Below, piece by piece: positions 1-51,180 of a stretch of DNA of 51,180 nucleotides. This DNA is from Gammaproteobacteria bacterium. GTDB lineage: Bacteria > Pseudomonadota > Gammaproteobacteria > GCA-001735895. The stretch covers positions 1-51,180 of the forward strand of contig JAOTYD010000022.1 of the NCBI GenBank assembly GCA_029862005.1. The letters are read 5' to 3'. Position 1 is the stretch's first letter, and the number at the start of each line of letters is the position of its first letter. Position numbers and translations under genes: made by a program. The notes below the pieces were generated by a model. The model had not been told where the DNA came from and did not search any database. It saw only the letters and a list, made by a program, of their open reading frames with translations.

Positions 1-123
1 ATCTAACCAGTTCGCTCGCCCTGAATAAATCGGCGTGCGTTACTTCATCCTGTTCGAGATCAACAGAGTGTTCCACTAAAGAGCAACCTGGCGCGAGGCT
101 CAGGGGAGTTTTTACACAGCCTC

Positions 124-174
124 GGCCGAAGATTGCCGCTTACCACAATAATTTGAGCGTCTCCTTTGGAGAAA
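124..174 (+). repeat. Dispersed intergenic repeat, copy A
   Basis: GGCCGAAGATTGCC is followed about 15 bases later by GAGCGTCTCCTTTGGAGAAA. Both blocks recur in the same order at 1243-1294, and in part at 4314-4350. It lies downstream of the minus-strand reductase gene. No coding potential is visible. The function is unknown; the CTCC/GGAG part can form a short hairpin. Confidence 0.55.
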
Positions 175-209
175 TCCGGCTCGTTAATCCCCCAGATCAA
201 CAGCCCGGG

Positions 210-1079
210 TTAATCCGGATCGGTTAATACTTTTACTAATGCAGCTCGATCTTCAGCCCCAAAACCGGCATCAACGCCTCTCTGATAAATTTGAGAAAGG
301 AAAGCGGGGAGTTCGGAATTTGTCTTGGTTTCTTCAGCGTGAGAAAGAATTCTTTTTACAACATCATTCCATACGCTGAGCGATGCACCATCATATAAAC
401 TACCAAGCTCATATGAACCAGTGTGAATGATCTCGGCCATTTCTTTGCATCGGGGTCCATGTGATAAAACGGAGGCTAGGTGCTTGACTTCCACGCCCTC
501 AGCCTTACAAATTTGAGCGCCATGTGCCACACCCAGGTATAAAGCAACGCTTGTAGAAAGAGCGCCTAAATCAACTGCGGCGGCGGCAGCGATATTCTCT
601 CCGAGATATCGTAAATCACCGCCTAAAGGGTCCAAATACTTCTTGGCATCATCATAAGCTGACTGAACTCCCCCGACTAGAACGAGGCTTTCAGGATCAC
701 CCAATTCACTGGGATAGCACAGTAAAGTTCCATCCAGATAAGCCGCTCCATGTTTCGATAACAAGGCTTCGCTTGATCTCGCCTCACTGGGTGTCCCCGT
801 ACTAAATTGAATAAAGGTTTTACCATCGAGATGATGGGTGACGGTATCATCATTTAACAATTGATCTGAAGTATCATAGCAATCTACGCAGATTATGACG
901 TGATTGCTGGCTTTAATTGCATCTGAAAATGTCGCGCTACCCGATGCACCTAAATCAATCAGTGGATTGATTTTACTCGGTGATCGATTCCAGGCCGTAA
1001 CTGTGTGTCCGGCCTGCAACTCGGCTTTTGCTATGGCACTACCCATGGCACCGAGACCTATTACTGATACGTTACTCAT
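210..1079 (-). CDS. NAD(P)-dependent oxidoreductase, 6PGDH/imine-reductase-like
   Basis: A 289-residue cytosolic reductase. The N-terminus carries a Rossmann dinucleotide-binding fingerprint (G8-L-G10-A-M-G13) followed by a typical AGHTVTAWNRSPSK segment, where the Arg and Ser suggest preference for NADP. The N-terminal half (about 1-160) is the NAD-binding domain shared with beta-hydroxyacid and 6-phosphogluconate dehydrogenases. The C-terminal half is all-helical and most resembles the imine reductase/reductive aminase group, which reduces C=N or C=O bonds in small metabolites. The substrate cannot be inferred. The gene stands alone, followed by a dispersed repeat. ATG start; the length is normal for the family. 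Confidence 0.85.
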   Translation of the reverse strand: MSNVSVIGLGAMGSAIAKAELQAGHTVTAWNRSPSKINPLIDLGASGSATFSDAIKASNHVIICVDCYDTSDQLLNDDTVTHHLDGKTFIQFSTGTPSEARSSEALLSKHGAAYLDGTLLCYPSELGDPESLVLVGGVQSAYDDAKKYLDPLGGDLRYLGENIAAAAAVDLGALSTSVALYLGVAHGAQICKAEGVEVKHLASVLSHGPRCKEMAEIIHTGSYELGSLYDGASLSVWNDVVKRILSHAEETKTNSELPAFLSQIYQRGVDAGFGAEDRAALVKVLTDPD

Positions 1080-1426
1080 ATCGCACTTCCTGGACTAGGT
1101 TCCAAGTAAGATATCCATTAAACCGAGATAAGGACACATTAATATTTGAAATCTCCAAATGTGTCTGACCAAGAAATCATGGAAGCGTGACTAGTTAAGC
1201 GAATTGATGATAGTTTTTTGTTGTTGCTCGGCGTCCGCTCCTGGCCGAAGATTGCCTCCCACCTGGACTTTACGAGCGTCTCCTTTGGAGAAAATAGACG
1301 CTCAAATCAATTATTTCAGCGGCCGAATTCGACCCGACTCGGGCACTCATGATCAATAGATTTCAGGGTTTGGTGTCGAATGAATTTGATAATCATTTAT
1401 CACCCACCAATTAATTTTGATTCAAC
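1080..1426. other. Intergenic stretch with repeat copy B
   Basis: This 347-base gap lies between the start of the reductase gene and the 3' end of the Kelch gene, both on the minus strand. The reductase promoter should lie in the left part. The middle (1229-1305) is a dispersed repeat copy. The rest is AT-rich with no gene visible. Confidence 0.6.
1229..1305 (+). repeat. Dispersed intergenic repeat, copy B (most complete)
   Basis: The copy reads GCGTCCGCTCCTGGCCGAAG, then ATTGCCTCCCACCTGGACTT, then TACGAGCGTCTCCTTTGGAG and AAAATAGACGCTCAAA. The right end can fold: GAGCGTCT at 1274-1281 pairs perfectly with AGACGCTC at 1296-1303. Copy E at 4314 has a different but still complementary stem (GTCTGCT/AGCAGAC). 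This suggests a structured, possibly mobile or RNA-level element rather than chance similarity. Confidence 0.6.
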
Positions 1427-2341
1427 TCAATAGCGGTTCGATCTGAAAGTCTGGCCATCATTGACGATTGCTCCTGCACGCTGCGAACCGCCGAGCACGT
1501 AGATATAATCGTTCAGGCTGACAACCGGCACGCCATGTAAAGCACGTGGCATCGGTGTCGCTGGCTTCCAGCCTTTGGCCGTTAACTGCTCGACACTGGC
1601 CAGGGTTTCGCTACCCGTGATCATGACCTCACCCCCAAAGGCATATATCCGGTTATGGTGATTCACCGCGGTGAACCCGCCTCGTGCTACGGCTAATTCC
1701 GGCGCCTCGCGCCAGTTATCGGTTGCGGGATCATAGATTTCGACGTTGGCAAGCTCGCCGACCCCGGGCCAGCGTCCACCAATCAGCACCAATTGGCCGT
1801 TATTTTCTACAACGGTCGTGTGTTCGCGTCGAATCCGAGGTGCTGCCAGTTCCTTCCAGCGATTACTGGCGGGATCGTAACGCAGGGTATGGCCCCCGGG
1901 ACCATCTCCGCCCACGACGTAGATTTGTGACCCAATCACCGCTGCGCCCGCGGCATAACGGACTGCGGGCATGGGCGCGACACGACTCCACTGACCAGTT
2001 TGGATATCGAACACGAAGCTGCTGTCGCTGGCCCGCCAGCTGCCATCCGCCCCGCCGAATACGTAAAGTTTTGCCTTGTAGGCCGCAATCGCAATATGAT
2101 GCCGCCCTTCTGGCATCTGCGGTAGTTCGATCCACTGCCCCTTTAAAGTGTCGTAGGCTTCGAAACTACGGCTTCCGCCAAGCCCACCCGGGACATAAAT
2201 AACATTACCCCAGACTGCCGCCGACATTTCCGATCTCGCGGTCGGCATGGGTGCCAGACGTTCCCAGTCATCTGCCATTACGGACGAAAAAATCAGACAG
2301 GTAGCAGCAATCGTGGTCAGGTATCGAGTCATCGGCTTCAT
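1427..2341 (-). CDS. Secreted Kelch-repeat beta-propeller protein
   Basis: A 304-residue protein with an N-terminal signal peptide (about 1-23, ending SSVMA) and then five to six Kelch units. These show the expected pattern: a GG pair near residues 52-53, 96-97, 143-144, 187-188, 235-236 and 284-285, followed about ten residues later by a Trp or aromatic residue such as WIELPQMP or WSRVAPMP. The protein should fold as a periplasmic beta-propeller. Bacterial Kelch proteins vary in role, from sialate mutarotase-like enzymes to binding scaffolds, and no catalytic signature stands out here. It is a single gene flanked by dispersed repeats. An alternative start is the Met four codons in. Confidence 0.8.
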   Translation of the reverse strand: MKPMTRYLTTIAATCLIFSSVMADDWERLAPMPTARSEMSAAVWGNVIYVPGGLGGSRSFEAYDTLKGQWIELPQMPEGRHHIAIAAYKAKLYVFGGADGSWRASDSSFVFDIQTGQWSRVAPMPAVRYAAGAAVIGSQIYVVGGDGPGGHTLRYDPASNRWKELAAPRIRREHTTVVENNGQLVLIGGRWPGVGELANVEIYDPATDNWREAPELAVARGGFTAVNHHNRIYAFGGEVMITGSETLASVEQLTAKGWKPATPMPRALHGVPVVSLNDYIYVLGGSQRAGAIVNDGQTFRSNRY

Positions 2342-2424
2342 TTTAATTTCAATCAGGGTTTTTGACCTGAAACGACACCTTGGGTTCTGAAAATTATGGT
2401 GCCAGTTAACCTAATTTAAGGACT

Positions 2425-2461
2425 ACGAGCGTCTGTTACTGGCCGAATGGATCGGCCTCTG
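2425..2461 (+). repeat. Dispersed intergenic repeat, partial copy C
   Basis: ACGAGCGTCTGTTACTGGCC followed by GAATGG corresponds to the junction GAGCGTCT(G)CTCCTGGCCGAA seen at 3954 and, less exactly, at 1231. The downstream half is missing. It lies in the space between the Kelch and rhomboid genes. Confidence 0.4.
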
Positions 2462-2538
2462 TTTTTTGGGGGTCCGCTTTGTATCTAGAGATTATGTAAA
2501 TTCAGATTCTAAGCCAACTTACATATTGGGCTACACTA

Positions 2539-3198
2539 CTACGGCTGGTCTGGCCAGTCGTAGTCGTCGGCATCCATCTTCTCACGCTCCCAGCTGTACT
2601 GCTTACGTGGCGACTCAGGATCACGATGTCGTAGCAGGAAGGCCAGTACTATACCGATTAGCGCACCGCTTAAATGCGACTCGAAGGAAATGTCCTGCGC
2701 CCCGGGTAAAACACCCGAGATCATGCCGCCGTAAAGAAAAAATACGACCAGTGAAAATGCGATTGTGCGCCGCTCCCAACGAAGTACGCCGACGGTAAAG
2801 ACAAAGAACAACATACCGAAAGCGAGCCCGCTAGCTCCGATGTGATAAGCCTCCCTGGCAAATAACCACACCGCGACGCCGCCGCCAAGATAAACAGACG
2901 GCAGTAGCACCTTAGCTGCTCGCGGGTAACCGTAGAGAAGCATCGTACCCATTACAACTATCGGTGCGGTGTTGGCGAACAAGTGAGTAAAGGAGCCATG
3001 GATAAAGGGGGCTAAGAGAACCCCGGCGAGACCGTCAGCCCGTCGTGGATATATACCGAACTGAACAAAATCAAGCCCGCCAAGATACTCTGCAAGTTTC
3101 AACACCCATAGCAGTAGCGCGAACGACACTGCGATTGCAAAAGCAATATATAGTCTCCGTGAATCGGCAGTGGTGTCGGGTCGATTTTGAATATCCAT
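2539..3198 (-). CDS. Rhomboid-family intramembrane serine protease
   Basis: A 219-residue polytopic membrane protein with about six hydrophobic segments. The catalytic dyad is visible: Ser in the GASG motif (residue 123) and His in ESHLSG (residue 175). The upstream HGSFTHLFAN segment (67-76) matches the family's conserved HxxxHxxxN element. Rhomboids cleave transmembrane segments of other membrane proteins; the substrate is unknown. The C-terminus is an acidic cytosolic tail. The gene is divergent from the START-like gene at 3312, and a long inverted repeat lies between them. Confidence 0.9.
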   Translation of the reverse strand: MDIQNRPDTTADSRRLYIAFAIAVSFALLLWVLKLAEYLGGLDFVQFGIYPRRADGLAGVLLAPFIHGSFTHLFANTAPIVVMGTMLLYGYPRAAKVLLPSVYLGGGVAVWLFAREAYHIGASGLAFGMLFFVFTVGVLRWERRTIAFSLVVFFLYGGMISGVLPGAQDISFESHLSGALIGIVLAFLLRHRDPESPRKQYSWEREKMDADDYDWPDQP

Positions 3199-3237
3199 AA
3201 ATTTGCAGTGCGCTGAGGGTTATCTAGCGTGCGGTTA

Positions 3238-3284
3238 CAGTATACTTATTTCGGCCTCGAGCAAGAGAGCAAATAGGTATACTG
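3238..3284. promoter_or_regulatory. Long inverted repeat between divergent genes
   Basis: CAGTATACTTATTT (3238-3251) and AAATAGGTATACTG (3271-3284) are inverted copies matching at 13 of 14 positions around a 19-base spacer. The element lies between the divergent rhomboid and START-like genes, so it may be a bipartite operator, or a hairpin in the leader of the plus-strand gene. No T tract follows, so it does not look like a terminator. Confidence 0.45.
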
Positions 3285-3311
3285 TCCCCCGATTACCGCT
3301 AGAGGTATTAT

Positions 3312-3872
3312 GTGAACGAAAAATTTAAGCGCACGGGATTTTCGCTTATTCTGCTTTTCATATCTGTAGTGCTCGCGCCCGGCGATGGTGCGGCCACGAA
3401 AGAATCGATCGTCATCGAGGACGTGACCAACGATCAGGGTATCCATGGACTTCGTGCAACCTTCCACTTACACGCGTCTCGCAAGGCCATCTGGGCGCTG
3501 TTGACCGATTACGACCGCTTCAAGGAAACTTTCAAAGGAATACGGCGTATCGAGATCATCGACGAGGACGAACGCGGTGCGCAGGTACGCTATACGATCA
3601 AGGCCTGGATACTCACCTTCGATTATACGCTGCAAAGGGATTACGTGCGGCCATACGAATTGATAACCTGGCGTCGCACTGGCGGGGATTTTCGCCTGAT
3701 TTCCGGCAGCTGGATGATCTTGTCGGGCCCCCGCGAGGGCTTGCATGAAATTGTCTACGAGTCCTACATCGATGTCGGCTTTCTGATTCCGACGACACTG
3801 GTGCGAAATCGCGCGGCGCAGGAACTCGAGAAAACGGTTACGCGCATGCGGGAGCGCCTGGCCGCTGGCTGA
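3312..3872 (+). CDS. START-like (SRPBCC/polyketide cyclase) protein, exported
   Basis: A 186-residue protein. The GTG start at 3312 is chosen because the ATG two bases upstream runs straight into TGA, while AGAGG at 3301-3305 is well placed for GTG. The N-terminus is a signal peptide (about 1-26). The body resembles the coenzyme Q-binding/cyclase branch of the START-like fold: HASRKAIWALLTDYDRFKETF in helix 1, then antiparallel strands, then a long C-terminal helix (ELEKTVTRMRERL). Such proteins bind hydrophobic ligands. Export is unusual for classical cyclases but is seen in many uncharacterised members. The ligand is unknown. Confidence 0.75.
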   Translation: MNEKFKRTGFSLILLFISVVLAPGDGAATKESIVIEDVTNDQGIHGLRATFHLHASRKAIWALLTDYDRFKETFKGIRRIEIIDEDERGAQVRYTIKAWILTFDYTLQRDYVRPYELITWRRTGGDFRLISGSWMILSGPREGLHEIVYESYIDVGFLIPTTLVRNRAAQELEKTVTRMRERLAAG

Positions 3873-3953
3873 GTTTGCAGGGGGCTCGACAATGGATTCC
3901 GGCTTGCACCAGAATGGCAAGAAGCAATTATGATTTCTTTTTTATCTGAATCT

Positions 3954-4016
3954 CGAACGTCTGCTCCTGGCCGTTCTGAAAAGCCCAGCTAATTCCTGCG
4001 AGCGTCTCCTATGGGG
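3954..4016 (+). repeat. Dispersed intergenic repeat, copy D
   Basis: GAACGTCTGCTCCTGGCCGT is followed, after a diverged middle, by GCGAGCGTCTCCTATGGGG. It has the same two blocks in the same order and spacing as copy B. It sits between the START-like gene and the small gene at 4082. Confidence 0.5.
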
Positions 4017-4081
4017 CTATCGATACCACAGCAAGACTATCCAATTTCATGATGGTTATTCAATAATGATATAGTTGGCGC

Positions 4082-4297
4082 ATGTCTGATACCGCGCACA
4101 AAGACGAAAATCCGAAAGTTGTTCTTGAGAGACTGCGAAAAAAAGTGCTAGGTGGTGGGAGTCTGCTACTCGACAGTTTGACAGATGAAGAACTAGTCGC
4201 GATGCAGGAACTGATCTTCAAAGATGAAGCTGAAATAGTCAGTTCTGCCTGTAAGCCCTTTTTGATTGCAAAACTAGAAAGAACAATTATTTCCTAG
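4082..4297 (+). CDS. Small hypothetical protein
   Basis: A 71-residue soluble protein, mostly helical and charged, with no signal peptide and a single Cys. I do not recognise a family. The segment DSLTDEELVAMQELI looks like a short amphipathic helix. No strong ribosome-binding site is obvious upstream of the ATG. It is an isolated gene flanked on both sides by dispersed repeat copies, so it could be spurious. Codon use is nevertheless coding-like and no longer ORF competes on the other strand. Confidence 0.5.
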   Translation: MSDTAHKDENPKVVLERLRKKVLGGGSLLLDSLTDEELVAMQELIFKDEAEIVSSACKPFLIAKLERTIIS

Positions 4298-4312
4298 CCT
4301 AGGATCCATTTC

Positions 4313-4376
4313 TGGCCGAAGATTGCCTCCTACTTGGATTATACGAGGGTCTGCTCCCGAGAAAGCAGACGCTAAG
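4313..4376 (+). repeat. Dispersed intergenic repeat, copy E
   Basis: TGGCCGAAGATTGCCTCCTA, then CTTGGATTATACGAGGGTCT, then GCTCCCGAGAAAGCAGACGC. It aligns with copy B over its whole length. The terminal stem has changed on both arms (GTCTGCT with AGCAGAC), keeping the pairing. Confidence 0.6.
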
Positions 4377-4433
4377 AATAAGAAATTAAATGGCGGTTAA
4401 CGAACCAAAGTCGTCATGTAATAAAATATTTCA

Positions 4434-4796
4434 CTAATTAAATCCCAGTTTAGATTTAATTAAACTCATTTTGGGATTGTTAGGTAGCATTACCCCATTG
4501 GCCTCAAAAATTGGTGTTCCGTATCTTTGTGGTGCGTAACCGGCCTTTTCCAGCTTGGCAGTTACCTCCTTCATTATGTTGTTGTCTTTATCTATAAAGT
4601 ACTCTTTAAATTCAATTTTTTGATTTTCTAGTTCTTTTACTTTTTGTTTGCAAAAGCCACAGGTAGTGAGTGAATACATAGTCAACTCATAATCTGGTCT
4701 TGAAGCGACATCGACTATTTCATTATTCTTTTGTTGCCAGCCAAATGCATAAAAAAAGCCAATAGTTAATAAAACAAATAATATTATATTCTTCAT
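4434..4796 (-). CDS. Membrane-anchored glutaredoxin-like thioredoxin-fold protein
   Basis: A 120-residue protein with an N-terminal hydrophobic segment (about 3-19), either an uncleaved anchor or a signal peptide. It is followed by a small glutaredoxin-type domain with the redox motif C46-G-F-C49 and a cis-Pro segment (RYGTPIFEANG). The fold would face the periplasm, so it probably acts in disulfide reduction or isomerisation. The gene is much more AT-rich than its neighbours, with many Asn, Lys and Ile codons, hinting at different ancestry. It stands alone. The partner is unknown. Confidence 0.75.
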   Translation of the reverse strand: MKNIILFVLLTIGFFYAFGWQQKNNEIVDVASRPDYELTMYSLTTCGFCKQKVKELENQKIEFKEYFIDKDNNIMKEVTAKLEKAGYAPQRYGTPIFEANGVMLPNNPKMSLIKSKLGFN

Positions 4797-5263
4797 GGTC
4801 GATTCTTTATTCGGGTTTATTCAGAAGATCTGCCACCTTATAAACGATGCTAACTGGTGGCGTTTTGTTCCTAATGTCTATTGGCCATCATCGACCTTAT
4901 ATCTCGTTATCAGGAAAGTTGTATCAATAGATGGACCTACTAACCAAAAAGTATAGATCAATTTCATATGAAACTTGTGTATTGGACTACCGCGTATCTC
5001 TGCTTTTAAATCTGGATAATTCAATGGCGGCTTATGGTCGAGGCACGAAGCTCGCTAAGCACTTTTCAGCGTCCGCTTCGGGTTAAAACAAACCTTCGTC
5101 CTTTATTGATTGGCTTCCGAAATCGACCAGCAAATGGTGTTCGGCAAATTTAAAAATGAACTAAGCGTCAATAAAGCCTGTCAGAATAACTTCCAGGTAT
5201 GCGTTTTAGCATTAACTGGAAAATAACTTACATTCACACCGTTATAATGAGGAGAGACAAACT
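4797..5263. other. Gene-free stretch between divergent genes
   Basis: This 467-base, AT-rich region separates the glutaredoxin-like gene from the bufferin-like gene. I see a short inverted repeat (GCCACC at 4832 with GGTGGC at 4856) in the leader of the minus-strand gene. Around 5068-5090 (CAGCGTCCGCTTCGGGTT) is a weak fragment of the dispersed repeat. At the right end lies the promoter of the bufferin-like gene. No convincing ORF or RNA gene is visible. Confidence 0.5.
5243..5256 (+). promoter_or_regulatory. -10 box and ribosome-binding site of the bufferin-like gene
   Basis: TATAAT at 5243-5248 is a perfect -10 hexamer, and GAGGAG just downstream is a strong ribosome-binding site 9 bases before ATG 5264. 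If the -10 box is used, the leader is very short. No good -35 hexamer is evident; TGGAAA at 5217 is three bases too far. Confidence 0.5.
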
Positions 5264-5515
5264 ATGATTACCGCAAGAAAAACAACTGGAGCAGCGCTCG
5301 CAATTGCTGCCGCTGCAATGCTGGCAACGGCTCCAATGGCAGTTAGCGCAAGTAGCCACAGCGGCAAGTGTATGGGCTCCAATTCATGCAAGGGTCAAAG
5401 TTCTTGCAAAACTGCCAATAGCAGCTGTAAGGGTCTTAATGCATGCAAGGGGCAAGGATTTCTTGAAATGAGCAAAGCCGAGTGCGACGAAGCTGGGGGT
5501 AATTTCGAAGCGTAA
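5264..5515 (+). CDS. BufA2-type bufferin-like Cys-rich periplasmic peptide precursor
   Basis: An 83-residue precursor with a signal peptide (about 1-29, cut after VSA) and a short mature part with six Cys (36, 42, 48, 55, 61, 74). The mature part has the repeated CKGQ/ACKGQGF pattern and ends in a segment around KAECDEAGG. This pattern is that of the BufA2 bufferins, ribosomally made, post-translationally modified copper-binding peptides that protect against copper. The modification enzymes normally encoded next to it (BufB, a DUF692 MNIO enzyme, and BufC) are absent here. It may therefore be modified in trans or act unmodified. It has its own promoter and a strong terminator. Confidence 0.75.
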   Translation: MITARKTTGAALAIAAAAMLATAPMAVSASSHSGKCMGSNSCKGQSSCKTANSSCKGLNACKGQGFLEMSKAECDEAGGNFEA

Positions 5516-5542
5516 ACTGACAAGCGATAATAAATATTGATG

Positions 5543-5588
5543 CCGGGTATATCCTTAACGGGTTACCCGGTTTTTTTTATCAGTTCTT
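5543..5588 (+). terminator. Rho-independent terminator after the bufferin-like gene
   Basis: CCGGGTA (5543-5549) pairs with TACCCGG (5574-5580), followed directly by eight T residues (5581-5588). It lies 27 bases after the stop codon, so the bufferin-like gene is monocistronic. Confidence 0.85.
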
Positions 5589-5827
5589 TACCGGTCCCTT
5601 CTTTAGCCATTTAAAAGGGAATCCGAATTTACCGCAAAAATCAGCTGCTGCTAATGGTCGAATGGTCTTGCTCTGTATTGGTGGACACCTAGAATGGGCG
5701 CGTAGCGCCAGAAGGTGTCAGGTGACAAAACCGATATATGAGCGGCTATAGCAGGGCCTGGCGGGTTTGCGCTGAATCCGCCCCTGGGTTATTCTGTCCC
5801 TGCTCTCAGCGTTTAACAGGAGGAACC

Positions 5828-5962
5828 ATGAAAGCACTCCTCGTCAGCTTTGCCCTGGCTCTGTTCTTCACGGTTGGCACCGCAACTGCCGGTAGCGGCG
5901 CTTCGCAAGATGGTGATCACGGCTCTGGCTGCAGTCATTACGACAAGTGGAAAGATACCTGA
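5828..5962 (+). CDS. Small secreted peptide, 44 residues
   Basis: The ATG at 5828 follows a strong ribosome-binding site (AACAGGAGGAACC), which is why it is preferred over the upstream in-frame start at 5738. The product has a clear signal peptide (1-21, cut after TATA) and a mature part of about 23 residues rich in Gly, Ser, Asp and His with one Cys (residue 35, in SGCSHYDKW). No family is recognised. The strong ribosome-binding site and the perfect 14-bp terminator just downstream argue that it is real and well expressed. A metal-binding or signalling role is only a guess. Confidence 0.65.
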   Translation: MKALLVSFALALFFTVGTATAGSGASQDGDHGSGCSHYDKWKDT

Positions 5963-5990
5963 GCCAAATCCTGGCTTAACCAAGCAAAAC

Positions 5991-6027
5991 CGCACCCGGT
6001 AGCCGTTTGTATCGGCTACCGGGTGCG
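5991..6027 (+). terminator. Strong hairpin terminator after the 44-residue peptide gene
   Basis: CGCACCCGGTAGCC (5991-6004) pairs perfectly over 14 bp with GGCTACCGGGTGCG (6014-6027) around a 9-base loop. Only a short U-rich run (TATTTGT) follows. There is no facing gene that it would need to serve from the other side. Confidence 0.75.
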
Positions 6028-6195
6028 TATTTGTAGCTTTCACCCACTATTCCAAACTTAGACGCGCAGTCATTAATCCGTAACAACAACGTCAATTCCG
6101 AGTAAGCAGTCTTCGATTTGATCGGTATCAATTAACAGTCCATTTTCCGCTAATAGTATCGGTAATCTGACCCTTTGGTCTTATATAACAGCACT

Positions 6196-6216
6196 ATTAG
6201 CAATTAAGTTGCTAAT
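6196..6216. promoter_or_regulatory. Perfect inverted repeat, candidate operator
   Basis: ATTAGCAA (6196-6203) and TTGCTAAT (6209-6216) form a perfect 8-bp inverted repeat around TTAAG, 64 bases upstream of the ATG at 6280. Size and symmetry fit a dimeric repressor site. No regulator gene is adjacent. Confidence 0.45.
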
Positions 6217-6279
6217 CGAAACTTAATCGCTAAGCTGCCCGTATCTCATCAAACAACAATTCAGATAGGGGATTCGAAA

Positions 6280-6729
6280 ATGAAAACTGTTGTAAAAGGG
6301 CTACTAGTAGTATTCGGATTAAGCATTTCAATGGCCAGCGCCGATTTTTTGGGCGAAGCCGATGATGCTTATATCGGATTTCAATTGACCACACCACTCG
6401 ATTTAAGATCCGGAAATTTATTTTCAGATCGCATTCGGTATCACTACCTCCTGATCAGACAGGAAGACGGGATCAAGGATGGAATAGCATTTACGGAAGA
6501 TAGTAATGGCAGCCAGGTCTTGAATTATTTGAGACCGTCTACCACGCTCGATATCGGTGAGAGCATAATTTCGGAGCATGCGGTGCCTATTATGAGACTC
6601 GATGCGGAAGCTGGTTCGAACACTAAAAGTTCAACATCTTATGCCGTGGGAGGGTTGGTGGCCCTCGTAGTCGTCGGCGCAATTGTCAAGCGTGATCTTG
6701 AAAAGCCCTGGAAGCCAGCATCCCCATAA
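6280..6729 (+). CDS. Exported hypothetical protein with C-terminal membrane segment
   Basis: A 149-residue protein of unknown family. It has a signal peptide (1-21, SMASA/DF), a mixed alpha/beta middle, and near the C-terminus one hydrophobic helix (about 122-138, GGLVALVVVGAIV) followed by a basic-acidic tail ending KPWKPASP. Topology would put the middle part in the periplasm. The upstream sequence GATAGGGGATTCGAAA supplies a ribosome-binding site. It is a single gene with a candidate operator upstream. No motif gives a function. Confidence 0.7.
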   Translation: MKTVVKGLLVVFGLSISMASADFLGEADDAYIGFQLTTPLDLRSGNLFSDRIRYHYLLIRQEDGIKDGIAFTEDSNGSQVLNYLRPSTTLDIGESIISEHAVPIMRLDAEAGSNTKSSTSYAVGGLVALVVVGAIVKRDLEKPWKPASP

Positions 6730-6839
6730 GAGAGTGGCTTCTCGGGCTAATTACAAACAATCGAAAACGGACTGACCTGACAACCCACACCGTCTTTTAG
6801 CGCCGTTGTCCTGCTCTTATAGAGACTAATCTGAGTATC

Positions 6840-7202
6840 TCAGGCCGCAATAAAATAATACTTGCGCAGGGTTTCGGTGATCTCCCAGGTACAACGCGTT
6901 CCTTTGGCGACAAAAAAGGTATCGCCGGCAGTAAAGGTTTCAGATCTGCCATCGTCGGTACCGGTCAGGGTGACCGAGCCCGATAGTACCGTCATCATTT
7001 CGTGCACCGGGTATGGATCGAACACTTCTTTACAGGGAGCACACTCCCACACACCGGTTAATATACTTTCGTCATCGGTGGCATAATAAAAGTGGTTTAC
7101 TTCCGTCTTGTCGTCTGTGGTAAACGCATCTGCCGAGGTAAAACTTGAAGGCTGCATTCCGGCGGCCGGGTTGATTTCAAATCGTGAAAAGGTTTCTTTC
7201 AT
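6840..7202 (-). CDS. Cupin-domain protein (DUF861/EutQ-like)
   Basis: A 120-residue single-domain cupin. The C-terminal two thirds carry the motif pair of the ureidoglycine aminohydrolase-type cupins: a PYPVHEMMTVLSG segment (His and Glu as likely metal ligands) and TFTAGDTFFVAKGTRCTWEITE. The N-terminal ~35 residues are variable. These small cupins are often of unknown substrate. ATG start; the next gene is unrelated. Confidence 0.75.
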   Translation of the reverse strand: MKETFSRFEINPAAGMQPSSFTSADAFTTDDKTEVNHFYYATDDESILTGVWECAPCKEVFDPYPVHEMMTVLSGSVTLTGTDDGRSETFTAGDTFFVAKGTRCTWEITETLRKYYFIAA

Positions 7203-7444
7203 AATAGTTATTCCTGTCTTAATTTACCGGGCATGATAACAAACAGGCGTTTATCAGAGCTATTAGATTAAAGCCCAGGTACCCTTTCTGCCTGTTTTTG
7301 GACTGTTGATTTGATTAGGCACAATACGTGTTCGCCTTACTGGAAAATATTGCCAGTCTGACAACGACCAGACAACGCCGAGTCGTTTTAATTGATTGCC
7401 CGCGTGATCCAATCCGTCGATTTCGGCGTAAAGTGATACAATGA

Positions 7445-8206
7445 ATGGCATTAGTATCAAGGGCACTGACTTCAACCTCGAATATGACCTCAGAACACGC
7501 TACAGTCGGTGAAAAAATCGTTGCTCCCGAAGCCAGGTTGGCAGCACCCGCTCGCAGCAGACCGGATCTGGTCACTAATGCCCTCCTCGCGCTGAGTATA
7601 ATCATTATCCTGGCGGCCATGTGGCAGCCGGCAAAGGCCAATGGCGATGGTCAGACGACTTTCAAGCGCATAACCACGCAATTCATCGCCGCACTGGGTG
7701 ATCCGGACGCGTCCTCTGGTAGCGGTGCGGAATCCTGGGGTCTGTGGCGTGTCGACCCGGGCCCGCGAGGTGTTCGGCTGAACAATTTTCAAAATTTGGA
7801 AGCCGCGGGTGGCGTCGCCCCGGCACAGTGGAAATTCGACCGCACCGACTGGTGGCTGGAAGAAAACGGCCTGATCATGGAGAAGCCGACTTTCCCGCTA
7901 CCTGCCGGCAAGTATATTGTCACGGGTGATCGTGAGGCCATGAGTGTGCTCACTGTTCATCCCGCGGACGAAGCCGGCGTCAAGCGCTGGGAACTCGGCA
8001 ACGGGGCGAAACTCTATGATGTCACGCATTTGCCGTGCCGCTCCGCGCGCTACACACCGGCGGGGGCTGACAATTCATGCTCACCGGCCAATGCACCGCA
8101 ACATGCTTTTCGCGTTACCCCGGGCGCCCCGATGCCTCCCGTAAAGGGCTGCAACAAACAGGACTACGCAGTTCTCTTCATCATTGCGGTGGCCGCCGAC
8201 AATTGA
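7445..8206 (+). CDS. Membrane-anchored hypothetical protein
   Basis: The ORF is up to 253 residues; the start could also be the Met at 7484, as neither has a clear ribosome-binding site. A hydrophobic segment at about 43-61 (NALLALSIIIILAAMW) is followed by a periplasmic domain of roughly 185 residues. This contains many Trp and Pro residues (ESWGLWRVDPGPRGV, DRTDWWLEENGLIM) and three Cys. Homologous hypothetical proteins of this kind occur in proteobacteria, but I cannot assign a function. It converges on the DMT transporter gene, with only 8 bases between stop codons. Confidence 0.65.
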   Translation: MALVSRALTSTSNMTSEHATVGEKIVAPEARLAAPARSRPDLVTNALLALSIIIILAAMWQPAKANGDGQTTFKRITTQFIAALGDPDASSGSGAESWGLWRVDPGPRGVRLNNFQNLEAAGGVAPAQWKFDRTDWWLEENGLIMEKPTFPLPAGKYIVTGDREAMSVLTVHPADEAGVKRWELGNGAKLYDVTHLPCRSARYTPAGADNSCSPANAPQHAFRVTPGAPMPPVKGCNKQDYAVLFIIAVAADN

Positions 8207-8214
8207 CCGCCAGC

Positions 8215-9156
8215 TCATTGGCCAGTGTCATCGGGACTCATGCTCGGTAATTTCGGTCGCGCACGACCGACCTTAATCGTCTCACGATAAATAATATAGA
8301 GCCCGCTCGATATCACGATGACGGCGCCGGCCAGCGTATAGACACCCGGTAATTCTCCCCAGACCAGGTAACCAATCAAGGCTGCCCAGATCAACGCGGA
8401 ATATTCAAACGGCGAGATGACCGCTGCCGGTCCCAGTCGAAACGCGTGGGTCAGACACATGATGCCGACACTGCCAAACATTCCTGCGAGTGCGAACAGA
8501 CCGAGGTCACCTGGAGTGGGCGTTACCCAGAAAAACGGCACAAAGATAATCCCGGTCAATGACATACCCAGCTGCGGATATAGCATCAATGCCGCCGTGT
8601 GCTCGGTGGCCTTGTAGGCACGCGTAGTAATCATGAGCAGGGCATAAAACACGACACTGCCGATAACGACGAGGCCGGCCCATTGAAAGACGCCGATACC
8701 GGGACGCAACATGACCAGCACACCGCAAAATCCGATACCGATCGCGAACCAGCGATGCCAGCCTACCGATTCTTTCAACAACGGAACCGAAAGCGCGGTA
8801 ATGAATATCGGTGCAGCGAAGGTGATCGCTATTGCATCCACTAGTTTCATCTGCGAAAGCGCCCAGAAAAAGCTGAAACTCAGTCCGAGAACCAGCAGGT
8901 AGCGACCGACGTGGGCCAGCGGGCGCCGCGTTGCAAGTGTGATCAAACCGCCGCCGCGCAGCGCGAACAGGCACAGTAGCGGCAAGCCAAACCAGCTCCG
9001 TAACGCGACCACCTGCGCCACCGGGTAATCGGCAGTCAACCACTTGATGGTCGCGTCCATCACCGCAAAAGCGGCGATGCCCGCGAGCATCATTACGATA
9101 CCCAGCGCGGGTCTGTCGGCACTATCGATTACTGCGGTCACCAATATCCTACGCAC
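8215..9156 (-). CDS. DMT-superfamily (EamA) transporter
   Basis: A 313-residue inner-membrane protein with ten hydrophobic segments arranged as two EamA repeats (about 17-150 and 160-295). The segment MDATIKWL near residue 33 is typical of EamA repeat 1, and PFEYSALIWAALIGYLVWGELP of repeat 2. The family exports amino acids, nucleobases or other small metabolites; the substrate is not predictable. The first codon is a GTG at 9156; a later start would lose only the short hydrophilic leader. It is a single gene. Confidence 0.85.
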   Translation of the reverse strand: MRRILVTAVIDSADRPALGIVMMLAGIAAFAVMDATIKWLTADYPVAQVVALRSWFGLPLLCLFALRGGGLITLATRRPLAHVGRYLLVLGLSFSFFWALSQMKLVDAIAITFAAPIFITALSVPLLKESVGWHRWFAIGIGFCGVLVMLRPGIGVFQWAGLVVIGSVVFYALLMITTRAYKATEHTAALMLYPQLGMSLTGIIFVPFFWVTPTPGDLGLFALAGMFGSVGIMCLTHAFRLGPAAVISPFEYSALIWAALIGYLVWGELPGVYTLAGAVIVISSGLYIIYRETIKVGRARPKLPSMSPDDTGQ

Positions 9157-9277
9157 TCAACGGGATTAGAGTTGATATCCAGGAAAATTCGAAAGCACCT
9201 ATACCATGAATTTATGACCCGCGTGCTTTTATTTGACACCAACACACGGCGCCAATTCGATGGTTATATAACTTTGC

Positions 9278-12200
9278 CTAGTTGTGCTCTTTATGCTTCA
9301 ACGTGTAGTAAAGCATTGGAATGACCACCAGGGTCAGCAAGGTTGAAATCAGGATACCGAAGATCAGAGCAATCGCCAATCCGCTGAAGATCGGATCATC
9401 AAGAATAAAGAAAGCCCCCAGAATCGCCGCTAACGCGGTCAGCACTATCGGCCGCGCCCGCACCACGGCAGCCTGGATAACGGCTTCCTTGAAAGCCATT
9501 CCGCTCGCCGATTGTTCGTTGATAAAATCCACCAGCAGAATGGAGTTACGCACGATAATACCCGCCAGCGCTATCATGCCGATCATCGAAGTCGCGGTAA
9601 ATTGCGCACCAAGTAGCGCGTTGCCGGGCAGCACCCCGATCACGGTGAGCGGAATCGGCGCCATGATAACAAGCGGTACCGAGTAGGACTTGAACTGCGC
9701 GACCACGAGCAGGTAAATCATCAGCAACCCGACCGAGTAAGCAATCCCCATGTCGCGAAACGTTTCATAGGTAACCTGCCATTCGCCATCCCATTTGAGG
9801 CTATATTGATACGGATTATCGGGTTGACCGACCATGTATTGTCGAATCGGCGCGTCCAGCAGCGGCGAAACGATTTCCCGCTTCAACTGGTTCAGAACAT
9901 CGAACATACCGTAAAGCGGGCTGTCATGTTCGCCGGCCATATTCGCGGTGACAAAAACAACCGGTAACAGATCTTTATGATAAATACTGTTTTCGTTGCG
10001 GGTCTCCAGCAGGGTCACCACTTCGGAAAGCGGAACCAGTTCCTGGTTGTGCGAACGCAGTTTGAGTGACAGCACGCTGGTGATATCCGCCTTGTCTCCC
10101 TCGGCCAGCTCGAGCCGCAACGGAACCGGGTATTTCATGTTATCCCGGTGCAGGTAGCCCACGTCCTCGCCGTCGACCAGTGTCGCAACCGCATTCGCGA
10201 TGCTGGCCTGGTTCAAACCGAGGCGCGTCGCCTTGGCGCGGTCGATCGCCAGTACCCAGCGCCCGGATTCAGTTTCGCTGCTATCATCGAGATCGACAAT
10301 GCCGGGAGTCTGCTCCATGACTTTACGGATATCCCTGGCAACCTGTATCTGACCCGGGTAATCGATGCCATAAATCTCCGCCACTATCGGCGCCTGCACC
10401 GGCGGACCGGGTGGAACCTCGACAATTTTGACGTTCGCGCCATAGGCATTACCAATAATTTGCAGCGGTTCGCGCATCGACAGGGCGATATCGTGGCTTT
10501 TGCGATCACGCTTCGACTTGTGCTGCAGGTTTACCTGGATATCGGACAGGTTTGATGCGGCACGCAGGTAATACTGGCGCACCAGGCCGTTGAAATTTAT
10601 CGGCGCCGCGGTACCCACGTAGCCCTGGTAATCAGTTACCTCCGGCACGGTCGCGATCTTAGCGCCGAGTTCGGCGATCACCCTGGCATTCTGCTCGAGG
10701 CTGCTACCCTCGGGCATGTCCACAATTACCTGGACTTCCGACTTGTTATCGAACGGCAGCATCTTCAGAACTACCAGTTTGAATCCGGCAAGACTCAGCG
10801 AACCCAGGATCAGTAAGATAATCACGAGTAACAGCAACCAGCGATTGCGTCGTCCCCGGGCATCGTCCAGTAACGGGTCAAACAGTCGCTTGAATAACGG
10901 GTACAGCGACTGGTCTCGCGCCGCATCTTCCGGGGCCGAGTGGGCCTTCCGAGCCAGGAGTTTCAAGCTGAGCCACGGGGTTACGATGAAGGCAACGGCA
11001 AGCGAGATCAGCATCCCGATGCTGGCATTAATTGGGATCGGGCTCATGTAGGGTCCCATTAACCCGGTCACGAATGCCATCGGCAGTAGTGCCGCGACCA
11101 CGGCAAAAGTCGCCAGTATCGTCGGCCCACCGACTTCATCAACGGCGAGCGGAATGGCCTCGGCCAGATTGCGGTTACCGGATTGCATATGTCGATGGAT
11201 ATTCTCGACCACGACAATGGCATCATCGACGAGAATACCGATCGAGAATATCAGCGCAAACAGCGAAACACGATTCAACGTAAAGCCCCAGGCCCAGGAC
11301 GCAAACAGGGTCATCGCGAGGGTAACCGCAATAGCCACTCCGACGATAAAGGCCTCGCGCAGGCCAAGCGTAACCACGACAAGCAGAACCACGACCGCGG
11401 TTGCGAACACCAGTTTTTGAATCAGGGTCAATGCTTTTTCGTTGGCGGTAGCGCCATAGTTGCGAGTTACCGTAACTTCAACGCTTTCGGGAATCACGAT
11501 GCCGCGTAATTGATCGATTCGACCTATGACCTCGTCGGCCACCTCGATGGCGTTACTGCCGGGTTTCTTGGCAACGGCCAGTGTTACCGCGGGGAACCTG
11601 CCGCTCACGCTAATACCCTTGTCAGCCGCTGCCGGCCCGGTCCCGAACCAGACGTACTGGTCAGACTGCGATGGTGTAATTTCGATGGTTGCGATATCAC
11701 CAAGCGCTATCGGAACCCCGTTCGACAACCCGATAATCAAATCCTGGATTTCAGAGGGATCACTTAAAAAGGTACCGGATTGCAGCTTGATTTCACGATT
11801 GTCACGCACCAGGTTACCCGCATCGCGCGACTGGTTGGCGGCAACGATACCGGCCTTGACCTGCTCGAGGTCAATATTAAATCCCGCCAGACGCACCGGA
11901 TCGAGCAGTATTCTGACTGCCTGGTGAGTACCACCAATCGAGTAGATATCGCGTGTACCGGGTACTCGCTTAAGTTCCGCCTCGAGCGAATGGCTGACCT
12001 GCAGTAAATCGATACCGCCGCGCTGTGGATCCTGGCTCCACAAAGTCAGGGCGACGATAGGAACGTCGTCGATACCCCGGGGCTTGATGATCGGCTGGCC
12101 GACACCCATGTTGGCCGGTAGCCAGTCGGCATTGGAAAACACCTTGTTATAAAGCCGGACAATTGCCTGCGCGCGCGCTTCACCGACCTCGAACTGAACC

Positions 12201-12496
12201 GTCAGGATTGCAATTCCGGGTTTTGATACCGAGTATACGTGCTCGACACCGGCAATTTCCGAGAGCACCTGTTCGGCGGGCGTGCTGACCACTTGCTCCA
12301 CTTCGTAAGCCGTCGCACCGGGAAACGGTATAAAAACGTTGGCGAAGGTAACATTGATCTGGGGTTCTTCCTCGCGCGGCGTTACCATCACCGCGAATAC
12401 GCCCATTAACAATCCGATCAGCGCTAACAGCGGCGTGATTTCAGATTGCAGGAAAGTTTTCGCCACCCAGCCGGACGGACCGAGAGACTGGCTCAT
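9278..12496 (-). CDS. RND efflux transporter permease (AcrB/HAE1 superfamily)
   Basis: A 1072-residue inner-membrane proton-driven pump of normal length for the family. It has TM1 near 20-40, a first large periplasmic loop, TM2-7 (about 360-560), a second periplasmic loop, and TM8-12 at the C-terminus. The TM4 segment GILVDDAIVVVENIHRH carries the Asp pair used for proton relay. The gene starts 4 bases inside the end of the adaptor gene (ATGA overlap), so the two are co-translated. No outer-membrane channel is in the operon; the TolC-like protein at 20358 could serve. A candidate repressor site sits upstream of the operon. The substrate is unknown. Confidence 0.93.
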   Translation of the reverse strand: MSQSLGPSGWVAKTFLQSEITPLLALIGLLMGVFAVMVTPREEEPQINVTFANVFIPFPGATAYEVEQVVSTPAEQVLSEIAGVEHVYSVSKPGIAILTVQFEVGEARAQAIVRLYNKVFSNADWLPANMGVGQPIIKPRGIDDVPIVALTLWSQDPQRGGIDLLQVSHSLEAELKRVPGTRDIYSIGGTHQAVRILLDPVRLAGFNIDLEQVKAGIVAANQSRDAGNLVRDNREIKLQSGTFLSDPSEIQDLIIGLSNGVPIALGDIATIEITPSQSDQYVWFGTGPAAADKGISVSGRFPAVTLAVAKKPGSNAIEVADEVIGRIDQLRGIVIPESVEVTVTRNYGATANEKALTLIQKLVFATAVVVLLVVVTLGLREAFIVGVAIAVTLAMTLFASWAWGFTLNRVSLFALIFSIGILVDDAIVVVENIHRHMQSGNRNLAEAIPLAVDEVGGPTILATFAVVAALLPMAFVTGLMGPYMSPIPINASIGMLISLAVAFIVTPWLSLKLLARKAHSAPEDAARDQSLYPLFKRLFDPLLDDARGRRNRWLLLLVIILLILGSLSLAGFKLVVLKMLPFDNKSEVQVIVDMPEGSSLEQNARVIAELGAKIATVPEVTDYQGYVGTAAPINFNGLVRQYYLRAASNLSDIQVNLQHKSKRDRKSHDIALSMREPLQIIGNAYGANVKIVEVPPGPPVQAPIVAEIYGIDYPGQIQVARDIRKVMEQTPGIVDLDDSSETESGRWVLAIDRAKATRLGLNQASIANAVATLVDGEDVGYLHRDNMKYPVPLRLELAEGDKADITSVLSLKLRSHNQELVPLSEVVTLLETRNENSIYHKDLLPVVFVTANMAGEHDSPLYGMFDVLNQLKREIVSPLLDAPIRQYMVGQPDNPYQYSLKWDGEWQVTYETFRDMGIAYSVGLLMIYLLVVAQFKSYSVPLVIMAPIPLTVIGVLPGNALLGAQFTATSMIGMIALAGIIVRNSILLVDFINEQSASGMAFKEAVIQAAVVRARPIVLTALAAILGAFFILDDPIFSGLAIALIFGILISTLLTLVVIPMLYYTLKHKEHN

Positions 12497-13533
12497 TCGG
12501 CAGCATCCAGCTGGCGTTTGTGCTCGATACCAGCGCGCACCGGATCGAGTGCAATTGTTTCACCTTCATCAAGCCCGGCCAGAATTTCGACCTGGTCACC
12601 GATACGATTACCGGGTCGCACCTGGCGAAATGAAAGCTGACCCGTCTTATCCAGCACGTAGACCGCGTTGACTTCGGCGCGCGATACGACAGCCTGTTGT
12701 GGCAACAGCAGGCGCTCCGTGGTGCCGGTTTTCAGGGAGACCTTTACCAGCATACCGGGAAACAGTGCCTGGTCGGTCTCGGCCAGGTCCAGGCGTATCG
12801 GAAAGCTGTGGTTCTGCGGATTAGCGAACGGGTGAATGGTAATCCGGGTGACTTCCACCGCGCTGCCGTCTTCGAGCAGAAGTACGCGCGCCACCCCATA
12901 CTCGCGCAAACCGGCAATAATCGACTGCGGCACGTTGGCGCTGACACGCAACTGACCCAGCGCATAGCCGGTCATAATTGGCTGACCGGGACCGACGCTC
13001 TCTCCCGGTTCAACATGACGCTCAACCACGACCCCGCTGTAGGGCGCACGCACCACGGTATAACCTAACTGTTCCTCGGCCTGGGCAAGGTTTGCCTCGG
13101 CCGAAGCCACACGCGCCTGCGCGCCCTTCAGGTTGGCGCTGGCCGTGTCGAGCACTGACTGCGAAATCAGTTTTTGCCTGCGTAAATCCTGGTTGCGTTT
13201 GAACTCGAGTTGCGTGTCTTGCAAATTTGCGCTGGCTTCATCGAGGGCCGCGCGCGCTTTTTGCCGCTGCGCGCGATATTCCCGATCGCGAATGGTCAAA
13301 ACAACCTGGCCCTGCTCCACGAAATCGTCCACGTCAAAGTTTACCGATTCGATTTTTCCGGTGACCTCGGCCGACAAGGTTGCTTGCTGACGCGCCTCGA
13401 CAACCCCGTCGACCAGGTATTCGAGCGGCATTTGCAGCCTTTTCGACGTTATCGTTTGTAACCCGTCCGCAGCGTATCCCGGGGCGGCAGTCAAACCCAG
13501 GCACAAAATGATAATCGCAGGCATAATACGCAT
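12493..13533 (-). CDS. RND periplasmic adaptor (membrane-fusion) protein
   Basis: A 346-residue HlyD/AcrA-type adaptor joining the RND pump to an outer-membrane channel. It has a signal peptide (1-21), then a lipoyl half-motif, an alpha-hairpin with heptad-like Ala/Gln/Leu spacing (about 85-150), a second lipoyl half (VVRAPYSGVVVERHVEPGE), a beta-barrel and a membrane-proximal domain. No lipobox Cys is seen, so it is probably soluble or loosely anchored. It is first gene of a two-gene operon divergent from the DUF255 gene; the shared region has a perfect inverted repeat over the predicted promoter. Confidence 0.92.
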   Translation of the reverse strand: MRIMPAIIILCLGLTAAPGYAADGLQTITSKRLQMPLEYLVDGVVEARQQATLSAEVTGKIESVNFDVDDFVEQGQVVLTIRDREYRAQRQKARAALDEASANLQDTQLEFKRNQDLRRQKLISQSVLDTASANLKGAQARVASAEANLAQAEEQLGYTVVRAPYSGVVVERHVEPGESVGPGQPIMTGYALGQLRVSANVPQSIIAGLREYGVARVLLLEDGSAVEVTRITIHPFANPQNHSFPIRLDLAETDQALFPGMLVKVSLKTGTTERLLLPQQAVVSRAEVNAVYVLDKTGQLSFRQVRPGNRIGDQVEILAGLDEGETIALDPVRAGIEHKRQLDAAE

Positions 13534-13576
13534 TCAGGACTCCCGGCTACCCATTAACAAAGCTTGATTTTAAACT

Positions 13577-13598
13577 TATATTAGAGTTTTCTAATATA
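13577..13598. promoter_or_regulatory. Operator 1: TATATTAG-N6-CTAATATA
   Basis: A perfect 8-bp inverted repeat with a 6-base spacer, between the divergent RND-adaptor and DUF255 genes. On the minus strand it covers the -10 region of a plausible promoter (TTGAAT at 13605-13600, 16 bases, TAATAT), so a bound protein would block the RND operon. The same element with the same spacing occurs at 19010-19031. The form (ATTAG...CTAAT) resembles sites of winged-helix ArsR-family repressors such as the NolR/BigR group; this family assignment is inference. Confidence 0.75.
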
Positions 13599-13664
13599 GA
13601 TTCAATATCACCTAAGAGGTAGTATTCCGGGTTGTACAAACCTGTTGTTGATATCGGACAATCT

Positions 13665-15464
13665 ATGCGGATTTATCGCTATTTGATGCAGAAATTAATC
13701 CTCGGGCTTGTTATCGGTCTCGGGGCATCCGGCGCGGTCGCAAGTAACCAGCTCGAAGGACATCCCTCACCTTACCTAGCCCTGCACGCCGGAGATCCCG
13801 TTAACTGGCGCCAGTGGCAGGAGGATGTATTTGAGGATGCGGGTAGCGGTAACCGCCTGGTATTTGTTTCGGTTGGATATTTCTCCTGCCACTGGTGCCA
13901 CGTCATGCAACAGGAAAGTTACCAGAATGAAGAAATCGCCAAAATCCTTAACCAGAAATATATCGCGGTCAAGGTCGACCGTGAACTCGACCCGGACCTC
14001 GATCAGCGCTTGATAGAGTTTGTCGAGTTGACCCGTGGTTCAGCCGGCTGGCCGTTGAATGTATTCCTGACACCAGACGGATTTCCGATTACCGGCTTTA
14101 CTTACCTGCCCCCCAATGATTTCGCCCGCGTACTGCAGGAACTCGACGCCACCTGGCAAAAGGATCATGTCAAGCTATCGAGCGCCGCACATCAATTTTT
14201 TGAAACCCAGATGCAGGACACGGAGAACCAGGCATTTTTAGCCCCGCAGATACCGTCCGCAGAACTGACTAACGCCTTCGTATCGCAAACCATGCTGCTT
14301 GCGGACGAACTGCAGGGTGGTATCGGCAATACCAGCAAGTTCCCGAACGTTCCCCAATTGGATACCCTGCTAACGATCATCGGCAATAATAAGGCGCTCG
14401 ATAGAGATGTCGCCGACTTTGTGCAGTTGACCCTGCATATGATGGCGGCGCGCAACCTTCACGATCATGTCAACGGCGGTTTCTTTCGCTACACCACCGA
14501 TCCCGATTGGCAGACACCGCATTTCGAAAAAATGCTGTATGACAATGCCCAGCTTGCACGGCTATATTTACGTGCGCATCAGCTGTGGCCAGACCAGGGC
14601 CATGCAGATGTCGCCCTGCGCACGCTCGATTTTGTCGAGGCAAACTTGAAACATCCGGCCGGCGGGTACATGTCGAGCCTGTCTGCGGTTGATATCGACA
14701 ACAAGGAAGGCGGAGCTTACTTCTGGACCAGGGAGCAGCTGGACGCCGTGCTCGCCGATCCTGAGATGGAATACCTGAGCGAGCTGTGGCAGCTGGATAC
14801 CCGAACCAGCGAATTCCTGATCCCGCCATTGACAGGTCCAGAGGTTCCCGGAAAACCGGCTAAAAATAATCCAATTCTCAGAAAACTGCAGTCACGCGGT
14901 AGCGCAAGCATGCCCGCCGACGATAAGCGCCTGGCCGGCTGGAACGCCATGATGCTCGAAGCCCTGACTGCAGCGGCCGATATTGATCCTCGTTACCGGG
15001 AACGTGCCGAGAGTCTGTTTCAATACATGCTAACTGATTTTTATCTCGATGGAACGCTGATTCGATTCGCCGGTAATGCCAGCGCTGCCGTCGCGGTACT
15101 CGAAGACTATGCCCAGGTAGCGCATGCCTTTTACCGTTTCGGTAAACGTTTCGATGATGATGAAGCCTTGCAGTCGGCCAGGCAACTGACCGAACGTGCG
15201 CATGGGCTTTTTCTCAGGAATGGCCGCTGGCAACAGAAGGCACGGTCCTTGATCCCGATTGCGCCCGGTAAATGGATCATTCCGGACCAGGTGTTCTTTT
15301 CACCAATGTCGCTCTGGCTTGAGGTCGCACTCGAGGCGCCAGGCTTGAATCCGGAGGTGCGCGCCAGCGCTACCGACATGTTGCAGCGAGCAACCCAGGA
15401 TATGTTTGATTCCCCCTACTTTTATGGCAGCTTCATCATGCTGCGCACTAGCAGTCGGAGCTAG
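13665..15464 (+). CDS. DUF255 thioredoxin-domain protein (YyaL/Spata20-like), exported
   Basis: A 599-residue protein. I prefer ATG 13665 over the TTG at 13632 because it gives a clean signal peptide (MRIYRYL...GASGAVAS). ATG 13686 is also possible. The first ~170 residues are the DUF255 thioredoxin-like domain, with the conserved HPSPYLALHAGDPVNW opening and the redox motif C-H-W-C in FSCHWCHVMQQES. The remainder is an (alpha/alpha)6-like domain similar to N-acylglucosamine 2-epimerase-type barrels, with HFEKMLYDNAQL. Most family members are cytosolic; this one carries an export signal. The CHWCH string mimics a heme site but belongs to the thioredoxin motif. It is divergent from the RND operon across operator 1. 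Confidence 0.88.
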   Translation: MRIYRYLMQKLILGLVIGLGASGAVASNQLEGHPSPYLALHAGDPVNWRQWQEDVFEDAGSGNRLVFVSVGYFSCHWCHVMQQESYQNEEIAKILNQKYIAVKVDRELDPDLDQRLIEFVELTRGSAGWPLNVFLTPDGFPITGFTYLPPNDFARVLQELDATWQKDHVKLSSAAHQFFETQMQDTENQAFLAPQIPSAELTNAFVSQTMLLADELQGGIGNTSKFPNVPQLDTLLTIIGNNKALDRDVADFVQLTLHMMAARNLHDHVNGGFFRYTTDPDWQTPHFEKMLYDNAQLARLYLRAHQLWPDQGHADVALRTLDFVEANLKHPAGGYMSSLSAVDIDNKEGGAYFWTREQLDAVLADPEMEYLSELWQLDTRTSEFLIPPLTGPEVPGKPAKNNPILRKLQSRGSASMPADDKRLAGWNAMMLEALTAAADIDPRYRERAESLFQYMLTDFYLDGTLIRFAGNASAAVAVLEDYAQVAHAFYRFGKRFDDDEALQSARQLTERAHGLFLRNGRWQQKARSLIPIAPGKWIIPDQVFFSPMSLWLEVALEAPGLNPEVRASATDMLQRATQDMFDSPYFYGSFIMLRTSSRS

Positions 15465-15658
15465 TGCAGGCCTGCTCGTTAACAGGTTAGGTCCGCGAAT
15501 CAAATTTAGTTAATATAGCACAACCCGAATGAACATCTACTAATAGAATAGGCCTTGTGATAAATTCCTCCTGCCGGGATAACCGTCGTTTTATATTTTG
15601 CCAAATGTCATGGCCTAAACACCAGAACCAGCTTCTCAACCATCTAACCGCAAACTAA

Positions 15659-17077
15659 ATGGAACAAAACAGAATGAAGAAAATCAACCTGATTCTTTGC
15701 CATAGCCTCGTGTTTGTCCTTGTTGGCTGTGCCAGTACAAAAGAAGTAGAGCCGTTATCGGCTGATGAATTGAAACAGGCAGTTGCCGAGGTCGAGGGAC
15801 TTATAAAAGAGGCCGACATTAACCAGGCCGAGTTGCTGTCCTACAAGGAATACACGAAAGGATCGAATTTTCTGGGGAAAGCACAACGGGGCCTATCGGG
15901 CAATTATCAAGCCGATTACATCCTCAAAAACGCGGCTGAGGGCAAAGCCCAATTGCAGCAAGCACTAAAAAACACCCGGACCAGAACGCCTAACGCCACC
16001 CGTATACTTGAAGCGAGGAAGGCTGCACTCGACGCCGGTTTGAAAGGCAGCACAGAGATTGCAAGCGCAATGGTTGATGTCGATGAAGACTTAACCGATG
16101 AAACAGACAATTTTTCACGCGCCCTCGAACCGCAGGAATTCTCGGAATTTCAAAAGAAATACCTCGAACTGGAGACCAGGGCAGTCCAGTTCAGGGAGCT
16201 TGATGCGATTAAACAGGCCAACCAGAAAGCTGCCGGTCAAGACGCAAGAAAACTTGCACCGGATTCGCTGAGAACCGCTTTACTGGACGTCAACGAAGCT
16301 GAAAACATCATCGCCCAGAGTCCCCGCGATCCCAAGGTCTACGAGCTCAGCGTAACCATAGCGGAAGAAAGCTCCGTTTTGCTGACAGATGTAATGGACG
16401 TGATTTTAAACGCCCCGGGAACGCCGGAAGATATCGCATTAAAAATTGTTCAACAGAACAGGGAGTTAGAAAAACTCTCTGCAAATGTTGGCAGTCTGCA
16501 ACAGAACCTGGAGTCGACCCAGTCCAATTTGATGGAGACGGAAGGCGCGCTGAAGCAACAGAACCTGGAATTGGAGTCGACCCGGTCAAATTTACAGGAA
16601 ACCGAGAGCGCGCTGCTGCTGCAAAACCAGGAACTGGAGAAATCTTCCACGCAAGTCAGGTTCCAGCGAGCCATGGATCAGGCGGTAAAAGAATTTCCCG
16701 ATGACGAAGCATCGGTTTATCAGCAGGGCAGCAAATTGATTTTCAGGCTCAAGAAAATTAACTTCGCAACCGGTTCTGCCACGATTCCGGTCGCGTCGAA
16801 ACCACTGCTGGCGAAGGTCAACGACATCATCCGATTCGTCGGCGCAGAACTGGTTGCCGTGGAAGGCCATACCGACTCGGTTGGATCCGCCGAACTGAAC
16901 AAAAGCCTTTCGACCAAGCGGGCAATTTCGGTCGCAAACTACCTGTCATCCCTCGGGGGCGGCTACAAGATCGGCTATGTCGGATACGGTGAGTCCAGAC
17001 CGATTGTCACCAACGAGACCAAAGAAGGTCGTGCGATTAACCGGCGGGTTGACCTGGTGGTAACTGCCAGGAAGTAG
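15659..17077 (+). CDS. OmpA-family peptidoglycan-binding lipoprotein with DUF4398-like N-terminus
   Basis: Up to 472 residues; the Met at 15674 (MKKINLIL) is the likelier start. The signal ends in a lipobox, LVGC, so the protein is an outer-membrane lipoprotein. The N-terminal region resembles DUF4398, a helical domain. Residues about 255-335 are a coiled coil made of two or three copies of a unit around QNLESTQSNLMETEGAL. The C-terminal ~115 residues are an OmpA domain with INFATGSATI and VEGHTDSVGSAELNKSLSTKRA, and the NRRVDLVV end, which binds peptidoglycan. It probably ties the outer membrane to the cell wall. It converges on the motor-like operon, and a partnership with that operon is possible. 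Confidence 0.88.
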   Translation: MEQNRMKKINLILCHSLVFVLVGCASTKEVEPLSADELKQAVAEVEGLIKEADINQAELLSYKEYTKGSNFLGKAQRGLSGNYQADYILKNAAEGKAQLQQALKNTRTRTPNATRILEARKAALDAGLKGSTEIASAMVDVDEDLTDETDNFSRALEPQEFSEFQKKYLELETRAVQFRELDAIKQANQKAAGQDARKLAPDSLRTALLDVNEAENIIAQSPRDPKVYELSVTIAEESSVLLTDVMDVILNAPGTPEDIALKIVQQNRELEKLSANVGSLQQNLESTQSNLMETEGALKQQNLELESTRSNLQETESALLLQNQELEKSSTQVRFQRAMDQAVKEFPDDEASVYQQGSKLIFRLKKINFATGSATIPVASKPLLAKVNDIIRFVGAELVAVEGHTDSVGSAELNKSLSTKRAISVANYLSSLGGGYKIGYVGYGESRPIVTNETKEGRAINRRVDLVVTARK

Positions 17078-17095
17078 TTTCCAGGATACAGAACT

Positions 17096-17593
17096 TCAAC
17101 CGTCTTCCGGTTCAATAGTCGATTTACGAGACTTGATATCTCGCTGCACGGACTCAAATTCGATTTCAGGTTTTGCACCTGATCCTCCAGCCCGCGGTTT
17201 GCCCACGAATCGTTCCCCCTGCTGCTGGCGCCGTATCGTATCGTCAACCCGCTGATGCAGCAGCTTGTTGTAGGGCAATCGAAACGAGCGTGGCACGAGC
17301 TGATCACTGTCGAGATCCCTGAGCCAGAGATAAATACCGCCAGCCTCATCGGTTTTCAGATCCGGTTCGATGACGATACTGCTAATCAATTCGAAACTCG
17401 GGGGAATACCGTTTGCAGCCGGCCATCCGAGATAATCCTGCAGCGCATTGTAATGCCAGAGGTAGAATCCGAGGCACAGGGACGCCAGCACCAGTTTCAG
17501 CCCGGCGCCAATTTCACTTTTAAAAATGGCCAGCAACACCAGGCTCAGTAAAAAAACGTAGGCCAGGCCGAGCGCAATGACCGACGTCGTCAC
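17096..17593 (-). CDS. Hypothetical membrane protein, third gene of the motor-like operon
   Basis: A 165-residue protein with two N-terminal membrane helices (about 3-24 and 29-50) and a hydrophilic tail of about 110 residues, basic near RQQQGERFVGKPRAGG. No family recognised. Its ATG overlaps the TGA of the gene before it by 4 bases, so it is translated with the ExbB- and ExbD-like proteins and likely belongs to the same complex. Helix-tail topology would be compatible with an accessory coupling subunit, but this is inference. Confidence 0.75.
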   Translation of the reverse strand: MTTSVIALGLAYVFLLSLVLLAIFKSEIGAGLKLVLASLCLGFYLWHYNALQDYLGWPAANGIPPSFELISSIVIEPDLKTDEAGGIYLWLRDLDSDQLVPRSFRLPYNKLLHQRVDDTIRRQQQGERFVGKPRAGGSGAKPEIEFESVQRDIKSRKSTIEPEDG

Positions 17594-18231
17594 AGCGATT
17601 GCCCCGAATCCGATTCAAGCTGCTCGGGATCGAGCCGGTATGGGGTCAGTATCTTGAATAAATGGTTCATGGAAACAATTTCACCGTTACCATCGAGTTC
17701 GAAGCGCAGTACCGTCTTTTCATCGTCTACCTTGTCCAGAACCATCTGGTCGATATAAACCAGCCGCAACACCGGGTTGACCTTTTCGATCTTGATCACC
17801 GCTTTCACCGGCTGGTTACTGATCGACTGATAATAATGGAGATTGACGATGTATTCCCCTGAAATAATGCCGCGAATCGTGACCACTTCCTGGTTGATTG
17901 GATGTATCACCTTTTTACCGTTTATCATGACCGTGTCATTCAGGTCACCGCGATCGTCTCGATCGAGGTTGAGCCAGCCGGCTTCCTTGCGCAGATACGA
18001 CACCGTTTCGCGGTAAGGATCCTGAACCCACAGGTCCACGTCATCGGGCTGATCCTCCGGCCAACTCACGGTAATAATGTACTCGGCCTTGTAGTTGATG
18101 TTGCCGAGCTTGGCGATCGGATTCATGAACATGATGGCAATAAAGAACAACAGGGTAAAACCAAGCAGGGTATTGAACAACAGGTCCGTGAATGGATCCG
18201 TCAATTGATGATGGCGCCGCGCCGCCCTCAT
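17590..18231 (-). CDS. MotB/ExbD-position protein with a YfaP-like periplasmic domain
   Basis: A 213-residue single-span protein. The N-terminal helix (about 15-36) is preceded by DPFTDLLFNTLLGF, in which an Asp just before the hydrophobic run sits where ExbD/TolR/MotB carry their proton-binding Asp. The periplasmic part starts with DDVDLWVQDPYRE and continues with LNLDRDDRGDLND. This resembles the beta-sandwich DUF2135/YfaP domain rather than the usual ExbD or OmpA-type domain. It overlaps both neighbours by 4 bases (ATGA). Likely the moving or anchoring half of a proton-driven complex of unknown purpose. Confidence 0.75.
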   Translation of the reverse strand: MRAARRHHQLTDPFTDLLFNTLLGFTLLFFIAIMFMNPIAKLGNINYKAEYIITVSWPEDQPDDVDLWVQDPYRETVSYLRKEAGWLNLDRDDRGDLNDTVMINGKKVIHPINQEVVTIRGIISGEYIVNLHYYQSISNQPVKAVIKIEKVNPVLRLVYIDQMVLDKVDDEKTVLRFELDGNGEIVSMNHLFKILTPYRLDPEQLESDSGQSL

Positions 18232-18881
18232 TTCGTCCTGATCTGGTAGGTATGTTCGCGCACATCATCAAGCAGGTTATCCACGCCCCAGTCGAGAAGC
18301 TGGTACTTGATGTTCAGCAATACCCCGCAACTCATGCCGGTCAGGGTGGTGAACAGCGCAACCTTCATGCCGCCACTCATTTGCGTGAGCAGTTTCTGCA
18401 TCACGTTGATATCAATACTGTGCAGATCGACCAGCGAGCCCAGCATGAAAATAAAGCCGATCACGGTGCCGAGCAAACCCAGTTTGAGCATCAGGTCCGC
18501 GATCACGTAGCCAAACCTGAATTGCCCGCGACAACGGCCGTCGAGCACATCGATCAAGATCTCTCCCGACTCGTCGCTTTCGTTAGATGGTTGCTGAAGT
18601 AGTGCAAAATAACGCCGCACGTGACTGCGGACCCTGCCGGTAGATGCTTCAGCGCTCAACTCGTTACTCTCGATCGACAGCAAATACGACACCAGCATCA
18701 CGTGCAGGCTGGCCACCAGGTAAATCAACAGAATCGCGCGTGAAATGAAACTGTAATCCTCGGCCAGCAAGGTTTGCAGCAAGCCCGTATCGATCAGCAG
18801 GTAAAACACAAACAGTTCGATACCCAGCAGACCGCTGCATAGCAACATCAGGCCGAAAGGCTTGTCGATAATTGATTTCAT
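18228..18881 (-). CDS. MotA/TolQ/ExbB-family proton channel protein
   Basis: A 217-residue membrane protein with four hydrophobic segments (about 10-30, 45-67, 127-152, 170-190). The family signature is clear: GLLGTVIGFIFMLGSL before the third segment, and ALFTTLTGMSCGVLLNIKYQLL in the fourth. Such proteins form pentameric channels that convert proton flow into motion together with a MotB/ExbD partner, which is encoded next in the operon. No tonB, tolA or flagellar genes are near. It starts an operon divergent from the MNP-repeat protein gene, with operator 2 between them. Confidence 0.85.
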   Translation of the reverse strand: MKSIIDKPFGLMLLCSGLLGIELFVFYLLIDTGLLQTLLAEDYSFISRAILLIYLVASLHVMLVSYLLSIESNELSAEASTGRVRSHVRRYFALLQQPSNESDESGEILIDVLDGRCRGQFRFGYVIADLMLKLGLLGTVIGFIFMLGSLVDLHSIDINVMQKLLTQMSGGMKVALFTTLTGMSCGVLLNIKYQLLDWGVDNLLDDVREHTYQIRTK

Positions 18882-18952
18882 TGCGATTTTCTATCCCCGT
18901 TAGTGCATATTAAGCCCAGAAAACAGCACTGCAACCGTAAATTTCCAAAAAA

Positions 18953-18964
18953 TCACGGCCGTGA
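18953..18964. promoter_or_regulatory. 12-bp perfect palindrome TCACGGCCGTGA
   Basis: A self-complementary site between the divergent motor-like operon and the MNP-repeat gene, about 72 bases upstream of the motor operon start. It is distinct from operator 2 and could be a second regulator site. No family is assigned. Confidence 0.35.
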
Positions 18965-19009
18965 ATATATACCTAATACCCCCACTACCTATCCCAGAAT
19001 AGTTATTTG

Positions 19010-19031
19010 TATATTAGGCTTTACTAATATA
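19010..19031. promoter_or_regulatory. Operator 2: TATATTAG-N6-CTAATATA
   Basis: Both arms are identical to operator 1 and the spacer length is the same (GCTTTA here, AGTTTT there). On the plus strand the right arm merges into a perfect -10 box (TATAAT, 19028-19033) for the MNP-repeat gene, so binding would block that promoter. The divergent motor-like operon may also respond. Confidence 0.78.
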
Positions 19032-19062
19032 ATGAAATCTCATTTTTTAAGGGGATCTAATC

Positions 19063-19683
19063 ATGATCAAGAAAATTATTTTACCATTAGTACTGTTATT
19101 TGGCCTGGGCAGTGGAACTGCTTTCGCTACCGAAGCACCAGCCACCAACCCGGCTCAATCTGCCGAAATGTTTAATCCGTTTGCCTGGATGGGCATGATG
19201 AATGCCGGCGTTCCCAATGTTCAGCAAATGAACCTGGCGCGCCCCGAAGGTTACCAGGTGTTTATGAATCCGATGAATTACGGCCAGTTCATGAACCCGG
19301 CGACCTACGGACAATTCATGACGCCTCAGTTCTACATGCAGTTTGCCGATCCAAACAACATGATGGCCTGGATGAATCCCGCTGCCTACAGCGCGTATAT
19401 GAATCCGGCTTCTTACATGCAGATGATGAATCCGATGGCATACATGCAGTTCATGAATCCTGGCACCTACATGCAGCCCATGAACCCGGCTAACTACCAG
19501 GTATACATGGATCCTAATACCTACATGTCCTGGATGAACCCGAATGCATACATTCCGGGTGGCACCACCAGCGCGAGCTATACCAACCCTGCTGCTGGTT
19601 TTAACTGGTTCGATCCAAATGCCTGGACCAGCATGATGGCACCCCAGGCCCAGGCTCAGCCGCAACAACAACCACAGCAGTAA
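19063..19683 (+). CDS. Secreted Met-Asn-Pro nonapeptide-repeat protein
   Basis: A 206-residue protein. A signal peptide (1-22, FAT/EAP) is followed by a central array (residues 65-163) of eleven gap-free 9-residue units of the form x-Q-[FYW]-M-N-P-x-[ATN]-Y. Degenerate units flank it (FNPFAW at 38-42, FDPNAW at 183-188), and there is a Gln/Pro tail. It is very rich in Met, Asn, Pro and Tyr, with no Cys. ATG follows a strong AAGGGGA ribosome-binding site. I know no characterised family. Regular aromatic repeats suggest a self-assembling or surface/structural protein, with sulfur-globule envelope proteins as one analogy; the Met content could also bind copper. It shares an operator type with the RND/DUF255 pair. 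Confidence 0.85.
   Translation: MIKKIILPLVLLFGLGSGTAFATEAPATNPAQSAEMFNPFAWMGMMNAGVPNVQQMNLARPEGYQVFMNPMNYGQFMNPATYGQFMTPQFYMQFADPNNMMAWMNPAAYSAYMNPASYMQMMNPMAYMQFMNPGTYMQPMNPANYQVYMDPNTYMSWMNPNAYIPGGTTSASYTNPAAGFNWFDPNAWTSMMAPQAQAQPQQQPQQ
19255..19551 (+). repeat. Eleven coding 27-bp repeats (9-residue MNP units)
   Basis: Every unit is exactly 27 bases and begins in register. Units 1-11 end in Tyr, except unit 4, which ends in Met. MNP is exact in 8 of 11 units; the others read MTP, ADP and MDP. At the DNA level the units have diverged at third positions, which suggests selection on the protein rather than a recent expansion. Confidence 0.9.
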
Positions 19684-19747
19684 TGAAGTAATTGAATTGT
19701 GATTGCAAAAATGGGAAGCTTTTGCACCTGAATTGAGTACCTCAACG

Positions 19748-20302
19748 ATGGCTAAAAAGCTTCCCGCATTCACGTTTCTCCTCTGCCTCCTGCCAACGCT
19801 ACTACAGGCAGCGTCTCCACGAGATCCATACCAGTACTTTTTCGAACAAAGCCTCGGCGACCTGACCGAAGAGCTCGAAATAGCGCGCGAACAGGGAAAG
19901 CAGGGGATTTTCCTGTTCTTCGAAATGGACGAATGCCCGTTTTGCCATCGCATGAAACAGACGGTGCTGAACCAACCCGAGGTACAGGACTATTTCCGGC
20001 AGAACTTTCATTCGCTGACGGTCGATATTGAGGGCGATGTCGAGATCGTCGATTTTGCGGGCCTGGAAATCACGCAGAAGGAATTTGCCCGCCAGTACCG
20101 GGTTCGAGCCACGCCGATGCTGGCCTTCTTCGACCTCGACGGTAAGCAGATCTTCAAGTATATCGGCGCGCCGTCCGGAACCCGGGAGTTCATGTGGATG
20201 GGCGAATACATCGTAAACCAGGTTTACTTGCAAAAAGACGACTCGGGACGCAACATCCGTTTTACACGCTACAAACGAATGAAACAGAAAGCAACGCTGT
20301 AG
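19748..20302 (+). CDS. Periplasmic thioredoxin-fold protein (SoxW-like)
   Basis: A 184-residue protein; ATG 19748 is chosen because it opens a signal peptide (MAKKLPAFTFLLCLLPTLLQA). The redox motif C-P-F-C lies in EMDECPFCHRMKQ, and the cis-Pro segment in RVRATPMLAFFDLDG. The layout fits the thioredoxin-like proteins of sulfur-oxidation loci (SoxW/SoxS type) and DUF255-related proteins, which reduce disulfides or persulfides in the periplasm. It follows the MNP-repeat gene by 64 bases on the same strand and may be co-transcribed. The CPFCH string is a thioredoxin motif, not a heme site. Confidence 0.85.
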   Translation: MAKKLPAFTFLLCLLPTLLQAASPRDPYQYFFEQSLGDLTEELEIAREQGKQGIFLFFEMDECPFCHRMKQTVLNQPEVQDYFRQNFHSLTVDIEGDVEIVDFAGLEITQKEFARQYRVRATPMLAFFDLDGKQIFKYIGAPSGTREFMWMGEYIVNQVYLQKDDSGRNIRFTRYKRMKQKATL

Positions 20303-20357
20303 CAGAATTCGACGCCGGACCCCAGCCGGATTTATACTGCTGTCCTTCAATTCCAGG

Positions 20358-21677
20358 GTGACTAGCGAGACAGTGACAATAACAACGATAACTCCACTGC
20401 AATTTATCATGTTACTGGCCGTGTTGTTTCCAATCGCAGTTACAGGCGAGCGATTACCCGAACCGCTAACCCTCGAAGCCGCATTGAATACTGCGGCGAA
20501 TCCCTCACACTTTGAGCTGGTTGCGATTGACCAGCGACTGGAAGTGGTGAAGGCCGAGATGGGTATCGAAAAGAGTAGCAATGGCTTCAGCCTTGACTTA
20601 ACCGGCCGTATTCGTGAGGTAGGCCTTTCCGACGAAGCATTTACAGGCGATGATACCGACGACAGTGCAGCAAGTTTAATATTGTCAAAGCCGTTGTACG
20701 ATTTTGGCAGGCAGGATTCACTTGAAAACAAGCTTGCGCTCCAGTTACAGGCGCTTGAACATCAAAAACGCCTGGTGATTGAGCAACGCCGTCTGCAGAT
20801 CATGGAAAAATACTTTGACGTTTTAAACGCTGACAACAATTTCATCAGTGAAAATGAGGCCCTGGCAATCGGTTTTATCCGCTATGACAACGCGGTGCAG
20901 GACCTGGAGCTTGGCCGGGTCGCGGAAATCGAGGTGTTACGCCTGCAGTCCGAGTACGAGGTTACTCGCCAGAAACGTGCTCTCGCCATGCAACAGCAGC
21001 GCCTGACCCGGGCGATATTGGCCGAAGCGATGGGCAATCCAAGTCAGATACCGTCTGACCTCGAAGTTCCTGCCATCGATAACGAACGCCAGTTGCCCGA
21101 TGATATAACGGCACTGACCGAGCGCGCACTGCAGTTCAGTCTCGAAGCGCAGGTTGTGCGGGCGAATACACGGGCGGCCCAGGCGGCTATCGATATCGCG
21201 GCGGCAACCGACAATCCGAGCCTTGAACTTGAACTAGAAGCATCCACCTACGAGCGCGATAGCCGCCTGCGTGACGACTGGCGCGCCAGTCTCTATTTCG
21301 AAATACCGCTCTATTCCAGCTCGCCCGCGGAAAAAATCAAGCTGGCGCAGGCGCATTACAACCAGGCGCTGGCCAACCAACATAAACTGCATTCGCATTT
21401 GCGCCTCGAGGTCCTCAAGCTTTGGCAACAAATCCAGCAACTGCAGCTGGAATACCAGGGTCGTATCGTTGAGCAGGATTATCGTGACAAGTACCTGGAC
21501 CGCAGCCGCGCCGAGTACGAGCTCGAATTTAAAACCGATCTAGGCGACTCAATGGTTTTATTTTCCCGCAGCAATACCGAACGCCAGCGGGTACTGTATG
21601 CCCTCGAAGTCGCCTACCAGCGTCTCGCAGCCCTGGTCGGCACCGATTTCCTGAACCAGTTAGCCAAATCGCAGTAA
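20358..21677 (+). CDS. TolC-family outer-membrane efflux protein
   Basis: A 439-residue protein from the GTG at 20358 (an ATG at 20409 is an alternative). It has a signal sequence (about 13-32), then two OEP repeats of long helices with Ala/Gln/Leu heptads and two short beta segments, the pattern of TolC trimers. The segment PLYDFGRQDSLENKLALQLQ is typical of repeat 1, and EIPLYSSSPAEKIKLAQAHY of repeat 2. It is followed 11 bases later by an adaptor gene, so both form an operon. It lacks its own pump gene and could complete the RND system at 9.3 kb. Confidence 0.85.
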   Translation: MTSETVTITTITPLQFIMLLAVLFPIAVTGERLPEPLTLEAALNTAANPSHFELVAIDQRLEVVKAEMGIEKSSNGFSLDLTGRIREVGLSDEAFTGDDTDDSAASLILSKPLYDFGRQDSLENKLALQLQALEHQKRLVIEQRRLQIMEKYFDVLNADNNFISENEALAIGFIRYDNAVQDLELGRVAEIEVLRLQSEYEVTRQKRALAMQQQRLTRAILAEAMGNPSQIPSDLEVPAIDNERQLPDDITALTERALQFSLEAQVVRANTRAAQAAIDIAAATDNPSLELELEASTYERDSRLRDDWRASLYFEIPLYSSSPAEKIKLAQAHYNQALANQHKLHSHLRLEVLKLWQQIQQLQLEYQGRIVEQDYRDKYLDRSRAEYELEFKTDLGDSMVLFSRSNTERQRVLYALEVAYQRLAALVGTDFLNQLAKSQ

Positions 21678-21688
21678 CGGAGATTGAT

Positions 21689-22450
21689 ATGCGCTTTTTG
21701 CCTTCGATATTGTTTTTCCTCGGGATAACCCAGGCTTCGGCCATCGAACTCAATGGGCGCACCGAGTTCGCCCAGCTAATGTCGCTGAACAGCAGTATCA
21801 GTGGCAGGGTGGCCTCGATCAAGGTATCTGCCGGACAGCAAGTATCGGCCGGTGAACTGCTGCTCACCTTTGTCCCCACCGGATTCAAGGCAGAAGCAGA
21901 CTTCGCTCAGGCACAACGTGATTCGCTGTTACCCACGGTAGACAGAATGCAAACCGAAATGGAAAAGGCGCAGGAACTGTTCGATCGCGATTCACTGTCG
22001 CTGGTTGACCTCAACACGGCCGAACAAAATCTTGCCATTGCCGAAGCAAAGCTGGCGGCCGCCGAAGCGAAGCTAACGCAAGCATTGTTCCGCCTGTCGC
22101 AGACCGAAATCCGGGCACCGACCAGTGGAATCGTACTGGATATCGCGACCTTTTCCGGGCAATACATCAACACGCGCGTCAGCAATCAAACCCTGCTTAC
22201 AATCGCCGATAATTCTTCGATGGTTGTGAACCTGTTAATACCGATCGATCAGTTGAGCGATTCCCTGCTCAACAAAAATGCGAAGGTTAGTTTCCAAAAG
22301 CAGGATTACCAGGGCAAGGTGGTCGGAATCAGTAAACAGGCCTCTATCGGTAGCAATAATTACCCGGCCATGTCGCTGCAGGTTAATTTCAGCGCTGATG
22401 ACAAGTTACCTGCCGGCATACCGGTTACCGTCATCATCGAGGACGATTAG
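21689..22450 (+). CDS. HlyD-family periplasmic adaptor, short
   Basis: A 253-residue protein with a signal peptide (1-18, TQASA). A lipoyl half motif (SGRVASIKVSAGQQVSAGELLL) comes next, then a helical hairpin rich in Ala/Glu (about 75-125), the second lipoyl half (EIRAPTSGIVLDI) and a beta-barrel domain. It is about 100 residues shorter than the RND adaptor at 12493 and lacks the membrane-proximal domain. It is encoded with the TolC-like protein. No ABC or RND pump follows, so the inner-membrane partner must be elsewhere, or the RND permease is shared. Confidence 0.85.
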   Translation: MRFLPSILFFLGITQASAIELNGRTEFAQLMSLNSSISGRVASIKVSAGQQVSAGELLLTFVPTGFKAEADFAQAQRDSLLPTVDRMQTEMEKAQELFDRDSLSLVDLNTAEQNLAIAEAKLAAAEAKLTQALFRLSQTEIRAPTSGIVLDIATFSGQYINTRVSNQTLLTIADNSSMVVNLLIPIDQLSDSLLNKNAKVSFQKQDYQGKVVGISKQASIGSNNYPAMSLQVNFSADDKLPAGIPVTVIIEDD

Positions 22451-22457
22451 CGGCTAT

Positions 22458-22471
22458 TTGATGTAAATCAA
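22458..22471. promoter_or_regulatory. FNR/ANR box
   Basis: TTGATGTAAATCAA matches the FNR consensus TTGAT-N4-ATCAA perfectly. It is centred 91 bases upstream of the UspA start codon. A class II promoter would then begin near 22506, with TTATTATTGATTAT around the -10 region. This predicts induction of the UspA gene at low oxygen. Confidence 0.8.
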
Positions 22472-22555
22472 TATCTGGACCAACGATAGGCATCACAGTT
22501 ATTATTGATTATTCACGGCAGCTTTCACTAATCTTTGCAGAGGGGCACGATTAAA

Positions 22556-22966
22556 ATGTACAAGAATATCCTGGTACCCATCGATACGGGTCATGTAGCC
22601 GAGGGCAAATCCATTATCGATCTGGCTGTTCGACATGCCACCGATGGTGCAAAGATTACTTTGCTCAATGTTGTCGAGGATATACCCAACTGGGCGGCGG
22701 TCAATTTACCGCCCGACCTGATTGACAAGTCTATTGAAACCGTGCAGTCAGAATTGAAGGCCATAGCCACCGCAAGCGGCACCAAAATGGATGTCGAGGT
22801 TCGCACCGGTCATTCCTACAATACCATTCTGGATGTCGCCAAAGAAAAGGATGCGGACCTTATCATCATTGCATCCCATCGCCCCGGCTTGCAGGATTAC
22901 TTCCTCGGTTCGACCGCGGCTAAAATCGTGCGCCACGCCAGCTGCTCGGTGCTGGTGGTTCGTTAA
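22556..22966 (+). CDS. Universal stress protein, UspA family (UspF/UspG-like)
   Basis: A 136-residue cytosolic protein. ATG 22556 is chosen because AGAGGGG lies 11 bases upstream and the family begins MYKNILVPID. The C-terminal nucleotide-binding loop SHRPGLQDYFLGSTAAKIVR ends in the usual HASCSVLVVR, the form seen in the UspF/UspG branch. These proteins bind ATP and support survival in anaerobic or energy-poor conditions. The perfect FNR box upstream fits that role. Confidence 0.9.
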   Translation: MYKNILVPIDTGHVAEGKSIIDLAVRHATDGAKITLLNVVEDIPNWAAVNLPPDLIDKSIETVQSELKAIATASGTKMDVEVRTGHSYNTILDVAKEKDADLIIIASHRPGLQDYFLGSTAAKIVRHASCSVLVVR

Positions 22967-23028
22967 TCCCACTTTCGAGAACGACAGGCGGATTTAACTG
23001 AAGCTTGCCGCAGACCTAGCATCCTGAA

Positions 23029-23394
23029 CTAGCGAAAACCCGCCCCGGGTTTCATGTACTCCTCCCGGGGTGGTGCAAAAACATCGTAGATCACGGCACC
23101 ATCGGCGCCCGCGGTGAATCCATGTTCCACGTTTCCCGGAGTGCGCCAGAAGTCCCCCGCACCAACCTCGATCTGTTCGCCACCTTGCATACGCAGGCCC
23201 GAACCCTGCACGCAAAATCCCCATTGCTCCTGCGGGTGCGAATGGATTTCCCCGGACTTGCCGGGTTCGACGCGTACGATTGAAATCATCGCTTCCTCGC
23301 CAGCGAAAACACGCGTCGTCATGCCCTCGGATAGATTCCGGCTGATGCCCTGCTCGAGCGCATCTATATTGAAAAAGTGATCTTTTTGCGACAT
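23029..23394 (-). CDS. Cupin-domain protein
   Basis: A 121-residue single cupin; ATG 23394 is preferred over the upstream TTG. The two cupin motifs are visible: GEIHSHPQEQWGFCVQGSG (His, His, Gln/Glu metal site) and FWRTPGNVEHGFTAGADGAVIYDVFAPPRE. This layout is common in small cupins with dioxygenase or isomerase folds and in sugar- or ligand-sensing proteins; substrate unknown. It converges with the UspA gene. Confidence 0.8.
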   Translation of the reverse strand: MSQKDHFFNIDALEQGISRNLSEGMTTRVFAGEEAMISIVRVEPGKSGEIHSHPQEQWGFCVQGSGLRMQGGEQIEVGAGDFWRTPGNVEHGFTAGADGAVIYDVFAPPREEYMKPGAGFR

Positions 23395-23655
23395 GGCCTG
23401 GTGGCTCACTCCCGATTGCAATTAAAAATTATTTAAATCATAACATGGCTCATTTTTTGGCCTGACCCTGGTCTCTGCACTGAACAATCTGTACGCTCTT
23501 CCAGCGTTTAAAGTTAAACACGCCTCATTTTGATAGCCCAGCTTAGCCCGGTATTTTGCGATTCGACCGCTATCTCGCATATCATGGACAAATCATGAGT
23601 GGGACATATCATATACTCGTTTAAAACCACAAGCTGTGGTAAAGCCTGGATCTTT

Positions 23656-25014
23656 ATGCGCAATACTTCAAATCTCGCTGGTTTACAATCATCGAATCAA
23701 GAACTGCTCGATGAAAATGAATACCTGCGTAAAAAATTGGCCGCAATGGAAGATGCCGCGAAATTGAAGCAAGAACTGCTTCAAACCCTGTCAGCTGCGA
23801 TAAGCATCGGATATTGGGAGTGGGACGAAACAACAAAACGATCCGCTTATTTTTCCAAGGAAATGGCGGATATTATGGGAATTAGTCTGGATTCACTCTA
23901 TGAAAAATATCAGTGTGAGGAAGACTTTTTCCCTTTTGTTCACCCCGACGACCTGGAACATTATATCAGCAACTTGAGTGTCGTCCTCAATCCTGAACAT
24001 CCACGTGGCCTTGCCCACATATTTGAATATCGCATCGTCAGACCCAATGGCGAAGTGCGGTATGTGCGCGAATTGGAATATGGAACACAGATGGAAGACG
24101 GAGTTATCACCCGTTCTTTTGGCGCAATCCAGGATATTACCGATCTCAAGGAACGCCAGCGGGAACTCGATAATCAAAATGCGTTGATCCAACAATTTGA
24201 GTTGTTTCCCGATGTTGGGCATTACATATGGAATCTAGACACAGAGAAATATAAATATATCAGCCCGGGATTTGCGAGGATATTCGGCACTTCCTCGAAC
24301 AAAATCTTACGCGAAATAACCTCGTTAGCGGATGAGATAGCCCTTGTTCACGAGGATGATCAAGAGCGCCTGACAAAAATTTTCCAGCAACGAAAAACAG
24401 CAAAAAATAAAATTGACGTGGAATATCGAGTTCAACGACCTGATGGCGAAATACGATGGGTACGCGAACAAAGTGTCGCCGTATGGGACTCAATTACTAA
24501 GTCAAACCAATCGATCGGTGTCTTGCAAGATATAACCAAGCAAATAATCGCCGTGCAAAACCTGCTGGAGTCGAGAAAATCACTGAAATCGGAAGTGGCG
24601 GAACAGACACAACAACTTGCGGATACGGTAAACCGGCTTCAACAAGAAATCACAGAACGTAAAAAGATTTCTTCCGAGCTAGAAACCAAGAATGCAGAAT
24701 TAGAGCGATTTGCTTACGCGGTGTCACATGATTTAAAAACCCCACTAATTACAATAAAAGGTTTCATTGGCTTACTTGGCAGGGATATTGACGTAAATGA
24801 TAAAGATCGGATAGAAGCTGATTTCGAAAAAATAAATTCCGCCGCCGATACCATGGGTGCCCTGTTAAACGATTTACTGGAGCTTAGCCGAGTCGGCCGA
24901 GTAGTGGGAAATCTACAAAAAAATAATCCGGTCACAGATAAGAGCACTTTGATTTTGAAGGAGTCCCACCTGCTTGATCCGTCAGTAGCACCCCCGGGGC
25001 ACTACCCGGTGTAG
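23656..25014 (+). pseudogene. PAS-PAS-HisKA sensor kinase lacking its ATPase domain
   Basis: The ORF runs from GTG 23599 or, more likely, ATG 23656 (452 residues). A short coiled coil is followed by two PAS domains (about 45-165 and 170-305), a coiled coil with QQLADTVNRLQQEI, and a HisKA helix with the phosphoacceptor His in YAVSHDLKTPLI (codon 24727). After LLELSRVGRVVG the sequence loses similarity to kinases and stops 33 residues later, where a HATPase_c domain of about 150 residues should follow. No N, G1 or G2 box is present. It cannot autophosphorylate alone; it is either decayed or a phosphoacceptor for another kinase. Confidence 0.75.
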
Positions 25015-25026
25015 GGGGGCTTTTTT
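24987..25026 (+). terminator. GC-rich terminator after the truncated kinase
   Basis: AGCACCC... pairs with GGGGGGCT (25014-25021), with a nested CCGGG/CCCGG hairpin inside, followed by a run of T residues to 25026. It overlaps the last codons of the truncated kinase. It may have arrived with the foreign 3' end of that gene. Confidence 0.65.
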
Positions 25027-25271
25027 AAATTGAGGGCCATCGATGGAACATGGTTCCTGCCTCTTCAATCTTCTTTGCTTATTTCGTGCAACGAGCAGAG
25101 CTAAAGAATGCTCTATTTTGCTTTACTGCGAAACAGTCGAAACAAAACGAGCCTTATTGAATGACGGACCTTAATATCGCAAGCATACTTTTCGATTTGT
25201 TCATCTAACAACCTCAATCTAACAACAGTTATATATTCACTCTCTCCTTGGTGTTTGATGAATATCCAGAG

Positions 25272-26288
25272 TCAGCCTGTTTTCCGCTCCACCAGGTTAA
25301 ATTTAAGGATAAAGTGCACAAAGAGACCCAGCAGGCCAATCATCGCGGTCGCGAGCAACCACGGGCGAGTCCAGTCATAATCTACTTTGTATCCCATCCA
25401 GGTGGACAATTTTTCATAGCGAAGAATTCCGCCAGGCAATTCTAGTTCATCACCTGGCCGCAATGTATAGCGATGATCCTGATATCGCAGAACTAGCTGA
25501 TGCTGTTGCGGCACCTGAAAATTAAACTCCCGATCCTCAGGTAACACATTCTCTTCGATCTTCAGATACGCCCAAAGCTTGGTATCGGTTTCCGGTATCG
25601 TCCATTCCAAAGCCTGCTCGAATTCGTGAGTTGGATAAGCAGGCAAATGAATGCTGCCGACGACTTTTGATAAACTGGCAAATGGTTGCCACTCGAACAC
25701 CGGGGCGTAACCCTTGTTATGCGAGGTATAAAACCGATAGTGGCCTATTATCAAAGGCACGTGATCACCTATCTCCAGTGTTTGCTGCAAGCCGTCAGCT
25801 GTGGTTAGCATCAACTGATTAACCGTTTTATCCCTTTTGATCCCTGCGTGATAACGAATCTGAAAACCCAGGTTTGTAAATCGGATTGCTGACAGCCCGT
25901 AACGGTGCCACGGCCCCTGCTGGACATTTTCCAATTGTCCGGAAAATTCTTCGTGCTCGGCGAGTTCCAGCGTGGCCTTGAAAAAACTCATCCTGCCCGT
26001 GAATGCCAACAGAACCAGCGCGATCAATGCAAAATGAAATATCATCAGCGGCCAGTTATTTTTCAGGATATCTCGAGTTGCCAGCGCCAGTAAAAAATTC
26101 ATTATCAGCAATCCCGTCGGCAGCGCGATTATCCAGATTCTTTGCGGCAGCGAAACCTGGTAATAAACCACGATCGCTAGCGCAAGCACGAACAATAACA
26201 GCAAGGTGCTGCGGTTAGACGCCAATGCATCTACCAGGCCGAGCCGTGGCCGCGGAGCAGCGCTAGGGTGGATTTTCGCAATTTTCAC
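25272..26288 (-). CDS. ResB-like cytochrome c maturation protein
   Basis: A 338-residue inner-membrane protein with three N-terminal membrane helices (about 28-48, 53-70, 80-100), a large periplasmic beta-rich domain (about 105-310) and one C-terminal helix (LLATAMIGLLGLFVHFILKF). This is the layout of ResB/CcsB, the partner of CcsA in system II cytochrome c assembly, which brings heme and reduced apocytochrome together. It is the last gene of the cytochrome series and overlaps the end of the 11-heme gene by 26 bases (GTG start at 26288). Its CcsA partner is at 48080. It is shorter than ordinary ResB. Confidence 0.82.
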   Translation of the reverse strand: MKIAKIHPSAAPRPRLGLVDALASNRSTLLLLFVLALAIVVYYQVSLPQRIWIIALPTGLLIMNFLLALATRDILKNNWPLMIFHFALIALVLLAFTGRMSFFKATLELAEHEEFSGQLENVQQGPWHRYGLSAIRFTNLGFQIRYHAGIKRDKTVNQLMLTTADGLQQTLEIGDHVPLIIGHYRFYTSHNKGYAPVFEWQPFASLSKVVGSIHLPAYPTHEFEQALEWTIPETDTKLWAYLKIEENVLPEDREFNFQVPQQHQLVLRYQDHRYTLRPGDELELPGGILRYEKLSTWMGYKVDYDWTRPWLLATAMIGLLGLFVHFILKFNLVERKTG

Positions 26289-28674
26289 TGCTGTCCCTCA
26301 TCCAGTCACGTCCAATTTCACCATTGCCCGGCGCTCCCGCCGAGCCGCAATTGGTCTCTTCCCAGTTGCCACTGGTGGCAAAGCTGACGATCTTCAGCAT
26401 CGCGTTCAGGTAGTAAGGACCGTTGGTATATCCGGCGGTCGTATTATTCCTAACCTGGGTGCCAGCAGGCTGCCCTCCCTCGGGCCCGACGTCGTTCAGG
26501 TTGACCAGCAAACCCTTGTTCTTCCAGCCATGGGGCACCGCGACGTGGCACCAGCTACAGCGCAATCGACCGATCTTGTCGGCGTGATATGAATGCAGGT
26601 TGGGATCCCTGGAGCCGCCGAAGCCGCTGGCGCCATCGCCCCGGGTCGCATAGAGATCGTGATCGTGGCACTTGAAGCACAGGTCGTTGGTATTGCCGGT
26701 ACCGGTGTTCTGGCTCCAGTCTCCCTTGAGAATAAAATTATTGGTCGAACCGTGCGGCCCCCAGGGGTTGCCATTCTCGCCACCCGACGGTGTCGAGGTG
26801 CCGATACCGGTGTTCGATCCATGACAATCGGAGCAATACATAGTCTGATTGCCAACATCAGCATTGCCATTCCACGGTGACTCAAAATTAGCCGAATTGG
26901 TGTTACGAATCGCCAGCGTGCGGCCAGTGTTATCGATCACCGGATGCCAGGAGCGATGATTATTGCTCGAATAGGCACTCGCGGCGCCGGAATCGAGGGT
27001 GCTTACTTCGCCCTTGTGACTTAAAGGCGCCTGGAATTCAATTGCCTGGTTGGTGTATTCGGTTACGTCATTGATGCCAGATAGCGTATTGCCGCCAGTA
27101 TTGCCTAGCGTCGGCGGGTTGGCGCCATAGGCATAATCTGAATGACATTTCAAACAGATCTGATACTCGCGCGTCACATGCGCGCTGCCAACTGCCGTAC
27201 TGGCGCCGAATCCGCCATCGCCGCGTTTGACGATATAGCTAATCGGGAAATTGCCCGGATCGAAATTACTCGAACCGTATACGGGCTCGACGCCCCAACT
27301 CCCGCGCAGCACGCCGGACGCGATATTGGTATGCCCGGTCGCATGGTTATGGGTTCCCGCCTGGGCTGCGCCAGTATTGTTGAACAAACGATTCTTCAAC
27401 ACCCGGTGCGGGTTATGACAATCGGTACATTCGACATGACGGTTGCCGAGATTGAATCTAGATTTGTCCTCACTTAGATCGGCATCCAGAGCAGCATGGA
27501 TCTCACTCGCAGTCTGTTGATCGCTGTTGGTGATCGGCATGTGCGTCAAACCGGAAACAAAGTCAGATTTGATATCGGGCACCTGAAACGAAGCATTGCC
27601 CTGGCCATTGAGTACGCCGCCGTCGGCGGAGTGACAGGTGTAACAGGTTTCTTCGAGCGCCGCGTTACCGCCGGTCTTCGGGCTCAGAAAACTGTCGGTG
27701 CCTTCCCTCAACAGATGGCGCGACCCCTGCACCGTATGGGTGTCATGGCAGTTCAGGCAACTCGCCTGCCACACCGGTAAATTTAACGGGAACTCTCGTA
27801 AATTAGCCGCGGCTGTCGTATAGGTTTCATTGGCGACCTGCGGGTCGGCATGCGCCGACTGCGACCAGGCCAGACCCAGCTTGTCGTGACAGGCCAGGCA
27901 AATGATGTCGTTGGCATCATCGAAGTTACCGCCAGTAGCAAAACCCTCCTGGAAGCGATGCAGGCGCAAAAACTTGATGTTTTTGGTGATGTCGGAATCT
28001 CGAATGTGCGGATCGTGGCAGCTGGTGCATTGCAGCTGACCGTTTTCCAGTGGCACCAGTGGTTTGACGCCCGGCGCACGGTTGGCGATGTGGGCCTCGA
28101 ACGCGGGATTCCGTAACTCACCGTCGGCATTCGCCAGCGTACTGTCGTAGGTGAAGGATATCGGATGATCGTTGCTCAGATCGGTCCCAAGCTTACGTGT
28201 AAACCCGGTGTTATCGCCCCCACCGGAAGGCATGACCCCGCCGGCACCGGTGCCCGACATATTGATAGTCACGTTGCTCTGCGCGTTGACCACGTTAACC
28301 TGTCCAATTGCGATTGTGCCGTCATGGCAAGATAGGCACAGTTTCGAGCTGCCGCCCGGCGTGGCCGCGATATCGTTGGCATCGATGGTATCGGAAGTGT
28401 ATGGCGTATAGGCCGCGACAGAGGCCTGCCGATTCCATAGCGGTGCGTTGGGTATCGCCTCTGCCTGATGCGGAGTATGACAAAACACGCAAATCTGACT
28501 TTCGGTAACCGCCGTTATGCTGCCCGGGCCGCTAACCGACAAATTGTGCCGGGTATTGGCGGTATCGGAAATACGTGCCGCCTGATTTGCAAAACTGACG
28601 ACCAGCAGCATGAGCAGCAAACTGCCCGCCAGCATTAATCGACGTAAGCAAAGCAGTGGTCGGCAAGCATCCAT
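26263..28674 (-). CDS. Eleven-heme c-type cytochrome (doubled CXXCH type)
   Basis: An 803-residue exported cytochrome. ATG 28674 is chosen because it lies one base after the stop of the NHL gene and opens a signal sequence (MDACRPLLCLRRLMLAGSLLLMLLVVSFANQAA). Eleven CXXCH sites are spread along the chain: CVFCH, CLSCH, CTSCH, CLACH, CLNCH, CYTCH, CTDCH, CLKCH, CSDCH, CFKCH, CSWCH. The first three modules (NTRHNL...CVFCHTPH...PLWNR, CLSCHDGT, SNDHPI) align with the tetraheme protein at 36778, so the two are paralogous. About 120 residues after the last heme have none. It is a strong candidate for the large electron carrier of the cluster, periplasmic or at the cell surface. Confidence 0.9.
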   Translation of the reverse strand: MDACRPLLCLRRLMLAGSLLLMLLVVSFANQAARISDTANTRHNLSVSGPGSITAVTESQICVFCHTPHQAEAIPNAPLWNRQASVAAYTPYTSDTIDANDIAATPGGSSKLCLSCHDGTIAIGQVNVVNAQSNVTINMSGTGAGGVMPSGGGDNTGFTRKLGTDLSNDHPISFTYDSTLANADGELRNPAFEAHIANRAPGVKPLVPLENGQLQCTSCHDPHIRDSDITKNIKFLRLHRFQEGFATGGNFDDANDIICLACHDKLGLAWSQSAHADPQVANETYTTAAANLREFPLNLPVWQASCLNCHDTHTVQGSRHLLREGTDSFLSPKTGGNAALEETCYTCHSADGGVLNGQGNASFQVPDIKSDFVSGLTHMPITNSDQQTASEIHAALDADLSEDKSRFNLGNRHVECTDCHNPHRVLKNRLFNNTGAAQAGTHNHATGHTNIASGVLRGSWGVEPVYGSSNFDPGNFPISYIVKRGDGGFGASTAVGSAHVTREYQICLKCHSDYAYGANPPTLGNTGGNTLSGINDVTEYTNQAIEFQAPLSHKGEVSTLDSGAASAYSSNNHRSWHPVIDNTGRTLAIRNTNSANFESPWNGNADVGNQTMYCSDCHGSNTGIGTSTPSGGENGNPWGPHGSTNNFILKGDWSQNTGTGNTNDLCFKCHDHDLYATRGDGASGFGGSRDPNLHSYHADKIGRLRCSWCHVAVPHGWKNKGLLVNLNDVGPEGGQPAGTQVRNNTTAGYTNGPYYLNAMLKIVSFATSGNWEETNCGSAGAPGNGEIGRDWMRDSSENCENPP

Positions 28675-28675
28675 C

Positions 28676-29767
28676 CTAGTTATTCCCCAGGTACTGGAAC
28701 ATCGAAACCCGGCTGTTGAGCATATCCGAGACATAAATCCTGTCCTTGTCATCCACCCAGATACCGGTAGGTTGCGCAAACTGACCGGGCGCTGAGCCGG
28801 AACCCCCGATCGACATCAACAGGCTGCCCTGCGGATTGTAAATCAGGACATGATCATAATAACTCTCGGAAACATAAATATTACCATCCGAGTCGAGCGC
28901 AATTCCCTTGGGACGGGAGAAATTACCGACATACAATCCGCGATGACCAACGCTTTGCTTAAACCGGCCTTGCCGATCGAGTATTTGTATTCTTGCATTT
29001 AGCGAATCGACCACGTAAAGCCGGCCCAGCCGATAAACCAGATAAGTCGGATGATTAAACTGCGCTTCTCCAGTTCCCGCAACACCCCAGGTATCGAGCA
29101 ACTCCCCGCCTGGGCTAAACAACTTGATATCACCCGCGGCGGTATCGCTGATAAAAAACCTCTGATTATCCGGGTCATAGGCGATCCCGGTTGGCCGTTT
29201 CAATACCTCGTGGCCAAAGCTGTTGATCACTTCTCCAGTCAGGCTAAATTGATAAATCAGCGCCAACTCGGAATCGGTCACCCAGACCGAGTCTTCGGCG
29301 TGCGCAACGCCAATGGGACTTGGCAGAGAAATATTCAGACTGCGCTCGTTCCAGACGGCAAATTCACCGAGTATTTCATCGAACACAAAAATGGACTGCA
29401 GTCCTGGGTCGGTAATATAAATCTTGCCCCGGTTATCGGTGGCCACCTGCTGCGGGCGCAACAGGTCGAGCGGAGATATTTTTTTCGCATCCAGACCCAC
29501 GATGGCGGCCAACAGGCGCGCCAGACCACTGCGTTCCGGTGTATCGGCGCGATTGGACTCGCCGTAAATATGGCCGATAAAAGCATATCGGGGCACCGCC
29601 GGCAGGGACGGCCAGACCTGAATACCCCGATCGGTTTCGGCGATCCCGGGCATCTTGAACAAATGCTGGTTCGAAATCGTGCTACAGCCCGAAATCGTCA
29701 GTAAAAGCATTATTATCAGGGTTGTAAGCAAGTACCCCCTAGCCAATGGAGCGCAAATGGGGAACAT
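28676..29767 (-). CDS. NHL-repeat beta-propeller lipoprotein 1
   Basis: A 363-residue lipoprotein from ATG 29767 (a start at 29788 is possible). The signal ends in TISGC, a lipobox. The mature part has five to six NHL units with the RPQGIAVD/GxIYVSDxxNxRI pattern, for example HPTYLVYRLGRLYVVDSLNA and RPKGIALDSDGNIYVSES. It would form a six-bladed propeller at the membrane surface. It is homologous to the lipoprotein at 38728. Such propellers often scaffold cytochrome complexes, but this is inference. It sits between the triheme and 11-heme genes, with overlap at the upstream end and one base of spacing downstream. Confidence 0.88.
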   Translation of the reverse strand: MFPICAPLARGYLLTTLIIMLLLTISGCSTISNQHLFKMPGIAETDRGIQVWPSLPAVPRYAFIGHIYGESNRADTPERSGLARLLAAIVGLDAKKISPLDLLRPQQVATDNRGKIYITDPGLQSIFVFDEILGEFAVWNERSLNISLPSPIGVAHAEDSVWVTDSELALIYQFSLTGEVINSFGHEVLKRPTGIAYDPDNQRFFISDTAAGDIKLFSPGGELLDTWGVAGTGEAQFNHPTYLVYRLGRLYVVDSLNARIQILDRQGRFKQSVGHRGLYVGNFSRPKGIALDSDGNIYVSESYYDHVLIYNPQGSLLMSIGGSGSAPGQFAQPTGIWVDDKDRIYVSDMLNSRVSMFQYLGNN

Positions 29768-29781
29768 GGTCGAGCTGCGAT

Positions 29782-30189
29782 TTACCACCGTCCCGGCCCC
29801 GCAGTCTCACTGCCACCGCGAATACCGGTCTTCAGCCCGGGTTTACCTGAATGACAGAGGTGGCACTCCTCTACCGGCCAGGCGATTTTACCGTTGTGGC
29901 ACATGCCACAGTATTGCCCATCGATGATTTTTCCCATATCGATCTGATTCGCCCCGGCACGCATTTCAAATCCGAGCTCATGATGGCACACTTTGCAGCG
30001 AAAACGGATACGATGAAACCAGTGCGGGAAGATTACGGGGCGCATATCATTGGCCTCGGAAAGCCGGTTTAAAACCACATCGGCATATTCGGCATTGGCC
30101 TGTGGCGCAATACCTGCCAGTACCAGGAGCATTAGAATCAAGGGCCTGATCCTGGCTGATCTAAGGGGATGTGGAAACAGGAGTTTCAT
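29782..30189 (-). CDS. Triheme c7-type periplasmic cytochrome
   Basis: A 135-residue protein with a signal peptide (1-33, PQANA) and three CXXCH sites: CKVCH, CGMCH, CHLCH. The first is preceded by FPHWFHRIRFRCKVCH, whose His residues are likely distal heme ligands, as in c3/c7 triheme domains. It is a close paralog of the protein at 33492 (shared MRPV.FPHWFHRIRFRCKVCH and IIDG.YCG.CHNG). Small c7 cytochromes shuttle electrons across the periplasm. The Gly/Arg-rich tail (TGIRGGSETAGPGRW) is probably disordered. Confidence 0.9.
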   Translation of the reverse strand: MKLLFPHPLRSARIRPLILMLLVLAGIAPQANAEYADVVLNRLSEANDMRPVIFPHWFHRIRFRCKVCHHELGFEMRAGANQIDMGKIIDGQYCGMCHNGKIAWPVEECHLCHSGKPGLKTGIRGGSETAGPGRW

Positions 30190-30209
30190 GCTACAGACAA
30201 ACCGGCAGC

Positions 30210-30764
30210 TTACTGACTCGAAGTCAGATTCGGTTGCACGCCGGGCTTTCCGCTAAAGGTTTTCCTGACAACGCTGTGACAACGGTTGCACTCGGTCAGC
30301 GGAAACGCAACGGCACCATGACATTGCCCGCAATACTGACCGGAAAGTATGGCGAACATATTCATTGGATTGGCGTCGACTTTTTTCACGAAGATCCGGT
30401 CATGACAGTTGGCGCAGTCCAGCCACTCGGTATGCGGCTTATGCGGGAACATGACGAGCGGCAACTCACCTGTCTGATCCATAACGATATCCATATCCAG
30501 AATTTCGATCCTGGTCTCCGGGAAAATATTGGTGCGCGGCTCGATGTATCTTTCACGCAGCGCCCTGATCCAGGAAACCCGGTTACCGGCGCTATCCGGC
30601 GGCAACAGCGAAAGCGCGGTTTCGGGCTCCTGCAAAATACCGATTGCAGGGCTCAGGGGATCGTGCAATCCATCTTCAGACAGCGATTTCCAGCCCGGCT
30701 CAGCCCCCAGCAAGGCAAACCAGAGCCCGAGTGGAATAACAAGGATAAAACGCGAATATTTCAT
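30210..30764 (-). CDS. Triheme c7-type cytochrome with N-terminal extension
   Basis: A 184-residue exported protein (signal 1-20). After about 80 residues without heme sites comes a c7-type domain with CANCH, CGQCH and CNRCH, introduced by FPHKPHTEWLDCANCH. The heme domain and the preceding DPLSPAIGILQEP...RVSWIRAL region match the C-terminal part of the c5-c7 fusion at 32527 (SPGTLLLQEP, RVDWVKAL, PHKQHTEWLDCSNCH). The extension is therefore a conserved unit of this cluster. Twenty bases separate it from the next triheme gene. Confidence 0.88.
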   Translation of the reverse strand: MKYSRFILVIPLGLWFALLGAEPGWKSLSEDGLHDPLSPAIGILQEPETALSLLPPDSAGNRVSWIRALRERYIEPRTNIFPETRIEILDMDIVMDQTGELPLVMFPHKPHTEWLDCANCHDRIFVKKVDANPMNMFAILSGQYCGQCHGAVAFPLTECNRCHSVVRKTFSGKPGVQPNLTSSQ

Positions 30765-30778
30765 GATCGCTAATTCAA

Positions 30779-31633
30779 CTATCCGGGAATGTAAATTCCA
30801 GCACTGCGGATGGCGCGAACCAGTTGCCGTGTCGACTGTTCGAGTAGTTCGATAGCCTGCTCGTGCGCATCCTGACTGGCATACTGTTCCGCCTGCTGAC
30901 GCAGTAACCGGGCCTGCCCGACGAAGTCGGAAATTTTACTCTTCATGGCCTCCGATTTTTGTTTTTGATCAACCAGCAATCCAATCAACATACCGTGCGT
31001 ATCATTACGATCGATTTCGTAGAGATACTCCTCCTCCTTGCTTTTGAACTGTAACGAACGCACCAGCGTCTGCCCTGACCTGATCGATTCGATGGTGACC
31101 TTTAACAAATGATAGGCCTTGTCAATTTCGACCCTGGCCGCGACATTATTTCCCTGCTGCAACAAATCATCGGCCCGGCCGACCAGGGTGGCTAACTGAT
31201 CGTTAACCTTGCTCCTGACTTCGGTTTCGTTGTTTTCATCGGAAATGCGGTTAAATGCATCCTGTAGCGCAATCACCGATTCGCGGCGCTGACCGTAATT
31301 GACGATCTCCTTGTCTTCGCCCAGTGATGTCGGAGTCGCCAGTTTTATTGCTTCGAACATCAGCCTGGCGGACTGATTCAGAAAATCGGAGGCGGCTTTC
31401 TCGTCACCCGAGTCGATTTTGTCCTGCGCCTTTCGATACAGGTCCAATGCCTGCTTGCGCTTGTTCAGAGCATCGCTATTGCTGCTGTTAATGACCTGCC
31501 TGGCACCGGAAGACCGGTTTAGCAATCTATCCATATTTGGCAGCCGATCGACCGCGGCCGCCTGCAAATCCGTCGAAGCCGTCAGTATCGCTAACAACAG
31601 GATCGAGCTGGCGCTAAAAAATTTACTAGTCAT
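30779..31633 (-). CDS. Helical periplasmic protein, paralog 1
   Basis: A 284-residue exported protein (signal 1-25, LQAAA) that is almost wholly helical, with heptad-like and TPR-like stretches (RKAQDKIDSGDEKAASDFLN, QAEQYASQDAHEQAIELLEQS). It is homologous to the protein encoded just upstream (31645). Both share AYxLLKVTI-like and TLVxxLxFxxxxEEYxYxxxR segments and end in a hydrophobic LLxxxGI/V tail. No heme site and no Cys in the mature part. No known family; a scaffold or assembly factor for the cytochromes is a reasonable guess from position only. Confidence 0.8.
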   Translation of the reverse strand: MTSKFFSASSILLLAILTASTDLQAAAVDRLPNMDRLLNRSSGARQVINSSNSDALNKRKQALDLYRKAQDKIDSGDEKAASDFLNQSARLMFEAIKLATPTSLGEDKEIVNYGQRRESVIALQDAFNRISDENNETEVRSKVNDQLATLVGRADDLLQQGNNVAARVEIDKAYHLLKVTIESIRSGQTLVRSLQFKSKEEEYLYEIDRNDTHGMLIGLLVDQKQKSEAMKSKISDFVGQARLLRQQAEQYASQDAHEQAIELLEQSTRQLVRAIRSAGIYIPG

Positions 31634-31644
31634 AATAATCCATA

Positions 31645-32517
31645 TCAGATTTTGACCCCCAGTAATTTGAGCACTGCGGATAACTGGTTAATTGAATTGT
31701 CGAGTATCGAAATGGCCTCGGGGAACTGGCCCTGGGTTTCAAACTCTTCTGCGGCGTCGAGATTCAGCATCGAACTGTAGAGGTACTGGTCAGCCAGCTT
31801 TTGCGTTTGTTCCTCGACTACGCCCTGCGTCATGGCGATCTGCACCAGTTCCAGGTAGTGGTAGGCTCGATTGACCATGTACTGATACTCGTCCTGGACT
31901 GTTTCGAATTTGAGGTCGTAAACAACCAGGGTTTCATGACTGAATTCGTCTATCAGGGAAACTTTCAAGCGATAGGCATGTTCGAGCATTGCCATCGCCT
32001 CATCATAGGATTCGACTTCCGCCTGCCTGACTGCCTGATCGCGTAATGCGCTGATGCGCTCCAATTTTTTTTGCAACAGATCGTTTTCGAGTTCATCCAG
32101 ATTTCGCCACTCGGGTAAGGCGAACGAATCGAGTTGCTCGATGAAATGCCGGTACCTGCTCTTTTTTTGCTGCGACACACTGAGCAGCCGCGAACTGGCA
32201 CTGAGGTCTCGGAGTACGTAGTCGAGCACCGCTTCGGCTTCGAGATACTGGCCGCGATCGAAATATTCCTCACCCTTGAGGAAGTTTTCCGCTGCCCTCG
32301 CAAGCAACTCGCGGGCGACACTGTCGCCGCTTGCCTTGACCCGCTGCAACAGATCAGCGCTATGTAATATGTGGTTTACCATCTTAATCTTCTGCGCAAT
32401 TTTCTCGCCCACACCCTTGACGCCAGACGGATTAGCGACCGATTCTTCCTGCGCCTGAACCAGGTTCAGGTTAAATATCAGAAGCAGTGCTGGAATCGAT
32501 ATCCTCATCGTTCTCAT
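31645..32517 (-). CDS. Helical periplasmic protein, paralog 2
   Basis: A 290-residue exported protein (signal 1-22, LVQAQ). Like its neighbour it is helical, with repeats around ARAAENFLKGEEYFDRGQYLEAEAVL and DAAEEFETQGQFPEAISILDNS, which look like divergent TPR units with the small-residue positions kept. It is 11 bases from paralog 1 and 9 bases from the fusion cytochrome gene, so all are one operon. A tandem duplication with strong divergence is likely. Function not recognised. Confidence 0.8.
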   Translation of the reverse strand: MRTMRISIPALLLIFNLNLVQAQEESVANPSGVKGVGEKIAQKIKMVNHILHSADLLQRVKASGDSVARELLARAAENFLKGEEYFDRGQYLEAEAVLDYVLRDLSASSRLLSVSQQKKSRYRHFIEQLDSFALPEWRNLDELENDLLQKKLERISALRDQAVRQAEVESYDEAMAMLEHAYRLKVSLIDEFSHETLVVYDLKFETVQDEYQYMVNRAYHYLELVQIAMTQGVVEEQTQKLADQYLYSSMLNLDAAEEFETQGQFPEAISILDNSINQLSAVLKLLGVKI

Positions 32518-32526
32518 CTCTCGTAA

Positions 32527-33495
32527 TCAGTTCGTCTTGTTTTTCGCCTCTGTCTCGGTCGCTTTTTGCTTGGAGTGACATCTGCGGCATTCGGCGACCG
32601 GAAACGCAACCTTGCCATGACATACACCGCATTTCTGACCCAGCAGAATCGAAGCCATCGATATCTGGTTAGCGCCTTTTTGCGGGATGAAAATTGCCGG
32701 ATGGCAATTCGAACAATCCAGCCATTCGGTATGTTGCTTATGCGGATAAACGACATCCGGCATCGATCCCTTGACCTCGCGCACGATATTCAAATCCATT
32801 ACCACCGGTTTTGCGTCGTCGTTCAAACGCTCGTAGCGGGGTGATATTTCTCCACCTTCCAATGCCTTTACCCAATCTACCCGGTTACCTGATTTCGATT
32901 TGCTCAAGGAGTCGAAAGCGACCCTGGGCTCCTGTAATAGCAGCGTGCCGGGACTTTCTGAATCGTGAATGCCATCCTTGGCCGGCGGCAGGTTCCATTC
33001 GGAGGAAGACTTCATCAGCCGATTAAACTGGTTCACACTACTGGCCAGTGTTTTTTTGGCGGGTGCTTTTTTCACAACCGCGGCGGTATCGGTCTTCTTT
33101 TTGGATGCCTCCTCTGTAGCTGGCTTTTCTGCGTATTGATCGAAACCCGAACTGACCAGCATGTAGACAACCGCTTTTTTAATTTCTTCGTCCTTAATTG
33201 TCGGATTGCCTCCCTTAGCCGGCATATTTTTGAAACCCTTTAACGCATGCGTCATCAACACCTCGAGACCCTGTTGTTCGCGCGCGCTCCAGTCTTCCCG
33301 CTTACCCAGCCTTGGCGCCTGTAACACGCCAGCCGTATGACAGGCGCCACAGGAGGCATCGTAAACCTGTTTGCCGTTGCGGACTTCGTCGGTGGCGCGC
33401 ACCGTGGCGGTTGTGTAAAAAACAAGAAATATTAAAACGATGATCTGAAACAGGCCGGCTTCAGCAAAAACGATTACATTGCTTTGCCTGATCAT
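32527..33495 (-). CDS. Class I cytochrome c5-like domain fused to triheme c7 domain
   Basis: A 322-residue exported tetraheme protein. ATG 33495 overlaps the stop of the previous gene (ATGA), which fixes the start. An export signal (about 1-32) is followed by a monoheme c5-like domain with CGACH and a likely Met ligand in KNMPAKGG. A linker rich in Lys, Ala and Thr (about 130-165) leads to a domain matching the 30210 protein, with CSNCH, CGVCH and CRRCH. The fusion puts a high-potential type of heme beside three bis-His hemes, which could act as an electron branch or gate. Confidence 0.88.
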   Translation of the reverse strand: MIRQSNVIVFAEAGLFQIIVLIFLVFYTTATVRATDEVRNGKQVYDASCGACHTAGVLQAPRLGKREDWSAREQQGLEVLMTHALKGFKNMPAKGGNPTIKDEEIKKAVVYMLVSSGFDQYAEKPATEEASKKKTDTAAVVKKAPAKKTLASSVNQFNRLMKSSSEWNLPPAKDGIHDSESPGTLLLQEPRVAFDSLSKSKSGNRVDWVKALEGGEISPRYERLNDDAKPVVMDLNIVREVKGSMPDVVYPHKQHTEWLDCSNCHPAIFIPQKGANQISMASILLGQKCGVCHGKVAFPVAECRRCHSKQKATETEAKNKTN

Positions 33496-33857
33496 TGCTC
33501 GCTCTCTGCCTTTTTTCTTTTTGTCGTGGTCGTCAGTTTCGACGCGGTGCTCTGATGCACCTGGGTTGGTTGCCCGGCTTTCCCCGTATGGCAAACATCA
33601 CAGTTCTCGACCGACCAGGCCACCTCGCCGTTATGGCAGGCACCGCAGTACTCACCATCGATAATTTTCAGCATGTTGATCTGGTTGCCGCCGGCCTCCA
33701 TCTTGAATCCGAGGTCGGCATGACATACCTTGCACCTGAAACGAATGCGATGAAACCAGTGCGGAAAAACAACCGGCCGCATTCCAGCCGCATCCGAGTA
33801 GTTGTTTATCAGTACATCACCATATTCGGCGCTAACCATGGCCGGTGTCGCCAGCAA
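33492..33857 (-). CDS. Triheme c7-type cytochrome, start region out of frame
   Basis: The in-frame ORF begins at a TTG (33857) and has three heme sites, CKVCH, CGACH, CDVCH, in a domain closely matching the 29782 protein. It lacks a whole signal peptide. A perfect start, AGGGG then ATG at 33895, lies upstream but is one base out of frame across a run of five A residues. With six A residues it would read MLKKLQAHRLFLSLLATPAM, a normal signal peptide. So this is a homopolymer error in the sequence, a recent frameshift, or slippage. The C-terminus is basic (TTTTKRKKAESEQ). Confidence 0.85.
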   Translation of the reverse strand: MLATPAMVSAEYGDVLINNYSDAAGMRPVVFPHWFHRIRFRCKVCHADLGFKMEAGGNQINMLKIIDGEYCGACHNGEVAWSVENCDVCHTGKAGQPTQVHQSTASKLTTTTKRKKAESEQ

Positions 33858-33910
33858 GGAAAGAAAAAGACGATGCGCTTGCAGCTTTTTAACATGCAGA
33901 TTCCCCTATC

Positions 33911-35671
33911 TCACAGATCGCCAAACGACCTCGTTAACTGAAACATAAACAATCGATCGTAGTCATTGCCGATCTTGATAAAATCGATATCGAGCTGAGC
34001 TTCGAGCCGCCCGATCCGGTAAAGCAGTGAGTTTTCCCATGAAGCTTGCTTCGCCGAATCGTTATCTTCGATCAAACGCTCGGTCTCGGACTGGCGCTCG
34101 CTCAATTTCAGCAATGAAATAAAAAACATTCCGGGCAGCTGAAAAACCCGGCTGCGACGATACTCGAGCTGACCATTGCTGACCGTCTGCTCACTTTGCA
34201 TGCCTTCGGTTTCCTGTCTCGAGTATTGCAGGGTGGCATTGCCGCTCAGTTGCGAATAGCGCGTGATACTGTTGGCTCCCGTGTACTGCAAATTAACCAG
34301 CTGGAAATTATCGTCATCGCGATTCAGCGAACGCGAATCACTGATAAATAAGCGCACCAGGTTCTGTTGCTTGAGCGCCGTGTTAGACCAGGTAATCGAA
34401 TACGAGTGATCGATACTCTTTTCATCCTCCCTTTCGGACTGAGACGTGTAGGTAAACGATTGGGTCAGATTGCTTCTGAGTTGATACTCACCCGCGTTCG
34501 AATAATCGTTAAGCAGCGAGTGACTGAATTGAGTCGCTAGCGAGTGCTCCCGTTCGACATCACCATGTACGTTGTTATAGGCAGTTCCAGCACTCCAGCC
34601 GTAATCGCCAAGCCCGGTGCCAACTCGATCAGAGGTATATCGTGCCGCCAGTGCCTCGTTAGCAGTAAACAGGTCTCTGCTTTCATCCTCGAAGTAATTC
34701 GCGTTAATTGATTCGCTGAGTTGCAGGTTGTCGGAGTAATCGTAGACAAGCCCCTGGTTCAGGTTGGCCGTTTCCGCCTCGCTTTCCCCGGCATCTGTCA
34801 CCATTACGTCGTCGGATTGCTGCTGCTGCCGGGTTTCGGATAGCCGCAGGCTACCGGTCAATTTCAGATCCTTCCGATTCCGCGGATGCCAGGATGCAAA
34901 GCTCGATAGCTGGGAAGTCTCAATATCGTTGCTCGATTCGGAAAAATCGTTTTCAGTCGAAGACGTCGATAGCAGGTTTTCAATGGACCAGTTAGTTTTA
35001 TCTCCGTAGAAGTGATCCAGCGTAATTGAATAGGTTTCTGCCCGCTCATCCGAAGAACGACTATCAACCGTGGCGCGTTTCAAGTCAGTTTCGAGCACAT
35101 GATCGCCAATCCGGTCATCAGCGGACAACAGCAGGCTTTCAGCGGTGAAATTGTTACGCTCGCTGTTGTCCTGCTGATTGTTTTCAAACTCGGCGAGATA
35201 ATTGTGCCTGCCGTCCAGGCTACGGTATTGCTGGCTGACGCCATATTCGGTAGTTTCGATATCGAAGCGTAACGAGTTGTTGTCAAACTGATCGCGACCC
35301 TCGATATAGTAGGCGCGAAAAGGAAAACGACTGGTTGGGAACAAACTGAAGTAAAAATCGCCGGTGGCAAACTCGTCTTGCGATTTTCCCTGGCCCTCAT
35401 CTTCATTTTCCTCAACCGACAGGCTGAGGCTACCGTTAACCAACGCAAACCAGGGCCGCCAGATATAGCTACTGGCGCTGATCGTGCCCGTGTTCAACCA
35501 GTTAGTATTTTCACTATCGCCATCGACGCTCTCGCGCACGCGATAGGCACTGCTCAGTTCCCCCCAGACTCGTACTGGTCCGCGGTCCTGCGCAGCCAAT
35601 GCGCCGGATATACTAGTCATAACCAGGAGCAGAAGCAGATTGGGAGACAGTATTCTCGGGATGATCCACAC
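33911..35671 (-). CDS. Large outer-membrane beta-barrel protein
   Basis: A 586-residue protein with a signal peptide (about 1-27, GALAA). The remainder is alternating amphipathic strands, with many Ser, Asn, Asp, Gln and aromatic residues, and it ends LFMFQLTRSFGDL, close to a terminal barrel strand with an aromatic residue near the end. No Cys in the mature part. About 22-28 strands would fit. There is no clear similarity to MtrB, but size and position, in an operon with triheme cytochromes, resemble the porin of porin-cytochrome conduits. GTG start at 35671: the frame is closed just upstream. Related unassigned barrels are common in Gram-negatives. Confidence 0.8.
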   Translation of the reverse strand: MWIIPRILSPNLLLLLVMTSISGALAAQDRGPVRVWGELSSAYRVRESVDGDSENTNWLNTGTISASSYIWRPWFALVNGSLSLSVEENEDEGQGKSQDEFATGDFYFSLFPTSRFPFRAYYIEGRDQFDNNSLRFDIETTEYGVSQQYRSLDGRHNYLAEFENNQQDNSERNNFTAESLLLSADDRIGDHVLETDLKRATVDSRSSDERAETYSITLDHFYGDKTNWSIENLLSTSSTENDFSESSNDIETSQLSSFASWHPRNRKDLKLTGSLRLSETRQQQQSDDVMVTDAGESEAETANLNQGLVYDYSDNLQLSESINANYFEDESRDLFTANEALAARYTSDRVGTGLGDYGWSAGTAYNNVHGDVEREHSLATQFSHSLLNDYSNAGEYQLRSNLTQSFTYTSQSEREDEKSIDHSYSITWSNTALKQQNLVRLFISDSRSLNRDDDNFQLVNLQYTGANSITRYSQLSGNATLQYSRQETEGMQSEQTVSNGQLEYRRSRVFQLPGMFFISLLKLSERQSETERLIEDNDSAKQASWENSLLYRIGRLEAQLDIDFIKIGNDYDRLFMFQLTRSFGDL

Positions 35672-35699
35672 GATATTTCATGACAAACGTAGAGGCTAA

Positions 35700-36659
35700 T
35701 CAATCATTGACGTATACATATGCCGACGACTTCAACGCATCCACGTAAGACTCCCATGCAGTATCCTGTAACTCCCGATAGAGGAGATCCGCCGCCCTGT
35801 TTTTCACTTCCTCGAAGGATTTGAGTTTCGCTGGTTGCACACCGTTCAACCGGAAAAGTGTTATCCCTTCCAGCACTCGCAAGGGATCGCTAAGCTGATC
35901 GACTTCGAGCGTTTCGATCTTCTGCTGCACGCTTTCTTCGAGCACGCCCAGATGCAGATAACCCAGGTCCCCGCCGGTTGCGGCACTCATATGCTCGGAG
36001 TGTTTTCTGGCGAGCTCGCCAAAATCCTCGCCGGCTACGGCGCGTTGTTTCAGCATGTCCAGCGCGGCCTCGGCTTCGACCCAGACGTTTTCAGTACTGG
36101 CTGGTGAGACCTTGCGCAAGATCACCGATACCCAGAGTCTCTTTGGTTCGGTAAACTTGTCCGGATTATCGAAGTAGTACTGTTCTACCTGCTTGGCATT
36201 CGGCCTGGGCACGTTGCGCACCCTAGCCTCCATCTTTTCGATTAAATCCTGCCGCTCGAGCCTTTCGATCAATCGCGGGACAACCTTTTCGCGGCGCGCT
36301 TCCCAGTCCTGGTTGTTGGCGTTCTTCAGGTTAAAAGCATCGACGCCGGCATCTATCTTGCTGCGATCGGGTTGTATCCCCGTTTGCTGCGCCTGCCTGA
36401 AAACCAGTTCCTGGGTAACGATGTCTTCGACAACCTGATTTCTGAAATCTTCGAGCTCGGCCGCCACTACCTTGCCGTGGTAGTACTTGTGCCTGACGGC
36501 TGCCTGGAAAATTGCTTCAAACTCTTTTTTGCTGATGGTCAGGTCATTAATCTGGGCAAACAGGTCATCCTGACTCTCGCCTGGACTCTGGTTACCTGCC
36601 GCTACATGAAATGTCAGCAATACTGCGCACAGGCCAACGCCCAATCTCATTCTGTACAT
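35700..36659 (-). CDS. Periplasmic parvulin-type peptidyl-prolyl isomerase
   Basis: A 319-residue exported protein (signal 1-22, HVAAG). The N-terminal ~150 residues are a SurA/PrsA-like helical chaperone part with the typical VVEDIVTQELVFRQAQQTGI segment. The parvulin domain spans about 175-275, with AVAGEDFGELARKHSEHMSAATGGDLGYL and ITLFRLNGVQPAK. It would help fold exported proteins; its place before the barrel gene suggests that the barrel or the cytochromes are clients. Such isomerases also occur beside multiheme clusters in Desulfuromonadales. Confidence 0.9.
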   Translation of the reverse strand: MYRMRLGVGLCAVLLTFHVAAGNQSPGESQDDLFAQINDLTISKKEFEAIFQAAVRHKYYHGKVVAAELEDFRNQVVEDIVTQELVFRQAQQTGIQPDRSKIDAGVDAFNLKNANNQDWEARREKVVPRLIERLERQDLIEKMEARVRNVPRPNAKQVEQYYFDNPDKFTEPKRLWVSVILRKVSPASTENVWVEAEAALDMLKQRAVAGEDFGELARKHSEHMSAATGGDLGYLHLGVLEESVQQKIETLEVDQLSDPLRVLEGITLFRLNGVQPAKLKSFEEVKNRAADLLYRELQDTAWESYVDALKSSAYVYVND

Positions 36660-36700
36660 GACTTTCCCCTTTTAACAATTACTCCGTATTGCCCCTTTAT

Positions 36701-36751
36701 AAAAAACGACTCCAGCGCCGACGGCCTTCGCACAGCCGCCGACGCTGGAGT
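36701..36751 (-). terminator. Terminator or attenuator after the tetraheme gene
   Basis: Read on the minus strand, ACTCCAGCGTCGGCGGC (36751-36735) pairs with its partner (36725-36709) at 15 of 17 positions and is followed by six U residues (36706-36701). Only 41 bases then remain before the isomerase start codon, with no obvious promoter. Partial read-through would feed the downstream genes while giving the tetraheme gene extra mRNA. Confidence 0.82.
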
Positions 36752-36777
36752 TCAAGGGGCTAGATGGCCTTAACTCC

Positions 36778-37626
36778 TTACTTGCTATGACATGCCAAAC
36801 AGACCGCACTGCCATCGTTGGAGGTTCGCAAGAAGGTGGCATTGGTGGTATGCGGGTCGTGGCAGCTTGCGCATTCTACGAAAGGCTGCAGCGCTCCACT
36901 GTCAATACCAGCCACCGAACGGGTGTAAAGCAGCATATCGGTCTTTTCACGAGTTCCGTTCGGCGTCGTTTCGGAATCAACCCACCAGACGGTGGTACCG
37001 TTAAGATCGGTGGTACCAGGTGTCGTGAAGTCAGGATCATTAGTCGCCGCGGTCGGCGCGGCCGCGGTGATTCCACCACCACCGTACTGGATACCGATCG
37101 GGTGATCGTTACTGAGATCCGATGTCAGGTTAGTAATGGCGCCGGCATTAAGCTGACCAGAGGTCTGATTGGCACCACTCCAGACACCCGCACTGTAGGT
37201 CGGGTTATTGATTCCTGATCCCGGTTCGTTCAATACGGTATCCATCGCCTGGGTTCCGTCATGGCATGACAGACAGGCAATTGAAACCGAGCCGACCGGA
37301 GCTTCGGCACCCTCGAGGGTGGCCGAATTCAACGTCGCATAGGTCGTGTAGCTTGCCGGATCAGCCAGGGTCCGGTTCCACAAGGGTACCGCGGCACTGG
37401 TTGATCCGCCGTGTGGCGTATGACAGAAGACGCAAACTGCCGCGGTTCCGCTAAAAGAGTTTGCCCCGGTAACCGTGGAACTGGATCCCAGGTTATGCCG
37501 GGTATCCTCGACAGCTGCACTGGCGTCGGTCCAGCTGAGTAGGCCGAAAGCCACGATGGCCATCGCCAGAAGCAGTGTAACTACCCCGGCACCTACTGAC
37601 CTGATTTGTAAAGTTAAACTATTCAT
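36778..37626 (-). CDS. Tetraheme c-type cytochrome (doubled CXXCH type)
   Basis: A 282-residue exported protein (signal about 10-38, ending SAAVE). Four CXXCH sites: CVFCH, CLSCH, CASCH and CLACH, the last six residues from the C-terminus. The opening DTRHNLGSS...CVFCHTPHGG...PLWNRTL and the CLSCHDGTQ and SNDHPIG elements align with the first part of the 11-heme protein at 26263. It is the first gene of the long minus-strand series, behind a likely sigma-54 promoter, and is followed by a strong hairpin. That suggests it is the most abundant product. Confidence 0.9.
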   Translation of the reverse strand: MNSLTLQIRSVGAGVVTLLLAMAIVAFGLLSWTDASAAVEDTRHNLGSSSTVTGANSFSGTAAVCVFCHTPHGGSTSAAVPLWNRTLADPASYTTYATLNSATLEGAEAPVGSVSIACLSCHDGTQAMDTVLNEPGSGINNPTYSAGVWSGANQTSGQLNAGAITNLTSDLSNDHPIGIQYGGGGITAAAPTAATNDPDFTTPGTTDLNGTTVWWVDSETTPNGTREKTDMLLYTRSVAGIDSGALQPFVECASCHDPHTTNATFLRTSNDGSAVCLACHSK

Positions 37627-37675
37627 TGCTCGATCCCCTTTGCTCGTTATGAATTTTTAAATTCATATTAGGAAT

Positions 37676-37691
37676 TGCAGCAACCATGCCA
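37676..37691 (-). promoter_or_regulatory. Sigma-54 promoter of the tetraheme cytochrome series
   Basis: The minus strand reads TGGCAT-GGTTG-CTGCA, close to the -24/-12 consensus TGGCAC-N5-TTGCA, with GG and GC at the required spacing. The start point would be near 37664, 38 bases before the tetraheme ATG. A TTTTCTC/GAGAAAA palindrome lies about 160 bases further upstream. Confidence 0.6.
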
Positions 37692-37815
37692 AAATCTCGA
37701 CGTCGCGACACATACTTCGCCCATCCAGATAAAGACAATAAAATCAGTGCCTTAGCGACTAAAAAAATATTTGGCTTGCGGCAACGAACGCACGTCGGGA
37801 AATTTTTCCAGACAG

Positions 37816-37835
37816 TTTTCTCGCGATTGAGAAAA
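37816..37835. promoter_or_regulatory. TTTTCTC-N6-GAGAAAA palindrome, candidate activator site
   Basis: A 7-bp perfect inverted repeat, about 160 bases upstream of the sigma-54 start predicted for the tetraheme series, where enhancer-binding proteins usually bind. A similar palindrome at 38679 and partial ones at 41993-42141 suggest a shared site for the response regulator at 42784. Confidence 0.5.
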
Positions 37836-37896
37836 ATTAGTTCGCGATATTCTCGATTCATAGAATGTTCTTGACAGGCCGTCATCACGAATCGAG

Positions 37897-38559
37897 TCAG
37901 GAGATTTGCACGCTATCGACAAAGATGATCTCGTCGAAAACACGATTTAACGAACGGCTGGTGAAACCATGCATCTCCCCGCCCCCACTCCACTCTATGG
38001 CCTGTCCAACCTCGAGGCTGGTTTCGGGTGCCGCCAGCCATACATTGCTGCCGTTTTCATTGACCCGGATAAAACTGTAACCGGCCGCATTAATCAACTC
38101 TGCCACGATTCCCCGGCGGGGAACGACCGATTGCGCGGCGGCAGTGAACAGACGATCGACGAACAGTATCTGATCGAATTCCCGATTAAGCGTTTTACTC
38201 TTGAAGTGTTTCATCATAGCGAAGTCTTTCCATGCGACTTCTTCGCCCGGATTCAAAGCTGTCATCGTGGTGGCCAGCCAGAACTCATCTCCGCCGACAT
38301 CGACTCTGGCATAGGTATAACCGCCAGCCATCTCGACCTCCTTCACCAGTCCCCGGTTTTGCTTAGGAGTGCTGACCTGGAGCAGTGCGTGCTGCGCGGT
38401 ATTCGCCTGCTTGATTGCCGCCATGGTTGCAGCTTCGCTTTCGGTTTTGGACTGCGCCTGATTCTGTCGTACCGAATCGCTGCAAGCCGTGGTTAACGAT
38501 AATACGGCCAGCATTAACATTGCGGGACTCGAGCGCAACCCGGCTTTGTATTGATGCAT
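37897..38559 (-). CDS. NrfJ-like lipoprotein with two tandem domains
   Basis: A 220-residue lipoprotein from ATG 38559, chosen because it opens a signal ending LTTAC. Two copies of an NrfJ-type domain follow (about 75-140 and 150-218), each with GGYTY.RVD or AGYSFIRV, then a FWLA or VWLA strand, a G-x-x-x-x-W segment, and the closing SKTLNREFD.I.FVD or SRSLNRVFDEIIFVD. NrfJ-like proteins occur near nitrite-reductase and other multiheme loci; their biochemical role is not settled. The two-domain form is less common than the single one. It is preceded by a likely sigma-54 promoter. Confidence 0.8.
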   Translation of the reverse strand: MHQYKAGLRSSPAMLMLAVLSLTTACSDSVRQNQAQSKTESEAATMAAIKQANTAQHALLQVSTPKQNRGLVKEVEMAGGYTYARVDVGGDEFWLATTMTALNPGEEVAWKDFAMMKHFKSKTLNREFDQILFVDRLFTAAAQSVVPRRGIVAELINAAGYSFIRVNENGSNVWLAAPETSLEVGQAIEWSGGGEMHGFTSRSLNRVFDEIIFVDSVQIS

Positions 38560-38597
38560 GATGTCTACCTCGATTTGGTTATCAATGGAATAAGGCT

Positions 38598-38613
38598 GGC
38601 AATTTTCGCGCCA
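38598..38613 (-). promoter_or_regulatory. Sigma-54 promoter of the NrfJ-like gene
   Basis: The minus strand reads TGGCGC-GAAAA-TTGCC, which has nine of eleven consensus positions including the GG and GC pairs. The start would fall near 38586, 27 bases before the ATG at 38559. Confidence 0.6.
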
Positions 38614-38678
38614 TTCTCTGAAAAGTCTTACCAGGACGGGCTTAGCGGACTGTTTGATGATTAAAACCCAGGGACAGC

Positions 38679-38694
38679 TTCTCAATTTTGAGAA
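38679..38694. promoter_or_regulatory. TTCTCAATTTTGAGAA palindrome, candidate activator site
   Basis: Two 7-base arms, TTCTCAA and TTGAGAA, around TT. It lies about 100 bases upstream of the start predicted for the NrfJ-like gene, a typical enhancer distance. The same TTCTCA/TGAGAA arms recur upstream of the tetraheme and regulator genes. Confidence 0.55.
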
Positions 38695-38727
38695 TTTAAT
38701 GCTGGTTGCGATTGCGAAATGTTTGTT

Positions 38728-39822
38728 TCAGGGTTGCAGGCTTGGGTCATGCACCAACCAGCCCTGTTCCGCGGATATCTCGGCTGGCCTGAATATATCC
38801 ACCTTCCTGAAATACTGATCAACCATGTAGACCCTGCCATCTTCGTCGATTGCCAATCCCGCCGGCAGCATGAACCTGGCAGGCCCGGCACTGGAATTGC
38901 GCGACCCGACTGCCATTAACAACTGCCCATCCGAATTGAATATCTGAAAATTACCGAACGCGGTATCGACGACGTAAGCGTTGCCCTGTTTATCGACACC
39001 AATGCCTTTAGGCCTGGAAAATTGACCGCTTTGCCGACCGATCGAGCCAAAGCTGCGCACGAACTCCCCTTCCGGGGTAAATACCTGCACCCGAAAGTTA
39101 CCGCCATCGACAACATAGAGGTTTCCTTCGTTATCGATGGTTGCATCGCGCGGCAGATTCAGTTCGCCCTCTGCCTGACCGCGTTTGGAAATGGTATGCA
39201 ACAAGCTGCCGCTCCATGCGTCGAACACGAGGACCCGGTGTCGATTGCTGGTAACTCCGCCTGTATCGACGACATAAAGGCGGCTGCCATTCGGGTTGAC
39301 CGTCAGCCCGGCCGGTCGGTCGAACATCTCGGGCTCACCCAGACGGCGCTTGAAATTGCCGTCCCTGTCATAAACCAGCACCTGTTTTAAAGATGCGTCG
39401 CAAACAAAAAGATTGCCGTTCAAGTCGACGTCCAACCCCATCGGTTTAACCAATTCACCCGGACCATCGGTACCAATTTCAATGAACTTTGCCTCACGTA
39501 TATCGAAAGCAAACACCAGGCGTTTCAACGTATCGCTGACAAATACACGGCCTTTGTGCACGGTTACACCAAAAGGCTTTCCCATACCGATTCCGCTTCG
39601 ACTGACACCTGTAATCATGCGCTGAAACTGCGATTCGCCCGATTCGATCTCGACATCCGCACTGCTGAGCAGGCTGCGTTCGTAGAAAAATCGGGCTTCG
39701 TTCGGCGCTGGTGGAAACACCGGCATCTCCATTTCCTCGCCTGGTGGCGAGTTTGACGCACAGGCGCTTAACAACAGAAGTCCGACGGGCAACAACAAGA
39801 ATGATGGGATTAGCCTGAACAT
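38728..39822 (-). CDS. NHL-repeat beta-propeller lipoprotein 2
   Basis: A 364-residue lipoprotein with signal ending LLSAC (lipobox, Cys about 21). Six NHL-type blades follow, for example KPMGLDVDLNGNLFVCDAS, RPAGLTVNPNGSRLYVVDT and RPKGIGVDKQGNAYVVDTA. It is homologous to the lipoprotein at 28676, with the same order of parts and an FxYERSL-type opening. Two such propellers bracket the cytochrome series. It is read from a sigma-54 promoter, divergent from the triheme gene at 39972. Confidence 0.88.
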   Translation of the reverse strand: MFRLIPSFLLLPVGLLLLSACASNSPPGEEMEMPVFPPAPNEARFFYERSLLSSADVEIESGESQFQRMITGVSRSGIGMGKPFGVTVHKGRVFVSDTLKRLVFAFDIREAKFIEIGTDGPGELVKPMGLDVDLNGNLFVCDASLKQVLVYDRDGNFKRRLGEPEMFDRPAGLTVNPNGSRLYVVDTGGVTSNRHRVLVFDAWSGSLLHTISKRGQAEGELNLPRDATIDNEGNLYVVDGGNFRVQVFTPEGEFVRSFGSIGRQSGQFSRPKGIGVDKQGNAYVVDTAFGNFQIFNSDGQLLMAVGSRNSSAGPARFMLPAGLAIDEDGRVYMVDQYFRKVDIFRPAEISAEQGWLVHDPSLQP

Positions 39823-39859
39823 TGAGGTTTCTTACAGCAGTGAATTCAAACAATACTGG

Positions 39860-39875
39860 AGCAAGAGCTGTGCCA
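39860..39875 (-). promoter_or_regulatory. Sigma-54 promoter, leftward
   Basis: The minus strand reads TGGCAC-AGCTC-TTGCT, an exact match to the -24/-12 consensus. The start would lie near 39848, 26 bases before the ATG of NHL lipoprotein 2. Confidence 0.85.
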
Positions 39876-39904
39876 ACCCGTCGTAAACGGTGGTAAACGC
39901 TTTA

Positions 39905-39920
39905 TGGCACTAAAGTTGCT
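39905..39920 (+). promoter_or_regulatory. Sigma-54 promoter, rightward
   Basis: TGGCAC-TAAAG-TTGCT, an exact match to the -24/-12 consensus, with a start near 39932 and the triheme ATG at 39972. The two divergent promoters are only 29 bases apart, and the gap contains a direct repeat, TAAACG-GTGG-TAAACG. Confidence 0.87.
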
Positions 39921-39971
39921 CGGTAGTGCTAAACGCGGGTATTTGAATTTCGAATTAACCAGGAAAAGCCG

Positions 39972-41003
39972 ATGAGAAAATTGCTGTCTTTGATTGTTTT
40001 GCATTTGCTGTCAGCCGCAGTATCCGTGCATGCTCAGGACATCGATGCAGGGTCGCTTTATGCAGACTATTGTTCAGTCTGTCACGGCGACAGAGGTGAC
40101 GGCGAAAGCCACGCTAAACAGGGAATGATTCCGCCACCGCGGGATTTCACCAGCCCCACCTCGGCGCTGGAACTCACCCGGCCAAGAATCATTAACGCAA
40201 TCCGCAACGGTATACCCGGCAGCGCGATGAGCAGCTGGAAATCGCGCCTCAACGATGCCCAGATAGAAGCGCTAGCCGACCTGCTACAGTCACGATTCAT
40301 GCTGCCAGGCGCAACCGCAAGCGCCACCGAGGGCAGCAAAATTTACGCTGATTACTGCTCGGTTTGTCACGGGGACAACGGCCAGGGCGCGCTATGGGCT
40401 ACTGCCGGTTTATCGCCCCAGCCTGCAGACTTTACCAACTCAAAGTTTCAGTCGACGATGACCCGCGACCACATGATCCAGTCGGTTAGTTATGGCCGCC
40501 CCGAAACCGCAATGACCGGCTGGAAGAAACGCCTGGCTGATAAACAGATTGAAACCGTTGTCGACTACGTCATCGGCGCTTTCATGCCCCAGGTTAGCGA
40601 CAAAAAGCTGAGCGATAAAGCCGATCACAAACACAGCGATGGACATACGCATCAGCATACCCATGCCGATCCCGACACCGAGCTCAGTGTTTATATGAAC
40701 CAGCGCCTGACCGATGGATTACAGGGCGATGCCGAGCGCGGCAAAGCCCTGTACTTGTACAACTGCGCCACCTGCCATGGTGAACAGGGCGATGGTAGGG
40801 GGCCAAGGGCCTACTTCATCAATCCCAAGCCGCGCAATTTCCTGCACGCCGCGTCACGCGCTTCGCTCAACCGTCCGACGCTGCAACGTGTCATCGGCAA
40901 AGGCAAGCTGCGCACGGAAATGCCCGCCTGGGAAAAGGTTTTCGACGCGCAGCAGATTGCCGACGTCGGCGAGTTCGTATTCGTTACCTTCATTCAACCT
41001 TGA
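39972..41003 (+). CDS. Triheme class I cytochrome c with His-rich linker
   Basis: A 343-residue exported protein (signal 1-21, SVHAQ). Three monoheme cytochrome c domains: CSVCH (about 36), CSVCH (about 134), CATCH (about 269), each followed by PPPRDF, PQPADF or PKPRNF and a Met ligand segment (SAMSSW, TAMTGW, TEMPAW). Between domains 2 and 3 is a linker with six His in sixteen residues, alternating with Asp, Ser and Thr, likely able to bind a metal. It is the first gene after the rightward sigma-54 promoter, and the 41014 gene follows by 10 bases. The domains match those of membrane-bound oxidoreductase cytochromes, so a periplasmic electron carrier role is likely. Confidence 0.9.
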   Translation: MRKLLSLIVLHLLSAAVSVHAQDIDAGSLYADYCSVCHGDRGDGESHAKQGMIPPPRDFTSPTSALELTRPRIINAIRNGIPGSAMSSWKSRLNDAQIEALADLLQSRFMLPGATASATEGSKIYADYCSVCHGDNGQGALWATAGLSPQPADFTNSKFQSTMTRDHMIQSVSYGRPETAMTGWKKRLADKQIETVVDYVIGAFMPQVSDKKLSDKADHKHSDGHTHQHTHADPDTELSVYMNQRLTDGLQGDAERGKALYLYNCATCHGEQGDGRGPRAYFINPKPRNFLHAASRASLNRPTLQRVIGKGKLRTEMPAWEKVFDAQQIADVGEFVFVTFIQP

Positions 41004-41013
41004 GCAAACCTGC

Positions 41014-41991
41014 ATGCCCCTGATTTATCGTGTATTTCTGTTGCTGTTGATTACAGTCACAGTGCCTGTTGTCGGTGCCAACAATAAGGATGCAAGTGCA
41101 GAAATGCATGAACGGGGACGCGCAATTTACAACTATCGCTGTTACTTCTGTCACGGCTATTCAGGCGATGCCAAAACCCTCACCAGCACTTATCTCGATC
41201 CGCCGCCGCGCAACTTCGCCCGCACCGATCCGGCGTCGCTATCACGTCAGTCCATGATGGAAACCGTCAGGCGTGGCAAACCGGGGACAGCGATGCATGG
41301 TTTTTCGCGGGTGCTGGATGACCGCGAAATTGCCGCCGTGGTTAAATTTGTGCGTACCGAATTCATGCTGGAACAGCGCCCGAACACTCGCTACCACACC
41401 GTTGCCAACGGGTGGCCAAATCATGATCGTTACCGTGACGCCTTCCCGTTTGCGACGGGAGATATACCACTGGATCTACCCTGGCAACAATTGAGCCTGG
41501 CGCAGGTACGCGGGAAGCAGCTTTATTTAACCAGCTGTATCACCTGCCACGATCGTGCGGTGGTCAGCGATGAAGGAGAAATCTGGAGTAAACAGTCGGT
41601 ATCCTACCCGCGCAACAATTATTCACACACTATAGTCGATGTAGTTTCATCAGCCAGCGTTTATGCCAAACACGATATTGATCCACAAGTGGATAAGCTG
41701 TCGGATCGGGCCAGCGAAGGTAAGAAGCTTTGGCGTCAAAACTGTGCTTTCTGTCATGCCGCAGACGGCACCGGCGATAACTGGATAGGCAGTTTTCTCA
41801 AGCCCAAACCGCGCGATCTGACAAACGAAAACTTCATGCGACATATGACAATGGATTTGTTACTGGAGCGTATTCGCAACGGTCTTAAAAACACATCCAT
41901 GCCAGCCTGGAAAAACGTACTCAGCGACTACGAGATTCGACAAATAATCAGCTACATCGATGAAGCCTTTTATCATTTCGAGAAGAATTAG
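41014..41991 (+). CDS. Triheme class I cytochrome c, second of pair
   Basis: A 325-residue exported protein from ATG 41014 (upstream in-frame sequence overlaps the preceding gene). Signal 1-21 (VVGAN). Heme sites: CYFCH, CITCH and CAFCH. Domains 1 and 3 have clear Met ligand segments (TAMHGF, TSMPAW). The middle module is short and atypical, without an evident Met, so its heme may be bound differently or be five-coordinate. Domain order and the PPPRNF/PKPRDL elements show homology to the upstream triheme protein. It probably forms a pair with it. Confidence 0.88.
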   Translation: MPLIYRVFLLLLITVTVPVVGANNKDASAEMHERGRAIYNYRCYFCHGYSGDAKTLTSTYLDPPPRNFARTDPASLSRQSMMETVRRGKPGTAMHGFSRVLDDREIAAVVKFVRTEFMLEQRPNTRYHTVANGWPNHDRYRDAFPFATGDIPLDLPWQQLSLAQVRGKQLYLTSCITCHDRAVVSDEGEIWSKQSVSYPRNNYSHTIVDVVSSASVYAKHDIDPQVDKLSDRASEGKKLWRQNCAFCHAADGTGDNWIGSFLKPKPRDLTNENFMRHMTMDLLLERIRNGLKNTSMPAWKNVLSDYEIRQIISYIDEAFYHFEKN

Positions 41992-41992
41992 A

Positions 41993-42141
41993 TTCTCAAA
42001 TCTGAGACAATCTTTGTATCAATTCTCATTTTTAGGAATAATTTTGATTTAACCTGACAACATCGAGCGCTCAAATCAATGATTCTGGACTGAATTCTCA
42101 GAGAGCTGACTGTTTTTACCGGTTTTTAGCCCGCATTGAGA
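41993..42141. promoter_or_regulatory. Cluster of TTCTCA/TGAGAA half-sites before the regulator operon
   Basis: TTCTCA-AATC-TGAGAC (41993-42007), TTCTCA at 42022, TTCTCAGAGAG near 42096 and TTGAGAA near 42136 crowd this gap of about 170 bases. They resemble the palindromes at 37816 and 38679. This would fit autoregulation of the response regulator encoded downstream. No good -24/-12 sequence was found here. Confidence 0.4.
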
Positions 42142-42163
42142 AAATTTGCCGCAGTAACTGAGG

Positions 42164-42778
42164 ATGGCACCTGAATTGCTAAACAAAAAACGAGTCATGA
42201 ATACAACTATATCCACTAATCGGCAACTGGGTAACAGGCAATTGGCCAGGGCTCTGTGCATCGGACTGCTGATGCAAGGGTTGACGGGCTGCCAGGACGC
42301 CGAAAAACCACAGCCTGGGACGGGAGATGCATTCCCCCTGTCGCTCTTCGAAAAGATGATCCCTGTTGACAACGGTAACGTCGACACAGAAGGCAAGATA
42401 CTGTTGATCAACTTTTGGGCAACCTGGTGCGCGCCCTGCCGCGAAGAGATGCCGGCACTGCAAGAGTTAAGCGACACTCTCGACCCGGAGCGTTTCGCGG
42501 TAATTGGAATCTCGGTTGACGAAGATCGTAACCTGATTCGGGAATTCATGCTGCAGTACGAAATTCGTTTCCCGGTTTATCAGGACGACAAGTTTCGGCT
42601 CGCGGGCGAATTGCTCGGAATTAAAACCTTTCCCGAAACCTTTATTGTTTCTCCACAAGGCTTAATTACCAGGCGCATCAGCGAGGCTTTACCGCCGGAT
42701 TTCGGCATGACCGAGCTATTCATCGAATCCGGCGAAAAGGCCGACACAATCAAATCTGACTCCAGGATAAATGGGTAA
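42164..42778 (+). CDS. TlpA/ResA-like thioredoxin-fold lipoprotein
   Basis: Up to 204 residues from ATG 42164 (GAGG just upstream); ATG 42197 is an alternative. The signal ends LTGC, a lipobox, so it is membrane-tethered. The thioredoxin domain has NFWATWCAPCREEMPALQEL with the C-A-P-C active site and the cis-Pro in GIKTFPETFIV. TlpA/ResA proteins reduce apocytochrome c thiols before heme attachment, which fits the system II maturation genes in this cluster. Five bases separate it from the regulator gene. Confidence 0.88.
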   Translation: MAPELLNKKRVMNTTISTNRQLGNRQLARALCIGLLMQGLTGCQDAEKPQPGTGDAFPLSLFEKMIPVDNGNVDTEGKILLINFWATWCAPCREEMPALQELSDTLDPERFAVIGISVDEDRNLIREFMLQYEIRFPVYQDDKFRLAGELLGIKTFPETFIVSPQGLITRRISEALPPDFGMTELFIESGEKADTIKSDSRING

Positions 42779-42783
42779 CTCAT

Positions 42784-44148
42784 ATGCCTTCGCTACAACT
42801 ATTAATCATCGACGATGAACCAGCGATTCGGCAAATACTGTCGAAAGTCGCCGCCGACGCGGGTCATACCGTAACGGTTGCGGCTAACGGCGAAGAGGCG
42901 TTAACGAAACTCGCCAAGGGAGACATCGACGTAGCGCTGTGCGACATTCGCATGCCCGACCTTAGCGGCATCGAGGTTGTCGAAAACGCGCGCCGCCAGG
43001 GTATCGATACCCAGTTCCTGATGATGACCGCCTATGCCTCGGTCAACACCGCGATCGAGGCGATGCGCGCCGGCGCTTATGACTACATGATCAAGCCTTT
43101 GCGTAACGAGGATTTTCTCAATCGACTAGAGCAACTCGGCGATTTCATCCACCTCAAATCCGAGAACAAGGTACTGCGCGAGCTGATCAAGAATCAAAGC
43201 AGCGAATCCTGGGTGATGAACTCGCCCGTGATGCAGGCAGTCGAACGCCTGGTGCTAAAGGTCGCACAGACTTCCAGCACGGTGCTGATAACCGGGCCGA
43301 GCGGCACGGGTAAAAGCGTCATTGCCGAATTAATCCATCAGAACAGCCTGAGGGATGACCGACCGTTCATTCCCGTCAACTGTGGCGCGATCCCGGAAAA
43401 CCTGCTCGAAAGCGAATTTTTCGGTCACACCAAGGGCGCGTTTACCGGGGCCAGCAAGGCAAAGCGCGGATTATTTGTCGAGGCCGACCAGGGCACAATA
43501 TTTCTCGATGAGATCGGGGAACTACCGCTTAACCTGCAGGTCAAGCTCTTGCATGTCATCGAGGATCAGAACGTGCGCGCGGTTGGCAGCGAACAGCCCA
43601 GGAAAATAGACGTGCGCATTATTGCCGCCACCAACAAGGACCTCGACAAGATGGTGCAACAGGGCGATTTTCGCGAAGACCTGTACTTCCGGCTGAACGT
43701 GTTCCAGATCCCGCTACCCACGCTACAACAGAGGAAGGAGGACCTGCCCGAGCTGATCCGACATTTCCTTCGCAAGGAAAGCTTGAAAATGGGATTGGAT
43801 GGCCCCGTCGAAGTTCAGCCGGCCGCTATGCAGAGCCTGCTGACCTACAACTGGCCCGGTAATGTGCGCGAGTTGCAAAACGTTGTCGCGAGGTCACTGA
43901 TCCTGTCGGAAAACGGCATCATCGATGTTTCGGATCTACCGCAAAATATCCGCTCCTCCGAGTACATCGGCTACAGCGATGGTAACAGCTGTCAGGACAA
44001 CCTGAAGCGACAGCTGCGTAACTATGAACTCGCGATCATCAAGGCGGCGATCGACGATGCCAACGGGGATCGCAAGCTGGCTGCCGATCGCCTCGGCATC
44101 GGCGTTTCCAGTCTTTATCGAAAACTCGATAACTCGCTAGAGCGTTAA
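42784..44148 (+). CDS. Sigma-54-dependent response regulator, NtrC family
   Basis: A 454-residue regulator. The receiver domain (1-120) has the acidic pair D10-D11, phosphoacceptor D54, T82 and K104. The AAA+ domain (about 145-380) has Walker A GPSGTGKS (171-178), the sigma-54 contact loop GAFTGA (218-223) and Walker B around TIFLDEIG. The C-terminal Fis-type helix-turn-helix ([21 protein letters not shown]) binds DNA. It should drive the -24/-12 promoters seen at 37676, 38598, 39860, 39905 and 50257. The kinase at the window end is a likely partner. It is co-transcribed with the TlpA-like gene and the genes downstream. Confidence 0.93.
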
Positions 44149-44151
44149 GAA

Positions 44152-44763
44152 ATGATAAAAGCCATGTTAGAAAAAAAATGGGTGGGCCTTTTCCTTGCAC
44201 TGGTATTGCTACTGCTGGTGTCGGCAACGCTGCAGGCCGATACCCGATCCGATGGCGAGCTGGGCATTACCGAGTATCGTAAGGGAAATCTGATCGAGGC
44301 CATGCAGCTACTGGAAAACTCAGCGGCACAGGGTTATATACCGGCGCAGACAACCCTTGCCTTCATCCTCGATTCGGCGGAACGCGACGCGGATGCTTTT
44401 CACTGGTATCAACAGGCCGCGGAACATCAGGACGCGGCTGGTTTGTTCGGGCTGGCAGGCATGTACGCAAAGGGCGAAGGAGCGGATAAAGACCCGCGCA
44501 AGGCAGGCCAGTTGATCCAGCAGGCGGCGAAACTCGAGCACGTCGAGGCAATGCGGGTTTATGCCCACGCGCTGGAAAATGGGCAGCTCGGTTTCGAGTC
44601 ATCACCGCCAACAGCGGCAAAATGGTACCTAAAGGCGGCCGGGCGCGGCGACGAAATTTCGATGCAACGCCTTAAAAAAGCCTACCAGCAGGGCCAGTTG
44701 GGGTTCCCGGTTGACGCGCGACAGGCCGAGGCCTGGAACAAGAAATTAAATCAGGCTGATTAG
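44152..44763 (+). CDS. Sel1-repeat protein, exported
   Basis: A 203-residue protein with an N-terminal signal (about 8-29, TLQAD). Three to four Sel1/TPR-like repeats of about 36 residues, with AQGYIPAQTTLAFIL, AEHQDAAGLFGLAGMYAKGEGADKDPRKAGQLIQQAA and NGQLGFESSPPTAAKWYLKAAGRGD. Sel1 proteins mediate protein-protein contacts, often in the periplasm. It lies 3 bases after the regulator gene and 8 bases before a monoheme cytochrome gene; the same Sel1-cytochrome pairing is fused at 49021. Confidence 0.85.
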   Translation: MIKAMLEKKWVGLFLALVLLLLVSATLQADTRSDGELGITEYRKGNLIEAMQLLENSAAQGYIPAQTTLAFILDSAERDADAFHWYQQAAEHQDAAGLFGLAGMYAKGEGADKDPRKAGQLIQQAAKLEHVEAMRVYAHALENGQLGFESSPPTAAKWYLKAAGRGDEISMQRLKKAYQQGQLGFPVDARQAEAWNKKLNQAD

Positions 44764-44771
44764 GACGCATT

Positions 44772-45080
44772 ATGAAATTTAACCAACTCCTGTTGCTAAC
44801 TGCGATCATCGCCTTGACTGGGACAATCCCGGCAAACGCATCGGACATCAACCTCGGGCGCGATATTTACCAGCGCCATTGCCTCAGTTGCCACGGCGTC
44901 AACGGCAGCCCGATTATGGCCGCCGCACCGGATCTCAAGCGAGGGCAGGGCCTGATGCAATCGGACCAGACCTTGCAAACGCGAATCCAGAACGGTAAAA
45001 ATGCCTGCCCCGCCTACCGCGGAATACTGGACGAGCAGCAAATCCTGGACGTAATTGCCTATATCAGGACCTTTTTCTGA
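44772..45080 (+). CDS. Monoheme class I cytochrome c with Cys at the Met-ligand position
   Basis: A 102-residue exported cytochrome (signal 1-23, ANA/S). One heme site, CLSCH, near residue 37. The distal ligand segment of such small cytochromes is normally N-G-K-N-x-M-P; here it reads NGKNACPAYRG (Cys codon TGC at 45006-45008), and no other Met fits the position. The heme may thus have His/Cys ligation or be five-coordinate. The last base of its stop codon is the first base of the next ATG (TGATG), so the propeller gene is coupled. Confidence 0.88.
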   Translation: MKFNQLLLLTAIIALTGTIPANASDINLGRDIYQRHCLSCHGVNGSPIMAAAPDLKRGQGLMQSDQTLQTRIQNGKNACPAYRGILDEQQILDVIAYIRTFF

Positions 45081-46207
45081 TGGATCTGCTGCATGCGGCA
45101 GCCCTGGGCCTGATACTCGTCACGATCACAGCATGCTCTGATGAGCCTGCCGGCAATCAGCCCGCAGCAACCACTATAACCGAGCCGACCGGCAGCCAGG
45201 CCAGACCCGCGTTACCCCAGGTGCTGGATGTTTTCAATGTCGGACCATCGGTATACGTGCGCTCACTCGCGATCGAAACCGATACCAACCGCCTCTGGGT
45301 TGGCACCTCGCTCGGAGTTAACGAGATTGACCTCGACAATCATGCACTGGTGAACACGTTTACCCGCGCTCACGGTCTGGCGAATGAGTACGTATTCGGA
45401 ATTGGCATCGATCGCGAGGGTTATAAATGGTTCGGCACCAATGCAGGCGGCATGTCCCGCTACAAAAACGGCGACTGGAAAACCTACTTCCCGATGCACG
45501 GCCTCGCCGATTACTGGATTTACGCATTTGCCAACGCCAGTGACGGTGGCCTGTGGATCGGAACCTGGGCCGGTGCCAATTACCTCAACCGCGAAACCGG
45601 CGAGTTCAAAACCTATGTCAAGGAGTTGATCAACGAGTGGGTTTACGGCATCAGCGTTGATAACAAGGGCGTGGTCTGGTTTGGCACCGAAGGCGGCATT
45701 AGCCGTTTCGATGGCGATAACTGGACTTCCTGGGACCACAAGGATGGTCTCGGCGGCGAAAATCCCGACGCCCTGCCCTTTAGCCGCAACACCGGTCTGG
45801 GCACCCGCTCCCGCCATGATCTCGGTATCCTGAACAATGGCAAGGCGACCTACAATCCCGGTTACATTTTCAGCATTCTCGCCGATCACGAAGACACTAT
45901 CTGGGCAGGCACCTGGGGTGGCGGCGTAACTCACTATCGGAACGGTAGCTGGACCAATCTCACGGAGAAGGACGGACTCGCCGGCAATATCGTTTACTCG
46001 ATCGCGCAGGCAGCCGACGGCAGCTACTGGTTCGGCACCAACAAAGGCCTGTCACGCTACGATGGTGAAACCTGGCATAGCTGGAACGTCCACAACGGCT
46101 TGCCCAACAATGACGTCTATGCAATTGCGCTCGAAACCGACGGCGACATCTGGATTGGCACCCTCGGCGGGGTTACTCGTCTTGGGCTGAAAGCAATCCC
46201 GAATTAA
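45080..46207 (+). CDS. WG-type propeller lipoprotein ('two-component regulator propeller' family)
   Basis: A 375-residue protein with a signal ending TITAC (lipobox). The mature part holds seven or so propeller repeats with the pattern LWVGTxxGVxxxD, YKWFGTNAGGMSRY, LWIGTWAGANYL, VWFGTEGGISRF and IWAGTWGGGVTHY, typical of the extracellular sensor propellers of hybrid two-component systems. No transmitter or kinase part is attached. It may act as a detached ligand sensor or as a scaffold. It is homologous to the protein encoded next. It is coupled to the monoheme cytochrome gene. Confidence 0.85.
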   Translation: MDLLHAAALGLILVTITACSDEPAGNQPAATTITEPTGSQARPALPQVLDVFNVGPSVYVRSLAIETDTNRLWVGTSLGVNEIDLDNHALVNTFTRAHGLANEYVFGIGIDREGYKWFGTNAGGMSRYKNGDWKTYFPMHGLADYWIYAFANASDGGLWIGTWAGANYLNRETGEFKTYVKELINEWVYGISVDNKGVVWFGTEGGISRFDGDNWTSWDHKDGLGGENPDALPFSRNTGLGTRSRHDLGILNNGKATYNPGYIFSILADHEDTIWAGTWGGGVTHYRNGSWTNLTEKDGLAGNIVYSIAQAADGSYWFGTNKGLSRYDGETWHSWNVHNGLPNNDVYAIALETDGDIWIGTLGGVTRLGLKAIPN

Positions 46208-46244
46208 TAACTATCTACAAAACCAATGAATTAAAAGGTCTCGC

Positions 46245-47438
46245 ATGAGTAAAAAAACACTGCCAATCGCGATTCTTGTCATCGCCGGCCTGATCGCAAG
46301 CGCCTACTGGGCAGGGCTTAACCATAACAGCGGCGACAATTCGCTGGCACAGCAAGGGGATATGCCCCAAGAAGAGACCACAGGCCAAAACATAGCGCAG
46401 CCCCTGAATGCAGCGCAAAACCCGAAATTCACGCATTTTCGTATAGGCAACCGAAACGTGAAGTCGATATTTGCTGAGCAAGATATTGTCTGGGTGGGCA
46501 CTTCGGGCGGAGTCATTCGATACAGTACCGAGACTGACGATTACCGCCTGTTCGATGTGCGCAACGGCCTGCTCGCCAACGGCGTGTTTCACGTCAGCCG
46601 CTGGACCGACGACAAAATGCTGGTCGGCACCTACGGTGGCGGCCTCGCAATCTATGACGAATCCAAAGACAAGTTCGAAATATTCAATGTGCCCGAGGGT
46701 CTCGCCGATGCCTTTGTCTATGACGTGCTGGTAATGCCGGACGGCGACCTCTGGATCGCCACCTGGTCCGGCGCCAACCGGGTAAAAAAGGGGCGCCTGT
46801 CGGATCCCGACGCCTGGGAAACCTATACCGTCGAAAATACCAATGGCGGCCTGCCAAACGACTGGGTCTACGGGCTCGCGCTTGGTAAGAACGGTGAAGT
46901 CTGGCTTGCGACCGAGGGCGGCCTGGCACGCTTCGAGGATAATCGCTGGGACAACTGGAATCACCAGGATGGACAAGGCGCAGTCTATGAACTGGTTAAG
47001 GCCGACAACACCTTCGGAACCGATCCGGCCACCATGTCGAGCCATCACGCCAGGCAAAAACTGGAGATGGGTCTGCAACAAGTCGATACTGCCTACAATC
47101 CGAATTACATCGTGGCGCTGGAAGTCGATACCGATGGCATCGTCTGGATCGGCACCTGGGGCGGCGGTCTGGCACGTTTCGATGGCGAGAAGTATGTTAA
47201 CTATACGGTGCGGGATGGATTGCCTTCAAATCATGTCTTCATGCTGCACCAGGACGAGCAGGGAATATTATGGGTCGGCACCAGTAATGGCCTGGTTCAG
47301 TTTAAAAATGGTCGCTTCGAAAATTACCTGACGACTCACGAGGGCCTGTTTTCAAACACCGTGTTTTCGATGGCGACCCAGCAGAACGATTTACTCTGGG
47401 TGGGCAGCTTTGGTGGGGTAACACGATTGCAGCGATAG
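46245..47438 (+). CDS. WG-type propeller protein, membrane-anchored
   Basis: A 397-residue protein with an N-terminal hydrophobic helix (about 7-24) and no lipobox, so it is anchored or secreted. The propeller repeats VWVGTSGGVIRY, MLVGTYGGGLAIY, LWIATWSGANRV, VWLATEGGLARF, VWIGTWGGGLARF and LWVGTSNGLVQF match the protein before it. The pair apparently arose by duplication. It is the last gene of the plus-strand series, converging on the TPR/CcsA genes. Confidence 0.85.
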   Translation: MSKKTLPIAILVIAGLIASAYWAGLNHNSGDNSLAQQGDMPQEETTGQNIAQPLNAAQNPKFTHFRIGNRNVKSIFAEQDIVWVGTSGGVIRYSTETDDYRLFDVRNGLLANGVFHVSRWTDDKMLVGTYGGGLAIYDESKDKFEIFNVPEGLADAFVYDVLVMPDGDLWIATWSGANRVKKGRLSDPDAWETYTVENTNGGLPNDWVYGLALGKNGEVWLATEGGLARFEDNRWDNWNHQDGQGAVYELVKADNTFGTDPATMSSHHARQKLEMGLQQVDTAYNPNYIVALEVDTDGIVWIGTWGGGLARFDGEKYVNYTVRDGLPSNHVFMLHQDEQGILWVGTSNGLVQFKNGRFENYLTTHEGLFSNTVFSMATQQNDLLWVGSFGGVTRLQR

Positions 47439-47480
47439 CGCAGGTCAACTCTTGCTCGCCAGCGTCATTCTTAATCCTGC

Positions 47481-48083
47481 TTACTCATCGGCTGGCTTTG
47501 TTTCATCCTTTTCTGGAACCGCAGTGGTGGAACGCTCTACCAACTGTGTTTCCCACTCCCAAAGTGCCGAACGCGCGCGTCGTTTAAACATGTCGTCATC
47601 GCCAGCCGCAGCCAGATGGATGTAGCTGCGCATCGCACCGAGGGCACCTTCCAGATCACCCATTTTCTCGCTGCTGATGGCGAGTCCGTAATAAGCATTT
47701 GCCTGATAGGCATTTTGTTCCATCGCGTCGATGAATGCATCGCGTGCGGTCGCATACTCGCCCAGTTCATACAGCGTAAAACCCATATTGACCTTGATCT
47801 CGGGGATATCAGGCGCCCGTAACAGGGCCTTATGCCACAAATCGAGCGCCTGCTGATAGTGCCCCTTCTGCATATGCCCCACGGCAGCATTAAACAACTG
47901 CGGTAATCTGTTATCACCGTCCAATTCTATTGTACTGGTCGGTACCTGTATCGCCGCCGAATCAGTCATCCAGTGATTAAGGGCCCAGCCGAAAAAAAAC
48001 ACCGCGGCCACCAGCAACAGGGCCACCAGCAGATACCGGCTTTTCGCGGAGGCGTTCTTTCTGCTCGGGCTGGCAACCATCAA
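47481..48083 (-). CDS. TPR-repeat protein (NrfG/CcmH-like)
   Basis: A 200-residue protein with a membrane anchor (about 15-33) and three TPR units in the periplasm (about 55-165), e.g. AVGHMQKGHYQQALDLWHKAL and FTLYELGEYATARDAFIDAM. The layout resembles the TPR part of NrfG and CcmI, which hold apocytochromes for heme attachment. It overlaps the CcsA gene by 4 bases, supporting a cytochrome maturation role. Confidence 0.85.
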   Translation of the reverse strand: MMVASPSRKNASAKSRYLLVALLLVAAVFFFGWALNHWMTDSAAIQVPTSTIELDGDNRLPQLFNAAVGHMQKGHYQQALDLWHKALLRAPDIPEIKVNMGFTLYELGEYATARDAFIDAMEQNAYQANAYYGLAISSEKMGDLEGALGAMRSYIHLAAAGDDDMFKRRARSALWEWETQLVERSTTAVPEKDETKPADE

Positions 48084-48874
48084 ATCATTCCCTTGTGTGG
48101 TGCGGTCGATACCAGTGGCACACCGAAAAAAGTTAAAAATGCAAGCGTAAAACAGCCTACAACCAGCGCGGCATAAATCCCCGGGCGTGGGTAGTTTAAG
48201 CGCCAGTGCAACACAAAGATGACGCTCATCCAGGTCAAAAATGCCCAGGTTTCGAGAGGGTCCCAGGCCCAGTAGCGACCCCAGGCATCTTGTGCCCAGA
48301 TCGCACCGAACATCAGCATCAAGGACTCAAAACAGAACGCAAAAGCCAGCAGACGATAGCTCAAAGACTTGCTGGCCAGGATTACGGTAGACCCGGCACC
48401 GGATCTGGAGCGCACCATCTCCAGAATCGCCATACCGGTAGCGAGCATCAGCAGGCCGAGGAAAAACTTACCCGTAACCACATGAAAATATAACCAGATC
48501 GTGTCATAGGTGGCGGGTAAAAAAGTATCCTGCGGTACCGTAATCAACAACCACAACATCAGCAGCGCCAATAGGGGAACGATGAAGCGCCCGGCTGCGC
48601 GATGATTTCTGCCCCACATCAGGAATAATAGATAGGCCAGCTGAAGGCTCCACAGGTTGCTACTCAAAATTTCAAATAAATTTATAAATGGCCCGTGGCC
48701 CACACGATCCCATCGTAAAGCCAGGCTTATGGTGTGACTAACCAGTCCCGAAATACTGAAAACAAGGACAGTCTTGTAATGAAATTTTTCACCTCCGAGG
48801 TAGGTAAAGAGAAAGCTTGACCCGTAGCAAATGCAGGCAAAATACAAAAAGGTGGTTTCGTTTAATATCGACAT
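48080..48874 (-). CDS. ccsA: CcsA/ResC-like cytochrome c assembly protein
   Basis: A 264-residue inner-membrane protein with about eight helices. The heme-handling signature is present: AQDAWGRYWAWDPLETWAFLTW, the WWD-type periplasmic motif of CcsA/CcmC/CcmF. Several conserved His (near residues 47, 131 and 222) could be heme ligands. With ResB/CcsB it makes the system II synthetase that attaches heme to CXXCH. Its ResB-like partner is 22 kb away at 25272, at the end of the cytochrome series. It leads a two-gene unit with the TPR gene. Confidence 0.87.
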   Translation of the reverse strand: MSILNETTFLYFACICYGSSFLFTYLGGEKFHYKTVLVFSISGLVSHTISLALRWDRVGHGPFINLFEILSSNLWSLQLAYLLFLMWGRNHRAAGRFIVPLLALLMLWLLITVPQDTFLPATYDTIWLYFHVVTGKFFLGLLMLATGMAILEMVRSRSGAGSTVILASKSLSYRLLAFAFCFESLMLMFGAIWAQDAWGRYWAWDPLETWAFLTWMSVIFVLHWRLNYPRPGIYAALVVGCFTLAFLTFFGVPLVSTAPHKGMI

Positions 48875-49020
48875 CGATCTCGAGTGAATTTAGCGGACAG
48901 ATACTTCTTCATACATAGAAACTGCCGAGCATACAGTGCGCCCGCCTCCGAATCTCTTCATTTTTGCGCGATTAATTTTTGACTGTTCATCTAGATCCAG
49001 GTTGACCTCACTGCTCATAA

Positions 49021-50133
49021 CTAACGGAAATCGTCACCGGTCCAGTTCGGACTGGTTTCGCCTTTGGGATGAAAGCGCAAGAATTGCTTGGGGGAACGCA
49101 ACTCGCCGCTTATCCCCTGATCGTAGGTTTGCGCTAACGTGCGAATGAATTGTACCAGCGCTTCGATCTGCGCAGGTTTAAGCATATGCTCCCACGCTGG
49201 CATCGCTCCCAACCCATTTTTAATGCTGCTTTTCAGTTCCGCGTCACTTTTTTCCAGGCGTTCACGCAGTACAAACGAGGGTGAATTGACATACCAGGCA
49301 ATGCCGTTGAAGCCGTGACAGCCCCCGCAAAACTGAAGATAAATTTTTTCGCCCGGAGCCACATGATCATCAGCAGGGCTCGCCGCCGTCCGTACTTTCC
49401 GTATTGCTTGCACCTTCCCCTGGTCGAAAGCATTACGGATATAAGCGACAACTTTATAAGCCATCTCCATGGACAGGGTATTGCCCCAGGGAGGCATCTT
49501 TCCTTTTCCCTGGAGGATACTTGCGACCAGAGTATGGTCACTTTGCTCGAGGCGATCTCCACGCGAAAAAGAGGGCGTACCTGGGTAAGCGGCGTGGCCG
49601 CTAAATCCATGGCAACCCGCGCAAAAACTCTGGTAGATAGTTTCACCTGGACTGTTGTCATCGGTTTCGGGTATCACCGTTTCAATATTCGGGATCAGAA
49701 ACTTGCCGTATAATTTTGACGCTAGCGCTGAAATTACCGGATTTTCAGAGTTGGCGGCTGCCAAACTGAACCACAGATTCGCCTCGATTGCATCGTGGAA
49801 CTTTTTGGGAACGCGCTCGATGGTGCCCGAATGAAAGATCCCCAGGTCGCGCTGCGCTCTCGAATCACCCTCTTCGGCAGCCTGATGGAACCAGTAATGC
49901 GCCTCTTCGTAGTCAGGTGCCACGCCCTCGCCGTAAAAAAACATGTATCCCAGTAAATACTGGATGGCAGGATCGCCCGCCACCGCCAGGGGCAGGAATC
50001 TTTCATAGGTTGTCCTGGGGCGCTCGCCCGCCCGCTGCGTGGTGCTCTCGTTGGCGATAGCAGCCTCGAGCCAGATAGGCCCAGGCAAGGAGAAAAATGT
50101 AAAGATAACCACTGACATGACCGGCCTTTTCAT
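49021..50133 (-). CDS. Sel1-repeat/diheme cytochrome c fusion
   Basis: A 370-residue exported protein (signal about 1-27, ENIANES-like end AIANE). Residues about 45-150 hold two to three Sel1 repeats (AVAGDPAIQYLLGYMFFYGEGVAPDYEEAHYWFHQAAEEGD). Two monoheme cytochrome c domains follow, with CAGCH (about 190) and CGGCH (about 276), each with a Met segment (GKMPPW, GAMPAW). It combines on one chain what genes 44152 and 44772 encode separately. A sigma-54-like sequence lies 124 bases upstream. Confidence 0.87.
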   Translation of the reverse strand: MKRPVMSVVIFTFFSLPGPIWLEAAIANESTTQRAGERPRTTYERFLPLAVAGDPAIQYLLGYMFFYGEGVAPDYEEAHYWFHQAAEEGDSRAQRDLGIFHSGTIERVPKKFHDAIEANLWFSLAAANSENPVISALASKLYGKFLIPNIETVIPETDDNSPGETIYQSFCAGCHGFSGHAAYPGTPSFSRGDRLEQSDHTLVASILQGKGKMPPWGNTLSMEMAYKVVAYIRNAFDQGKVQAIRKVRTAASPADDHVAPGEKIYLQFCGGCHGFNGIAWYVNSPSFVLRERLEKSDAELKSSIKNGLGAMPAWEHMLKPAQIEALVQFIRTLAQTYDQGISGELRSPKQFLRFHPKGETSPNWTGDDFR

Positions 50134-50256
50134 GGTGCAACCCAGCCAGCCACGGCTTTTGACAATAGATAACTGGAGTTATATTTGCCCTGACTTTTAC
50201 AAGAATACTGAATGTCCAACTGCCTACCGATTTTTACAAAGATATTCAGTAATTGC

Positions 50257-50272
50257 AGCATTTAGCGTGCCA
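50257..50272 (-). promoter_or_regulatory. Sigma-54-like promoter before the Sel1-diheme gene
   Basis: The minus strand reads TGGCAC-GCTAA-ATGCT, one mismatch from the consensus. The start would be near 50245, leaving an untranslated leader of about 110 bases, which is long but possible. Confidence 0.5.
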
Positions 50273-50290
50273 ATTACTAACGATCTTTAC

Positions 50291-51180
50291 CTAGGTATGC
50301 GCCTTGGTGCTCACGCTGTCCTGTAAAACCCCGTCGATTGGCAAAATAACATGTACCTGCGCACCCTTCCCCTCTTCACTTTCGATGCTCATTTCGCCCC
50401 CATGCTCACGCACAATCGTGTCGCAAAGTGAAAGACCGAGGCCACTGCCCTTGCCCACCGGTTTGGTGGTAAAAAACAGCTCCATAACATGCCCAAGTAC
50501 CTCTTTTGACATGCCAGGACCATAATCCTGAACACAAACATGAACTCGATTTCCTTCGAGTTCGCTCTTAATGACAATACAGTCTTCTTCCAGGTCGATG
50601 GCCGCACAGGCATCCATGGCATTGATCAGCAGATTCATGAACACCTGAGTCAGTTGATCGGCCACTCCGACAATGGCCGGAAGGTTCTTATCTAGTTGCA
50701 ACTGCACGCCAATCGAACTGAATCTGCGGTCATAGGATAAAAGTCCCGCAGTGCTGCGTAGCAACTCATTCAGATCCAGTAACTCGCGTTCACGTGGTTT
50801 GGGCGATGAGAAATCGGCGATTTCCCTCGTTATTTTCCCAAGTCTGAGAATTTGTTCGTTGATCAGATCGATATTTCGACTTAACTCATCATCTTGATCG
50901 GCGCTGGTGTACGAATGCTGGACTGCGGAGACAGCACCGGCAATTGCCGCAATTGGATTGCCTACTTCGTGCAGTATTCCCGCAGCCAACTGCCCGATTG
51001 CCGCCATTTTATCCTGATGAAAAAACTGTTGCCGGGTAGTCTCAAGTTCACGTTGAGCCTGTAGACGCCCGGTGATGTCATGCACGACCACTATATAACT
51101 GCTATCCCCATTGGTCTTTTCGAGCGGTCCGACCCAGAGATCTGACGGAAATTCGGTGCCGTCGATGCGTTTAAAAACAC
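50291..51180 (-). CDS. PAS-domain sensor histidine kinase, NtrB type (partial)
   Basis: The reading frame is open to the window edge, so the N-terminus lies beyond it. The part seen is the end of a PAS domain (FKRIDGTEFPSDLWVGPLE, YIVVVHDITGR) followed by a HisKA with the phosphoacceptor His in GILHEVGNPIAAI, and a HATPase_c with N box (MNLLINAMDAC), G1 (DYGPGM) and G2 (GKGSGLGLSL). The HEVGNPI form is that of kinases paired with NtrC-family regulators. It is a likely partner of the regulator at 42784, with the whole cytochrome plus-strand set between them. Confidence 0.88.
   Translation of the reverse strand, partial: VFKRIDGTEFPSDLWVGPLEKTNGDSSYIVVVHDITGRLQAQRELETTRQQFFHQDKMAAIGQLAAGILHEVGNPIAAIAGAVSAVQHSYTSADQDDELSRNIDLINEQILRLGKITREIADFSSPKPRERELLDLNELLRSTAGLLSYDRRFSSIGVQLQLDKNLPAIVGVADQLTQVFMNLLINAMDACAAIDLEEDCIVIKSELEGNRVHVCVQDYGPGMSKEVLGHVMELFFTTKPVGKGSGLGLSLCDTIVREHGGEMSIESEEGKGAQVHVILPIDGVLQDSVSTKAHT

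Follow-up and report, generated by a model that had tools for sequence, protein, structure and literature searches.

The window, that is, the whole 51,180-nucleotide stretch of DNA analysed here, contains a real gene on its forward strand (19063–19683). It encodes a 206-residue repeat protein of about 21 kDa that is predicted to be exported, and its orthologues are 76–91% identical, with dN/dS values of 0.05–0.08. We have named this protein MNP9, and the gene in the window is its A-type. Residues 1–22 (MIKKIILPLVLLFGLGSGTAFA; 19063–19128, + strand) read as a Sec-type signal peptide, with n, h and c regions and an AFA site that are conserved among the relatives in alignment A1, and export via Sec is predicted; the first-pass annotation had likewise called the protein secreted. 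Eleven nine-residue units follow, in frame and without a gap, from 19255 to 19551 (+ strand). They had been described as eleven exact copies of x-Q-[FYW]-M-N-P-x-x-Y; the period of nine is indeed exact, but the copies differ from one another (units 1–6: QVFMNPMNY, GQFMNPATY, GQFMTPQFY, MQFADPNNM, MAWMNPAAY and SAYMNPASY; units 7–11: MQMMNPMAY, MQFMNPGTY, MQPMNPANY, QVYMDPNTY and MSWMNPNAY). MNPxxY is intact in eight of them, the deviants being MTPQFY, ADPNNM and MDPNTY, and only GQFMNPATY and MQFMNPGTY carry the full motif. The invariant feature is a proline at every ninth residue, in a ladder of twelve consecutive prolines (P61 to P160; 19243–19551, + strand) that begins one unit before the array as originally delimited. 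When the mature protein was shuffled 20,000 times, the longest proline run at this spacing was seven (typically two), versus the 12 observed, and the array's motif score of 42 exceeds the highest value reached in 5,000 shuffles (23); a chance origin of the nine-residue period is thus excluded. At the DNA level, the copies are only 73–77% alike. Methionine accounts for 20 of the 99 array residues, cysteine is absent from those A- and B-type members checked, and GRAVY is −0.55 for the mature protein and −0.50 for the array. Degenerate units had been noted on both sides, and NP/DP elements are found there: FNPFAWM at residues 37–43, or FNPFAWMG with residue 44 (NPFAWMG, residues 38–44, spans 19174–19194, + strand), and NWFDPNAW at residues 181–188 (19603–19626, + strand). 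W42 and M43 in the first element and W182 and F183 in the second are nearly invariant in A1.

A conserved promoter block (18963–19033, + strand), recognised by eye in an alignment of 12 loci, comprises a TATATA-type box (18963–18978), an inverted repeat (GAATANNTATTY / GAATANNTATTC, within 18993–19009) and TAATATAAT (19025–19033). Its core is present in 22 loci, a number in which orthologues are counted and some genes were fetched more than once, and a regulon search of the organism's own genome found it at this MNP9 gene alone. A scan for consensus promoters and terminators gave no match at the gene. The conservation of the block and the uniqueness of its core in the genome suggest that MNP9 is specifically regulated by some factor.

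Downstream of MNP9 lies an exported thioredoxin-like gene (19748–20302, + strand; Pfam Thioredoxin_2) that is kept beside A-type MNP9, followed by TolC- and HlyD-like genes, and an RND pump gene is found about 6.6 kb from MNP9. No sulfur gene adjoins MNP9 in the window, and the A- and C-type loci contain no classical sulfur gene. A divergent three-gene set (17096–18881), consisting of a MotA/TolQ/ExbB-like gene and two genes with no clear family, is also kept beside A-type MNP9 in other species. The OmpA-domain gene at 15659–17077 contains a 63-bp tandem repeat (16508–16639) within a Leu/Glu/Gln-rich, coiled-coil-like stretch. A cluster at 26263–41991 was read by eye as encoding multiheme (CxxCH-rich) cytochromes together with NHL-type beta-propeller and peptidyl-prolyl isomerase-like proteins, and it resembles, again by eye only, an extracellular electron-transfer conduit. 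Beside it, two adjoining genes (45080–47438) encode probably exported beta-propellers like those of two-component regulators.

Distribution and selection of the MNP9 family

MNP9 constitutes an undescribed, extremely conserved protein family. It has no acceptable match in Pfam, NCBIfam, PHROGs or PDB sequences, and a literature search for a described family with a nine-residue period found nothing, in agreement with the first-pass annotation, which knew of none. The sole Pfam match, to JmjN (PF02375), reached 18 bits against a gathering cut-off of 26, over 16 residues and with no stretch above it, and was rejected as compositional noise. Restriction of the gene to a single strain had been envisaged, and this is not the case: MNP9 is carried by 17 of the 31 genomes of the genus (the organism's own and 30 congeners) and by many other lineages. 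In an even sample of the class, seven of 369 Gammaproteobacteria, from six families, carry the gene, and among 398 genomes sampled across the phylum the organism's own was the sole carrier. When 84,980 species genomes were scanned with two conserved peptide patterns, which remote members may escape, 49 MNP9 loci were obtained, all from Gammaproteobacteria, mostly uncultured, and nearly all from MAGs; among the carriers are an Arenicellales MAG and the Gamma3 symbiont of Olavius algarvensis. No MNP9 relatives were found among the viral contigs searched.

The organism possesses three paralogues: the A-type gene of the window, a B-type gene (contig C14, locus L002) and a C-type gene (contig C37, locus L003). 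Window-type genes, B-type genes and those C-type genes that the tree includes each form a supported clade. The array is the most constrained portion of the gene, with a dN/dS of about 0.011 in the closest congeners (dS about 0.7–1, dN about 0.01), the value for the whole gene being about 0.06. In two congeneric loci (L004 and L013), each of the eleven units best matches the unit at its own position, and exactly twelve prolines at spacing nine are found in 23 of 44 diverse relatives, other GTDB families included. This constraint, the unit-by-unit positional match and the shared proline count show that the array is not a product of slippage. MNP9 is an old protein under strong purifying selection.

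Predicted structure of the array

An AlphaFold2 model of the array, built from 44 diverse rows, has a mean pLDDT of 74, with values of about 75–84 across the array, and is of moderate confidence; it superseded a first run on the full protein (30 rows, pLDDT 49), from which the helix pattern only was taken. The model places in each unit one helix of about eight residues (two turns), kinked or broken at each NP. A repeated turn or ribbon had been expected from the regular proline and aromatic positions; the prediction gives instead short helices, each begun by an N-cap Asn and a Pro. Among the 44 relatives, N, D or T precedes the proline, Y occurs at +3, F or W at −3 and M at −2. As modelled, the unit is a classic N-cap plus proline helix start, and the tyrosine, the aromatic residue and the methionine of each unit probably share one helix face. 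Foldseek searches of the PDB and of viral structure sets (VIA, BFVD) returned no fold match for the array model. Such a ladder of nine-residue helices, as predicted, could be worth attention as a minimal repeat scaffold.

Association with sulfur oxidation and companion proteins

With dsrA called by TIGR02064 (E ≤ 1e-60) in the class sample, all seven MNP9 carriers possess the gene, compared with 117 of the 369 genomes (hypergeometric 2.8e-4). Counting one genome per family, which is the sole provision for kinship in a class sample that is shallow at family level (6 carrier families), dsrA is present in 6/6 carriers (p 9e-4). All 20 genomes reached via further MNP9 loci have dsrA, 18 of them over the cut-off; six of the 20 repeat earlier-screened congeners, with identical hits, and 14 are new. 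Within the genus, dsrA is clear in 14 of the 17 carriers, the exceptions being G016 (94% complete, with C-type MNP9 only), G028 (71% complete) and G025 (a weak fragment only). Conversely, several dsrA-positive congeners have no MNP9 (e.g. G004, G005, G008, G010, G011, G017, G020 and G026), so MNP9 is not obligatory. No soxC over the cut-off is found in 27 of 30 carriers, and three have soxC; as a base rate is lacking, this pattern is no more than consistent with a truncated, sulfur-accumulating Sox system. FccB was considered as a sole tracker of A-type MNP9 and rejected, many A-type carriers being devoid of it.

Linkage to sulfur genes is found at other loci of the family. The B-type MNP9 of the organism's own genome is separated by about 5 kb from FccB (flavocytochrome c sulfide dehydrogenase; PF09242 and PF21706), at a locus that also encodes SoxY (over the cut-off), several small c-type cytochromes, a second FCSD-like flavoprotein and a rhodanese-like protein, the last identified in the relative L052. 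L052 itself has SoxY and SoxZ over the cut-off and a DUF302 protein. In G049 (locus L115), from the unrelated family f15, SoxY and SoxZ (over the cut-off) are encoded no more than about 5 kb from two divergent MNP9 genes; the locus also encodes a DUF302 protein, a Sulf_transp protein, a monoheme MDP/MNP protein and a member of the companion family described below. At L079, MNP9 is near DsrE2 (NF047629 over the cut-off), a DUF302 gene and a relative, from the same cluster, of the thioredoxin-like gene found downstream in the window; in G248, a DUF302 gene neighbours MNP9. The link between MNP9 and sulfur oxidation is strong, and the comparison with sulfur-globule envelope proteins, put forward in the first-pass annotation as an analogy only, is now backed by genomics, through the co-occurrence with dsrA and the linkage to soxYZ, fccAB and dsrE2.

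Several kinds of protein accompany MNP9. DUF302 genes stand beside it in four lineages (L115:12672–13679, L052:11867–12589, L079:10238–10993 and L086:2225–3295). Monoheme c-type proteins (CxxCH) with MDPxxW and MNP elements adjoin it in unrelated lineages (L115:11598–12590, in G049, and L002:473–1006), and that of G049 contains a long irregular MNPMM array. A companion NP-repeat family, A3, has signal-like N-termini, is apparently exported and has no match in Pfam. It adjoins MNP9 in L043, L044, L057, L059 and G122/L050, is near it in L047, and is present in 27 of the 28 MNP9 carriers tested and in none of four non-carrier congeners. The organism's own genome has two A3 copies (L111:9579–10259 and L112:2071–2751), each flanked by PII/ammonium-transporter-like and comM-like genes, apparently through duplication of a block, or because one bin combines two strains. 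A3 and the monoheme proteins resemble MNP9 in combining DP or NP with two residues and an aromatic, in occurring in the same genomes and in being apparently exported; in contrast to MNP9, the elements of A3 are more widely and irregularly spaced and its cysteines are conserved, and the monoheme proteins contain CxxCH.

Possible functions and comparison with sulfur globule proteins

A structural role in sulfur storage is favoured, because MNP9 resembles the sulfur globule proteins (Sgp) in its putative export signal and regular prolines, is encoded near enzymes that form zero-valent sulfur in the periplasm and is found in genomes with the pathway that uses this sulfur up. By analogy with Sgp, there is about an even chance that MNP9 serves in the periplasm as a structural protein of stored zero-valent sulfur in rDsr-type sulfur-oxidising Gammaproteobacteria, acting as an Sgp-like globule coat or as a sulfur holder. 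The protein would be exported by Sec and matured, and its mature chain would fold into some twelve two-turn helices in succession, with Asn/Asp/Thr plus Pro caps and kinks at each NP. From helix geometry, Tyr (+3 from Pro), Phe/Trp/Tyr (+6) and Met (+7) should lie on one face, giving a repeating aromatic and thioether stripe, with Asn, Gln, Ala, Thr and Ser on the other side of the helix. This stripe might adsorb to hydrophobic S8 or polysulfane produced by periplasmic FccAB and truncated Sox, with the polar face toward the water and rods lying side by side to coat or template a globule. The cytoplasmic rDsr route, for which consumption of stored sulfur is established, would later use the sulfur held by MNP9. 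Further parts could be supplied by A3 and by the monoheme MDP/MNP and DUF302 proteins. The GRAVY of −0.55, the dsrA-positive congeners with no MNP9, the lack of dsrA in G016, the A- and C-type loci devoid of classical sulfur genes, the three soxC carriers, the shallow sampling of families and the moderate confidence of the fold model raise doubts about a storage role.

Conservation of individual units, at a dN/dS of about 0.01, exceeds the apparent need of a plain coat and so leaves room for a periplasmic scaffold, in which the helix face would bind and join the carriers and cytochromes of sulfide and thiosulfate oxidation (SoxYZ, FccAB and the monoheme MDP protein) rather than cover sulfur. 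The B-type and G049 loci do encode SoxYZ and monoheme or c-type proteins that share NP elements, but such partners are missing from the A- and C-type loci and many A-type carriers have no FccB, and we consider this role rather unlikely. The surroundings of the A-type gene, with its RND, TolC, HlyD and OmpA-like envelope genes, would also suit a general structural or surface protein of the cell envelope in this lineage, its link to sulfur oxidation being inherited history; MNP9 and dsrA do occur apart, in several congeners and in G016. Such a general function is nevertheless improbable, given the presence of dsrA in all independent carrier families and the sox and dsrE2 linkage at independent loci. 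Methionine-rich stretches can bind Cu(I), and the methionine content of the array had prompted the proposal that it binds copper; a periplasmic copper- or silver-binding protein is, however, very unlikely, since no copper gene recurs near the family loci (among recurrent neighbours, by clustering and annotation) and the position of the methionine is structurally fixed, where the helix ends ahead of the N-cap. Finally, the biased and repetitive composition might recall a low-complexity translation made by slippage, with no selected function, but this is ruled out by the dN/dS and the unit count common to several families, and the conserved promoter and the paralogues also stand against it.

It is a tentative possibility that MNP9 represents a new repeat fold evolved for elemental sulfur (a ladder of nine-residue, two-turn helices with N-cap Asn-Pro and an aromatic/thioether stripe), and that, with its NP-repeat, monoheme and DUF302 companions, it makes up a previously unknown apparatus for sulfur storage or electron-wired sulfur handling in uncultured sulfur-oxidising Gammaproteobacteria and animal symbioses. 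What is known of sulfur globule proteins comes from a small number of cultured lineages, and these proteins have no domain in common, so that globule formation in the uncultured sulfur oxidisers of sediments and symbioses offers little genetic handle. MNP9 can be recognised by its series of up to twelve prolines at spacing nine and has conserved companions; with this marker, the identity of the coat or holder of stored sulfur in these organisms becomes directly testable. MNP9 is a good candidate for a protein of a new kind, one coating or handling stored sulfur.

Sgp proteins have Sec signals, repetitive sequences and evenly spaced prolines, and possess no common domain (PMC10386293; PMC7356093). 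SgpA, SgpB and SgpC of Allochromatium vinosum are, like MNP9 with its predicted Sec export, small, Sec-exported, repetitive proteins with regular prolines from rDsr sulfur oxidisers (PMC10386293). The Sgp proteins of A. vinosum are described as extremely hydrophobic, and SgpA–C are of 11–13 kDa, whereas MNP9 is larger, has a negative GRAVY and shows a strict nine-residue proline ladder. SgpD (Alvin_2515) of the same species, which has a signal peptide (putative in MNP9) and, like MNP9, repeats and periodic prolines, has been shown on globules, and its gene adjoins that of a hydrophobe/amphiphile exporter (PMC10386293), a next-door position that may be compared with the more distant RND pump gene of the window. 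SgpD is reported almost exclusively from Chromatiaceae, and its prolines follow P-x2-P and P-x4-P patterns with long predicted helices, in contrast to the P-x8-P pattern and predicted two-turn helices of MNP9. The Beggiatoa leptomitoformis globule envelope protein ALG67575.1 has an export signal, as MNP9 is predicted to have, and likewise regular prolines and no recognised domain, and a strain in which its gene is disrupted by a transposon does not accumulate sulfur (PMC7356093); it is of 15 kDa and, unlike MNP9, has no nine-residue ladder described. In this comparison with SgpA–D and ALG67575.1, made on their described features, MNP9 shares the repeats with evenly spaced prolines and the rDsr sulfur-oxidiser hosts (with the exception of G016), and lacks the strong hydrophobicity. 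For these reasons, MNP9 is termed Sgp-like in its working rather than a member of Sgp, relative to which it may be a separate invention.

Follow-up and report, generated by a model that had tools for sequence, protein, structure and literature searches.

Two predicted sigma-54 promoters lie back to back between the genes for an NHL-repeat lipoprotein and a three-haem cytochrome in the window, that is, the whole 51,180-nt stretch of gammaproteobacterial DNA analysed here. Sequence evidence confirms the promoter pair and places it inside an apparently conserved regulon, of which we found no description in the literature searched. Our whole explanation, which we consider probable, is that this divergent pair belongs to a regulon formed by the response regulator RR454 and a putative binding palindrome over a Uet-type gene cluster. 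One promoter would drive NHL2 leftward and the other would drive two three-haem cytochrome genes rightward, both as parts of a regulon over the extracellular electron-transfer cluster. A histidine kinase, whose pairing and signal are presumed, would phosphorylate the NtrC-type RR454, which would then bind tandem palindromes (TTCYCR-N4-YGRGAA), contact the sigma-54 polymerase and open the promoters using ATP. RR454 would also open the promoter of its own operon, resulting in positive feedback, and palindromes at distances of about 1.2 kb and 2.1 kb may serve the central pair. What we observed directly are the sites with their conservation, the palindromes, and the co-occurrence of palindrome and regulator.

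Results

The divergent pair and its conservation

Both sites fall within the 149 bp separating NHL2 (38728-39822, minus strand; Pfam NHL, 81 bits; lipobox-like LSAC; UetH/I-like by description) and tri343 (39972-41003, plus strand), which encodes three cbb3-type cytochrome c domains with 3 CXXCH motifs. The NHL2 site, TGGCACAGCTCTTGCT, occupies 39860-39875 on the minus strand, and the cytochrome site, TGGCACTAAAGTTGCT, occupies 39905-39920 on the plus strand; they face outward and are separated by a spacer of 29 bp. An earlier note had placed two TGGCAC-N5-TTGCT sites on opposite strands, 29 bases apart, in a 149-base gap where NHL lipoprotein 2 and the triheme gene diverge, and both the sites and the gap proved to be exactly as stated. 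The usual 12-nt rule predicts transcript starts at about 39849 and 39931, for which the note had given 39848 and 39932. Both sites match TGGCAC-N5-TTGCW perfectly, including GG near -24 and GC near -12. The note's sigma-54 reading is supported, as the genome encodes rpoN (PF04552, 237.8 bits), GG and GC are retained in all 20 orthologous sites and the gene for an NtrC-type activator lies at a distance of 2.9 kb. Sigma-54 promoters are thus the best-supported reading of the pair. The note was largely right in this respect but overlooked the larger regulon, with its palindromes upstream of promoters.

For conservation within the family, 41 genomes were searched, and close orthologs of NHL2 were found in 10, including the genome under study; a search at the order level gave no genomes beyond these 41. 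Both outward-facing sites were present in all 10 gaps; neither side exceeded one mismatch in eight of them, and the remaining two (G038 and G032) had two mismatches on one side. Within TGGCA, the T, both Gs and the A did not vary in 20/20 sites, and neither did the T, G and C closing in the -12 GC. The gap sequence outside the sites could not be aligned among the ten genomes. The spacers between the sites were 12, 12, 13, 15, 16, 29, 29, 32, 60 and 61 bp; they form a few groups resembling lineages, so the genomes count as fewer than ten independent cases. In 9/10 genomes the divergent cytochrome gene was visible; the contig of G038 ends before it. When 2000 Markov-shuffled versions of each of the 10 gaps were examined, sites on both strands at one or fewer mismatches appeared in none of them.

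The distant sample came from a scan of a genome collection that gave 80 loci, 71 of which were left after dropping nine duplicates of family genomes. Among the 29 loci with a divergent three-haem-like gene 60-450 bp from the NHL gene (one of them, L055, is a close relative), both sites were present in 13 at two or fewer mismatches and in 7 at one or fewer; permuted patterns gave a mean of 0.23 (maximum 3) and 0.01 (maximum 1), respectively. Distant loci with the pair include those of the culturable relatives Noviherbaspirillum denitrificans (L105) and Ramlibacter alkalitolerans (L076). The pair was missing in many other distant loci, e.g., Aromatoleum, Rhodocyclaceae and Woeseiaceae, and of the 27 loci in which over 450 bp separated the three-haem gene from NHL2, just one had a site upstream of that gene at one or fewer mismatches. 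The pair is therefore common but not universal among distant loci. More distant NHL2 paralogs (34-40% identity; G031:C207, G032:C78, G038:C546 and G033:C253) suggest second copies of the cluster in the same family, with that of G031 on the same contig. The short loci around these paralogs (L017, L020, L021 and L022) contained no sites at one or fewer mismatches.

The earlier note had proposed comparing site density across the genome. Density was not raised, with 6 perfect TGGCACN5TTGCW sites in 3.99 Mb versus 5 for a reversed control pattern, but three of the six are clustered here, inside 2.3 kb of the window. Since the control gives 5 versus 6, a lone perfect site is near background and means little, and the weight rests on the clustering and conservation of the sites. 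The three perfect sites outside the window lie about 37 bp before a flagellar gene that we take to be fliL-like (contig C6), beside ribosomal protein genes (C24) and on C69. At one or fewer mismatches, 198 matches were found versus 149 in the reversed control; therefore, single imperfect sites are mostly chance.

Other promoters and upstream palindromes of the cluster

We scanned the family clusters with a -24/-12 matrix built from the 20 orthologous sites. The tetrahaem cytochrome gene (36778-37626, minus strand) is preceded by TGGCATGGTTGCTGCA at 37676-37691 on the minus strand, which has two mismatches; a site was found in 9/9 family contigs reaching there, 11-55 bp ahead of the gene. The operon of a TlpA-like gene and the regulator is preceded by the perfect site TGGCACCTGAATTGCT at 42165-42180 on the plus strand (5/5 family contigs). 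A transcript from this site would have a leader of only about 6 nt, the likely start codon being at 42197, which speaks against our explanation. A weaker candidate with two mismatches, TGGCGCGAAAATTGCC, lies before the gene downstream of NHL2 (38598-38613, minus strand).

The palindrome TTCYCR-N4-YGRGAA was found about 80-180 bp upstream of the tetrahaem and TlpA-like/response-regulator promoters, mostly as two copies 30-32 bp apart that start at about -143/-175, -134/-166 or -79/-109 from the -24 box. In the window, the palindrome matrix located copies at 37817-37834 and 37849-37866 (32 bp apart) for the tetrahaem promoter and at 41992-42009 and 42022-42039 (30 bp apart) for the TlpA/regulator operon. 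Another palindrome, at 38678-38695, lies just past the NHL2 stop codon; it had this position directly behind the stop codon in 9/10 family genomes, and in 9/10 a -24/-12 site with two or fewer mismatches followed 46-104 bp beyond it. Because the matrix was trained on the family sites that it scores, the distant loci serve as the independent test. The palindrome was present beside the NHL gene in 45/71 of them at one or fewer mismatches, commonly followed by a -24/-12 site, compared with a mean of 1.25 for 179 permuted versions. The highest permuted counts were 41 (TTCCYR) and 40 (TTYCCR), both near-copies of the motif, and then 15. The strict palindrome occurred 11 times in the own genome versus 3 times for the reversed control; three copies are in the window, including one inside a histidine kinase gene.

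This copy, at 50835-50850, is followed about 560 bp downstream by a -24/-12 site with one mismatch (50257-50272, minus strand), which stands before a Sel1/cytochrome gene. The kinase gene itself (50291-51180, minus strand) encodes the C-terminal part of a PAS histidine kinase, the rest being on contig C51, and its product is a candidate partner of RR454.

The candidate activator RR454

RR454 (42784-44148, plus strand), encoded 2.9 kb from the divergent pair, has the domains of an NtrC-type response regulator, namely a receiver (Pfam Response_reg, 95.9 bits), an AAA+ sigma-54 activation domain (Sigma54_activat, 236.8 bits) and a Fis-type HTH (HTH_8, 34.5 bits), and is our candidate for the activator of the regulon. 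As it is encoded behind the 42165 promoter, it would control itself. RR454 shares its domain order with AtoC and NtrC, which gave its best NCBIfam scores, but identification as either protein proper was rejected at 444.9 bits versus a cut-off of 714 for AtoC and 398.8 versus 558.6 for NtrC. Identification as PrsR was also rejected (329.8 bits versus 502.6).

To follow the regulator, 38 genomes were picked from the 71 distant loci after the palindrome scores had been seen and before the regulator search. An RR454 ortholog was found in 23 of them (49-59% identity), and the other 15 had only weaker paralogs, with at most 43% identity among the matches listed. By the first sorting, the ortholog was present in 21/22 palindrome-'positive' and 2/16 'negative' genomes. 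With the palindrome defined at one or fewer mismatches, 20 genomes had both, one had the palindrome only, three the regulator only and 14 neither (Fisher p 9e-7, kinship-confounded); at two or fewer mismatches, the corresponding counts were 21, 4, 2 and 11 (p 7e-5, likewise kinship-confounded). This co-occurrence is confounded by ancestry, because the regulator-positive set consists mostly of Betaproteobacteria. The regulator orthologs have genes of the same cluster as neighbours: in the 20 ortholog regions that were read, the propeller gene prop375 was found in 17 and a histidine kinase match just upstream in 17. The region of the recognition helix was near-invariant across 25 sequences (five from the family and 20 from distant genomes), one of which ends inside the helix. 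As a separate observation, six of the 20 regions (L201, L203, L204, L207, L208 and L209) had a -24/-12 site without mismatches within the regulator gene, in its 3' part at about +1184 to +1196, which may reflect coding constraint or an internal promoter.

Discussion

How the central pair is activated

An upstream activator site is usual for a sigma-54 promoter, although it is not strictly defining. Around the central pair, no palindrome with one or fewer mismatches occurred within 400 bp in any of the 10 family genomes, a search that could miss another type of activator site. A search for exact dyads in the gap and its flanks gave nothing above shuffles, and a search for conserved 6- and 7-mers in the gaps gave no activator-site candidate. 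On the NHL2 side, the palindrome lies about 1.2 kb from the pair in 9/10 family genomes; G005 has an extra one-mismatch palindrome at 0.8 kb, and in G031, which is without the 1.2-kb copy, the nearest is 2.1 kb away. On the other side, palindromes lie about 2.1-2.2 kb from the pair in all five family genomes with sequence there. Sigma-54 activators can act over distances of about 1.2-2.1 kb, so activation of the central pair from these palindromes is plausible. Particularly, we tentatively propose that the pair may be a hub without its own enhancer, a scheme to which we give well under an even chance. The RR454 arrays about 1.2 kb and 2.1 kb off, each serving its nearby promoter, would loop in to fire both central promoters, and one activator would couple several transcription units in a scheme old enough to be found in both Beta- and Gammaproteobacteria.

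Several other readings have to be weighed. The strongest is that the central pair consists of real sigma-54 promoters under a different activator with an unrecognised site, RR454 serving only the promoters near palindromes. We regard this as a serious minority possibility, consistent with the empty 400 bp on either side of the pair and with the seven strong sigma-54 activators encoded in the genome. However, no other conserved dyad or word was found near the pair, which lies inside RR454's own conserved cluster and is flanked by palindromes on both sides in 5/5 genomes extending far enough, with the left one at 2.1 kb in G031. A second reading, which seems improbable to us, accepts the promoters but makes the polymerases mutually exclusive at the two sites, so that the pair would switch expression to either NHL2 or the cytochromes. 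Given the size of a holoenzyme footprint, the 12-16 bp spacers in 5/10 genomes would bring two holoenzymes close together or into contact, but the 29-32 or 60-61 bp spacers in the other five leave room for both, and the family shows no selection for fixed spacing.

The same variation in spacing bears on a third reading, in which the pair would be not two promoters but one large inverted repeat bound by a repressor, serving as an operator or hairpin. Geometrically the two sites are indeed an inverted repeat, but we rejected this reading as very improbable because the spacer ranges from 12 to 61 bp; moreover, the variable N5 differs between the arms, the same motif stands singly and correctly oriented before other genes of the cluster, and it equals the published sigma-54 consensus as given in the accessible part of that report (PMC2725144). 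A chance match in one genome, which the near-equality of perfect sites and reversed control might suggest, has a negligible probability and is already contradicted by the retention of the pair in 10/10 family gaps amid unalignable surroundings and by the shuffle and distant-locus permutation controls.

The cluster and known systems

The genes under the predicted regulon resemble an extracellular electron-transfer cluster. The haem counts are 11 (838 aa), 4 (282 aa), 3, 3, 3 and 4, together with a rotamase and two NHL proteins. The undecahaem cytochrome (26263-28779, minus strand; 11 CXXCH) is UetJ-like and matches PDB 7tfs, which we take to be the OmcE filament, with an E-value of 2.2e-20. The tetrahaem cytochrome (4 CXXCH) is UetA-like and is homologous to the same solved filament subunit at the sequence level (phmmer, E 1.7e-23). 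A second three-haem cytochrome gene (41014-41991, plus strand; start taken from the ORF) is the probable operon partner of tri343. The candidate for the Uet porin, a 586-aa protein, had no Pfam match.

The Uet complex has been described, in the text available from two reports, as undecahaem, tetrahaem and three-haem c7 cytochromes with a peptidyl-prolyl isomerase, a barrel-like protein and two NHL proteins (PMC10734462, PMC12575090). The haem counts, rotamase and two NHL proteins of the window fit the available description of uetABCDEFGHIJ from 'Candidatus Tenderia'/Tenderiales, a comparison made by description only (PMC10734462). In the accessible portions of these Tenderia-type descriptions, neither sigma-54 nor a dedicated regulator is mentioned (PMC10734462, PMC12575090). 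The earlier note had called sigma-54 control of such a region notable; the sigma-54 part stands, but the notability has to be tempered, because the RpoN regulon of Geobacter sulfurreducens, which has the same -24/-12 consensus, already links sigma-54 to cytochromes of extracellular electron transfer, as far as the text available from that report goes (PMC2725144). The same excerpts do not name omcS, omcE or NHL and do not describe an RR454/palindrome circuit (PMC2725144). The PrsK/PrsR system of Betaproteobacteria (PEP-CTERM) is an NtrC-type pair whose surface-protein targets have RpoN-dependent -24/-12 promoters and an enhancer predicted upstream of them, according to the accessible text (PMC9850573). 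The NtrC-type control is alike, but the targets in the window are cytochromes and RR454 scores below the PrsR cut-off. The kind of system is thus already known, and the interest lies in the target genes and the enhancer layout.

The circuit was also not reported in the available text of work on Desulfovibrio response-regulator motifs (PMC3333781), the Tenderia transcriptome (PMC5371394), PCC3/PCC4 clusters (PMC5566968), the Gallionellaceae pangenome (PMC10734462), Leptothrix genomes (PMC13386937) and electroautotrophy (review, PMC12575090), and in an article on sigma-54 and the cell exterior the words cytochrome and electron are absent (PMC3162934). We found no description of such a circuit in the literature searched, the scope of which was partial texts, with most subscription papers and the original Uet paper outside it. 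In the parts of the literature examined, knowledge of Uet/OmcE-like clusters is limited to genes or expression data. Our analysis offers a concrete and testable control circuit for such a cluster, with a candidate sensor kinase, an activator, a putative binding palindrome and predicted promoters, and this circuit could explain when such microbes build external electron wires.

Further observations extend beyond the window. Its right end overlaps contig C51, on which the cluster continues with the remainder of the kinase and genes that we presume to be nrdG/nrdD-like. Beyond these genes, about 5 kb past the right end, C51 (4777-5037; L155, G000) has a histidine kinase gene preceded by tandem palindromes and by a second pair of back-to-back -24/-12 sites (minus strand at 4940, plus strand at 4977). 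This second kinase next door, with the same promoter type, gives another entry point to the signal. Contig C69 (3972-4160; L154, G000) carries a third back-to-back pair with palindromes. On its plus side lies a gene at 4358 resembling a high-potential iron-sulfur protein, and its minus promoter faces about 400 bp without a clear gene, possibly a small RNA; a search of this unit for a terminator found none, and a DNA search with C69 gave short scattered matches in 12/41 family genomes. Elsewhere in the window, the gene at 19063-19683 encodes a protein that looks secreted and consists of repeated MNPxxY/F-type units.
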